Origin: Ehretia macrophylla
Lineage: Eukaryota > Streptophyta > Magnoliopsida > Boraginales > Ehretiaceae
NCBI GenBank assembly: GCA_037974665.1
Contig: CM075771.1
Span: 41,524,425 to 41,588,424, forward strand
Direction of reading: 5' to 3'
DNA: 64,000 nt
Shown piece after piece: positions 1-64,000 of this stretch. Every line of letters begins with the position of its first letter. Position 1 is the first letter of the stretch. The notes beneath the pieces are model-generated. The model was not told the origin of the DNA and did not search any database. It saw only the letters and a program-made list of their open reading frames with translations. A program made the position numbers and the translations under genes.

Positions 1-2454
1 ATGTATAATTGTTGAGGTAAAGTTATCTCCTTATTTTTGGAATACCTATACCTGTGATTAAGTTGTCAATTTTATAGCTATGAAGTTATTGATTCCGTTA
101 AATCGTTCTTCTAATTATGGTTCAAGTATAAAGTTTAATGACATACAACTTTGCTTAAGATATAAGAACATACTATTAAATATGTAGAGTAATATATATT
201 CTCATGTGCTGATAGTGGAAGTTGACTTGGAGGTTTCTTTGAATCCATTTCTCACATCTTAAAATTGGCTTGATAGGCTATCTAAGAAGTTAGCAATATA
301 CTCATACGATTGAATCCTTACTTGATTGGAATTAAGCATCGTTGAACCTAATAAGGTGTATACTAGCGAGTTTCAAGTTCACTCAATGATAAGATCATGA
401 CCTAGAAATTAAGAGATAAATTCGTGGAAGTTGACAATAGTTTACTTTTAGGGGTTAGATTATTAAGACATGGATAGTGTATTTGAGTGACTAAATAATG
501 GATAACCTCAAGACAGGTAGGCAATTCTAGAGGCTGAGCTTAACAAGGTTGATGATTCTTTAGTATAACAAGATATAGGGATGTTGGAATTGAGGAATTC
601 ACGTAGCTAGAACTTGTGTTCGGAAGACTACACTTAAAATATTGGGTCGAATAGAAGTGCAAGGTATTGAATTTTGCATTAGATGACTAACGTTGCTAAA
701 GGTCCAAAGTTGAATATTGGTGATATTAAGAATCATGGTATTAATTTGGTGCCCCTCGGACTTAGTTGCGATTATGCCAAGTAAGTCATTCTACACACTC
801 GTTATTTGGATACCCTAAAGGATATTAGGAAGCATATATCCCTAAGCAATACCGATGGACCTAGTATATAAACCATGGAAATGAGATTAAAGCATCCGGC
901 TGCAAAGTGGAGTCGTTAAGGTACAATTAGTAATCCTAAATAGCTAATAGTGAGTATACATGATGATTCATGGTGAACCCTAGGACCTAAGGTCGATGAG
1001 ACTTAATGCTCTTAGCTAGTTGAACATGTAAATGAAGAGAGTAAGATAGGGATGAATCAGAGTCATGATGACCCAAGAGACTATTGTTAGACCACCGTAT
1101 CTATGTACACCGTTTCACGTCTAGAAACTAGCTGTTGGTAGACTTCGAATCGTGTTTGATTGAATAAAGGGTGAATCTTATAGTGATAATTAAATGAGTG
1201 GTTGATTACTTTTGAAGTTCTATTAGATTATATTGTAGGATGACTTGTGGTTATAATTCTTATGTTGACATATCCTTGAAGTTATTTCATGTAATAAGCT
1301 ACTTAGATTAGTATGGTAAGTATCTTATGAGCTAGATCATTTCGGTACCCATTTATAGTCCTAAGACTGTTGTTGTATGGTCGGTAACCTAGTGAAGCAT
1401 TGATATCACTTACATGGCTATGATCCTAGCTTAGTAACACTAATGTTGAAGATATTGATGGGCATTGAGTGTTCGAAAGAATGACTAGGTCGCTAAGTGA
1501 GTAGGACCATTGTCTTCCCAATATGATGTTACCTTGGATTGAGGTGAGTGAAATTTATTTGAGATTGAAACTATTTGCCTTAGGAGTCTTGGTTAAGATT
1601 AAAAGAAATTCTGAAGCCTCGTGACTTAAAGATAGAGATTTGAATAAAGAAATAAACTATGGATTACAAGCTAATGAAATTTACCTATCGATGGCAGTTT
1701 GTTGGTCGTAATTAATAAACCTTAGAGTTTGAGTTTCACGAATCTCAACGGTCTTTCTCCTTGATTACGAACGTAAGGGTTAACAAAACTGGGAAGGAAT
1801 GTTAGGGAATAGGAGCTGGTAATCGGGAGACTAGTCATTAGAAGATTTGCTAATCTAACGCATCTACGAGATAAGGTCTATGATACTATCGATAGATGAT
1901 GACTTGAGATGGATTAGTTGTTTGGTGAGTTCTTCATGGAAATAGGGTTGTATTGTGAAATGATCCAAAACATGTGTATGACCTATGTGATAACAGTTTT
2001 GAAGTTAGTTGATATGCTATGTAAATCGAATATAGACTTATCATCTTGAAATTAGTGTATGTCACCTTAGGATCGTGGTATTATTGTGATATTCCTTTTG
2101 AGGTGTGAATGCAAGATTGACACGGCCTAAGTCATGATTTTGGAGTTATAGTTATATTGTTAGAATATCGATGCAGCCTTGATTACTATGTTTGGAGATT
2201 TTAACCTTAGTTAATGAACTTGACCTTAAGATCAAATGAAAGGAATAGAGTCGTTCAAAGGAAAGAACTGTAAATGTAGAGGTCACACCGAACTAAATGA
2301 TTGGAGAAACATAAGAAATGAATTGGTTGTGGTAAAAGAGCACCAAACACGGGACGAACCGGAGTAGGAAGAATAACAAGGGTCAGAATCCGTCTAAATG
2401 ACCTCAATAGGCAAGAATGAATTTTGGGACGAAATTCTTTTAAGGGGGGGAGGA
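1..2454 (+). mobile_element. Internal remnant of LTR element A (fossil, left end outside window)
   Basis: This stretch lies directly upstream of a long LTR. Its last 30 bases (GGGACGAAATTC, then TTTTAAGGGGGGGAGGATG) closely match the segment before the 3' LTR of element B (32540-32574), including a polypurine tract. That makes it the internal part of a related Ty3/gypsy element. No gag or pol motif is readable in any frame and no long open frame exists, so it is either very old or a non-autonomous internal region. The element is broken beyond counting. Apart from the last 30 bases, I could not align it by eye to elements B or C. Confidence 0.6.
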
Positions 2455-5400
2455 TGTGAGGCCCGACCCCGAATAACGTGTGTTATCCCAATTTGCGTGC
2501 CTTAGACCCAGAATTATATGACCGACCTTGGATTACATGCCCTGTCTTGGTTTTCGTGCATGCCTCGTCATACGTGCCTTGACCTAGAATTGTGTGCCCT
2601 AATCCTCTATTTATGTGCGATACCTAGATAAACGTGCCATGACCTTGTTTTATGTACGAGACCTCGATTTACGTGTGTCTCTTCGTTTCGTGTGCATTAA
2701 CCTTGAACTACTTGCTTTAACCTAGATATAGAGTTGTGCCTTGATTTGCGTGTATTGCATTGAATTACGTGCCTTGCATTGGTTTACGTGCATTCACCTA
2801 GGATTGTGTGCATTAGTCTTGAACCTTTGAAGTACGTGCCTTACCTCGTAGTTCGTGTCTACCTTGTAATTCGTGCCCTAGACCTAGGAAAACATGCCTA
2901 CATGCTAATCGATAAAGAATCCTTCACAAATCACTGGACTATAAAATAATCCTACACAATCCACTAACCAATATTCTAATCCTAATTCAAATTCTCTACA
3001 AAACCCACTAACTACTAAAATATTTTATTCTTCCTAGCACACCCAACTAACCAATAAACTATTATAAACCTACACTAATTATAATCCAAAATAGACTAAC
3101 ATGAATCTGAATTTTCAGATTCTTCATTGCATTACACGACCAAACACTCAAAAATTGAAGATATTCCAAGACAATGCATGCATTAAAATATTCATTACAT
3201 TATTCTATGCTTTCCACTTTCTTCAAACACAAGACTTACCCTTTTTATCTTATCAAAGCATGCCTCACAATTCAAAATGCTCAAAAGATGACACAATTTT
3301 CAGATTTAGAGGCCCTAAGGCCGACACACACACACACACAACTCATCACACTTCATTTTCCTCTCAAAATCCTCTCAAGCTCTCATTCTCTCTCCTCCTC
3401 TCTCATTTTCGACCATGGCTTCTCTTGAGCTTCCAAGACCTCAAGCATGCTCTCAAGATCTCTCCCCAGCTCGGCCATAGCAAGCAAGAAGCAAGAAAGA
3501 AGCTCCATTGGTGCATCTTCAAGAACATTGTGCATTTTCTTCTATTAACTTGCTAAGGTGAGGGTTAAACTCTTTTAAAAGCTTTCAAAAACCACATGCA
3601 AGCCTTCATATGTCTATATTTACCTCTGTACTTGTGACATATGTGTGCACTTGAGCTTTTGTAACCATGCATGGCAAGATATTTGGCTAGAACTTGAAGA
3701 TAGGCAAAATCGCGAAAAATTGAAGTTTTCTGACTTGTTGGAGCGAAGCAAATTGTCCAGGTAAAGGATGTTGAAAATTTGTGAAAATTGGTAGGTGACT
3801 AGTTTTGCCAGTTCTGAGAATTTTTTGTAGAAATAGGCCAAGGCCAATTTTGACTCTAACGCTTCCAAAATGGAAAAATACCAAAAGGTATCTAAATCTG
3901 GATATATGAGAGAGGTTTTGACAGATTACTAGCTCTGTAGAACGAAGCATTTTTGACCTAGCAATTTTTGGTGAAATTGCATGAAAATTGGTAGGTTGCT
4001 ATATTTTGTATTTCTGGACATTTTTTCCAGAAATAGACTAAAGACAATTCTGACTCTAAAACCCCTAAAATGGCCAAATATAAAAAGGTATCGAAATCTG
4101 GAAAATCTAGAAAATAGAGCAGGTTTTTGGCAGTTCACTGACCTCGTAGAGCGAAACCATTTTGGCCTAGTAAACGATATTGAAAATGTATGAAATTTGG
4201 TAGGTTGCAATAATTTTCAGTTCTGGACATGTTTGTCAGAAATAGACTAAGGCTAAATCTGACCCTAAGGCCCTAAAAAATGACAAGTATTGAAATGTGT
4301 ACAAATCTGGACAGTTTTGTGTAGTTTCACGGTTTTGGCTATAACTCTTGAATCCGAACTCCAAATGATGTGAGGTTTTTTTCTAGATTTAAATCACTCA
4401 TTAAGCTTTAATTTTCAATTTTTATCACTGGAATTGGAGATTGTTTGCTTGTCTAAATGATTGTGGGAAAATAGACAGTGAGGTTTGTATCTAGTGATAT
4501 ACTTTGAAAATTATTGTAACTTCTCTTGTGGTATTAAATGCTTGGGATTGTGGAACTTGGATGTTGTGTGGACTGTTTTGGATGTTTGAGGTTGTTTTAA
4601 TTGATCAATTCCTTGCTTGGGTTTAATTATTTGTCAACTTGTGACTTAATCGCACGTGTAAGCATGAAACGAAACCCTATCGGCTATGAAAACTCGCTAA
4701 GCGATGATCCTATGGTTATTGTGTTTAATTGTGTGATTAGTGGGCTGCCTAATAAATGTTAAGTATGATTGAAATGGTTTAAGAGTTGCTTGTGGTGTTT
4801 AGCGAACGAAACCGACTTGAGCACGGCCTAGCAAACCCTAATGGCCCCGTAAGCTCCCGAGTCGTAAACCGTCCTTTTGTGAATTATGAATGATATTGAG
4901 GAAGGTTAATAGGCTGCCCGTATATGTTCTTATAGCCCTAAATGTGATTTCGATGATTACATGTTGACAAGTAGACCTTTCTTGCACCCAGTCCCATGTA
5001 GACGTCGTTGCATGCTTGTATAAATTTATTACTTGATTGCGTGAACCCCGAAATGAGTTATATGACTTGATTTACATGTATTACATGGCTGCCCATTTAA
5101 TGTTCATATAACTCTATGTGTTTTACAAAGTGAAAATTCATGTTAAGCATGCCTCATTCGTTTACTTGGCAATATGTGATCTTGAAATTGTTCGGAGGCA
5201 ACCTACTTTGTTGACCTCCTAATGTGAATTGTTAAAAGATATCCAATGGCTTATTTGAACATGATTACTTGGCTGCTCGTGAAAGTTTAATTGCTTTCAA
5301 ATTGATATATGAAATGATTACATATTCTTACAATGCCTTATATGCCAATATGTCAAAATGCGATCATATACTTGCTCGGAGGTAACCTACTTTGTTGATC

Positions 5401-6619
5401 TCCCAATGTGAAAAATTAAATGGCATACATGTGCATTGCATACAAGGTTGCAACCTTTCATTCTGGCATGGTAGCGTTCACGCACACCGGGCGGCATCGG
5501 GCTTGCCGGTGCAACTGTGACTACCATGGTCCAATTCCCTCTATCGCTTGGGGGCTGGACTTCCTCGGAGAGTTGGGTCGTAGGATTTCGGGGTACATCC
5601 GGAATACACCCATTTGGCGTGATAAGTGGATGATTTGATGTCGGCCGCAACAACTGATACTGGAAATAAATTGAGAGCAAAAGCTCACCGTATCCTTTTC
5701 ACAATGTGTATAAGTACTCTCACTTGGTTCCTAGAGGACCTCGGGGAGGAAAGACGGGTAATTATGGTTCTTTACTTTTATATTACGTTATATACTTGTG
5801 TTATATGTCATGCTTTCAAAAAAGGTTTTTCATAAGTTAACCGGAAAAAGAGTTTCAAAACGTATTTCTCGTTCCTCCTCGCTGAGTTCATAAGGACTCA
5901 CCCTCTTTTATCATCTCAGGTGAAGAAGACCAGGAACAGGTACCCGAAGGAAATGTGCTAGTTGATGAACCTTTGGAACGACTATGTGCATTGCGTGCTT
6001 TTCGTGAACATGGATGCTATTAGGGATGTTGTGTTTATTTGCGGACTCTTCATTTCGTTGATGTAATTGACCCCGTTGTAATTTGGGTCTAATTTTGGAT
6101 TGTACTATCTATAACTGGACAAACTCTTTATTTGGTTGTTTACTTTCGTTTTCTTAATTAGTAGTTATCGTAGGCATTTAAACCACTAGATGAACAATCA
6201 ACTAAGTTAATTCTATCTAATTTCACTTAGGTGCTTATTTGTAAACTAAAAGATAATAGGTACTTGCATGATAGAAAATTGACAAATAAACGGGACATAG
6301 TTATCATGTTAGGCTTATTAACTAAATGAGACTTTCAAGGTAGACTAGTAGGCATATCTGTTGATGACAAAATAGGAGTCCTTATTGGCATTGGATTAAT
6401 GATTGGAATAATTGAGACGTTTAGAGATTAGGTCAAACTAAAAGGTTTTAAATATAGCCGTTATGCCGCCGGTTTTTCGGGAAAAAAAAAAAAAAAACTT
6501 TTGGAGTCCTAGGCTAACGTTAAGCATTAATCATAGTGAAATTGTTAAAGACGCAAAATAACGATAATGATTAACTCACCCCCTAGTCTAGCCTCTATAG
6601 GTCGGGTTGGGGCGTGATA
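2455..6619 (+). mobile_element. Right-hand LTR of element A, Ty3/gypsy, same family as element B
   Basis: The LTR starts TGTGAGGCCCGACC and ends GGTTGGGGCGTGATA. It is collinear with the element B LTRs: the same pyrimidine-rich block, the same CATAAGGACTCACCCTC segment, and the same final GGTCGGGTTGGGGCGTGA. At 4,165 bp it is longer than B's 5' LTR (3,586 bp), partly because it carries three copies of an internal module of about 200 bp. Immediately after its last base the 340 bp satellite begins in mid-monomer, so this element was inserted in satellite DNA. It is old: many differences from B are visible. Confidence 0.85.
3740..4310 (+). repeat. Degenerate tandem module (about 200 bp x 3) inside LTR A
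   Basis: Three consecutive blocks start near 3740, 3940 and 4147. Each runs: GAGCGAAGCA-like start, GAAAATTGGTAGGT, CAGTTCTGGACAT or a variant, AGAAATAGACTAAGG, then TCTGACTCTAA. B's 5' LTR has two such blocks. The minus-strand open frames here are by-products of the repeat and not genes. Confidence 0.7.
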
Positions 6620-6651
6620 GCTACGCCTGTTTTCGGAGCCCAAAATCGAAC

Positions 6652-8358
6652 GTTGTCATAAGTTTCGCTACACATTTCCTCTTTTGCGGTGTTTTTCTGG
6701 CCCGAATTGTACGTCGTAAGTTGCAAAAAGGACGACAACCTAATCTATCACATTTCTATTATCGGATCCCATGGCACCTTGGGCTAGACAACTTCACTTC
6801 GCGTAGAGGCTGGGCCCACAAACAGAGGGTGTGGGGCTTGTGACCAGGTATCCGTCGCTCTGGTGCTAATAACTTTTGATCCGTAAGGAGTTATGCGGCG
6901 CACAACATACCGTTAGAAAGCACTCCGAGAGCTCTACGACGGGGGCACCAAGCTTGCACGGTTGTACCTATTTTCGGAGCCCAAAATCGAACGTTTTCAT
7001 CAATTTTGTGATATTTTTCTTTTTTTTTGCGCAGTTTTTTCGTCCCAAATAGTACGTCGTGAGCCGCGAAAAGGACAACAACCTAATCCATCACATTTCT
7101 ATTACCGAATGCCATGGTACCTTGGGCAAGACAACTTCACTTCACGTAGAGGCTGGGCCCGCAAACAGAGGGCGTGGGGCTTGTGACTAGGTATCCGTCG
7201 TTCCGGTGCCCATAATTTTTGATCCGTAAGGAGTTACACAGCGCACAACATACCGTTGGAAAGCTCTCCGAGAGCTCTACGACGGGGGCAGCAAGCCTAA
7301 TCAGCTGCGCCTATTTTCAGAGCCATTATCGAATGTTTTCATCAGTTTTGGGACACTTTTCTTATTTTGCGCTGTTTTTCCGTCCCAGATCGTATGTCGT
7401 GAGCCGCGAAAAGGACGATAACCTAATCCATCACATTTTTATTACCGAATTGCACGGCACATTGGGCAAGACAACATCACTTGACGGAGAGGATAGGCCT
7501 GCAAACAAAGGGCGTGGGGCTTGTGACCCGGTATCCGTGACTCCGGTGCTCATAACTTTTGATCCGTAAGGAGTTATGCGGCGCACAGCATACCGTTGGA
7601 AAGTTATCCGAGAGATCTACGACGGGGGCACCAAGGTTGCTCGGCTGCGCCTATTTTCAGAGCCCAAAATCGAACGTTTTCATCCGTTTCGGTTCACTTT
7701 TCTTCTTTGGCGCGGATTTTCCATCCCGGATCGTACGTCATGAACAGCGAAATGGACGACAACCTAATCCATCACATTTCTATTACCGAATCCCACGGTA
7801 CCTTGGGCAAGACAACTTCACTTCACGTAGAGGCTGGTTTCGCAAACAGAGGGCGTGGGGCTTGTGACCAAGTATCCATTGCTCCGGCACCCATAACTTT
7901 TGATCGGTAAGGAGTTACGCGGCGCACAGAATACCGTTGGAAAGCTCTCCGAGAGCTCTACGATGGGGGCACCAAGCCTGCTCAGTTGCGCCTGTTTTCA
8001 GAACCCAAAATCGAATGTTTTCATTAACTTTGGGACACTTTTCTTCTTTGGCGCTGCTTTTCTGACCCAGATCGTACGTTGTGAGCCACAAAAAGGACGG
8101 CAACCTAACCCATCACATTTCTATTACCGAATCACAGGGCACCTTGGGCAAGACAACTTCACTTCACGTAGAGGTTGGGCCTGCAAACAGGGTGCGTGGG
8201 GCTTGTGACCAGGTATCCATCGCTCTGGAGCCCATAACTTTTGATCCGTAAGGAGTTACGCGGCGCACAGCATACCGTTGGAAAGCTCTCCGAGAGCTCT
8301 ACGATTGGGGCACCAAGCCTGCATGGCTTCGCCTATTTTCGGAGCACAAAATCAAACA
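6652..8358. repeat. Satellite higher-order repeat, five-monomer block T-U-V-W-X
   Basis: From one T-type marker (GTCATAAGTTTCGCTACAC) to the next is 1,707 bp, which is five monomers. Type marks: T has GCTACACATTTCCTC and GGGCTAGACAAC; U has a long T run and GAATGCCATGGTACC; V has CCCATTATCGAA, TTTTTATTACC and GCACATTGGG; W has CGGATTTTCC or CAGATTTTTCGTC with GAACAGCG/GAGCAGCG; X has TTTTCTGACCC, CCCATCACA and GTGCGTGGGG. Confidence 0.8.
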
Positions 8359-11300
8359 TTGTCATAAGTTTAGCTACACATTTCTTCTTTTGCTTTGTTT
8401 TTCTGTCCCGGAACGTACGTCGTGAGCCGCGAAAAGGACGAGAACCTAATCTATCACATTTCAATTATCGGATCCCATGGCACCTTGGGCTAGACAACTT
8501 CATTTCGCGTAGAGGCTGGGCCCGCAAATAGAGGGCGTGGGGCTTGTGACCAGGTATTCGTCGCTCCGGTGCTCATAACTTTTGATCCGTAAGGAGTTAC
8601 GCGGCACACAACATATCGTTGGAAAGATCTCCGAGAGCTCTACGACGAGGGCACCAAGCTTGCATGGTTGTACCTATTTTCGGAGCCCAAAATTGAACAT
8701 TTTCATCAGTTTCGGGACACTTTTCTTTTTTTGCACAGTTTTTCCATCCCGAATCGTACGTCGTGAGCCGCGAAAAGGACAACAACCTAATCCATCACAT
8801 TTCTATTACTGAATGCAACGGTACCTTGGACAAGACAACTTCACTTCACGTAGAGGCTGGGCCCGCAAACAGAGGGCGTGGGGCTTATGACTAGGTATCC
8901 GTCGCTCCGGTGCCCATAATTTTTTATCCGTAATGAGTTACACGCGCACAGCATACCGTTGGGAAGCTCTCTGAGAGCTCTACGACAGGGGCAGCAAGCC
9001 TACTAAGCTACGCCTGTTTTCGGAGCCCATAATCGAACATTTTCATTAATTTTGGGACAGTTTTCTTGTTTTGCGTTGTTTTTCTGTCCCAGATCGTATG
9101 TTGTGAGCCGCGAAAAGGATGACAAATCCATCACAATTTTATTACCGAATCCCACAGCACATTGAGCAAGACAACTTCACTTCATGTAGAGGTTGGGCCC
9201 ACAAACAGAGGGCATGGGACTTGTGACCAGGTATCCGTCACTCCGGTGCTCATAACTTTTTATCCTTAAGGAGTTACGCGATGCACAACATACCATTGGA
9301 AAGCTCTCCGAGAGCTCTACGATGGGGGCACCAAGTCTGCTCAGCTGCGCCTATTTTAAGAGCCCAAAATCGAATGTTTTCATTATTTTTGGGACACTTT
9401 TCTTTTTTTGCGCTGCTTTTCTGACCCGGATCGTACGTCGTGAGCCGCGAAAAGGACGACAACCTAACCCATCACATTTCTATTACCGAATCACACAGCA
9501 CCTTGGGCAAGACAACTTCACTTCACGTAGAGGTTGGGCCCGCAAACAGAGTGCGTTAGGCTTGTGACCAGGTATCCGTCGCTCCGGTGCCCATAACTTT
9601 TGATCCGTAAGGAGTTACACGGTGCACAACATACCGTTGGAAAGCTCTCCGAGAGCTCTACGACTGGGGTACCAAACATGCTTGGCTGCGCCGGATTTTC
9701 GAGCCCATAATTGAACATTTTTATCAGTTTTGGGACACTTTTCTTCTTTTGCGCTGTTTTTCCGTCCCGGATCGTACGTCATGAGCTGCGAAAAGGACGA
9801 CAACCTAATCCATCACATTTTTATTACCGAATCCCACGGCACATTGGGAAAGACAACTTCCCTTCACGTAGAGGTTGGGCCCGCAAACAGAGGGCGTGGG
9901 GCTTATGACCAGGTATCTGTCACTCCGGTGCTTATAACTTTTGATTTGTAAGGAGTTACGCAGTGCACAGCATACCGGTGGAAAGCTCTCCGAGAGTTCT
10001 ACGATGGGGGCACCAAGTTTGCTCAGCTGCGCCTATTTTCGGAGCCAAAAATCTAACGTTTTCATAAGTTTTGGGACACTTTTCTTTTTATGCTCAGTTT
10101 TTTCGTCCCGGATCGTATGTCATGAGCCGCGAAAAGGATGACAACCTAATCCATCACATTTCTATTACGGAATGCCACGGCACCTTGGGCAAGACAACTT
10201 CACGTCATGTAGAGGATGGGCCCACAAACAGAGGGCGTGGGGCTTGTGACTAGGTATTCGTCGCTCCAGTGCCCATAACTTTTAATCCATACGAAGTTAC
10301 GCGGCGCACAACATACCGTTGGAAAGCTCTCAGAGAGCTCTACGACGGGGGCACCAATCCTGCTCAGCTGTATCTATTTTCGGAGTCCAAAATCGAATGT
10401 TTTCATTAGTTTTTGGACACTTTTCTTCTTTTGTGCTATTTTTCTTACCCGGAACGTACGTCGTGAGCCGCGAAAAGGACGACAACCTTACCCTTCACAT
10501 TTCTATTATCGAACCACACGGCACCTTGGGCAAGACAACATCATTTCACGTAGAGGTTGTGCCCGCAAACAGAGGGCGTGGGGCTTATGACCAAGTATCC
10601 GTCGCTCCGGTGCTCATAACTTTTGATCCGTTAGGAGTTACGCGGCGCACAACATACTGTTGGAAAGCTCGCAGAGAGCTCTAGGACGGGGGCACCAAAC
10701 ATGCTCGGCTGCGCCTATTTTTGGAGCCTAAAAGCAAACAATTTCATCAATTTCGGGTTACTTTTCTTGTTTTGCATAGTTTTTTCGTCCAGGTTCGTAC
10801 GTCCTGAGCCGCAAAAAGGACGACAACCTAATCCATCACATTTCTATTACCGAATCCCACGCACCTTGGGCAAGACAACTTCGCTTCATGTAGAGGATGG
10901 GCCCGCAAACAGAGGGCGTGGGGCTTGTGACCAGGTATCAGTTGCTCCTGTGCTCATAACTTTTGATCCATAATGAGTTACGCGGTGCACAGCATACCGT
11001 TGGAAAGCTCTCCGAGAGCTCTACGACGGGGGCACCAAGCTTGCTCGGCTGCGCCTGTTTTGGGGCCCAAAATCGAACGTTGTCATATGTTTCACTACAT
11101 ATTTTCTCATTTGCGCTGTTTTTCCCTCCAGGATCGTACGTCGTGAGCCGCAAAAAGGACAACCTAATCTATCACATTTCTATTATCGAATCCCATGGCA
11201 CCTTGGCCAAGACAACTTCACTTCGCGTAGAGGCTGGGCCCGCAAACAGAGGGCGTGGGCTTGTGACCAGGTATCCGTCGCTCTGGTGCTCATAACCTTT

Positions 11301-14206
11301 GATCCGTAAGGAGTTACGTGGTGCATAACATACTGTTGGAAAGCTCTCCGAGTGCTCTACAACGGGGGCACCAAGCTTGCAAAGCTTTGCCTATTTTCAA
11401 AGCCCAAAATCGAATGTACTCATCAGTTTCGGGACACTTTTCTTTTTTTGCACAGTTTTTCTGTCCTGAGTAGTACGTCGTGAGCCGCAAAAAGGACGAC
11501 AGCCAAATCCATCACATTTCTATTACCGAATGCCACGGCACCTTGGGCAAGACAACTTCACTTCACGTAGAGGCTGGGCCCGAAAACAGAGGGCGTGGCG
11601 CTTGTGACTAGGTACCCGTTGCTCCAGTGCCTATAACTTTTGATCCGTAAGGAGTTACGCACTCCGAGAACTCTACGACGGGGGCATCTAGCCTGCTCAT
11701 CTGTGCCTATTTTCGGAGCCCATATTCCAACGTTTTCATCAATTTTGGGACACTTTTCTTCTTTTGCGCTATTTTTTCGTCCCGGATCGTACGTCATGAG
11801 CCGCGAAAAAGACGACAACCTAATCAATCACATTTTTATTACCGAATCCCACAGCACATTAGGCAAGACAACTTCATTTCACGTAGAGGCTGGGCCCGTA
11901 AACAGAGGGCGTGGGGCTTGTGACCAGATATCCGTCGCTCTAGTGCTCATAACTTTTAATCCGTAAGGGGATACGCGGCGCACAGCATTCCGTTGGAAAG
12001 CTCTCTGAGAGCTCTACGACGGGGGCATAAAGCCTGCTCGGCTGTGCCTATTTTTGGAGCCCAAAATCGAACATTTTCATCAGTTTCAGGACACTTTTCT
12101 TCTTTTGCATAGTTTTTCCGTCCTGGATCGCACGTCGTGAGCCGCAAAAAGGATGACAACCTAATCCATCACATTTCTATTACTGAAGCCAACGACAGCT
12201 TGGGCAAGACAACTACACTTCATGTAGAGGCTGGGCACGCAGACAGAGGGCGTGGGGCTTGTGACCAAGTATCCGTCGCTCCGGTGCCTATAACTTTTGA
12301 TCCGTAAGGAGTTACGCGGCGCACAGCATACCGTTGGAAAGCTCTCCGAGAGCTCTACGACTGGGGTACCAAGCCTACTCGGCTACGCCTCTTTTCGGAA
12401 CCCAAAATCGAACGTTCTCATAAGTTTCGCTACACATTTCCTCTTTTGCGCTGTTTTTCTGTCTCGGATCGCACGTCGTGAACCGCGAAAAAGATGACAA
12501 CCTAATCTATCACATTTCTATTATCAGATCCTATGGCACCTTGGGCTAGACAACTTTACTTCGCGTAGAGGCTGGGCCCACAAACAGAGGGTGTGGGGCT
12601 TGTGACCAGGTATCCGTCACTTCGGTGCTCATAACTTTTGATCCGTAAGGAGTTACGCGGCGCACAGCATACCGTTGGAAAGCACTCTAAGAGCTCTACG
12701 ACAGGCGCAGCTAGCCTGCTCGACTGCGCCTGTTTTCAAAGCCCATATTCGAACATTTTCATCAGTTTTGGGACACTTTTCTTCTTTTGCACTTTTTTTC
12801 CGTCCCAGATCGTACGTCGTGAGCCGCGAAAAGGACGAGAACCTAATACATCACATTTTTAATAAATAATCCCATGGCACATTAGGCAAGATAACTTCAC
12901 TTCACGTAGAGGCTGGGCCTGCAAACAGAGGGCGTGGGGCTTGTGACCAGGTATCCGTCCCTCCGGTGCTCATAACTTTTGATCCGTAAGGAGATACGCG
13001 GCGCATAGCATACCGTTGGAAAGCTCTCCGAGAACTATACGATAGGGGCATAAAGCCTGCTCGGCTGTGCCTAATTTTGGAGCCCAAAATTGAACGTTTT
13101 CATCAGTTTCAGGATATTTTTCTTCTTTTGCGCAGTTTTTATGTCTTGGATCGTACGTCGTGAGCCGCGAAAAGGACGACAACATAATCCATCACATTTC
13201 TATTACCGAATCCCACAGCACCTTGGGCAAGTCAATTTCACTTGACGTAGAGGCTAGGCCCGCAAACAGAGGGCGTGGGGCTTGTGACTAGGTATCCGTC
13301 GCTACGGTGCCCATAACTTTTGATCTGTAAGGAGTTACGAGGCGCACAGCATACCGTTGGAAAGCTCTCCGAGAGCTCTACGACTGGGGCACCATGACTA
13401 CTTGGTTGCGCCTGTTTTCGAGGCCCAAAATAGAACGTTGTCATAAGTTTTGCTACACATTTCATCTTTTGCGCTGTTTTTCTATCCCGGATCATACGTT
13501 GTGAGCCACGAAAAGGATGACAACCTAATTTATCACATTTCTATTATTGGATCCCATGGCACCTTGGGCTAAAAAACTTCACTTCGCGTAGAGGCTGGGC
13601 CCAAAAACAGAGGGCGTAGGGCTTGTGACCAGGTATCCGTCGCTCCGGTGCTTATAACTTTTGATCTGTAAGGAGTTACACGGCGCACAGCATAACGTTA
13701 GAATGCACTCCGAGAGCTCTAAGAGGGGGGCAGCTAGCCTGGTCGGCTGCGCCTATTTTCGGAGCCCATATTCGAACGTTTTCATCATTTTTGAGACACT
13801 CTTCTTCTTTTGTGATGTTTTTTCGTCGCGGATCGTACGTCGTGAGCTGCAAAAAGGACGACAACCTTATCAATCACATTTTTATTACCGAATCCCATGG
13901 CACATTAGGCAATACAACTTCACTTCACGTAGAGGCTGGGCCCACAAACAGAGGGCGTGGGGTTTGTGACCAGGTATCTGTCGCACCGGTGCTCATAACT
14001 TTTGATCTGTAAGGAGATACGCAGCAACCTGCATACCGTTGGATAGCTCTCCGAGAGCTCTATGACGGGGGCATAAAGCCTGCTTAGCTGCACCTATTTT
14101 CGGAGCCCAAAATCGAACGTTTTCATCAGTTTCGGGATACTTTTCTTCTTTTGCACAGTTTTTCAATCCCGGATCTTACGTTGTGGCCGCGAAAAGGACG
14201 ACAACC

Positions 14207-14211
14207 TAATC
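14207..14211 (+). repeat. Target-site duplication TAATC, left copy
   Basis: Identical to 16841-16845. Removing 14212-16845 restores a continuous satellite monomer. Confidence 0.95.
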
Positions 14212-16840
14212 TGTGATAACCTGAACTCGGCATGCATTTAATGACATTTAATTGTATTTAATTAAGTGTTATCTTAAATGTTATCATTGAATTATGTGTT
14301 TATCTTTGGTTAAACATTTAATTGTAGCTTTATTTTCATATTTCTTTTGGAAGTAATTAAAATAATACTTGAGTTAATTATTTTAACGGAATATCACCTA
14401 CATTTCATATTTATGTCAATCGATTTTAGTTTTCTTGCACTTAAATGCTTGGATTTCAATTAAATGAAAAGTAACTCCAAGCCGGAGTAAATTTTAAACT
14501 ATGATGCTTTCCAAAAATGATATATTTCTTAGATTCTTTGAGGTTTAATTGTCACTTCTTGGTTGATGCAAAGTGCATAGCATATCAAGAGAGATAGTTA
14601 GGAAATGAATTCGAGTCCTCAGCAAATAGTGAAACTAATATTTAGATGACTTAAATTTTATAATTTAATTGTTGTTAGCTAGAATTAACATTTCCTTAGT
14701 TGTTTTAGCTTAAAAATGCATGAAAATAAGTCATTTTGACCAATTTTAAGTTGTTTGACCAAGTAGCCTTGACCTTTGACCAAATAGTCACCTTAATAAG
14801 CTTAAAACATAACAAAATAAAAAAAAAACAAAGCAAAGAAACAGAATGCAGCTGGCCGAAAATATGAAGGAAGAAAAAAAAAACCTTTCAACTTCAATTC
14901 TTTGATTTTTCGCGTGAGCTTGCACGGGGTGGTTTCCGAGGCGTCCTACGAGGTTTTCCTAGCGTCTAGGAGCGTCTAAGGTGAGGGTTTCATCGTTATT
15001 TGCGCATTTAAAAAATGTATGTCTAAACTTTAATTTTTAGAACTTATGCGTAGATTGTTGTTTTAATCATTTTGTTGCTTAAAGAATGTTCCTTGTTGAT
15101 TGTAGAACATGTATTTATAGCGTTTTAGCATTTTATGCGGTTGAAAATTGAAATTGCAATTTAAATTGATTAATGAATAGTAATTAGTGAATAGTAAACC
15201 CACGTTTCGATGAAGTTGCTCCGTTACACGTTCTGTTGATGTAGGAAGATGCTAGATATGCTAGAATGCCTAAATACATGGTTTAATTGGAATGTGTAAT
15301 GGAAAAATGGAGAAAAACGGCTTAGTGAAAGTCAGGGTCGTTTAGGTCGAGTTTGGCGTTTTCTCGTTTTGCGTGTTGACATTGTTTCTGGAGGCCATGG
15401 AAGCACTTTTGGTGTGATTATGGCGTTGGTTGGGTGTTTGGTTGGTATAGTTGTAGTTCAAACGAGCAAAGGGGAGAAATCAGGACTTTGCGTGAATTCT
15501 AGGGTAAAGTAGGGTTTCGGGGTCCTTAGACGTGCCTTATGGTGACCTAGAAGGGTTGGTGAAGTCAGTTTCCAGAACTCATGGCTCGTTTGGAAATGGT
15601 AGTGTTTTGTTAGTTGGGGCCGATTTGTGATTTTGCTTGTTATGCTTGAAAAGTTAGTTGAATGCTAGTATTGTTTGTGATTGCTTGTTATCTCGTTTGT
15701 TGGCACTAGTTTGTATTGTTGTGCTATCGCTCGTTTATCACCTTGTATCGAGTCTTGCATTGCTTAGTGTCTTGCGCGTGAGTGATGGGCCTCTCTGGGT
15801 AGCCTCGGGTTGCCAGTGTTGGTTGCTCTAGCTCCGCTGCTATTCCCTTTCTCGCTTGGGTTGCCTCCCAGGGAGATTTGGGTCGTAGAATTGATGGATA
15901 CTTCCGGGGTATTCCAAACTGGTGTTATAAGGTGGATGCGCGCTTATTGTCATCGTTGTCAACATCAAGCTCGAGATTGATGTATCGCTCGTAAAATGGT
16001 ATATTGCTCGTAAGAGTGAACCATAACCTTCAGAGTGTGGTATAGCTTTGAATGGTTGTGTTAATGCTTTCAATAATTGCTTATTGTATTGATTGTTTGT
16101 CTTGGTTGCTTGTTTATCAGTTATATTGCTTAACTGTCTTATTTGCATTGCACGACTTTCTTTCTCTCCAATTCGATATCTGTCTCTCCCTCACTGAGTA
16201 TACGTGGTATGTATACTCACTCCTCACCACCACATTTCAGGAAATGTCATGTTAGCTGGAAGTTCGTGATTTCGTGAAAGTTCGTTGCCTGAAGAGTTGT
16301 CTTGCGTGCCTATGTGGCTTGAGTGTCGAAGTTGTGAAGATATATGCTTTCATATGTTGTATGTATTTAATGCCAAAAAGTATGTAATTTAAGTTCCATT
16401 AGATTGTTGAAGTAGTTTGATAAGTTAGATTATGTATCTAGTTATTATAATTTAACTTCAAATGCATGTTTGTAATGTCCAAAAGAAAAGAATTAGAATG
16501 GCATGATAGTTTATTTTATGTAGTAGCTTAGTATGGTTTAGTTGCCTAGTTTGAGTGTACTTGTCAAAAATGAAAAGAGATAGGTTAGCTTTTAAATTGG
16601 AAATGTATGTATACTTGCTGAGTTTAATTGTTGAGAACCAAGGCTCGGATGGCCTTGAGGTGTTTGTATGGTTGGACTCGGTGTTGGTCCACTTATATGC
16701 TGTCGCAGGTTTTACATTTCGCCTAGAAACAGGGGAGACTCCGTCCGTTTTCCCTGAAAATTTATGCCTGGGTTTGGTTTGGGTAGTGATTAGATCGATT
16801 GATAGAACTCCCGGTCTCGAGAGGGACCGGGGGTGTTACA
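14212..16840 (+). mobile_element. Solo LTR, Ty3/gypsy type, 2,629 bp, in satellite
   Basis: The satellite monomer is interrupted between GACAACCTAATC and TAATCCATCACA. The inserted DNA starts TGTGATAACCTG and ends GGGGGTGTTACA, the expected LTR termini, and is flanked by a perfect 5 bp duplication TAATC (14207-14211 and 16841-16845). No primer-binding site, coding sequence or second LTR is present, so it is the product of LTR-LTR recombination. Its right half shares blocks with the element C LTR (CAAGGCTCGGATGGCCTTG; GGGGAGACTCCGTCCG), which indicates a related chromovirus family. Confidence 0.95.
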
Positions 16841-16845
16841 TAATC
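16841..16845 (+). repeat. Target-site duplication TAATC, right copy
   Basis: Matches 14207-14211 exactly and is the first five bases of the resumed satellite monomer. Confidence 0.95.
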
Positions 16846-17092
16846 CATCACATTTCTATTACCGAATCCCACGGCACATTGGGCAAGACAACTTCACTTC
16901 ACGCAGAGGCTGGGCCTGCAAACAGAGGGCGTGTGGCTTATGACTAGTTATCCGTCGCTCCGGTGCCCATAACTTTTGATTCGTAAGGAGTTACGCGGAG
17001 CACAACATACCGTTGGAAAGCTCTCCGAGAGCTCTACGACTGGGGCACCAAGCCTACTCAGCTGCGCCTGTTTTCGGAGCCCAAAATCGAAC

Positions 17093-18798
17093 GTTGTCAT
17101 AAGTTTCGCTACACATTTCCTCTTTTGCGCTATTTTTCTGTCCCGGATCGTACATCGTGAGCGGCGAAAAGGACGACAACCTAATCTATCACATTTCTAT
17201 TACTGGATACCATGGCATCTTGGGCTAGACAACTTCACTTCGCTTAGAGGCTGGGCCCACAAACAGAGGGCGTGGGGCTTATGACCAGGTATCCATCGCT
17301 CCGGTGCTCATAACTTTTGATCCGTAAGGAGTTACGCGTCTCACAACATACTGTTAGAAAGCTCTCCGAGAGCTTTACGATGGGGGCACCAAGCTTGCAT
17401 GACTGTGCCTATTTTTGGAGCCCAAAATCTAACGTTTTCATCAGTTTCTTGACATTTTTCTTTTTTTTTGAGCAGTTTTTCCGTCCCGAATCGTACGTCG
17501 TGAGTCGTGAAAACGCCGACAACCTAATCCATCACATTTCTATTACCGAATGCCACGGTACCTTGGGCAAGACAACTTCACTTCATGTAGAGGCTGGGCC
17601 CGTAAATAGAGGGCGTGGGGCTTGTGACTAGGTATCCGTCGCTCCGGTGCCTATAATTTTTGATCCGTAAGGAGTTACACAGCACACAGCATACCGTTGG
17701 AAAGCTCTCCTAGAGCTCTACGACGGGGCAACAATCCTACTCAACTGCGCCTATTTTCGGAGCCCATTATTGAATGTTTTCCTCAGTTTTGGGACACTTT
17801 TCTTATTTTGCGCAGTTTTTCTGTCCCGAATCGTACGTCGTGAGCCTTGGAAAGGAAGATAACCTAATCCATCACATTTTTCTTACCGAATCCCACAGCA
17901 CATTAGGCAAGACAACTTCACTTCACGGAGAGGATGGGCCTACAAACAGAGGGCGTGGGGCTTATGACCTGGTATCTGTGACACCGGTGCTTATAACTTT
18001 TGATCCTTAAGGAGTTACGCGACGCACAACATACCGTTGGAAAGTACTCCGAGAGCTCTACGACGAGGGCACCAAGCTTCCTTGACTGCGCCTGTTTTCA
18101 GAACCCAAAATCGAACGTTTTCATCAGTTTCGGGACACTTTTCGTCTTTTGCGCAGATTTTTCGTCTCAGATCGTACGTCGTGAGCAGCGAAAAGGATGA
18201 CAACCTAATCCATCACATTTCTATTACCGAATCCCACGGCACCTTGGGCAAGACAACTTCACTTCACGTAGAAGCTGGGCCCGCAAACAGAGGGCGTGGG
18301 GCTTGTGACCAGGTATCCATCGCTCCGGTGTCCATAACTTTTGATCCATAAGGAGTTACGAGGCGCACATCATACCGTTGGAAAGCTCTCCGAGAGCTCT
18401 ACGACGAGGGCACCAAGCCTGCTTAGCTACAATTATTTTCAGAGCCCAAAATCAAATGTTTTCATTAGTTTTGAGACACTTTTCTTCTTTTGCGCTGTTT
18501 TTCTGACCCGGATAGTATGTCGTGAGCTGCGAAAAGGACGACAGCCTAACCCATCACATTTCTATTACTGAATCACATGGCACCTTGGGCAAGACAACTT
18601 CACTTCACGTAGAGGTTGGGCCAGCAAACAGAGTGCGTGGGGCTTATGACCAGGTATCCGTCGCTCCGGTGCCCATAACTTTTGATCCGTAAGGAGTTAC
18701 GCGGCGTACAGAATACTGTTGGAAAGCTCTCCGAGAGCTCTACGATTGGGGCACCAAGCCTGCTCGGCTGCACCTATTTTCGGATCCCAAAATCGAAC
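17093..18798. repeat. Satellite higher-order repeat, second five-monomer block T-U-V-W-X
   Basis: 1,706 bp, same order and type marks as the block at 6652-8358. Recurrence of the full five-type order 10 kb apart supports a real higher-order unit over random variation. Confidence 0.8.
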
Positions 18799-21700
18799 GT
18801 TGTCATAAGTTTCACTACACATTTCCTCTTCTGCATTTTTTTTCTGTCCCAGATCGTACGTCGTGAGCTGCGAAAAGGACGACAACCTAATCTATAACAT
18901 TTCTATTATCGGATCCCATGGCACCTTGGGCTAGACAACTTCACTTCGCATAGAGGCTGGGCCTACAAACAGAGGGCGTGGGGCTTGTGACCAGGTATCC
19001 GTCGTTCCGGTGCTCATAACTTTTGATCCGTATGGAGTTACTCGGCACACAGCATACCGTTAGAAAGCTCTTCGAGAGCTCTACGATAGGGGCACCAAGC
19101 TTGCACGGCTGTGCTTATTTTCGGAGCCCAAAATCGAACGTTTTCATCAGTTTTGGGACATTTTTATTTTTTTGAGCAGTGTTTCCGTCCCGAATCGTAC
19201 GTCGTGAGCCGCGAAAAGGACGACAGCCTAATCCATCACATTTCTATTACCGAATGCCATGGTACCTTAGGCAAGACAACTTCACTTCACGTAGAGGTTG
19301 GGCCCGCAAACAGAGGGTGTAGGGCTTGTGACTAGGTATCTGTCGCTCCGGTGCCTATAATTTTTGATCCGTAAAGAGTTACACAGCGCACAGCATACCG
19401 TTGGAAAGCTCTCCAAGAGCTCTACGACGGGGGTAGCAAGCCTACTCGGCTGCGCCTATTTTCGGAGCCCATTATCGAACGTTTTTATCAATTTTGGGAC
19501 ACTTTTCTTATTTTGCCCTGTTTTTCAGTCCCAGATCGTACGTCATGTGCCGCGAAAAGGACGATAACCTAATCTATCACATTTTTATTACCGAATCCCA
19601 CGGCACATTGGGCAAGAAAACTTCACTTCACGGAGAGGTTGGGCCTGCAAACAGAGGGCATGGGGCTTGTGACCCTGTATCTGTGACTCCGGTGCTCATA
19701 ACTTTTGATCCGTAAGGAGTTATGCGACACACATCATACCGTTGGAAAGTTATCTGTGAGCTCTACAATAGGGGCACCAAGCTTGCTCGGTTGCGCTTGT
19801 TTTCGGAGCCCAAAATCGAATATTTTCATCCGTTTTGGGACACTTTTCTTCTTTTACGTAGATTTTTCGTCCCGGATCGTACGTCGTGAGCAGCAAAAAG
19901 AACGACAACCTAATCCATCACATTTCTATTATCGAATCCCACGGCACCTTGGGCAAGACAACTTCACTTCACGTAGAGGCTGGGCCCAAAAATAGAGGGC
20001 GTGGGGCTTGTGACCAGGTATCCATCGCTTCGGTGCCCATAACTTTTGATCTGTAAGGAGTTACGAGGCGCACAACATACCGTTGGAAAGCTCTCCGAGA
20101 GCTCTATGACGGGGGCACCAAGCCTGCTCAACTGTGCCTGTTTTTAGAGTCCAAAATTGAACATTGTCATAAGTTTCGCTACACATTTCCTCTTTTGCGC
20201 TGTTTTTTTGTCATGGATCGTACGACGTGAGCCGCAGAAGGGCGACAACCAAATCTATCACATTTCAATTATCAGATCCCATGGCACCTTGGGCTAGACA
20301 ACTTCACTTCGTGTAGAGGCTGGGCCCGCAAATAGAGGGCGTAGGGCTTGTGACTAGGTATCCGTCGCTCCGGTGCTCATAACTTAGGATCCGTAAGGAG
20401 TTACGCGGCGCACAGTGTACTGTTGGAAAGCTCTCTGAGTGCTCTACGACGGAGGCACCAAGCTTGCAAAGTTGTGCCAATTTTCGGAGCCCAATATCAA
20501 ACATTTTCATCAGTTTCGGGTCACTTTTCTTTTTTTGCTCAATTTTTTCAGACCGAATCGTATGTCGTGAGCCGTGAAAAGGACGACAACCTAATCCATC
20601 ACATTTCTATTACTGAATCCAACGGCACCTTGGGCAAGACAACTTCATTTCACATAAAGGCTGGGCCCGCAAATAGAGGGCATGGGGCTTGTGACCAGGT
20701 ATCCATCGCTCAGGTGCCCATAACTTTCGATCCGTAACGAGTTACGAGGCGCACAGCATACCGTTGGAATGCTCTCTGAGAGCTCTACGATGGGGACACC
20801 AAGCCTGCTCAGCTGCACCTATTTTCTGAGCCCAAAATCGAATGTTTTCATTAGTTTTATGACACTTTTCTTTTTTTGCGCTATTTTTCTGGCCCAGATG
20901 GTATGTCGTCAGCCGCAAAAAGGACAATAACCTAACCCATCACATTTCTATAACCGATTCATACGGTACCTTGGGCAAGACAACTTCACTTCAAATAGAG
21001 GTTAGGCCCCCAATCAGAAGGCGTGGGGCTTGTGACCAGGTATCCGTCGCTCCTGTGCCCATAACTTTTGATCCGTAAGGAGTTACACGGCGCACAGCAT
21101 ACCGTTGGAAAGCTCCCTGAGAGCTCTACAACTGAGGTGCCAAGCCTACTCGGCTGCGCCTATTTTCGAAACCTAAAATCGAACATTGTCATAAGTTTCG
21201 CTACACATTTCCTCTTTTGCGCTTTTTTCTGTCCCGGATCGTACGTCGTGAGCCGCGAAAAGGATGACAACCTAATCTATCACATTTCAATTATCGGATC
21301 CCATGGCACCTTGGGCTAGACAACTTCACTTCGCGTAGAGGCTGGGCCTGCAAATAGAGGGCGTAGGGCTTGTGACCAGGTATCCGTCGCTTCGGTGCTC
21401 ATAACTTTTGATTCGTAAGGAGTTACGCGGCGGACAACATACCGTTGGAAAGCTCTCCGAGAGCTCTACGATAGGGGTACCAAGCTTGCACGGTTGTGCC
21501 TATTTTCGGAGCCCAAAATCTAACATTTTCATCAGTTTCGGGACACTTTTCTTTTTTTGCGAAGTTTTTTCGTCCCGAATCGTACGTCGTGAGCCGCGAA
21601 AAGGACGACACCCTAATCCATCACATTTCAATTACTGAATGCCATGGTACCTTGGGCAAGACAACTTCACTTCACGTAGAGGTTGGGCCCGCAAACAGAG

Positions 21701-24153
21701 GGCGTGGGGCTTGTGACTAGGTATCCGTCGCTCCGGTGCCCATAATTTTTGATCCGTAAGGAGTTACACGGCGCACAGCATACCGTTGGAAAGCTCTCCG
21801 AGAGCTCTACGACGGGGGCAGCAAGCCTACTCAGCTGCGCCTATTTTCAGAGCCCATAATTGAACGTTTTCATCAATTTTGGGATACTTTTCTTGTTTTG
21901 CGCTGTTTTTCTGTCCCGGATCGTACGTCGTGAGCCGCGAAATGGATGACAACCTAATCCATCACATTTTTATTACCGAATCCCACAATACATTGGGCAA
22001 GACAACTTCACTTCATTTAGAGGTTGGGCCCGCAAACAGAGGGCGTGGGGCTTGTGACCGGGTATCCGTCACTCCGGTGCTCATAACTTTTGATCCGTAA
22101 GGAGTTACGCGGCGCACAGCATACCGTTGGAAAGTTCTTCGAGAGCTCTACGACGGGGGCACCTAGCCTGCTCAGCTGCGCCTGTTTTTAGAGCCTAAAA
22201 TTGAATGTTTTCATTAGTTTTGGGACACTTTTCTTCTTTTGCGCTGTTTTTCTGACCCGGATCGTATGTCGTGAGCAGCGAAAAGTACGACAACCTAACC
22301 CATCCCATTTCTATTACCGAATCACATGGCACCTTGGGCAAGAAAACTTTACTTCACGTAGAGGTTGGGCCCGCAAACAGAGTGCGTGGGGCTTGTGACC
22401 AAGTATCCGTCGCTCCGGTGCCCATAACTTTTGATTCGTAAGGAGTTACATGGCGCACAGCATACCGTTGGAAAGCTCTCTAAGAGCCCTACGACTGGGG
22501 CACCAAGCCTGCTCGGCTGCGCCTATTTTCAGAGCCCAAAATCGAACGTTTTCATAAGTTTCGCTACACATTTTCTCTTTTGCCCTATTTTTCTGTCTAG
22601 GTTCGTACGTCGTAAGCCGCGAAAAGGACGACAACCTAATCTATCACATTTCTATTATCGGATCCCATGGCTCTTTGGGCTAGACAACTTCACTTCGCGT
22701 AGAGGCTGGGCCCACAAACAAAGGGTGTGGGGTTTGTGACCAAGTATCCGTCGCTCCGATGCTCATAACTTTTGATCCGTAAGGAGTTACGCGGCGCACA
22801 GCATACCGTTAGAAAGCTCTCCGATAGCTCTACAATGGGAGCACCAAGCTTGCACGGTTATGCATATTTTCGGAGCCCAAATTCGAATATTTACATCAGT
22901 TTCGGGATATTTTTCTTTTTTGGCGCAATTTTTCCGTCCTGAATCGTACGTTGTGAGCCTCGAAATGGACAACAACCTAATCCATCACATTTCTATTAGC
23001 AAATGCCACGGTACTTTGGGCAAGACTACTTCACTTCACGTAGAGGCTGGGCCCGCAAACAGAGGTCGTGGGGCTTGTGACTAGATATCCGTCGCTCCGG
23101 TACCCATAATTTTTTATCCGTAAGGAGTTATATGGTGCACAGCATACCGTTGGAAAGTTCTCTGAGAGCTTTACGATGGGGGAAGCAAGCCTACTAGGCT
23201 GCGCCTGTTTTCGGAGGCCATTATCGAATGTTTTCATCAGTTTTGGGATACTTTTCTAGCTTTGCGCTGTATTTCGGTCCCGGATCGTATGTCGTGAGCC
23301 TAAAAAAGGACGATAACCTAGTCCATCACATATTTATTACCGAATCCCATGGCACATTGGGCAAGACAACTTCACTTCACGTAGAGGTTGGGCCCGCAAA
23401 CAGAGGGCGTGAGGCTTGTGAACAGGTATCTGTCACTCCGGTGCTCATAACTTTTGATCCGCAAGGAGTTACGCGGCACACAACATATCGTTGGAAAGCT
23501 CTCCGAGAGCTCTACGACGGGGGCACCAAGCTTGCTCAGCTGCGCCTACTTTTAGAGCCCAAAATCGAACGTTTTCATCAGTTTTGAGACACTTTTCTTC
23601 TTTTGAGTAGTTTTTTCGTCCCAGATCGTATGCCATGAGCCGCGAAAAGGACGACAACCTAATCCATCACATTTTTATTACCAAATTCCACAGCACATTG
23701 GGCAAGACAACTTCACTTCATGTAGAGGCTGGGCCGGCAAACAGAGGGTGTGTGGCTTGTGACTAGGTATCTGTCATTCCGGTGCTCATAACTTTTGATC
23801 CGTAAGGAGTTACGCAGCGCACAACATACCGTTGGAAAGCTCTCCGAGTGCTCTATGACGGGGTCACCAAACTTTCTTGGCTGCGCCTGTTTTCAGAGCC
23901 CAAAATTGAATGTTTTCATCAGTTTCGGGATACTTTTCTTCTTTTACACCGTTTTTCCATCCCGGATCGTACGTCGTGAGCCGTGAAAAGGACGACAACC
24001 TAATCCATCACATTTCTATTATCGAATCCCACGGCACCTTGGCCAAGACAACTTCGCTTGACGTAGAGGCTGGGCCCGCAAACAGAGGGCGTGGGGCTTG
24101 TGACCAGGTATCCGTCGCTCAGGTGCTCATAACTTTTGATCCGTAAGGAGTTA

Positions 24154-27100
24154 TATGAGGCCTGATCTCGATTTGTGTGTGATACCTCGTTTTGTGTACC
24201 CTAAACCTAGATTTGCGTGCCTTGACCTAGGTTTAAAAGTCATGTTTCGTTTTGTGTGCCTTTAATTGAATTACGTGCATACATTTAGGGTTACGTGCAT
24301 TTACTTGAGAATCGTGCATTCGTCTCGTAGTTTGTGCCTTACCTCGTAGTACGTGCCCTAGACCTAGGAAAGCATGCCCATACACTAATCAAGAAAGCAT
24401 CTTACACGAAGCACTAGATTATTAATTAATCCTACAAATTCCACTAACTAATATTAAAATGCCAATTCAACTCACTAGAAGATGAAATCTCACAAAAAAG
24501 CTAGACATTCTTATTCTTTATTCCTTATTCTTTTGCACATCCCAAACACACAATTAAATAATGCTCAAAAGATGACAAAAATTCAGAATTTTGCAAGCCT
24601 TGGCCGACCACTTTTTGTATTTGTGCTTGCTTTGCATAATTCAAAATTAAACCTAGACATCCTATGTCAAGCTCATGACAAATCACTTAAAAAATGCATT
24701 AAAAAAATGAATCCAAAGCTCCACAATCTCGACACACTCAAATTTCCCATGCTAGACAATTCAAATTAAGCTCCTTGAGGACACAAATTCTGAATTTTGC
24801 AAGCCCTAGGCCGACACATGCATCAAATTCTTCAAGCTTTTCATTTTCTTTCATTCCTTCTCTCTTTCTCTCATTTTTCTCTCACTCCTCTCATTTCTTC
24901 TCTCTCTCTCTCGGCCCTTGGCTGCAATTCTACTCTCCATAGCTTGAGTTCATCATCCTAAGGTTCATCAAGGCATTCAAGATACTAGGAAGCTCGACCA
25001 AGCAAGCTAGAAAGCAAAAGACACACATGCAAGTTCATTCGGCCCTTAGGTATGGTTGATAGCTCCTATTTCATTTCCTTTTTGTTCTAGCCACTTGCAC
25101 ATACTAAGAACATGGTTATTAAGCTAGGAATTAGAGAATCTCAAGTTGTCTCTTGGCTAAGCAAGGAAAAAGGATGACCTTGTGCATCATCAAGAGTTTT
25201 GTGCATCTTCATTGTTGTCTTGGTAAGGTGAGGTCTAAAACTCTTTTGAAAAGCTTTCAAAAACCACATTCATGCCTTTAAATGTCTATTTTTACCTCTG
25301 TACTCATGATATATGTATGTACATGAGCTTTTGTAAACATGCATGGCAAGATATTTGGCTAGAATGTGAAGATAGGTGAAATCGCGTATTTGGCAGCTTT
25401 CTCTTTTGTTGGAGTGAAGTGAATTTGACCAAGTAAATGATATTGAAAATGCTGAAAATTGGTCGGTAACTAGTTTTTCCAGTTCTGAGAATTTTTCATA
25501 GAAATATGTCAAAGCTAATTTTGACTCTAAAGACCCCAAAATGGTAAAACATCGAAAGGTGTCCAAATTTGGATAATCTGGGAAAATGAAGCAGGTTTTG
25601 GCAGATTCACTGTTCTTGTAGAACGAACCAGTTTTGAATTAGTAAATGATATCCAAAATCCATGAAATTTGGTGTGATGATATATTTTTCAGTTCTGGAC
25701 ATTTTTTTCAGAAATAGACTAAGGCTAAATCTGACCCTAAGATCCTCAAAAACGACAAGCATTGAAATGTGTACAAATCTGGACAGTTTTGCGTAGTCTC
25801 ACGGTTTTGGCTATAAGTCTTGAACCCGAACTCCGAATGATGCGAGGTTTGTTTCTGGATTTCGTTCACTCCTTAAGATTTAATTTAACATTTTTTTCAC
25901 TGGAATTGGAGATTTTTTTGCGTGTCTCAATGATTGTGAGAATACAGACCATTGCAGTAGGATTTTCATCTAGTGATATGCTTTGAAAATTATTGTAACT
26001 TCTCTTGTTGTATTAAATGCTTGGGATTGTGGCACTTGGATGTTGTGTGGACTGTTTTGAATGCTTGAGGATATTTTAATTAATTGATGCATGGCTTGAG
26101 TTTAATTACATGACAACTTGGGGCTTAATCGGACGGGTGAGCAAGAATTGAAACCCTAATGACTAGGAAAACTCGCTAAGTGTTGATCCTATGGATATCG
26201 TGTTTAATTATGTGATTAGTAGGCTGCCCGTAGTTGCCCTTATAGCCCTAAATGTGATTCCGATGATTACATGTTGACAAGTAGGCCTTTTTTGCACCCG
26301 GTCCTACGTAAACGTCGTTGCATGTTGTATGACCTTTTTATTTGATTACGTGAACTTCGAAATGAGTTATATGACTTGATTTACATGTGTTACATGGCTG
26401 CCCGTTTAATATTCATATAAATCCATGTGCTTTATAAGTGAAATTACTTGTCATATCGTGCCTCGCGTGATTACTTGTCAATGTGCAATCTTATGACTGC
26501 TCAGAGGCAACCTACTTTGTTGTCCTCCTAATATGATATATTAAATGTCATAAATGTGCATTGCATACAAGGTTGCAACCTTTCATTCTGGTGTGGTAGC
26601 GTTTCACGCATACCGGGAGGCATCGGGCTTGCCGGTACAACCGTGACTACCATTGTTCAATTCCCTCTCTCGCTTGGGGGCTAGACTTCCTCGGAGAGTT
26701 GGGTCATAGGATTTTGGGGTACATCCGCAGTACACCCATTTGGCGTGATAAGTGGATGATTTGAAGCCGGCCGCAACAACTGATACTGGAAATAAACTGA
26801 GAGCAAAAGCTCACCGTATCCTTTTCACTATGTGTATAAGTACTCTCGCTTGGTTCTTAGAGGACCTCGGGGAGGAAAGATGGATAATTGTGTTCTTTTA
26901 CTCTTATATTACATTATGAACTTACTTGTGATATATGTCATGCTTACAAAAGGGTTTTCATAAGTTGAACCGGAAAAAGAGTTTCAAAACTTATTTCTCG
27001 TTTCCCCTCGCTGAGTTCATAAGGACTCACCCTCTTTAATCATCTCTGGTGAAGAAGACCAGGAACAGGTACCCGAGGACAATGTGCCTAATGATAACTC

Positions 27101-27739
27101 CTTGGAATGATTGCTTGCCCTACGTGCCTTACTTGACTATGGCCATTTTGTGAACGATATGTTGCTTGAAGACTATTTTTTATGTTGCTTGTTAGTGTAT
27201 TGTAAATGACCCCCGTTGTAATTTGGGGTCTAATTTTGGGTTGTACTGATCATAACTAGATAGATACTCTTATGGTCGTTTTTGCTATCGCTACTGGTTA
27301 GTATCTATCACAGGCTTATGAAGTATCAGGTAAAGGATTAAGTAAAATGAATCTATCCAATCTTAAACAGGTACTCATTGTTAAGCTAAGATCAACAGGT
27401 ACTTTTGTAACAAGAATTAACAAACAAATGAGACATAGTATCATGCTAGGTTATTAGTCAAACGAGACTTCGAGATAACTAGTAGGCGTTTCGATGGGTG
27501 ATAAATAGTAATCTTAGTTGGAAATGAAATTGAGATGGGAAATTTTGAGGCGTTTAGAAAATTAGGTCAAATTAAAGAGCCCAATTACAGCCGTTATGCT
27601 GCCGGTTTTCCGGAGAATTTGTTGAGTTTAGGCTAAACGTTAAGTATTATACCTTCATGAACAATTAAGTACGTGAAAAGACTTGAATGTTTAGCTCACA
27701 CCCTAGTTTAACCTCTATAGGTCGGGTTGGGGCGTGACA
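24154..27739 (+). mobile_element. Element B 5' LTR
   Basis: Begins TATGAGGCCTGATCTCG, which corresponds to TGTGAGGCCCGACCTCG in the 3' copy, and ends GGGTTGGGGCGTGACA. It contains a TC-rich tract near 24840-24915, two copies of the roughly 200 bp module, and the conserved ACTACCAT...GTACATCCG block near 26640-26750. The 3,586 bp length is typical of the long-LTR chromovirus lineage. Confidence 0.9.
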
Positions 27740-27750
27740 CCTTATATAAA

Positions 27751-27762
27751 TGGTATCAGAGC
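27751..27762 (+). promoter_or_regulatory. Primer-binding site, initiator-Met tRNA (element B)
   Basis: TGGTATCAGAGC begins 11 bases after the 5' LTR. It is complementary to the 3' end of plant initiator methionine tRNA, the usual primer for plant Ty3/gypsy chromoviruses. Confidence 0.9.
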
Positions 27763-30700
27763 TTAGATTGCTTAAGCCGGGTTTAACTCTCATACCATGG
27801 GTAGAAGCCCTAAGGTAATTGAGATGACTTGTTTATATGTGTTTTTGTGTGACAATATCAATTGTGCCTTCTCTGCTTCTATGTGCTTATGTGATTAACA
27901 TGTCTTAATTGTTTCTAGAAATTGTGTATCTATATAAAATTATATGTTGCATATATTATGCATTAAATTCTTGTTTGTCGTATTCCAATAAATTGTGCAT
28001 CGTAATCTGTGCCTATAGATGGCTGGCCATAGTACCTGCACTACTAATTGGAGCAGTGAGCCCCAAGAGACCGAAGATGCTCATCAAACTAATCCCGGCA
28101 TGGCTATGTTTAACATGATGGCGAATGCCATGGATTGCGTGTCGCGAGTGATGGAACGTCAAGATGCACGTGAAGCAAACAACAACAACAACAACAGGAA
28201 TAATGGTAACCATAGGAGGAATAGCAGAATACGGGAGTTCCTTGACTTTCGCTCGTCCAAATTCCACGGGGAAGCTGATGATGAAAAGGCAGAGGCTTGG
28301 CTGTTTGAGATCGAGAGGATTTTTAGGCCACTTGACTATACTGATGAAGAAAATGTAGAGTTTGCTGTGTTTTTGTTGCACGGGGATACTGAGCATTGGT
28401 GGCACACTGTGGAGGCGCTTTGGGAAACTGATCATACACCTCGCTTGTAGGGTAATTTTTGTTAAGGCATTCAAGGAGAAATACGTACCTGCAGTTTTTA
28501 GGCAGAGGCGAATTGAGGAATTCATGCACTTGAACCAGGGTAACATGACGATGGCCCAGTACGAGGCTCGTTTTGACCGACTGTCCCGTTATACTCAATA
28601 CATGGTCAGTACCCCTAAGGCGAAGATGTGAAAATTTATGAATGGGTTGAGGCAAGAAATTCAAGACCAGTTGGCTTCGCATGACTTTGCTACCTATTCT
28701 GCTCTCCTTGCGGCTACCTCCCGAGTTGAGAAGAGGAAACTTGATAGAGCCGGTTCAAGCCAGCCGAACAAGAAACCATATCAGCCTCCAAGTCAACAGA
28801 GGAAATTTCAGACTCAGAGTCGCAGTTAGGGCTAGAGCCAGAATAGACCAGTTAATAACCGTGGCCTGACTAAAGCACCATCAGCCTCTTCCACTCGCAG
28901 ATCCACAGGTAGTTCACCTGCTACTCAGTCTATCAACTGTTCTTACTGTGACAAGAAGGGTCACACTGAGGCCCAGTGCTGGAAGAAGTCAGGACGATGT
29001 GTGCGGTGTGGCAGTGATCAGTATCAGATCAAGGATTTCCCTAAATGGCAAGGAGGACAAAATCAAGTTAAACTAGTTGGTAGAGGCAAGACTCCAGTTC
29101 CTAGAGTTTAGGCCCGAGCTTATGCTATTGAGTGCGAGGAGCTTCCAGAGGAGACCGTTGTTGTTGAAGGTACATTCTTGATACTAAATCAACCTGTTAG
29201 GGTGCTAATTGATCCAGGTACTACTAATTCATTTATTACTCCCTTATGTGTGCAACGTGTGAAACTACGAGTTGTATGTTTGCCTTACGAAGTAGAATTT
29301 GGTACTCCGATGGGTTCTAAACTTGTTATTAGCTCAGCTTGTAAAGCATGTAAAATTCAAATTAAAGATAGGGAATTCTCAGCCAATCTTATTGTATTAC
29401 CCTTTCGAGACTATGAAGTCATTTTAGGGATAGACTGGTTAGCAAAGCATCATGCCCAACTAGATTGCCGGACAAAGATTGTAACATTCCGAATACCTGG
29501 TCCACCAATATTAGAGCTAATGGGTCGAAGAGACTTCACCGGGAGTTCCATCATTTCATCTACAAAAGCAGTGAAGTCCTTGAGAAAAGGATGTAGCGGA
29601 TACTTAGCTTACCTCATCAACAAGCCATCTGACAAAGCTAAGTTGGAGGAGATGCCAGTGATTAAAGATTATACGGATGTGTTTCCAGAAGAATTGCCCG
29701 GTTTACCCCCAAATCGGGAGATCGAGTTCATTATAGAATTACTGCCTGGCACCCAGCCAATATCTAAAGCTCTCTATCGTATGGCACCAGCCGAGCTACA
29801 AGAATTGAAGGACCAATTGCAAGGATTGTTGAAGAAGGGGTTTGTTCAACCAAGTTCTTCTCCGTGGGGTGCACCAGTCCTATTTGTAAAGAAGAAAGAT
29901 CGAACGTTGAGGCTATGCATCGATTATCGAGGATTGAACCAAGTAACTGTCAAGAATAAATACCCATTTCCACTTATTGACGAGTTGTTTGATCAACTTC
30001 AGGGAGCCAAAGTGTATTCGAAGCTCGACTTGAGGCAAGGGTACTATCAATTGCGGATCAAAAAGGAGGATATGCCAAAAACGGCTTTCAGGACGAGATA
30101 TGGGCACTATAAATATGTGGTGATGCCATTTGGGCTAACTAATGCCCCTTCAGCTTTTATGGACTTGATGCACAAGGTGTTTCAACCCTACTTGGACCAA
30201 TTTGTGGTGATCTTTATTGATGATATTTTGGTATACTCGAAATCCGAGGCTGAGCATGAGCAACATCTGCGATTGGTATTGCAGAAACTTTGAGAGCATC
30301 AATTGTACGCGAAGTTTAGCAAATGCGAATTTTGGTTGCAGCAGATTGCATTTTTGGGGCACATCATATCCCAAGAGGGAATAGCAGTGGATCCAGCAAA
30401 GATAGAAGCGATGATGTCTTGGAAGAAGCTGAAAAATGTTATGGAGGTTCGGAGTTTTCTTGGTCTAGCCGGCTATTATCGGAGGTTCGTGAAGGATTTC
30501 TCAAAGATTGCAGGACCGCTTACAAAGCTCACTCAAAAGAAAACGAAGTTCGTGTGGGATAACAAGTGTGAGAACAGCTTCCAAGAATTGAAGAAGAGAT
30601 TGACTACTGCACCTGTTCTTGCATTGCTTGAAGGGAGTCAAGGTTTTGTAATGTATAGCGATGCTTCGAAGGAAGGATTGGGGTGTGTGTTGATGCAAAA

Positions 30701-32574
30701 TGGTAGAGTGATTGCGTATGCCTCTAGAAAATAAAAGTCGTATGAATTGAACTACCCGACGCATGATTTGGAGTTAGCAGCTATTGTGTTTGCACTCAAG
30801 AAATGGATGCACTATCTGTGGGGTAACAAGTTCGAGGTGTTTACTGATCACAAGAGCTTGAAATACTTGTTCTCACAAAAAGAGTTAAACGTGAGGCAAA
30901 GACGGTGGATGGAGCCTTTGGATGATTATAACTGCACAATCAATTATGTGCCCGGTAAAGCAAATGTAGTTGCAGATGCCTTAAGTCGGAAGACGAGCAT
31001 GGCAAAACTGGAAGTTAAGGTGCAAGAGTTGTTAGAGGAAGCATTTTTGTGGAAACCATAATTGACTCAAAAAGGATTACTATTTACCACTACACAAGTT
31101 CAATCGACCTTGTTGTCTGAATTACGAGAGGCTCAATAGAAGGACCAACAATTTTAGAAGATTAAAGAAAGCAACACAGATGTCAAGTTTCATGATGATG
31201 ATATTTGGAGGTTTAGGAATCGAATTTGTGTTCCTAATGAGCCAGAGCTGAAAAAGAAGATTATTGAAGAAGCCCATAATTCAAGATACACTATTCACCC
31301 CGGCAGAACAAAGATGTACCGGAATTTGAAGCAACACTATTGGTGGAATAACATGTAGAGAGAGATTGCAGAATTTGTGGCACGGTGTTTGACTTGCTAG
31401 AGAGTCAAAGCAGAACATCAACGACCAGCAGGTTTACTTCAATCGTTGGAGATTCCTCAATGGAAATGGGAACATATAACTATGAACTTTGTCATGGACC
31501 TGCCCAGGTCACAAAAAGGTCATGACGCCGTTTGGGTCATAGTGGATAGATCGACTAAGTCAGCACGCTTCTTACCGATGAACAAAGAGGATAGTCCTGA
31601 GAAATTGGGAGATATGTATGTGGCGGATATTGTAAGGTTGCACGGGATGCCTGTGAGTATTGTATCGGATAAGGATCCTCGTTTTACTTCCTGGTTTTGG
31701 AAGAGATTACAAGAAGCTTTGGGAACGAAGTTGAGTTTCAACACGGCTTATCACCCTCAGACTGATGGACAATCTGAGAGAACTATTCAGATTCTGGAGG
31801 ATATACTGAGGGCGTGTGTTTTAGACTTCGGGAAAGGTTGGGAGAAATATCTGTCTCTAGCGGAGTTCGCTTATAATAACAGTTATCAGGCCACTATCGG
31901 GATGGCCCCTTTTGAGGCGTTGTATGGACGTAAGTGTCGATCCCCAATTTACTGGGATGAAGTAGGTGAGATGAAGACTTTTGACCCGACCCTTCTACCT
32001 AAACTTATGAAGACTGTTGATAATGTCCACCTTATCCGGAAATGGATGTTTACCGTCCAAAGCAGGCAGAAAAGTTATGCAGACCGACGGAGACGGAGTC
32101 TAGAGTTTGAGGTCAGCGACAAGGTGTTCTTGAAGATATCACCTCGGAGGGGACTGATTAAGCACGGCAAGGGTAAAAAGTTAAGCCAGAGGTTTGTAGG
32201 ACCATTTGAGATAATTGAGAAGGTTGGCAAATTGGCGTATCGCTTGGAACTACCCCAAAACCTCTCCAATATTCACGACGTCTTTCATGTTTCAATGCTA
32301 CGGAAGTATCACCCTGATCCATCGCATATCTTGGAGCCAGAGCCGTTGCAGCTTCGGGAGAACTTGTCTTATGAAGAGAAGCCCGTTCGGATCCTAGACC
32401 AGCATGATCGGGAGTTGCGCAACAAATCTATACCAATGGTAAAAGTGTTGTGGGATTACCATGGAGTTGAAGAAGCATCGTGGGAAAGGCGAGACCAGAT
32501 GGAGCAACAGTATCTAGCATTATTTCAAAGGTAATATCGAATTTCGGGACGAAATTCTTTTAAGGAGGGGAGGA

Positions 32575-35500
32575 TGTGAGGCCCGACCTCGATTTGCATG
32601 TGATACCTCGTTTCGTATGCCCTAAGCCTAGATTTGCGTGCCTTGATCTAGGTTTAAGAGTCCTGTTTCGTTTTGTGTGCCTTGCATTAAATTACGTGCA
32701 TATATTTAGGGTTGCGTGCATTTACTTGGGAATCGTGCATTCATCTCGTAGTTCATGCCTTACCTCATAGTGCGTGCCATAGACCTAGGAAAACATGCCC
32801 ACACGCTAATCAAGAAAGCATCTTACACGAAGCACTAGATCATTAATTAATCCTACAAATTCCACTAACTAATATTAAAATGCCAATTCAACTAACTAGA
32901 AGACGAAATCTCACAAAAAAGCTAGACATTCTTATTCTTTATTCCTTATTCTTTTGCACATCCCAAACACACAATTAAATAATGCACAAAAGATGACAAA
33001 AATTTAGAATTTTGCAAAACTTGGCCGACCACTTTTTGCATTTGTGCTTGCTTTGCATAATTCAAAATTAAACCTAGACATCCTATGTCAAGCTCATGAC
33101 AAATCACTTCAAAAATGAAACCAAAGCTCCACAATCTCGACACACTCAAATTTCCCATGCTAGACAATTCAAATTATGCTCCTTGAAGACACAAATTCTG
33201 AATTTTGCAAGCCCTAGGCCGACACATGCATCAAATTCTTCAAGCTTTTCATTTTCTTTCATTCCTTCTCTCTTTCTCTCATTTTTCTCTCACTCTCTCA
33301 TTTCTTCTCTCTCTCTCTCGGCCCTTGGCTGCAATTCTACTCTCCATAGCTTGAGTTCATCATCCTAAGGTTCATCAAGGCATTCAAGATACTAGGAAGC
33401 TCGACCAAGCAAGCTAGAATGCAAAAGACACACATGCAAGTTCATTCGGCCCTTAGGTATGGTTGATAGCTCCTATTTCATTTCCTTTTTGTTCTAGCCA
33501 CTTGCACATACTAAGAACATGGTTACTAAGCTAGGAATTAGAGAATCTCAAGTTGTCTCTTGGCTAAGCAAGGAAAAAGGACGACCTTGTGCATCATCAA
33601 GAGTTTTGTGCATCTTCATTGTTGTCTTGCTAAGGTGAGGGCTAAAACTCTTTTGAAAAGCTTTCAAAAACCACATGCATGACTTTAAATGTCTATTTTT
33701 ACCTCTGTACTCGTGATATATATGGGTACATGAGCTTTTGTAAACATGCATGGCAAGATATTTGGCTAGAATGTGAAGATAGGTGAAATCGCGTATTTGG
33801 CAGCTTTCTCTTTTGTTGGAGTGAAGTGAATTTGACCAAGTAAATGATGTTGAAAATGTGTGAAAATTGGTAGGTGACTAGTTTTACCAGTTCTGAGAAT
33901 TTTTCATAGAAATAGGTTAAAGCTAATTTTGAATCTAAGGTCCCCAAATTGGCAAAACATCGAAAGGTGTTCAAATTTGGAAAATCTTGGAAAATGAAGC
34001 AGGTTTTGGCAGATTCACTGTTCTTGTAGAACAAACCAGTTTTGACTAGTAAATGATATCCAAAATCCATGAAATTTGGTGTGCTGCTATATTTTTCAGT
34101 TCTGGACATTTTTGTCAGAAATAGACTAAGACTAAATCTGACCCTAAGATCCTCCAAAATGACAAGCGTTGAAATGTGTACAAATCTGAACAATTTTGCG
34201 TAGTCTCACGGTTTTGGCTATAACTCTTGAACCCGAACTCCAAATGATGCGAGGTTTGTTTTTGGATTTCGTTCATTCGGCCCTTAGGTATGGTTGATAG
34301 CTCCTATTTCATTTCCTTTTTGTTATAGCCACTTGCACATACTAAGAACATGGTTACTAAGCTAGGAATTAGAGAATCTCAAGTTGTCTTTCGGCTAAGC
34401 AAGGAAAAAGTATGACCTTGTGTATCATCAAGAGTTTTGTGCATCTTCATTGTTGTCTTGCTAAGGTGAGGGCTAAAACTCTTTTGAAAAGCTTTCAAAA
34501 ACCACATGCATGCCTTTAAATGTCTATTTTTATCTCTGTACTCGTGATATATGTGTGTACATGAGCTTTTGTAAACATGCATGGCAAGATATTTGGGTAC
34601 AATGTGAAGATAGGTGAAATCGCGTATTTGGCAGCTTTCTGTTCTGTTGGAGCAAAGTGAATTTGACCAAGGAAATGATGTTGAAATGCATGAAAATTGG
34701 TAGGTGACTAGTTTTTCCAGTTCTGAGTATTTTTCGTAGAAATAGGTCAAAGCTAATTTTGATTCTAAGGTCCCTAAAATGGAAAAACATCGAAAGGTGT
34801 CCAAATCTGGAAAAACTGGGAAAATGAAGCAGGTTTTGGCAGATTCACTATTCTTGTAGAACGAACCAGTTTTGACTTAGTAAATGATATCCAAAATGCA
34901 TGAAATTTGGTGTGCTTCTACATTTTTCGGTTTTGGACATTTTTGTCAGAAATATACTAAGGCCAAATCGGACACTAAGGTCCTCAAAAATGACAAGAAT
35001 TGAAATGTGTACAAATCTGGACAGTTTTGCGTAGTCTCACGGTTTTGGCTATAACTCTTGAACCCGAACTCCAAATGATGCGAGGTTTGTTTCTGGATTT
35101 AGTTCACTCCTTAAGATTTAATTTGAAATTTTGTTCACTAGAATTGAAGATTGTTTGCTTATCTCAATGATTGTGAAAAAACAGACCATTGCAGTAGGGT
35201 TTTCATCTAGTGATATGCTTTGAAAATTATTGTAACTTCTCTTGTTGTATTAAATGATTGGGATTGTGGCACTTGGATGTTGTGTGGACTATTTTGAATG
35301 CTTGAGGATGTTTTAATTAATTTATGCATGGCTTGAGTTTAATTACATGACAACTTGGGGCTTAATCGCACGGGTGAGCATGAATTGAAACCCTAATGAC
35401 TAGGAAAACTCGCTAAGTGTTGATCCTATGGATATCGTGTTTAATTATGTGATTAGTAGGCTGCCCGTAGTGGCCCTTATAGCCCTAAATGTGATTTTGA

Positions 35501-36359
35501 TGATTACATGTTGACAAGTAGGCCTTTCTTGCATCCTGTCCTACGTAAACGTCGTTGCATGTTGTATGACTTTATTATTTGATTACGTGAACTTCGAAAT
35601 GAGTTATATGACTTGATTTACATTTGTTACATGGTTGCCCGTTTAGTATTCATATAACTCCATGTGCTTTATAAGTGAAATTACCTGTCATATCGTGCCT
35701 CGCGTGTTTATTTGTCAATGTGCAATCTTATGACTGCTTGGAGGCAACCTACTTTGTTGTCCTCCTAATATGATATATTAAATGTCATAAATGTGCATTG
35801 CATACAAGGTTGCAACCTTTCATTCTGGCGTGGTAGCATTTCACGCACACCGGGTGGCATCGGGCTTGCCGGTGCAACCGTGACTACCATTGTCCAATTT
35901 CCTCTCTCGCTTGGGGACTAGACTTCCTCGGAGAGTTGGGTCGTAGGATTTCGGGGTACATCCGGAGTACACTCATTTGGCGTGATAAGTGGATGATTTG
36001 AAGTCGGCTGCAACAACTGATACTGGAAGTAAACTGAGAGCAAAAGCTCACCGTATCATTTTCACTATGTGTATAAGTACTCTCGCTTGGTTCCTAGAGG
36101 ACCTTGGGGAGGAAAGATGGGTAATTGTGATCTTTTACTCTTATATTACATTATGAACTTACTTGTGATATATGTCATGCTTACAAAAGGGTTTTCATAA
36201 GTTGAACCGGAAAAAGAGTTTCAAAATTTATTTCTCATTTCCCCTCGCTGAGTTTATAAGGACTCACCCTCTTTTATCATCTCAGGTGAAGAAGACCAGG
36301 AATAGGTACCCGAGGATAACGTGCCTAATGATGACTCCTTGGAATGATTGCTTGCCCTA
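32575..36359 (+). mobile_element. Element B 3' LTR, with an internal duplication, incomplete at right
   Basis: Starts TGTGAGGCCCGACCTCG after the purine tract AAGGAGGGGAGGA. It is collinear with the 5' LTR except that a segment of about 828 bp is present twice in tandem (33443-34270 and 34271-35098). The match to the 5' LTR ends at CTTGCCCTA, beyond which unrelated AT-rich DNA follows. Confidence 0.9.
33443..35098 (+). repeat. 828 bp tandem duplication inside element B 3' LTR
   Basis: GTTCATTCGGCCCTTAGG occurs at 33441 and again near 34269, and the sequence after each copy runs in parallel, including CTCACGGTTTTGGCTATAAC. The junction lies at GTTCA(T/C)TC, a short sequence found at both ends of the unit in the unduplicated 5' LTR, so unequal exchange or slippage at this microhomology is the likely origin. 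The two units have since diverged by a few per cent. Confidence 0.85.
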
Positions 36360-36440
36360 TAAAAATTAGAAAATTATCTAATTAATTTTTTTTTTCAACT
36401 GCATATGCACATAAATTGTAAGTGAATTCAAAGTATTTCT
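36360..36440. other. Short AT-rich junction after element B
   Basis: AT-rich DNA with no match to the LTR; nothing else recognised. Confidence 0.5.
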
Positions 36441-36720
36441 TGTTATAATATAAACTTGTCATATATCAAAAAATTACAAATTTTAAGATCACCCTATAAG
36501 ATCTTAGGTTAGTCCACCTAATACCGATTAATTTTAGAATAGAACTCAATAATTTTTAACATAATATTAGACCCAGTTCATCAAATGATCATGGGTTCAA
36601 GTCTTGCTACCATGCACCCATTAATTAGTTCACATATAAGACCATACTTTCGCCTCATGTATATGCTCACGTGCAATACCATAATTTCACCTCACATGAA
36701 GGGACTTGTTGATTTAAAAT
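36441..36720 (+). mobile_element. Decayed TRIM (miniature LTR element), same family as 58361-58831
   Basis: A 5' LTR-like block (36441-36561) starts TGTTATAATATAAACTTGTC and ends AATTTTTAACA. It aligns through its length with the LTR at 58361-58478, sharing CATATC.AAAAA, AATAAGATC-like and TTTTTAACA segments. It is followed by a decayed primer-binding region (TAATATTAGACCC) and GATCATGGGTTCAAGTC. A purine run with TGTTGA near 36701-36712 may mark the start of the 3' repeat. No coding sequence. Old. Confidence 0.6.
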
Positions 36721-38435
36721 GAGGTGCTAATTTAATATTCTAGAGATTACTGGGAGCTCTTCTGTAAAAATCCTCCAGTGTCAAGAGTCGTTTCAATTTG
36801 ATTATGCAGTTCTCAACATAATCCTTTACTATTAAAAACTCTTAAACTAAAGTAGACAGGGTGAAGAAGATAAGTTACTTTTATTTACCCTAGGCTTGTC
36901 AAACAAGGCGTTTTTAGCCGTTTGGCATTGTGAAACTCAGATGCATCAAGGTGTTTATTTTAGAATCTAGGCAAGCACAAATATATATTTTTTTTATTTC
37001 CTTTTGATAATGAAAAACTCATTTTAAGTAAATATTAAATCAACCTTAAAGTTACAAATTTCGTAATACAACAGTACAAATTCGAAGTATAGATATTTTC
37101 TTTGGCTTTTATGCCCTCTCGCATTTATAGGAACTTGAACGTGCAAGTAATCTAATTCTTGTGAAGGGTTAGTCTTGCATTCAGCTACAGTCCATTCGGC
37201 CCCCGCACAAAGATGTGAGTTCTCCATTTGTAGAGTTCATTTTTTTATTACATGGGTCGAACTGGCCGTAACCGCATACAAGAATTTTCCTCTTGTGAAG
37301 GTAATCATGACTCTAAATACACTATCTCAAATGATTGTAGAATGAAAATATTATTCCTCTCCAAGATAAATGACAAAAGCCATCCTGCACTACTAGACTG
37401 AACAGATCAAAACAGTAAGATTTTTTAATTTTTTTTTCTTAGTCCGATACTCGAGTTAGAACTTCAAGCTCATTGAACATGAAGTCCAACTCACTACAGT
37501 TGCCATATTGCTCTTTATTTGGACTGTTTCTTTAACGCACCTAATTACTTTGAACTTTGGGCTGATCGTAGTTTGTTTAATATGGGCAATGGCGAAGCTG
37601 GAAATCTTATTCAATGTGAGTTAAAATAGATTAACATTTATATGTACATAATTGTTTTCCATTTTCGGACTAATTATTGTAAAAATACAAATATTATTGA
37701 AAGAATTTTAAGGTGAATAAATGGGGCTGCAACCCCTACTCATTAAAGAGTGGCTCCTGAATATGGACCAAGGTCGTGATAAAGCTAATAGATTTTATTT
37801 TAGTTTGCCGTTACTTTTTTGCCTTATACAGTAGTTGGTGATATGTTGCTCTTTAAAAATATCTTATGGAAAACTTCCGACGTGAAAGTTTTATTGTCTA
37901 GAATGACAATGCACCGATCTCGTGTGGATAGTAAAATAACAACGTTGTGTAAAAGTTTAAGTTATTAGAGAATGATACAGTACTCTCTGGCAAGATCAAC
38001 ATAGTACAGACTTTGCATATCCATATTCCATGGCCAGTGGATTATATCATATCCCTCGTGCATGCATTACAAATTGCACAGTTGTACCTTGATGTAACGA
38101 TTATATATTGACAGGAGAAAATAATAAACACAAAATATTGACAGGAGAAAGTAAAAGTAGAAAAATAAATAAACACAATGCACGTGACACCCAAAAGTTG
38201 GTAGAATAGTTAGATAACGATTTGTTATAATTAATGATTTTGGATTTTAACCATAACTTTAAATTCCGTTGTATCGAAAAAGAAAAACACAATGGACGTG
38301 GCTAAATGCAGTACTGTTTTGTGCCTAAGATGAACTCTGCATGAAATGTTTTTCGTAATTTGCGGTTTAACGAATCAATGCTATTGTCGGCAGAGGTGGT
38401 GGTTTATCGACCTCGATCATCTATTTGCTATCTAA
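36721..38435. other. Gene-poor intergenic DNA
   Basis: AT-rich, with no RNA gene or recognisable protein motif. A minus-strand open frame of 67 codons (37024-37227) has non-repetitive composition but matches no family I know and has no clear start context. I leave it unnamed and treat it as probable chance. Confidence 0.4.
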
Positions 38436-39030
38436 GGCTCCATTTGTTTGCCGTAAAATATTTTTTTTGAAAATATTTTTCTAATTTTTTGATATTTTAT
38501 TATACTGAAAAATTAGTCATTCAGAAAATATTTTTCGATTAAAGAAAAATATTTAGTTGAAATAAGTGAAAAATATTTTCATATCTTTTGAGAAAAGAAA
38601 CATTTTTCATTCAATCTACCTCACCTTCACCTGCCCCAACCCGACCCCCAACCCCCAACCCCCAACGGCACCCTATCCTCCCCCCCTCCCACCCCCACCC
38701 CCACCCCACTCCCTCCCTCCTTCCCTCTTGCCATCAAATTTTTAATTAAATATTATTAAATAAAAAATTAATTAACTTAATAAAAAATTGATTAATTGAA
38801 AAATAATTTTAGTTAAACAATAAAAAAATATTTATTTATTTAATAATAAAAATTAATTAATTTTAATTTAATGACTAATAAATTAATTAAATTAATAACT
38901 AATGAAATTATATTTAATATTAATTAATAAATAATGAGGGTGGAAAGTTAATGTCCGCCCGAGTTCAGTGATCCGATCTCAACTACCTAACCTACAAAAC
39001 AAGAGAAGGAATCACGGGGGTCGCAGGGGT
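38436..39030 (+). repeat. Left inverted arm of the fold-back element
   Basis: Pairs with 49268-50108. Includes a GAAAAATATTTT-type palindromic subterminal block, a C-rich tract at 38630-38725 that the right arm lacks, and a TTAATTAA-rich core. Confidence 0.75.
38630..38725 (-). other. C-rich tract with CCCCCAA runs (potential G-quadruplex on minus strand)
   Basis: Contains repeated CCCCCAA followed by CCCCACCCC and CCTCC runs, so the minus strand has many runs of three or more G. It lies in a strongly AT-rich arm. Structure formation is inferred from sequence only. Confidence 0.6.
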
Positions 39031-39079
39031 CGCGGGGGTCGCAGCCCATCCCTCCCAACTTGGAACCATGTAGCCCCTT

Positions 39080-41543
39080 TGTGACACCCGAGGATTTCAC
39101 TTTAAATTTATTATAATCGTTGCATACTTATGTGCGCATTTCTACGTGCATCATTTTTTCTTGCTTAATTGTTTTTATTGTGGATCACTATTCATAAAAT
39201 TTTTGACTGTTCCGAAAGCTTGATTTTAAATTTTTCCTAAGTCACTCGACATTTAAGAGGAGCCAAGAAATTTTCGTTTTGAACTTTCGAGCTTAGGAGT
39301 ATGCGTTTGAAAAATAATTTCCGTGAGTCTTGAATAGTGTTACGTTAGAATAGTGATAGTATTTAATTAAGGAGCAATTGTAATTGCAATTAGCTTTAAT
39401 TGATTAAGTTTTGAGATTTAATTAGCTTAGAATATTAAACTTATACTACATATAATAAAACTACCTCATGAAATAAAATAGAAGCTAGCACATTAGTCAT
39501 CAAAACAAATTCAGAAATTCCACCCTTGTCCCTAGCTGCTGGCCGTCCACTTCAAGAGAGAAAAGAGAGATTTTTGCTTCATCAACCAAGCACTTTGAGC
39601 TCTTAGTTTGATCTTGGGAGGTTATTGAGCAACTTAGGACCTTCAACCAAGCTTCTACATCTTCAAAATTGTGAGGGAGTCTTACTTGTTTGAGTTTAAA
39701 GTTTGTTTGCATATGTTCAAATTTATTGAATTGTCGATTATAGCTATATATCTTGTGTTGAATGCTTCCTATGAGTTATTTAAAGCCTCTAGAGCTAACT
39801 TTTGTGGTGTGATAACAAATTAAACGGTTGAATGTTGAGATTGATCAAAGAGACAATGAATAGTGCCTAAAACTAGGGTTTTGAGAAAATTGGATAATTG
39901 ACTTGAATTGATGCCTCAATTAGGTGCTCTAGACCCTAGGGAAGGTAATTGAAAAGCCACGTTAGGTTGAATCACCCGAATTCGAACTTTAGTGCATAAA
40001 TAGCTTACTTTAAAAAGGGGGTTTTGCACGTTATGCAATCCGGGCAAATTTGGGCATCGATTTGGGTATCCTTGAGCTAAGGAAGCACCTTTGGTGCTTT
40101 CGTTTCGCGAAATTGGGGTTCGGTTAGTATGGCTATAGTTCAAACCCGTTCGGGGCCTTCCCGAACTTTTGCTTCAAAAATGAGTTTTTATGACTTTAAA
40201 GGGTACTTTTAAGCTTAATTAGGAATATAGAAAGTCTAGGGTAGGTTTGAGAACCTCGAACTATGCTTAGGAGAAAGAAAGCTCGATTAAAGAAAGGGGA
40301 AAAGTAGTTTTTAGCCCTTTTAGTTGCAATTGGAACTTATTGTGTGTTAGTAGTGCCTTGTATAGAATATTTAGGATGTATTTAAGTTATTTGAGTGGAT
40401 TATTGGGATTAATTATGTTGATTGTTTTCTTTTGGCATCTATTAGTTAATATCTTGCATATATGAGCTTTTATCGTGCATATATGTGAGGGCGGCCTACT
40501 TTGTCGTCCCTCTTACGTGTTATGTGATATTATTGCTTGCTTGTGACTTGAATTGGGTTGCGCAACCTATATCGGACATGGTAGCGTCGAGAAACACGGG
40601 CGGCATCGGGCTTGCCGTGCTCCCTCGACTACCATGGTGCCTATTCCCTTCTCGCTGAGGCATACTCCACTACCCCAGAGGCGTGGTTCACCTGCTGGGC
40701 ATGGACCTACCTCGGGAGAATGGGTCGTAGGATCGGGATACATCCGGAGTATCCCAAGTGTGGTGTTTGGGTTTTGCCGGCAAAAATCGTGATACTCGTG
40801 GTTCGTGGCTCGTGATCGAAGACTTGGAAGTGGAACCGTATCCTTTTTAAAGTGATTAATAGTTTGATTTATTGTCTTGATGGTTATGTGTCTTGTATAT
40901 ATGTTTACTTGTGTTGCATATCATATTGCACGTTTACATGCTGCATCACCTCCCTCGCTGGGCAACTTTGTTGCTCACTCCTCATCTAAAATGTTTCAGG
41001 AGAAGCTGAGGTGAATCCCCAGTTATTAGAGGTAGAAGAAGAGGAAGAAGTTCAAGTAGATCAGAATCAGTGATCTTGTGTGCTGAGGTGGATTTTATGT
41101 GCTTCTTATGTGGAGTTCTTGGTGTTGATGTATTTTGAGACCATAGAGTCTTGTATATATATGTCTAGTAAATGTGTATTAAGAGTTTAAGAAAGTTGTT
41201 GGATTGTAATAATGAATTCTAGACTTTATTTTTCTCTTGCATGCTTGGAGTGTTTGTAGACCTTCATATGGAACTTAGAAGTTTATTGTAATTAACTACT
41301 TATAACTAAAATCAACTTATCTTGCATGCTTGTGTGCTTAGTAGAAAATTGTTGCTCCAAGGCTCGGATGGCCTTGTGATTGTGTTTTGGCTTCGGAGTT
41401 ATCGTGGATAAGTTGTTGTTTTTAGTTCGGATGTCTTGATTGAATGTTTACAGGTATCAGTTTTGTCCTTGGTACAGAGGAGACTCTGTCCGAGTGACGG
41501 GTCCGAGCCTGACTTAGCGTGGGGTTGGGTTCGGGGCGTTACA
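39080..41543 (+). mobile_element. Element C 5' LTR
   Basis: 2,464 bp, TG...CA termini, followed seven bases later by the primer-binding site. Contains the conserved ACTACCATGG...GATACATCCGGAGTA block near 40628-40752 and a pyrimidine-flanked CTCCCTCGCTGGGCAAC segment near 40950. All the small open frames inside are mirrored in the 3' LTR and are not genes. Confidence 0.95.
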
Positions 41544-41550
41544 CCTTAAG

Positions 41551-41562
41551 TGGTATCAGAGC
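41551..41562 (+). promoter_or_regulatory. Primer-binding site, initiator-Met tRNA (element C)
   Basis: TGGTATCAGAGC, seven bases after the 5' LTR end; identical to that of element B. Confidence 0.95.
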
Positions 41563-41851
41563 TACTAGAATGCTTGAAGCCGGGTTAAATTCCTTGGCAT
41601 GTGGGTAGAGGTCTATATGTGAAAGTGAATTATGTGAATATGTAAATGTTTAATTGTTTAAGTACTTAGATATAAGACATGCTAGCATGAAAAAGAAGGA
41701 TAAAGCTTAATATGACAAGAATATGAAAAGTTAGTATTGATTGTTGTTAAGTGTTTTATGTGTTCCAATGTGAGTAAAATGTTTGAAAACAATGTGTAAA
41801 TTATCTTGCATAGTTTATTTGCCTATTATAATATGATGTTCTTCTAGCATT

Positions 41852-44800
41852 GTGATGAGGAGACGGGGTAGACCACGGGGTGAGCCGGATGAGGCTCCTA
41901 GACAGAATGTACCAGGGCAGAATGCTGGGGCAGCCGGGAATGTACAGCAGGGTCAGGAGCCGAGCACTGCCCAGATTTTAGCTACTATGGCTACTGCGAT
42001 GAATACCATAGCACAGTTTGTGGTTCAGCAGGGTACAGCAGGTACCGGCGGAGGTAATCAGACTGCCAGAGCAGAGGGCAGTGGTACTGCGGGAGGTAAC
42101 TTATTTGATAAATTTCTGCATCATGGAGCATACAGTTTTTATGGTGAACCAGATGATATGAAAGCAGAGTTGTGGCTGAGTAAATTTGAGAAAGTTGCTG
42201 CAATACTTGAGTGTAACGATGAAAGAAAGATCAACTGTGCTACATTTTTAATGGAGGGTGATGCCGAGGCTTGGTGGCGCACTATTAGAGAAAAATGGGA
42301 TGCTGAGAGGGTTCAGCATGTATGGGCTGATTTTGTTCGTGAGTTTCGGGATAAATATGTTTCGGTTGTAGCCCGTGAGAGGCATCAGGATGAGTTTATA
42401 GCTTTGAAACAGGGGAACATGACTGTAGACCAGTATGAGGCTACCTTTACGAGACTATCTCGATATGTGCCTGCTTTAGTTCAGCCCGAGGATGTGAAAA
42501 TTCAGAGATTTATTACAGGGTTGAGGAGTGACATCATGCTTAACTTGTCCTCACAAGATTATCCGAGCTATGCTGCAGTAGTTCGGGCTGCATCGAGATA
42601 TGAGAAACGTAAGGCAGATGTGTTAGCTCAGTCTAGTCAGTCAAGCAAACGGCAGTTTCAGTCTCAGAGTCAGGGTTATCAGAGGCAGACTCAGCAGCCT
42701 AGGCAGACCCAGAGCTACCCAGGACCAGTTCAGGTACAGTCACAGCCGAGACCAGCTCAGAGCCAGCCACAGGGACAGTCACAGACTCGACCAGTGACTG
42801 CTAGATCTCAGCAGGGCAGTTCTGCCACATCTACTTATAGGACCCCTACAGGAGGAGCTGCTGCTAGGAAGAATTTACAATGTACTCATTGCAATCGTAA
42901 GGGTCACACAGAGGCTGAGTGTTGGAGGAAACTAGGCCGTTGCACGGGCTGTGGCAGTGATCAGCAAAGAGTTAGGGATTGTCCCAAGTTTAGAGGTGGT
43001 CAGGGTCAGACTTCAGGTCAGGGTGCCCAGACGAGAGCTTCAGGAGCAGCTACCGTACCACGAGGGCAGGCACGGGTATTTGCACTTGACCAGGAGGAGC
43101 TTCCAGAGACGACAGTGGTGGTGGAAGGTACTTTTCTTATTAATAGTCAGCCGGTAGTAGTTTTGATTGACACCGGGGCTACACATTCATTCATTACACC
43201 TGCATGTGCACAGTCTGCTACATTAAAAGTTGATAAACTGCCGTATGTGATTGAAGTAGGTAATCCTATGGGAACTAAATTTGTTACGGAGTCTGTGTGT
43301 AAGGATTGTAATATTTGCATTGAGGGTTGCATGTATCCTATTGATTTGATTATCATGCCATTTCGGGACTTTGAGGTTATCTTAGGGATGGATTGGTTGG
43401 GGCGGTATTATGCATGTTTGGACTGTAGGAGGAAAGTTTTGACTCTAGAAGTGCCTAACCGACCTATTATTAAAGTAACCGGGAGTCGAAAGTCTACTGG
43501 GACACGTATTATATCATCCATTAAAGCTACTAAAATGTTGAGTAAAGGCTATGATGCATACTTAGCTTATTTAATTAATCAGCCTGGAGATAAATTGAAA
43601 TTGAATGAAGTACCTGTTATAAAAGAGTTTCCGGGGGTTTTCCCTGAAGAGTTGCCTGGGTTACCACCTGATAGGGAGATTGAATTTGTGATTGACCTGT
43701 TGCCGGGAACTAGTCCTATCTCGAGAACCCCGTATAGAATGTCTTCCCCTGAGTTACAAGAATTGAAAATTCAGCTTCAGGGTTTGCTTGAGAAAGGTTT
43801 CATTCAGCCTAGTTCGTCACCGTGGGGTGCTCCCGTGTTATTTGTGAAAAAGAAAGACGGTACACTACGTTTGTGTATAGATTATCGGGGTCTGAATCAG
43901 GTAACGGTGAAAAACAAATATCCTTTGCCTTTAATTGAGGAGTTGTTTGATCAGCTACAGGGTGCTGTTGTGTTTTCGAAATTTGATTTGAGGCAGGGTT
44001 ATTACCAGTTGAGGATCAGGAAAGAGGATGTACCTAAGACTGCATTTAGAACTAGGTACGGCCATTACGAGTTTGTTGTTTTACCATTCGGGTTGACAAA
44101 TGCTCCAGCCGCTTTTATGGATTTGATGCAGAGAGTATTTCGACCCTATCTTGATCAATTTGTGGTGATTTTTATTGATGACATATTAGTGTACTCCAAA
44201 TCTGAGTCAGAGCATGAAGAGCATTTGAGGATTGTACTTAAAACCCTGCAAGAACACAAGTTGTTTGCCAAATTTAGCAAATGCGAATTCTGGTTGAAAC
44301 AGGTTGCCTTTTTAGGTCATATCATTTCCCAGGAGGGAATATCTGTTGATCCTGCTAAAATTGATGTAGTCATGTCGTGGAAAAGACCTGAAACTGTCAC
44401 GGAAGTCCGTAGTTTCTTGGGATTAGCGGGTTATTATAGGCGATTTGTTAAAGATTTTTCAAAGATTGCAGGGCCTTTGACTACTTTAACTCAGAAGAAA
44501 ACTGTGTTTAATTGGGATGATAAATGTGAAGCCAGTTTCCAGGAGTTGAAACAGCAACTTACCACTGCACCTATCCTTGCCTTGCCTGAAGGAACCGAGA
44601 ACTTGGTGATTTATAGTGACGCTTCGAAAGAAGGGTTAGGTTGTGTTTTGATGCAAAATGGTAAAGTCATAGCATATGCCTCTAGGAAATTGAAACCATA
44701 TGAACTCAATTATCCTACACATGATTTAGAGCTTGCAGCTGTTGTCTTTGCTTTGAAGAAATGGCGGCACTATTTGTGGGGCAACAAGTTTGAAATATTT

Positions 44801-46690
44801 ACTGACCATAAAAGTTTGAAATATTTGTTTTCTCAAAAAGATTTGAATATGAGGCAAAGGCGTTGGCTAGAATTGTTGAATGATTATAACTGTACCATTA
44901 GCTATTTGCCGGGAAAAGCTAATACTGTTGCAGATGCACTGAGCCGGAAAGCTTCTGTGTCTAGTTTGATAATCAAAGATTGGGAGATTGTGCAAGAACT
45001 GTGTTTATGGAAACCGAAAGCTTCTAAATCAGGTATTCAATTTGCTAGTTTACAAATCAAATCTTTATTGCTATCTAGAATCAGAGAAGCGCAGCAATCA
45101 GATTCTCAGCTGTTGAAGCTTTTAGAGAAGTCAAAAGGGGGAGAGTCCGACTTTAGGATGCATGATGATGGGCTTCTCAGGTACAGGAACAGAATTTGCA
45201 TTCCTAGTAACTCGACTGTGAAAGATGAGATTCTTGCTGAGGCTCATGCTTCTAAATATACAATTCATCCTGGAAGCACAAAAATGTATAGAGATTTGAA
45301 ACAGAATTTCTGGTGGAACAACATGAAGAGAGAGATAGCTGAGTATGTAGCTAAATGTTTGACTTGTCAGAAAGTTAAGGCAGAACATCAGAGGCCTGCG
45401 GGATTGTTGCAACCGTTGGAGATTCCGGTTTGGAAATGGGATCAGGTTACTATGGATCTTGTGTCGGATTTACCGAGATCACCACGAGGTAATGATTCGG
45501 TGTGGGTTGTAGTAGACAGGTTGACGAAGAGTTCGCATTTTATTGCTACAAAGAAAATAGATTCTCTCGATAAATTGGCTGAGCTTTATGTTGAAAATAT
45601 TGTGAGACTGCATGGAGTTCCATCTCAGATAGTGTCAGACAGGGATCCCAGGTTTACATCACAGTTCTGGCAGAAGCTACAAAAGGCTTTGGGGACTAAT
45701 TTGAGTTTTAGTACTGCTTATCACCCGCAGACGGATGGTCAGTCGGAGAGAACTATCAGGATACTGGAGGATATGTTGAGAGCCTGTGTTCTGGATTTTG
45801 GCAAGAATTGGGAGAAATATGTGCCTCTAGCAGAGTTCGCTTACAATAACAGTTATCAGGCCACTATTGGTATGGCACCCTACGAGGCACTTTATGGGCG
45901 AAAATGTCGGTCTCCGTTGTATTGGGATGAGGTAGGTGAGATGAAATCAGTCGATCCAGCTATTCTTCCGGAGATGATTAAAATGGTGGATAATGTGAGA
46001 CTTATAAAGAAAAGGATGCTTACAGCTCAGAGTCGACAGAAGAATTATGCTGATAGACGTCGACGGGACTTAGTATTTTCTAAGGGTGATCATGTTTTCT
46101 TGAAAGTCTCTCCGCGAAAAGGTTTGATTCGGCACGGCAAAGGAGGCAAACTTAGTCCTAGATACGTGGGACCATTTGAAATCACTGAGAAGGTTGGAGA
46201 TTTAGCTTACAGATTGGCCTTACCTCCGAGTTTGGGTCGGATTCATGATGTTTTTCATGTGTCACTGTTGAGAAAGTATAATCCTGATCCGTCGCATATC
46301 ATTGAGCCGGAGCCGTTAGAAATTGATGAGTCCTTAGCTTATGTTGAGAAGCCTCTTCGAGTGGTTGACCGAAAGATTCAGGAACTTAGGACTAAAAATA
46401 TTCCTATGGTAAAAGTTCTCTGGGATCATCATGGGGTTGAGGATGCCACTTGGGAGCGAGAAGATCAGATCAGAGAGAAGTATCCGGAGCTCTTTGCCGA
46501 ATCATGTAAGAATTGCGAGGACGCAATTAGTTTAAGGGGGAGAGGGTGTGACACCCGAGGATTTCACTTTAAATTTATTATAATCGTTGCATACTTATGT
46601 GCGCATTTCTACGTGCATCATTTTTTCTTGCTTAATTGTTTTTATTGTGGATCACTATTCATAAAATTTTTGACTGTTCCGAAAGCTTGA
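41852..46690 (+). CDS. Gag-Pol polyprotein of element C (1,612 codons)
   Basis: One frame from an ATG at 41852. Order with rough residues: Gag core 80-260; a Q/S-rich linker 260-335; a CCHC knuckle [14 protein letters not shown] near 344, then a second, non-canonical cysteine pair; retropepsin-type protease with DTGATHSFI near 440; reverse transcriptase 620-800 with [10 protein letters not shown] near 773; RNase H 915-1035 starting YSDASKEG; integrase with an HHCC zinc finger (HPGST...CLTCQK) near 1138-1180, and a DDE core 1195-1300 with SDRDPRF and QTDGQSERT; then a GPFEI segment and a chromodomain-like end ([18 protein letters not shown]) near 1520-1540. Order RT-RNase H-integrase and the chromodomain-like tail place it in Ty3/gypsy chromoviruses. 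The last 50 or so residues are read through the polypurine tract into the 3' LTR. Whether it is expressed cannot be seen. Confidence 0.9.
46534..46546 (+). promoter_or_regulatory. Polypurine tract of element C
   Basis: AAGGGGGAGAGGG immediately before the TGTGACACCC start of the 3' LTR; the expected plus-strand primer site. Confidence 0.9.
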
Positions 46691-49010
46691 TTTTAAATTT
46701 TTCCTAAGTCACTCGACATTTAAGAGGAGCCAAGAAATTTTCGTTTTGAACTTTCGAGCTTAGGAGTATGCGTTTGAAAAATAATTTCCGTGAGTCTTGA
46801 ATAGTGTTACGTTAGAATAGTGATAGTATTTAATTAAGGAGCAATTGTAATTGCAATTAGCTTTAATTGATTAAGTTTTGAGATTTAATTAGCTTAGAAT
46901 ATTAAACTTATACTACATATAATAAAACTACCTCATGAAATAAAATAGAAGCTAGCACATTAGTCATCAAAACAAATTCAGAAATTCCACCCTTGTCCCT
47001 AGCTGCTGGCCGTCCACTTCAAGAGAGAAAAGAGAGATTTTTGCTTCATCAACCATGCACTTTGAGCTCTTAGTTTGATCTTGGGAGGTTATTGAGCAAC
47101 TTAGGACCTTCAACCAAGCTTCTACATCTTCAAAATTGTGAGGGAGTCTTACTTGTTTGAATTTAAAGTTTGTTTGCATATGTTCAAATTTATTGAATTG
47201 TCAATTATAGCTATATATCTTGTGTTGAATTCTTCCTATGAGTTATTTAAAGCCTCTAGAGCTAACTTTTGTGGTGTGATAACAAATTAAACGGTTGAAT
47301 GTTGAGATTGATCAAAGAGACAATGAATAGTGCCTAAAACTAGGGTTTTGAGAAAATTGGATAATTGACTTGAATTGATGCCTCAATTAGGTGCTCTAGA
47401 CCCTAGGGAAGGTAATTGAAAAGCCACGTTAGGTTGAATCACCCGAATTCGAACTTTAGTGCATAAATAGCTTACTTTAAAAAGGGGGTTTTGCACGTTA
47501 TGCAATCCGGGCAAATTTGGGCATCGATTTGGGTATCCTTGAGCTAAGGAAGCACCTTTGGTGCTTTCGTTTCGCGAAATTGGGGTTCGGTTAGTATGGC
47601 TATAGTTCAAACCCGTTCGGGGCCTTCCCGAACTTTTGCTTCAAAAATGAGTTTTTATGACTTTAAAGGGTACTTTTAAGCTTAATTAGGAATATAGAAA
47701 GTCTAGGGTAGGTTTGAGAACCTCGAACTATGCTTAGGAGAAAGAAAGCTCGATTAAAGAAAGGGGAAAAGTAGTTTTTAGCCCTTTTAGTTGCAATTGG
47801 AACTTATTGTGTGTTAGTAGTGCCTTGTATAGAATATTTAGGATGTATTTAAGTTATTTGAGTGGATTATTGGGATTAATTATGTTGATTGTTTTCTTTT
47901 GGCATCTATTAGTTAATATCTTGCATATATGAGCTTTTATCGTGCATATATGTGAGGGCGGCCTACTTTGTCGTCCCTCTTACGTGTTATGTGATATTAT
48001 TGCTTGCTTGTGACTTGAATTGGGTTGCGCAACCTATATCGGACATGGTAGCGTCGAGAAACACGGGCGGCATCGGGCTTGCCGTGCTCCCTCGACTACC
48101 ATGGTGCCTATTCCCTTCTCGCTGAGGCATACTCCACTACCCCAGAGGCGTGGTTCACCTGCTGGGCATGGACCTACCTCGGGAGAATGGATCGTAGGAT
48201 CGGGATACATCCGGAGTATCCCAAGTGTGGTGTTTGGGTTTTGCCGGCAAAAATCGTGATACTCGTGGTTCGTGGCTCGTGATCGAAGACTTGGAAGTGG
48301 AACCGTATCCTTTTTAAAGTGATTAATAGTTTGATTTATTGTCTTGATGGTTATGTGTCTTGTATATATGTTTACTTGTGTTGCATATCATATTGCACGT
48401 TTACATGCTGCATCACCTCCCTCGCTGGGCAACTTTGTTGCTCACTCCTCATCTAAAATGTTTCAGGAGAAGCTGAGGTGAATCCCCAGCTATTAGAGGT
48501 AGAAGAAGAGGAAGAAGTTCAAGTAGATCAGAATCAGTGATCTTGTGTGCTGAGGTGGATTTTATGTGCTTCTTATGTGGAGTTCTTGGTGTTAATGTAT
48601 TTTGAGACCATAGAGTCTTGTATATATATGTCTATTAAATGTGTATTAAAAGTTTAAGAAAGTTGTTGGATTGTAATAATGAATTCTAGACTTTATTTTT
48701 CTCTTGCATGCTTGGAGTGTTTGTAGACCTTCATATGGAACTTAGAAGTTTATTGTAATTAACTACTTATAACTAAAATCAACTTATCTTGCATGCTTGT
48801 GTGCTTAGTAGAAAATTGTTGCTCCAAGGCTCGGATGGCCTTGTGTTTGTGTTTTGGCTTCGGAGTTATCGTGGATAAGTTGTTGTTTTTAGTTCGGATG
48901 TCTTGATTGAATGTTTACAGGTATCAGTTTTGTCCTTGGTACAGAGGAGACTCTGTCCGAGTGACGGGTCCGAGCCTGACTTAGCGTGGGGTTGGGTTCG
49001 GGGCGTTACA
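46547..49010 (+). mobile_element. Element C 3' LTR
   Basis: 2,464 bp and the same length as the 5' copy, differing at about ten positions by eye. Ends GTTCGGGGCGTTACA, followed by non-element DNA CGCTCCGTGCC. Confidence 0.95.
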
Positions 49011-49267
49011 CGCTCCGTGCCTAACCTTGCCTTGTTTCCCTGGCGTAGTTGTCCCGTCTGATGTGACATAAATGCAAACAATGTTTGGCAGATGTGAACA
49101 GTACCAGGTAGGGTTGAATATTAATTGCTGCCCGACATTAGAAGTAATATAAATACCGCATTCATGCATCATTATGAAATAACTCGTGCACATTTATTAT
49201 TCTCAACTACTTACCATTGAGTTTGGACATACTAACTCATTCTCACACCCGATGGAAAACACGAGCC
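49011..49267. other. Loop remainder of the fold-back element, right of element C
   Basis: About 257 bp between the 3' LTR and the inner edge of the right arm. No coding sequence recognised. Confidence 0.6.
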
Positions 49268-50108
49268 ACCACCCCCGCGATCCCTTCTTTTGTTTTGCAG
49301 GTTAGGTAGTTGAGGTCGGATCACTGAACTCGGACGGACATTAACTTTATACCCTCATCAATACCAATTAATTAGTTATTTAACTAACTAACTAATTAAT
49401 TGTTCAATTAATTTAATATTTTTATCCATTTAATAACTATCAATTAGTTATTATTAATTCTAATAATTAATTGAAAAATTAATTAATTTTTATCATTATG
49501 GTAAAAATTAATTAACCAAATAATAAAAAATTAATTATTTAGTAATAAAAATAATTAATTTTAATTTAATGAGTAATAAACTAATTAGATTAATAATAAA
49601 TTATCCTTAATATTAATTATAATAATTAATTTAAGATTTTGTATTTATTTATTAAGTATTAATTAATTATTATCCAATTTTATAATTTAATTATCATAAA
49701 TCAATAAATTATTATTAATTTATGAAAGTATTAATTAATTAATTAATTATTAATAGTTAAACTTTTAATTAATTAATTATTTTAAAATTTATTAATAAAT
49801 AATAATTTTAATTAATTAATTAACAAGAATGAATTATAAATAATTTTAATCAATTTTTCACTATTACATTCAAATATCAGAAAATGTTTTCCTATACAAC
49901 AAACACCAAAAAATAAAATATTTTCTGGAACAATATTTTTCCCTAAAAATATTTTTCACCAACAAGTTATTTTACGACAAATGTTCAACTTTTGAAGTTT
50001 CATTGTAATATGGTCTTTGACCTACCAATTGTACTTTCATTTTCATTAATGAAACCTTTTTTCGTTGACTTAGCAAAAACAAAAACAAACAAACAAACAA
50101 ACAGAGCC
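49268..50108 (-). repeat. Right inverted arm of the fold-back element
   Basis: Reverse complement of the left arm over its inner 60-100 bases and its outer AAAATATTTTTC...ATTTTACGACAAATG block. The middle is dominated by TTAATTAA and is longer than on the left. The outermost 120 bp (49985-50108) includes DNA with no left counterpart, so the true end may be near 49986. Confidence 0.7.
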
Positions 50109-50349
50109 TTATATTGATTTTAGAGAAAATGGCTCAATTAGTCCTAAATGTTTGTTTGTTTTGACATTTTAGTCCCAAACATTTCAAATCGGACACTTTA
50201 GTTCTAAACGTTTTACATAAGAGACATAGTTAGTCCATTAGCTCATTTATATTAAATTTGCTCAAATAAGATCACGTGATTCGCACGCCACACGTAAAAA
50301 AAAATACAAGGTTAAATTAGGGATCAGGTGATGTTTTGTGATGTTTTGG
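50109..50349. other. Intergenic, with repeated TAGTCC(C/T)AAA motif
   Basis: TTAGTCCTAAATGTTTG, TTAGTCCCAAACATTT and TTAGTTCTAAACGTTT recur here at 35-45 bp spacing. No gene seen. Confidence 0.4.
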
Positions 50350-51255
50350 CATTTAGATAACTTGAGATATTTATTCTCACCATCTATGCCACAACGCTTG
50401 TGGATTTTGAAACTCTAGAGGTTGAAAAGTGTGACCAGATGGAAGCAATCATAGGAAGGGACAGATCTAGACCAATTTTGGAAATTGAATCTGAAAAAGA
50501 AACAGTCAAAGAAAAATATGTAGAAGAAAGAAAAAACAAAATTGTGTCCCGAAATTAAGAAACTTGCATGTTACACAACTCGAAAATTTTCGAATGTCCT
50601 CTTATGAAAACATTAATCTCGAACATATTTTGTTGACTAAATTGGAGATTATGTTTTGCCTCAGATTTAATCTCTATCATTATTTCTATAAAAAGATGTA
50701 AACGTACCTTTTCTTTTTCATTTTTCTTTGGGGGTAATTTATTTTAACACTTCGATAATTCAAAATATTTGAGTGTCATTAATTTATTTATTTTTTGAAA
50801 TTCAGAAAAATTGAATGGCAATACTTTATTTTATCCCCCGTTTAACTCCTTAGCGGCGGTAATTTATTAAGTTTCTATAAGATTTTAATCCATGAAAATT
50901 CTAGCTTTTTGGGAAAATTTCCAACTAAAACACTCCATGATAGATTTAAATAGGGGTATAATTATCCGAATCTTGACAAATACTTTCTGTATGATAAACT
51001 GACAGGCTAGTCAACTTGGAGACACTGAGGCTAGAATAGCTTAAAGCACATATGATTGGGAGGAAGCTTCCCAAAAAATTCATGCCTTCAAAAATTTGAA
51101 ATCACTTAAAATTTGTCGTTTGGATGACTTTAGATATTTACTCTCGTCATCTATAGCCAAAAAGCAGAGTCTTGAAACTTTAGAGCTTCCATGGTGTGAA
51201 AAGATGGAAGAGTTGATGCCACGTAGAGAAATGATCTTCCTCAATACTATTTAAT
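50350..51255 (+). pseudogene. NBS-LRR-like leucine-rich-repeat remnant
   Basis: Several short pieces read as the LRR region of plant CC-NBS-LRR resistance proteins. At 50355-50415 there is DNLRYLFSPSMPQ. In another frame at about 50420-50550 there is EVEKCDQMEAII followed by a charged stretch. At 51004-51040 there is RLVNLETLRLE. At about 51085-51255 there is FKNLKSLKICRLDDFRYLL and then LETLELPWCEKMEELM, ending at a stop. The pattern 'L..L.L..C..M.E' is typical of RPS2-type LRRs. The frame changes and contains stops between pieces, and there is no NB-ARC domain in the window, so it is a fragment of a dead gene. The two LRYLFSPSM / FRYLLSSSI segments are paralogous repeats within the array. 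Confidence 0.6.
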
Positions 51256-52963
51256 CCTCAAGTCATTGATTAACTATAAATAGACACTATACATCTCAAA
51301 GGATATAAAACCATTTGACCATACTAATTATACTTTGCCAAAAATACACTTCAACCTCTCCAATCATCTTCTCCAGTTTGCTTTTCCGTCCACCTTCACT
51401 TGTTTACTCGCTATATATAGGTTGTTTTGTACTTGCTTTCCTACCTCATATGAGAGAACTGATATCAATTTAGATTGATTGAATAACAACCTTTCGAACA
51501 ATAAGCTTTTTGCAAGTCTTGGAGCAGTAAAGACACATCATAAATTCATCATATGACCCTATTCAATCTTTTAAGTTAAGAAATGTGAAAATGTGGTTCC
51601 AATTAATCTCGTTCATCCATGTACTTTCATGTGATTAGAGAATACATATCTTCTTTTGATCAGTTGGGGTTTAACTTTTTCCTCATAAGAGGTCCATAAT
51701 ATATAATAATGTTCATCGTTCTTTGCTGAATAAGAGAACTAAGTTGTAATTTCACACTTTTTTTGTGGGGTTGGGGGAGGGGAAAGCCTAGAAAAATGCT
51801 CAAAAGCAACTCATTTGATATAAGCTTCTAGAAGCTTGACTCATGTAGAAGATAACCTAGTCTGAATCAGCAAGGTATCCTCATGTTTCACCCCCTTCAT
51901 TTGCAAGAAATTTTTTGAAAAGTCTAATATCATCATACATGGTTAGTTGTTACAGTAGAGGCATAAGTTGTGATTAGAATTCAAAACATCTTATAACAAC
52001 AGGTGGCTATTCGACCATTACTATCACATTTTTTATTTATTTATTACAACATTTAAATATATTTAGAACTATTGCAAAAGCCTAAAAACTATTGTAAATA
52101 AATTTAACCGTTGCATATGGTGCTAATCACATATGATCCCTTTGTAAATTCTCTATTACAATGGTTTTTATATTTAATAGGCAATCTTTTAAAGCTGTTG
52201 CCAAAAAGTAATTGAATGAGTAATTATTAGAAAAAAATGATTAAAAAAAATTAACAGTTGCAAAAAGTTTTACTTTATGGAATGGCTAAAAACCATTGCA
52301 AATTAACAAGACACATATTGCAACATTTTTTTCAGCTTTTGCAAAGATTATTTTTCAATTTTCATCAGAGTGTTACAAAAAATCTAAAATGTTATAATGA
52401 TTCCACCCAAATCTTGAATGTTATAAGCCAAATTCACACGTTAACCATATGAACTATTCGATCAACTTAATTAAGAACATGAATTTGATGAAAAGTGATG
52501 TGATGGAGCAACCAACCTATACTAATATGTTATGGGAAGCTCTTTAGAACGTCAGACGTTTCCAAAATGTCTGACATTCAGGCCCACTTTTTTTTTTAAT
52601 TTAATATATAAGGGATAATGACTAAACTATCCCTTGAATCCAAAAATCATAAGTATGGATAAAAAGTCTACTTTATCCTTAAAAGAAAATTACATTATTG
52701 ACCTTTCACGATTTACGATAAGGCACTGTTCATCTTTCAAACCTGCAGCGTCTTTCAAACCTGCAAAAGACTGTTCATCTTTTTTATTTTTCTCTGTCGA
52801 AGTTCATCTTCTCTTCCAATATCACAAACACATCAACGATGTCCTCCACATTCTTCGTCCTCCACATTCTTCACATCACAACACCAAAAGGCTGTTCATT
52901 TCTTTTGCTCTTGTCTCCAAAAAAAAAAATTAAAGACAAATTTTCAACAATTTTTTGAGCAAA
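51256..52963. other. Intergenic DNA upstream of the SCE1 relic
   Basis: AT-rich. Between about 52040 and 52340 the motif (A/C)C(A/G)TTGCA(A/T)AT or its complement recurs (AACTATTGCAAAAG, AACCGTTGCATATG, AACAGTTGCAAAAAG, AACCATTGCAAATTAAC), resembling the subterminal repeats of a CACTA-type DNA transposon remnant, but no terminal CACTA was found. From 52735 the sequence TTTCAAACCTGCA is tandemly repeated, and 52730-52960 may be the old 5' leader of the SCE1 relic. No intact coding sequence. Confidence 0.35.
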
Positions 52964-55269
52964 ATATCGGGAGGCATAGCGCATGGGCATCTTGTCGAGG
53001 AACACAAAGTGTGGCATAAAAATCATCCTCACGTTGGTTTTTATCATTCTCTTTATATCATTTTTAAAATAAAAAAAATTGTGTGTATTTTGAAAGAAAT
53101 GGTTATGATTTATGGTTCTAGGGTTTTGTGGCAAGGCCAGAGACACTTGGGGATGGTTCAGTGAATCTCATGGTGTGGCACTGCACTAGCCCTAGTAAGC
53201 AAAAGGTAAGTTTATTCCTTCTAATTTTCACCAAATTTTTTTATTTTAAAACTTTAATTTTTGATCATTTTTTTGGAAAATTTGTTGCTTAAATGCCTTT
53301 TTGTTAGTAACCTTAGCTAGCATAAATGTGTAATTGTAATGTGTTCTTCATGCCTTGTAGATTAGTTATGAATGAGTCCATTTATGAATATCAGAGGCAT
53401 ATTTTGTGGTGTTATAATTATACTAACCGCGCCACGTGATCTTTTATCGAAAATAGTGGGGAATTTAGGAGCATCATCAATTGAAAAGTTATAATTCTCA
53501 TGCTAAATGATTTGAGTAAATTAAATTATGCTTAAAATTAATATTGAAAATTGAATTTGATAATCTGCTTGAATTGCTTGATTTAAAATGTTGGTATCTT
53601 AAATCGACAACAGGGGAAGTAGTTTTTATCCTTGTGTCGTGTGTAGTTAATTGGAATTTAATACATAAAGGGATGTTTGGTGTGTCTCTAATGATGCTTA
53701 CGGATATGGTTGCAGTCACTTGAAGCTGATAAAGTAATAGCAAAACTATGATTGAAAAGTGGGGTCTTGCTTGGTAGAGATAAGTGGTGGTGTGTTGGTT
53801 CATCGTTTTTCTCTTTATATTTTACTTTTGCCATGGATAAATCAACTTGGTTAAATTACGTTTTCCTTCTGTATCAGAGGAAACTATAGATTTCTAATTA
53901 GATCTTGCTGTGAAAATGGAGGACTGGTCCTAAGTAAATTTAGATAGAGCTGTAGATTCATGTATATTTTGTACAACAATGCCTTCATTGGGGAAAATTG
54001 GGAATCAGTCTTTATCACTTTTATTTGATATTCTTTTGATGTTAAATGATTTCAATGAGATAGGCCATCGTGATCGTATAACAAGTACACATCAAAAAAT
54101 TAGTCCTGTGTAGGATTAGCTACTATCTTTTATTTTGCGATCCAAACATTAGAATTGGTTGCATTTGTTTGGAGCTCTGGGCTTTTGAGGATCAAGGGGA
54201 TTCTTCTTTTATTTCTGTTCTTACCACAGTCAACCTTAAGTATTATTGTCTGCAAGTTCTGAATGAGATTAGCATCTTGTTTCTACTATTTCTTAGCTAA
54301 AATGTCAACTCAGACAAACAATTCTTATCATGTTCGTGTTTAATGCTCTTGCTTTGTTGTCTGGTGAGATTGACATGCTTGCATTTTCTTTTTCTTCCTC
54401 TTACCATCTCTTTGTGATAAATGACATGCTTCAGTAGATTTTTACCTTTCATCCATCTTGTCTTAAGATAACATTTATAAGAGTCGCTAAATATGTTTGT
54501 GCGTGTATGCAATTGCATGTGTGCATCACCTCTTCTTGAATGATTTTGATGAGCAACATACGTTTATGACTCTCCTTGCTTACATTTCTTGTGTGTTTAA
54601 TTTAAGATCACGGTTGTTAAGTAACATAGCTGTTATGCAACTGATATTTGTTGTAGACTGATTGGGAGGGTGGTTACTACCCAATGACGATGCACTTCAC
54701 TGAAGACTACCCAAGCAAACCACCAAAATGTAAATTGCCTCCAAGCTTCTTCCATCCAAATGTCTACCCATTTGGAATGGTGTGCCTATCAATCCTCAAT
54801 GAAGATAGCGTAAGTACACTCAGCTGCAATTGACATGCTGATTCATTTCGCATATGGTGCTTATCTTGGTTATGTTGGCCCATGGTTACACTTGTCCATT
54901 CTAGGGGTAGAGACCAGCCATCACCATGAAACAAATTCTTGTTGGCATCCATGATTTGTTAGATCAGCCTAACCCCGTTGATCTTGCACAAACTGATGGT
55001 TATCATCTTTGCATTTAGGTACTTCACTTCAAAAGGATTACTCAGTTAGCACTGTCGCACTAGTTTGTTTGATTGACGACCTAAATCTGTTGGTAACACG
55101 CAGTAGTAATTTCGGGCTAATTTGTTATATATGTCAGGTTGGATTTTAACATTTGGTTTACTAACCCCGACTCGTGATAACCTTTGTGCAGGATCCTGTG
55201 GAGTACAAGAAGAGAGTTAGGCAGCAGGCTAATAGGCAGCAGGCTAAGCAATATCCTCCTATTGTCTGA
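52964..55269 (+). pseudogene. SCE1: SCE1 / UBC9-type SUMO-conjugating enzyme E2, unprocessed pseudogene
   Basis: Five exon pieces align in order with plant SCE1, the E2 that accepts SUMO from the E1 and passes it to targets in the nucleus. Exon 1 52964-53032 (SGGIAHGHLVEEHKVW...HPH), exon 2 53122-53205 (GFVARPETLGDGSVNLMVWH), exon 3 54657-54809 ([10 protein letters not shown]...FFHPNVYP, then the catalytic-cysteine segment [10 protein letters not shown]), exon 4 54905-55018 ([12 protein letters not shown]...AQTDGYHL), exon 5 55192-55269 (DPVEYKKRVRQQA...KQYPPIV, stop). All four introns keep GT...AG and phase 0, so this is a duplicated gene and not a retrocopy. Defects: ATA where the start ATG belongs (52964); TAG for the Trp of GWRP (54908); TAG for the Gln after HLxI (55016); and an in-frame 15 bp tandem duplication (RQQAN-RQQAK). 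Exon 1 has Arg to His at four positions relative to the family form. Catalytic Cys and the HPN motif are retained. Coding is therefore dead, though transcription is possible. Confidence 0.9.
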
Positions 55270-55689
55270 ACTGTGAATTCAATATAGTTCTTGCTGATTG
55301 TACCGCATTTGCAGTGCTGAGTGTATCTTCCAAGTGTTGCTTTTAAATTTAAGAAACTTATTATTGTTAATTCATTCTTACCAAAAAAAGAAAAATTATT
55401 GTTAATTCACACAATGGATAAATCTAGCCAATGGTTCTCATTGGCGTCCGCTTTATGTACCAATATTTCTCCATCTTCATCTTGACTTTTATGCAAGAAT
55501 ATTTGTAGAACAAGAAAATGCAAAATCCCAAGTAAATTGTGTTCTACAGCTCTATTTTCCTTTTCTTTTTGGGATTCTTGGTTTAGTTATTTATTTGTTT
55601 GCGTGTGTATAGGTGTGAAGTACGAGTTAAACTTAAAATGAACAAAAAGAAAGAAAAATAAACAAAATGAATGAAAAAATCTTGTTACT
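55270..55689. other. 3' flank of the SCE1 relic
   Basis: Probable old 3' untranslated DNA followed by AT-rich sequence; no gene recognised. Confidence 0.4.
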
Positions 55690-56155
55690 AATATAATACT
55701 ATATAAAACTTATAAATTTTAAAAACAATTGTAACTACACATTAGCAAGAAGCGACAATAGATCTATAGAAAACTTATAAATTTACGAAACAATTACAAC
55801 TACGAATTAGTAAGAAGCAACAACAAATCTATAAAACTTATAAATTTACGAAAGAATTACAACTACGAATTAGTAAGAAGCAACAACAGATCCGTAGAAA
55901 ACTCATAAATATATATAATTTCAACTACACATTCTTAAGAAATAATAACATTTCCATATAAAACTCATAAATATTTACAATTGTAACTACACATTCGTAA
56001 GTAACAGCAACAGATCTATAGAAAACTTATAAATTTACGAAATAATTGCAACTACACATTAGTAAGAAGTATCAACAGATCCGTAAAAAATTGCAACTAC
56101 ACATTAATAAGAAGCAACTACACATTAGTATGAAGAAACAATAGATCCATAGAAA
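55690..56155. repeat. Degenerate minisatellite, about 65 bp unit, six to seven copies
   Basis: Unit: AAAACTTATAAATTTACGAA, then (A)CAATTACAACTACGAATTAG, then TAAGAAGCAACAACAGATC. Copies begin near 55705, 55767, 55835, 55900, 55962 and 56020, with partial copies to 56155. Non-coding. Confidence 0.8.
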
Positions 56156-56289
56156 ATTTAAAAATTCTATTTAAAAACAAACTTGATATGATTTTCTTCT
56201 TATTCCTTTCTCTTTGACATTAGCTATTGCAATTCATGGAATTTGAAATATTGAATAGTTACATATATTAACATTCTGATGCATTCACG

Positions 56290-56745
56290 TTTGTATGGCT
56301 TTAAACTAACTTGATGTTTAATTAATGGTAGTAGCTACATTGACATTTAATTTGATTGGATAAATTATCCATTCAAATGACTGTTTACGGATATTAAAAC
56401 CTTAAACAATAGATAACATACCACATGTACTATTCGTTACAAACCATTTCATATTTCAAATGTATTAAAATTTCCTTAAATTTGATTTGATGTTTATATA
56501 ATGGTGGTAGTTAGTTAATATTTAATTGGATTGAACAATTACGTACGTTTATCTATGGATATCGAAATATCTGTCTACGGATATTAAAACCTTAAACAAC
56601 AAATAACATACCAGATGTACTATTCGTTACAAACTATTTCCTATTTCAGATGCATTAAAATTTATTTAAATTTGATTTGATGTTTATCTAATGGTGGTAG
56701 TTAGTTAATATTTAATTGGATTGGAAAATTACGTATTGTATATTT
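56290..56745. repeat. Tandem repeat, about 188 bp unit, two to three copies
   Basis: TTTGATGTTTAT(A/C)TAATGG and GTTAGTTAATATTTAATTGG occur near 56488-56525 and 56677-56715, with a more diverged copy near 56312. GGATATTAAAACCTTAAACAA occurs near 56391 and 56579. Confidence 0.75.
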
Positions 56746-56746
56746 C

Positions 56747-56890
56747 TCTACTAATTTTGAAACTTAAGCAACAGATAACAAACACATTTAAAGGGTTACT
56801 TTGTCTACGGATATTGAAACTTAAGCAACAGATAACAAACACATTCAGAGGGTTACTTTGTCTACGGATATTGAAACTTAAGCAATAGAT
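56747..56890. repeat. 57 bp tandem repeat, about 2.3 copies
   Basis: TCTACGGATATTGAAACTTA starts at 56804 and again at 56861. Each is preceded by AACAAACACATT(T/C)A(A/G)AGGG. Copies are almost identical, so this is a recent duplication. It shares TCTACGGATATT with the 188 bp repeat next to it. Confidence 0.85.
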
Positions 56891-57765
56891 TCGATTTGGG
56901 CGGGATTATATTTTGCGGGAGAAAAATTGACTTTTATTGCATTTAATGTGGTAGAGGGTTACTTTAGTCTTTTGATACTTATTTTGTCTTTTTGTTCATT
57001 ACTATTCAGTCCATTTTAGTCATTGAGTATAGTTAGTTGGGGGTATAATAGTAAAAGTGTGCATATTATATATTGAAATCAAATTCATTCAATGGGTCCC
57101 ACCACAATCTCATTAATTTCATATTAAAAAAGCAAAGGACAAATCAGTAAATTAGCATATTGTCATAAATTATAATATGACTCACTATGTCCACATGTCA
57201 ATGTTTTATTGGTCCTCAAAAATACTAACCAACACATGACTTTTTAAGAGTTACCCATATGTTATTCCTAATAAAATGGTATAAATTGTTAGTCGCCTTT
57301 GGCTAGCAGGGTTTTGGATTATCGTCTCCAATAATTATGTAAAATAATTTTGAATTTCGGAGACTCAGTTGTTTAAGTCTTTTCTTATTATTTTTTCTTT
57401 TGGCCCACCCTCAAGCCATTATCTTTAAATGCATACTTTAGCAGCTGATAATGTTTTCATATCATTTTCTTAATTGCAATTATTCTTACCTACTTCATCA
57501 AATTTGAAGAATAGATTATTTTAAGCAATTCTTTATATTCTTCTGCAGCAGCGCTTCTACGACTTATCTCTGTGCATTGTATACCCAGGCTGGCTGAGAA
57601 TATATTAATCTAACGGTTCAAATTTGTCAGAACAAAATGATCAACAGTCCAGACTTTCGCGATCCTCACCTACCAGCCATAGAATCAATATTTTATAGTG
57701 ACTAGAGGAATTGACTTACCTGAAGATTAGGCTAACATAACTATCTAAGTTCATTTCTCTTTTCA
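56891..57765. other. Intergenic
   Basis: AT-rich, no gene recognised. A possible exon-like stretch after TTCTGCAG near 57550 has no long open frame. Confidence 0.35.
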
Positions 57766-57932
57766 GGTCTTTGATGCATATCAAAAGCTAAGCGAGAATC
57801 TCCTCCATTTTGATTTTTTATGCTGATGCAGTTATCTTACTGTCGCTATTGGTCATCCTCTACTAATTGCTGAAATCTATCTCGATACAACTTTGATCTA
57901 TAGTTTTTATTACGTGAATGAGGAACAGTGAG
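57766..57932 (+). pseudogene. Exon-like segment, copy 1 (unidentified gene)
   Basis: Runs from a polypyrimidine-CAG acceptor (CTCTTTTCAG, ending at 57766) to a GTGAG/GTATGCC donor at about 57932. It is about 75% identical to 59605-59760, and the same acceptor and donor positions are kept. Readable peptide pieces are FDAYQKLSENLLHFDF and, in another frame, GHPLLIAEIYLDTTLIY. Frame is not continuous. I do not recognise the protein. Confidence 0.5.
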
Positions 57933-58360
57933 GTATGCCTTTATTACTCTTCACCCGTTAATTTCAATTTTGACTTGCTTTTTTGAAATAGTTAGGTCGA
58001 TATGTATAGTCTGGAATGTGAATGAAAGAATTATTGTATGCGTTTTTGTGTTGCTGATAGGCATTTTGTAAATTTCCAAATGTATTTTAATGAAATCTTG
58101 CTGATTTAGTAATAGTGAGGTATGTCTTTATTGCTAGCTATCCATTCTGTTAATGTTTCAATATTTAGATGAACAAAGTTGAAGAGCAAAGTCTATAATT
58201 CGGAATAGATTGAGCTGCTTGGTAGATCTGAAGGCATATTTATTGATAAGAAGTTAATTGTAGTATCAACCTTAAAAATCTGCAACATCTTAAAATTAGA
58301 CTAGATATTATTCAGGCCAAAAGAAAAACTTCCCTAATAGACTAATTAGATGGTTGTAAA

Positions 58361-58831
58361 TGTTAGAATATAACATTTGTCCCATATCGAAAAATCAGAA
58401 ATTCAACCACTTAATAAGATCCTGGCTACTCCACTTAAGACTAATTGGTTTCAAGATGGAAACTCATGATTTTTAACATAGTATCAGAGTTAGACCCTTG
58501 GTGCACTTTAATTTATTCGCGTGTGACCCATTTCAAATCAGGTCCACTTGTGTTCAATATTTCGCGTGTTCCATGCATCTTCAATCTGTCATATGTGTTC
58601 AATCTTCCATGTGTGATCCATCTCCAAATTAGGTCCATATCTGTTAATCTACCATGTGTATTTAATCTTACAAGTGTGAATTATCTCAAAATTAGATCCA
58701 CACGTGTTCAATCTTCCACGTGTGACCCCTCTCAAATTCCTTACACGTGAGGGGAAGTGTTAAAATATAACACTTGTCCCATATCAAAAAATTAGCAACT
58801 CTAAGACCACTTAATAAGATAATTCTTAACA
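58361..58831 (+). mobile_element. TRIM (terminal-repeat retrotransposon in miniature), 471 bp
   Basis: 5' LTR 58361-58478 (TGTTAGAATATAAC...TTTTTAACA), then a decayed initiator-Met primer-binding site (TAGTATCAGAGTTAG), a 280 bp non-coding middle, a purine tract GAGGGGAAG (58749-58757), and a shorter 3' LTR from 58758 (TGTTAAAATATAACACTTGT...TTCTTAACA). Flanks GTAAA and GTTAA may be a mutated 5 bp duplication. The middle holds four or five copies of a (C/A)GTGTTCAAT(C/A)TTCCA-like motif. No proteins; it would depend on an autonomous partner. Confidence 0.85.
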
Positions 58832-59295
58832 GTTAAATTGAATGTAGATTACACAACTATTTCACGAAGAAACAAACACCATATGGATTATTTACATGTA
58901 ATATAAATAAAAGTAGTATGAAAAGTTCTATTACATGATAAGGTTTATGGTCAGGCAAACTGCATCTCATAAATTTATCTTGAAAAATCAATTAGCTATT
59001 TGAACATGGACCATGCGTGGAAACCATCATCTGTATTGTTTAAGACTTGAAACGCATCACATATTACTTTGTTCAATAGTCTCATAATTCTTAAAATATG
59101 TAGAAAACTAGTCAAATGGAGTACTAAAAACCAACATTTATGCAATAAAAATCCTCATTTGCTTTCTAAGAGAGTTAAATTGCACGCTTTGATGACATGC
59201 AAGTTTTTTAACATCAAATTGTCGATTTTTTTTTCTTTTTCCTGGGAGTCAGTAAATTCTCCATTATAATCATGAGATTTTTATGATCACTATCT
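58832..59295. other. Intergenic
   Basis: AT-rich; no gene, RNA or repeat recognised. Confidence 0.4.
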
Positions 59296-59395
59296 GTTGA
59301 AAATAGTAAATAAATATAATATAAAATATTTTTCTCTAACAGTTTAAATTTTTAGATGAGATGATCGTTGATAATGATATCAGAGCCTAAGTTAC
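59296..59395 (+). mobile_element. LTR/primer-site remnant, Copia-like
   Basis: TGTTGAAAATAG...CTCTAACAGTTTAAATTTTT, then GATGAGATGATCG and GATATCAGAGCC. The order LTR end, then near-match to TGGTATCAGAGCC, is that of many plant Copia or TRIM 5' ends. Part of the block (TTTAAATGAGATGGTTACTTGG) is repeated near 59418. Fossil, no coding. Confidence 0.4.
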
Positions 59396-59604
59396 AAAAT
59401 AATCTTAGACTAAGCTTTTAAATGAGATGGTTACTTGGTAATATCTTTTATATATATTGGTTATTTTCAATCTCATAGTCATGCTGCATTGCATCTTGTC
59501 AGTTGTTTTATCTTTTCCCAAAGTCTTTATGTAGGGATTTGTTGACTATAAAATTTTTGATAAAAATGATGCCTTGTAATAACCTGGTTCATTATTCTTT
59601 TTTA

Positions 59605-59762
59605 GGTCTTTTATTCGTATCAAAAGCTGAGGTAGAATCTCCTCCATTTCGATTTGATGTTGATGCAGTTTATCTCACTGTCATTGCTGGTCATCCGTTA
59701 CTAGTTGCTGAAAACTTCCTTTGTGCAACTTTGATCTATACATCAACGCGAAACAGTGAGGT
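59605..59762 (+). pseudogene. Exon-like segment, copy 2 (unidentified gene)
   Basis: Paralogue of 57766-57932, again between TTTTTTAG and GTGAG/GTATGCC. The open frame gives SPPFRFDVDAVYLTVIAGHP then LLVAENFLCATLIYTS; the matching part of copy 1 reads GHPLLIAE. The shared splice-like borders suggest a duplicated exon of a lost gene. A third short copy of the donor side (ATAGTGAGGTATGTCTTTAT) lies near 58115. Identity unknown. Confidence 0.5.
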
Positions 59763-59914
59763 ATGCCTTTATCGCTCGCCACTTTGTTATTATATTTCAT
59801 ATTTTCTTGCTTTTTACTAGAAAGTAAGATGAAAAAAGTAAAAGAGCAAAATGTATGAATTTCTCAATGGAGTTAGCCGCGTGCTATATCTACAATGTTG
59901 TTAGTTATAGTTAC

Positions 59915-60920
59915 TGTAATGACCCAAATTTTCATTATTAATTTGAGAGTTCTAAATTAAAAAAAAAAGAAGATAAGATAAGATAAATGATTTGAAAAAT
60001 AAGAGTTTTGAATTTGTAAGATTTTGTGATAAAAACTCTGATGGAAATAGAAATCTTTTTAGAAAATAAAAACAGAGTTTAATTGGTTTTGAATTTTGAG
60101 TACTTATCGGATTAGGATCAAACATCTATATATACGAGACATAAGAATTTAGGACCTCACAAATTTGGAGAAAAGCAAGAAAGTTAGGTAAAGTTTTATC
60201 GAGTTTTGAAGATTTAGAAGATTTTATTATTGGTTCTGATTCGTTGTTTTTTAGATAAGTTGGATTTGCCGTTCTTTCGTGCCATTTTGTTGATCAACAA
60301 ATTTTATTTCATTCTTCGTCTTCTTTGGCACTCCTTATTAATTATTGCCGAATCCTATTTCTTGATTCTCTGGATAATTAAGATTAAGTGCGTGACATAT
60401 TTTGAGCTTATGGATTGTGCAAGCTGTGTATCGAATTCTAGACAGTTGAGAGTTAATTAGCCACCATCTGTTATCGATTGTGCATTGTGAAATTTGTATT
60501 ATGAATCGCGCTGACTTGTTATAGTTTTGTTAGTTTCGATATTATGTCATTGTAATTCCCAAAAAAATAAGCATTTAAACTTCCAATAGATTTTCTAAAT
60601 TGATGATTGATTGATACTTCATCAACACCCAAAGAAGAGTCTATTAAATATCGCCATGAATGAGTTTCCTAAAATCTTTGTAGTAATATTTGGTATAAAA
60701 ACTTGCAACAACTTCATTCTTTTCTTTTTTGTGTGTGTAATATCTTATATCGGTGGAATATAGTGTTTGTAATTGGTTTATAAGTGAGTGTTGTGGATAT
60801 AAGGAATGACTTGAGGTAACCATTTTGGGCAAGTAGACAAGAGACCCAAGTAGTTATTTTCTTATGTCTACAATACCAGTCTCGCCTGCGGACCTGAAGG
60901 TATGGGCTTGGGGCATGACA
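59915..60920 (+). mobile_element. Solo LTR, gypsy-like, 1,006 bp
   Basis: Starts TGTAATGACCC and ends GGGGCATGACA, an 11 bp imperfect inverted terminal pair. Flanks GTTAC (59910-59914) and GTTTC (60921-60925) agree at four of five positions, consistent with an aged target duplication. No primer site or coding region follows. The open frame at 60230-60460 inside it is chance. Confidence 0.75.
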
Positions 60921-60925
60921 GTTTC

Positions 60926-61384
60926 AAAATAGTTGACTTCCTCATGCATAATTCTACCACAAAGTTTTATGATTGTATTGGACGTAAATCTTCGAATCTA
61001 CAATCAAAATAATGAATTTAAGGTTTTGCAATCTAGTTTTTGGTGGACACAAACAACCTAATGTTTTTAAAAACCTAAGGGGCAAAGCTCTGAGACGACG
61101 GTGTTGGACTTGAGAGAGAATGTGTGATCGGAGCTAACTAGTGGTATTGCTTTTAATCTCCAAATGATGTGTGCTCTAAGGGGTTGAGTGGTGACTACTT
61201 ATAGGGAAGAAACTACTTGTGATCTACACGAGATTGGCCAAACACACAAGCTTGGTTGCTGGTGACAAATCTAGTTGCCTCGAATAATTCGGGCATGGTA
61301 TCTAAAGACTCTTTATGATTTAGTCCTAGCGGGTTCCCATGACGTGAATCATTTTTTTCTTCTATTATTTAATGCTAAAAAGCC
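60926..61384. other. Intergenic
   Basis: No gene or repeat recognised. Confidence 0.4.
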
Positions 61385-61750
61385 ACAGGTGGCTGAACCA
61401 ACCCACGTGGTGGAACCAGCCAGTGTATCCAAACCAATTACCTTGGTCAGACTAGCCAACATTGTTGAACCAAACAAGTGGTTGAACAAGCTACCATGGT
61501 TGAACCAGCCACTTTGGTTTGCATGGTCAAACCAACTAATGTGGTCAAACCAGCCAAATTGGTTGAACATGCCAATATAGTTGAACCAGTCAACATGGTC
61601 TAACTAGCCACCAATGTGAACTAAATAGCGTGGTTTAACCAGCCATCATGGTCAAACCAACTAACTTGGCCGAACCAGCTAGAACGGTTGAACTAAGCAA
61701 CGTGGTCGAACCAACTAGCGTGCTTGAACCAGCCAATCTGGTTGAAATGG
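61385..61750 (+). repeat. 18 bp minisatellite, about 20 copies (hexapeptide-length unit)
   Basis: Unit close to GTGGTTGAACCAGCCAAC. The period is clearest at 61527-61600, where GGTCAAACCA.., GGTCAAACCAGCC.., GGTTGAACATGCC.. and AGTTGAACCAGTC.. are 18 bp apart. Because 18 is a multiple of three, the first third reads as (V/I)VEPxx hexapeptides on the plus strand (VAEPTH-VVEPAS...IVEPNK), but the frame does not stay open, and it has no start or partner exon. Whether it once coded is unknown. Confidence 0.8.
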
Positions 61751-62250
61751 TCCGTGTAATCGAATTGGGTTACTAGGCTAACTTGACAATGGCGTCTAAG
61801 TGAGTTCGAGCCAAAAATGGATTTTAGCTATTACAAATATCAATAGCAAAGTGGCTAGTGCTACATCTTAAAACTAGACTAGATACTATTTTCTCAAAAG
61901 GAAAATTGTTCTATTACCTAAGAAAATATCAATCCAAAATAATTCAACCTTTGCATTTAGGAGATGCAATAAACTTGTTAAGTCATGAATGTACACATTC
62001 TAATTGAATAATTATGTTGTAAAGTACATAATACTCCTGTGCTTAGGATAAGTATACTATACACCTTGTGGTGCCATAATAATCTCAATCCTCATTCTTA
62101 GGATCAAATCCTTACCTTTAGGCTAAACGCTTAAGCTATTACAGAGGCACAACTTTATTTTCTTAAAGTGGCGGCGCAAAGCCTCATGACTATACGTGCA
62201 ACGGTGGGCTTGAGGGGTTTCGTAGTATACATAAGGCATACTAGCATGAT
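61751..62250. other. Intergenic
   Basis: No gene recognised. Confidence 0.4.
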
Positions 62251-62362
62251 GCGGTCAGAGCCCTAGGCTCCTCCCACTGCTTGGGAGCTTACAGTTTCAT
62301 GTTTTATGTCACTTTGCGATGGGGTACTTTTTACCCTTCCCTCACAGTACTACTTCGCTATC
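62251..62362 (-). pseudogene. Plastid 23S rRNA fragment in nuclear DNA (NUPT)
   Basis: On the minus strand the sequence contains GATAGCGAAGTAGTACTGTG, AGGGAAGGGTAAAAAGTACC, ACATGAAACTGTAAGCTCCC, AAGCAGTGGGAGGAGCCTAG and GGCTCTGACCGC. These are, with scattered differences, the plastid 23S rRNA segment that ends ...AGCTCCCAAGCAGTGGGAGG...GGCTCTGACCGCG. Only about 110 bp is recognisable, far short of a 2.8 kb gene, and the differences show it is not functional. It lies in decayed repeats, as expected for old plastid-to-nucleus transfer. A mitochondrial copy of plastid origin as the donor is possible. Confidence 0.85.
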
Positions 62363-62460
62363 ACATATAATGTCCATACGTAGTATTAAATCTATAAGGT
62401 GATCGTTGGCCTCTCATAAGGCCAACAATCTCCCCCCAGCGACACCCGGGGGATTCAAGT

Positions 62461-62700
62461 TGTCATGCCCCAAAATTTAAAACGGTAAACCCAAGTCGAG
62501 ATCGTTGCGTGCCTAAAAAGATAAGTCATCGTAAGAATGTAAGGCTCAAATCTCTCAATAAAACAAGTTATAATCCATTATTAAATAAATAATATAGAGC
62601 TTCTACAGTCCCAAAAAAATAAGCATTTAATCTTTAATTACATTAGAAATCTCCAAAAATCTAATAATCATAATTCTCAATAATCCTTTGAGGTGTAAAT
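62461..62700. mobile_element. Possible LTR end (TGTCATGCCCC), related to the solo LTR at 59915
   Basis: TGTCATGCCCC at 62461 is the exact reverse complement of the solo LTR end GGGGCATGACA. CCCAAAAAAATAAGCATTTAA occurs both at about 60558 and at about 62613 in the same orientation. The other boundary is not seen, so orientation and extent are uncertain. Confidence 0.35.
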
Positions 62701-62939
62701 GAATTGTCTAAAGGAAGATTAAATTTGGTAGATCGATTGACAAATAATAGACTTGACTTGTAATCGAGAACTACAAGCAAAGTCTTAATTACTTGGACAT
62801 GTGTACACCGGTTATTCTACTAACATCTATCTAGATGTTGATAGTCATTACAACTATCAATAATTGAGATACATCTAATGGATGTTAATGTACATCTAGC
62901 TAAATGTACTAGGCAAATCCATTGGACAACTAAAGAAGA

Positions 62940-64000
62940 GTTTTAAGGTATCCGAGATATACCTTGAACTATGGGCTACATTTGCAAGATATCCAACTGT
63001 ACCAGGAGGATACAGTGATGCTTTCTGGAATCTGAGTTTATGGCTGAAGAAGATGCTGAGAGGCTTCATAATTTCTTATAGGATATTCCTAGTTCAAAAC
63101 TTGTGCCAATTATCTACTAGCATTGTGATAGTCAATCACTGATTGGGGGGCATAAAGTGGTATGTATAAACGGTAAGTCTAGACATAAAACTGTAAGACG
63201 ATTGCTTTATAATGGAGTTATTTCTATTTACAATGTAAAGTAAAAAAGATAACATTGCGGATCCGCTTACAAAAAGTTTAACCAAAGAGCAAGTCTTTAA
63301 ATCACCGAGGGGAATGGGTCTCAAGCCTATTTTTGAAGAGTTATCATAATGACAAACCCTACCTTGTTGACAAGAGATCTCTGGATCTAGGTTCAAAGAG
63401 AAAAATATAATTATGTATAACTTAATGGGAGCACTGTGGGGCTATTACTCCCACCTATTCCTATGACGAGCAAACAATGCTTCCTGTGTGAGTTTAGGTT
63501 AAGCTATGTTTTTAATGATTATTATACCTTGAAAAATCCAAGAGGGGTATTGCATGATACTCTTTATAAGAAATCACCTATGTAAGTAGGGAGTGGGATG
63601 CTCCTATGAGAATTTCTAAGGCTGAATTCTCTAGAGTACTCATAAAATCGGGAGTTGTTCAAGGCCAAAATGAACACAACCGTGAGAACCTAAAATTGGA
63701 TAGAAGGATATTGTGAGAGTTTTATTGTCTTAATTTATACAAAATTTGAACAGTTCAAGACATCGCGTTCACTGGTTAGCAAGTAAATCCAATAGGTCTC
63801 ACTAGAGAAGGTTCAAAGCTGAAAGCTACCTATCTCAAAGCAATATATATTTTTTTGAACTCTCTCTTAAGTGTCTACATTCTGCATTTTGTATTATTCC
63901 TTTCTATTCATGTGGGGGATTATTGGTAATATGAATAGAAAGTAACAGATAGAATATGCTTAATGGACAATTATGATGAATTCTTAGGCTCCGTTTGTTT
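62940..64000 (+). mobile_element. 3' part of a Copia (Ty1) element, broken fossil
   Basis: Recognisable RNase H-region pieces are present at about 62950-63345. They correspond to the usual Copia series GYSDA, EDIPK-like, HCDSQ, NGKSRH...RLLxxGVIS and PLTKxLTKEQ...GMGLKP. A 3' untranslated region of about 570 bp follows, then a polypurine tract GTGGGGGAT (63912-63920), and the start of the 3' LTR (TATTGG, canonically TGTTGG) at 63921, running to or near the window edge. The coding part is broken by several breaks. The rest of the element lies outside or is lost. Confidence 0.75.
63987..64000 (+). mobile_element. Start of another terminal inverted repeat, same type as 38436
   Basis: GGCTCCGTTTGTTT at the very edge of the window matches the left tip of the fold-back element (GGCTCCATTTGTTT) at 13 of 14 positions and is preceded by TTA. 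Only 14 bases are available. Confidence 0.5.

Follow-up and report, generated by a model that had tools for sequence, protein, structure and literature searches.

An irregularly ordered satellite array of Ehretia macrophylla as a probable old block copy from a 5S rDNA-related repeat family

How does a satellite array come to hold monomer types that recur in one order, sometimes complete and sometimes shortened? The question is raised by a stretch of 64,000 nucleotides from Ehretia macrophylla (here called the window), in which an earlier note had described about 44 monomers of five types (T, U, V, W and X), a full T-U-V-W-X order occurring twice and reduced blocks ascribed to repeated unequal exchange within a higher-order unit. 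Tandem Repeats Finder returned one array of period 341 with the limits given in Table 1 and, once the solo LTR lying inside it had been set aside, we counted 44 monomers of about 341 bp, the number claimed. At gathering scores, Rfam gave no match anywhere within the window.

Table 1. Features of the satellite array and of the LTR elements around it, in window positions
Feature	Position	Strand	Remarks
Ty3/gypsy 3' LTR, adjoins first satellite monomer	2455..6619	+	95.3% identical to its 5' partner
341-bp satellite array	6620..24153	+	44 monomers, types T/U/V/W/X and one Y; 5S-gene-free form
First T-U-V-W-X block, monomers 1-5	6620..8324	+	clusters 1-5-3-5-4; B-E-C-E-H in six-region clustering
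Monomer 13, sole type Y (sixth type) monomer of the window	10707..11046	+	
Solo LTR within monomer 23	14212..16840	+	5-bp target site duplication TAATC at 14207-14211 and 16841-16845
Second T-U-V-W-X block, monomers 24-28	17060..18765	+	clusters 1-5-3-5-4; B-E-C-E-H in six-region clustering
Ty3/gypsy 5' LTR ending the array	24154..27739	+	tRNA primer-binding site TGGTATCAGAGC at ~27751
pol remnants of the same element	29112..32534	+	protease, reverse transcriptase; integrase core match below cut-off; interrupted
3' LTR of the same element	32575..36359	+	internal duplication; last part missing

The types are for the most part real. Mean identity is 87.2% within and 83.5% between types among the window monomers, and an adjacent monomer is the nearest relative in 0 of 44 cases (about 2 expected by chance), so that same-type monomers are indeed closer across blocks than neighbours are; the best same-type pairs reach 94%, against a same-type average of only about 87%. 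When all 44 were placed on a tree and typed according to a clustering of six regions, the 10 T monomers formed a clade without foreign members (10 of 10, support 0.99), V a clade of 10 plus one foreign monomer (0.92) and X one of 5 plus one (0.97), but U and W fall into a single mixed clade of 12 plus 4 foreign (0.86). The two are hardly separable over the six regions (U-U 88.3%, W-W 88.0%, U-W 86.7%), and average-linkage clustering of the window monomers at k=5 likewise puts them together in cluster 5. A sixth type, Y, accounts for 28 of 340 near-complete monomers over the six regions and for one in the window. The proposal of five types thus stands for T, V and X, but separates U from W on weak grounds and lacks Y. 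Both full T-U-V-W-X blocks were recovered by their cluster strings, in frames slightly shifted from those first described. Window-only and six-region clusterings differ for a few monomers; m19 and m22, for example, form a cluster of their own with m16 in the former and are V in the latter.

The consensus of the window monomers matches that of the 679-bp units from chromosome C1 at 95.9% over 342 bp. Rfam model RF00001 found 24 5S rRNA genes, at 77-106 bits, in five of six 3.5-kb C1 samples, the sixth being pure 341-bp satellite with 0 5S genes, and the loci around the best 5S matches (12 of 12) hold 665-689 bp units with satellite matches. The 341-bp module therefore alternates with a 5S rRNA gene in 5/6 samples and 12/12 loci, sets chosen as first listed pattern hits and as best 5S scores, respectively, and neither of them random. 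Given the consensus match and the RF00001 genes in those units, the monomer is homologous to the spacer module of the ~679-bp 5S units, and homology to gene or spacer is one of the two marks of a 5S rDNA-derived satellite, the other being an ancestral rDNA state. We also considered whether the remaining half of this unit might be a diverged monomer, and dropped the idea because its match scored 29 against a shuffled mean of 32. In an unrooted tree of 341 gene-free modules (those with a contiguous neighbour) and 64 gene-linked ones, the two forms split into separate clades with 0 errors and support 0.948; the 64 are the units, out of 67 possible between neighbouring 5S genes at 17 loci, that passed a filter on length and start, one of the three dropped being a 580-bp unit in L032. 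Genome-wide counts gave at least 172,400 5S cores and at least 185,077 gene-free monomers, lower bounds that each rest on one 30-31-base pattern; by these counts both forms together occupy about 11% of the 1.58 Gb genome, about 180 Mb. A pattern for the 5S-form junction, which fits mainly the C1 variant and badly undercounts, was found at least 10,465 times.

As to the direction of the change, we lean slightly towards a spacer that lost its gene over a satellite that gained a 5S unit. The opposite course, which concerns direction alone and is compatible with our main explanation, is a serious candidate that we place somewhat below an even chance: the 341-bp satellite came first, a ~338-bp 5S unit (from an extrachromosomal circle, for example) was inserted into one monomer, and the composite was amplified. 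The 5S-bearing segment measures about 338 bp, a usual size for a complete plant 5S repeat, and in the consensus a short direct repeat stands, imperfectly conserved, on either side of it (ACCTTA / ACTTTA), perhaps as a target duplication. Pattern counts also put gene-free and gene-linked monomers at similar numbers, and the gene-free module could be the older state. Against this, deletion of the gene segment could just as well have been mediated by these short repeats, which fit loss and gain alike, and a 338-bp gene-only array gave 0 hits, a weak result obtained with one exact pattern of the C1 variant only.

The order of types is not random either. Mutual information between successive clusters of the window array comes to 0.86, whereas none of 5000 shuffles exceeded 0.70, and T is followed by U or W in 55 of 64 steps over the six regions; together with the tree and clusters, this bears out the claim of a preferred order, one of the two marks of a higher-order repeat. 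The other, a single clear period much more alike than neighbours, is absent: identity by lag peaks at lag 5 with 84.9%, and the remaining lags from 1 to 21 lie at 83.5-84.8%. The array is at most a decayed, irregular higher-order repeat. Not every block starts with T, since m10-m13 read V-W-X-Y. The remark that such organisation is less often documented in plants was a weak one: passages of PMC4053949 count 76 species with clear higher-order repeats among 171 covered by Sanger data, and describe such repeats as widespread across both kingdoms. The plant cases in those passages also have several monomer types in repeated order; here, in contrast, monomers of one type share on average only about 87% identity, and their order, though irregular, is common to several chromosomes.

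When the same order was sought elsewhere in the assembly, the irregular succession of types was found on C3, at two C7 loci, at C8:13.8M and, more weakly, on C10 (on C8 the sampling comprised 14 points of 700 bp). Collinear scores for these five regions were 0.26-1.07, against maxima of 0.13-0.31 in 100 shuffles per region and of 0.24-0.60 in 200 permutations per region that kept the type string; at each region 0 of 200 within-type permutations reached the observed score, so that the match rests on which monomer sits where, beyond the order of types. The C10 score (0.261) is barely above its permutation maximum (0.242). Position-matched identity exceeded the same-type mean at other positions for 36/41 monomers on C3, 22/25 at C7a, 32/40 at C7b and 14/15 at C8b, along alignment paths that were themselves selected by identity and have a collinear identity of only about 90%. 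The best match of 37 of the 44 window monomers lies in one of the five other regions, a count that is biased if taken alone, as those regions hold 291 monomers.

These results bear on whether unequal exchange within the array continues to shorten and rebuild a local T-U-V-W-X unit, as the window's two complete blocks and its ordered subsets would suggest. After the common LTR, the window and C7 copies have a T-U-V-W-X block that is missing from the C3 copy, and such whole-block differences look like what exchange between units should produce; to that extent unequal exchange fits. Its operation at this site as the source of the reduced blocks is not supported, because the irregular order is common to the loci on C3, C7 and C8:13.8M and weakly to C10, in a way that depends on monomer position within type, and the position-matched identities and best matches point the same way. 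The local model is largely refuted already, and we consider it improbable. The reduced blocks are mostly ancestral, copied with multi-kb segments, and for the most part had already been shortened before the block spread. The array is probably an old copy, now past homogenisation, of one such block from the gene-free branch of a very large 5S-rDNA-related satellite family. The ordered unit would first have arisen in some ancestral array, through rolling-circle amplification or unequal exchange, and its copies may have spread through segmental duplication or ectopic exchange between heterochromatic regions; they now differ position by position, and the present array would be inert heterochromatin. 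Its place at 41.5 of 96.0 Mb on C8 is only suggestive of a centromeric location.

A different origin for the 5S-linked units, as tandem Cassandra elements with 5S within their LTRs, is very unlikely. According to passages of PMC7215508, Cassandra does form 5S-rDNA-like tandem arrays, but the primer-binding site TGGTATCAGAGC that should lie beside a 5S-bearing LTR is absent from 64/64 units. The best match had 4 mismatches in 56 units, 3 in 6, 5 in 1 and 2 in 1, and shuffled units gave 3 to 5. A T-run follows the 5S gene in 64/64 units; it is not decisive against Cassandra, which can share it (terminators are mentioned in the same passages of PMC7215508). Least credible of all, with hardly any probability left, is that a non-autonomous LTR element has the array as its internal region: the array does start at an LTR end and stop at an LTR start of one LTR family, but satellite DNA is interrupted by solo LTRs of either orientation, and the 5-bp target duplications beside these consist of satellite sequence. 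The left LTR has no primer-binding site after it at 6620, and a polypurine tract directly before that LTR (2440-2454) marks it as the end of its own element.

That element has its 5' LTR outside the window, at C8:41,519,820-41,523,990, and the satellite begins at monomer position 1 right after its 3' LTR. In the window, C3, C7 and C8 copies of the block, LTR insertions with 5-bp duplications stand at the same monomer positions, which we take to have been copied along with it; C8a 1266-5001 and C7b 20537-24132 are separate insertions, 78-80% identical to the rest. The target duplications of the reverse LTR vary by locus (C3 ATGAC/ATGAC, C8 ACGAC/ACGAC, C7a ACGAC/ACGAT) and that of the forward LTR on C7a is imperfect (GTTGC/ACTGC), which would also fit independent insertions at preferred sites. 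If the insertions were independent, they would be no proof of copying; the common order would remain.

Relative ages were read from transversions, which amount to 7.3% between gene-free and gene-linked modules, 5.9% between different types and 4.2% within types in the window, 2.7-3.6% between the same positions at different loci and 1.0-1.8% between the common LTRs of those loci (two reverse LTRs were omitted, that of C3 because it is interrupted and that at C7b 37249 because the retrieved sequence stops within it). The types and their T-U-V-W-X-Y-like order are older than the presence of the block at several loci. LTR identities of 95-96%, against 90% for the satellite, first suggested late independent insertions. 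This was set aside, as the transversion rates and a young duplication on C7 (44.69M vs 49.19M) allow faster change of the satellite: the satellite/LTR ratio is 1.7 to 2.3 between the old copies and 2.1 in the young pair (0.47% vs 0.22%), so that LTRs and arrays can be of the same age.

In this genome a satellite and a 5S rDNA array form two branches of a single repeat family. Comparable cases of an abundant satellite made from a 5S rDNA repeat are the centromeric repeat of Hoplias malabaricus (cited in PMC12692304) and PcP190 of frogs (PMC11675491), which retains a 120-bp 5S-like conserved region; here, in contrast, one branch is a spacer module alone, without any 5S gene, alongside gene-bearing arrays. 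PLsatB of Plantago lagopus, according to passages of PMC6410184, is a 5S rDNA-related plant satellite with a 325 bp monomer, nearly confined to the B chromosome (2.95% of +B reads, 0.08% of 0B reads), whereas the two forms of the present family lie on many of 20 large chromosomes and make up about 11% of the genome. Extreme 5S copy number is shared with pikes (Esox), for which passages of PMC5437419 give ~20,000 copies by reads and, by slot blot, >200,000, with (peri)centromeric sites on 30-38 chromosomes; that unit, however, is ~220 bp long with mostly potentially functional genes, and those passages do not mention a spacer-only satellite. The 45S IGS-derived satellites of potato, Vicia sativa and Phaseolus (cited in PMC12692304) are likewise related to an rDNA spacer, of the other rDNA class. 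On a scale of about 180 Mb, gene loss or gain, homogenisation, copying between chromosomes and retrotransposon targeting should be readable from the assembly. The locus is also a warning that an array of ordered types need not imply local exchange; here the order would be inherited from a copied block.

Finally, the Ty3/gypsy family that interrupts the array may integrate into the 5S-related satellite at a preferred position and orientation, a reading for which we see very nearly, though not quite, an even chance. Genome-wide, 484 sites match the junction between an LTR 3' end and monomer position 1 with no more than 3 mismatches (0 for a reversed-pattern control), where uniform insertion would give, by our arithmetic from 35,762 LTR 3' ends genome-wide and a satellite share of ~11%, about 4 per position and orientation. 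Copying of insertion-bearing arrays may be the alternative cause of this count. Among the 100 of 484 matches listed, the junction variants resemble both array forms. The only other junction counted, at position 118 in the opposite orientation, occurs 21 times genome-wide; 8 of the 21 read like the 5S-linked form, so that position 118 may also be hit repeatedly. A junction search with a loose expression for the start site gave mostly false matches inside the satellite and was left unused. If the preference is true, the 5S-related satellite is a sequence-specific landing site for an LTR retrotransposon, and a real hotspot would offer a plant system for site choice by Ty3/gypsy integrase. In the neighbourhood of the window this monomer position 1 junction is shared by two copies with an LTR identity of only 79%, their target duplications being GCTGT/GCTGT and GCTGC/GCTAC.

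Monomers of the satellite array in the window had been sorted by the earlier note into five types (T, U, V, W and X), and the satellite observation is sound. That the types recur in order is borne out, since type-to-type transition information exceeds all 5000 shuffles. Identity is 87.2% within types against 83.5% between types, and the adjacent monomer is the nearest relative in 0/44 cases. Similarity between neighbours therefore does not account for the order. On the monomer tree, T, V and X form clades with few or no foreign members; the separation of U from W is weak, and there is a sixth type, Y. Across six regions (359 monomers including partial ones, the 340 near-complete ones typed), the next monomer was U/W after T in 55 of 64 cases and T after Y in 19 of 23; of 69 steps out of X, 26 led to Y and 21 to T. 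Because three of the 10 T-U-V-W-X strings run on to Y, the five-type unit is probably a six-type one that lacks Y. The array shows weak 1.7-kb periodicity. PMC4053949 reports higher-order repeats in 76 of 171 species.

The same order is found elsewhere in the assembly (1.58 Gb in 20 contigs of 39 to 126 Mb), in which the window occupies C8:41,524,425-41,588,424. We compared loci on C3 (39.5 Mb), C7 (44.7 and 49.2 Mb), C8 (13.8 Mb and the stretch immediately left of the window) and C10 (6.4 Mb), a non-random sample because they were picked as best matches to a window monomer. Written with B for T, E for U/W, C for V, H for X and D for Y, the strings after a shared LTR begin BECEHBECHCEHDBECE in the window, BECEHBECHCEHDBEHDBECE at C7 49.2 Mb, BEECEHBECHCEHDBEHD at C8 13.8 Mb and BECHCEHDBECEBCEBC on C3. 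Collinear alignment scores against the window were 1.07, 0.78, 0.96, 0.60 and 0.26 for C3, C7 44.7 Mb, C7 49.2 Mb, C8 13.8 Mb and C10, respectively, with maxima over 100 shuffles each of 0.25, 0.31, 0.30, 0.25 and 0.13. Under a stricter control, in which monomers were permuted solely among positions of the same type (200 permutations per region), the maxima were 0.60, 0.50, 0.50, 0.33 and 0.24, so that 0/200 reached the observed score at each of the five regions. The loci therefore share, besides type order, which individual monomer occupies which place, C10 only just. Identity is 90-91% for position-matched monomers versus 87-88% for the same type in other positions (C3, both C7 loci and C8 13.8 Mb). 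The ordering of types is older than the window array, and local unequal exchange, proposed earlier as its source, mostly gives way to an old order inherited in copied blocks. The C7 blocks at 44.66-44.70 and 49.175-49.205 Mb (fetched stretches L020-L026) have 54 monomer positions in common, 98.2% identical, and an LTR that is 99.2% identical; they represent a young segmental duplication.

Two monomer positions carry LTRs at several loci. The reverse LTR, at 114-118, has target duplications ACGAC/ACGAC left of the window, ACGAC/ACGAT at C7 44.7 Mb and ATGAC/ATGAC on C3 (at C7 49.2 Mb, C8 13.8 Mb and C10, a single flank lies in the fetched DNA or is kept). The forward LTR, at the 340/1 boundary, has GCTGC/GCTAC left of the window, GTTGC/ACTGC at C7 44.7 Mb and GCTGC/ACTGC at C7 49.2 Mb (right junction only at C8 13.8 Mb, C3 and C10). 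Between loci these LTRs differ by 1.0-1.8% transversions and the satellite by 2.7-3.6%; CpG content is 2.1-2.5% and 6.2%, respectively. Since the ratio is similar in the younger C7 pair (0.22% versus 0.47%), satellite block and insertions would most simply have been copied as one. Repeated insertion is possible, the differing target duplications leaving room for it. The 340/1 boundary was probably struck by at least two insertions, because a second forward LTR left of the window matches the others at only 79% identity and is flanked by a duplication of its own, GCTGT/GCTGT. Genome-wide, there are 484 junctions of the LTR 3' end with monomer position 1 (6619/6620 in the window) and 21 reverse junctions at position 118, against about 4 expected per position and orientation by our arithmetic from 35,762 LTR ends, a generous figure as ends facing their own internal region were counted too. 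These counts suggest a possible insertion hotspot, if real the boldest lead of the analysis; recurrent insertion or copying could both give them. On C3, a 4.5-kb insertion in the satellite (~39,543,748-39,548,219, between stretches L017 and L018) has inverted repeat ends, TCTCCAACAG / CTGTTGGAGA, and is possibly a DNA transposon.

The window array abuts LTRs of one Ty3/gypsy family exactly on both sides. The Ty3/gypsy element at 39080-49011 is a recent insertion.

Features of the window
Feature	Position	Details
341-bp satellite array	6620-24153	44 monomers, ~341 bp each
Solo LTR	interrupts monomer 23	TAATC target duplication
3' LTR	32575-36359	internal duplication of ~840 bp (33440-34278 / 34271-35109, 93.6%); last part missing
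Ty3/gypsy element	39080-49011	one 1617-residue open frame; LTRs 99.6% identical; chromodomain match weak, below cut-off
Short tandem array, separate	55699-56166	~65-bp units, 7 copies, 77% matches

The unexpected element is the relation of the satellite to 5S rDNA, and its size. Five of six C1 samples had ~679-bp units (one of 580), made of one 341-bp module plus ~338 bp with a 5S rRNA gene and T-run, and all 12 loci around the best 5S matches had module-containing units of 665-689 bp. Allowing up to 2 mismatches (reversed-pattern controls gave 0), a module 30-mer matched 285,410 times genome-wide, the 5S core 172,400 and the gene-free junction 185,077 times. With copy lengths of 341 and 677 bp, we calculate lower bounds of ~63 Mb for the gene-free and ~117 Mb for the 5S form, together at least 11% of the genome. 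A 5S covariance-model search gave 274,483 first-look candidates, and 47/47 scored passed. Most sampled C1 copies look like pseudogenes, because their conservation is only slightly above spacer level (93.8% versus 91.3%) and both promoter boxes are kept in strict form in 4 of 18, against 35 of 46 at the best-5S loci. One branch (support 0.948) parts 64/64 gene-linked from 341/341 gene-free modules, so the split can be explained by one event in which the gene segment was either lost or gained. In the consensus, ACCTTA and ACTTTA flank the segment, compatible with both directions; we lean slightly towards loss. In the titles and abstract openings covered, we found no plant with a spacer-only 5S satellite of such scale; the sources considered include papers on pike 5S (PMC5437419), Plantago PLsatB (PMC6410184) and Cassandra (PMC7215508), and the reference list of PMC12692304.

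Along C8, 14 points of 700 bp between 10 and 80 Mb gave satellite at 38.0 and 40.0 Mb, with the broken match pattern typical of the 5S-linked form (pattern only), and at 43.0 Mb, gene-free; the other 11 had none. Additional gene-free matches lie at 13.8, 43.3 and 47.1 Mb. This pattern would fit a heterochromatic domain near the chromosome middle, plus outliers. Finally, 3,119-bp 5S stretches from C12 (L055 and L056, 67.27 and 69.13 Mb) and C10 (L057, 9.52 Mb) are 98.4-99.0% identical to one from C2 (L054, 87.98 Mb) in register and 88-89% when shifted by one unit, and thus reflect recent copying of multi-unit 5S blocks between chromosomes.
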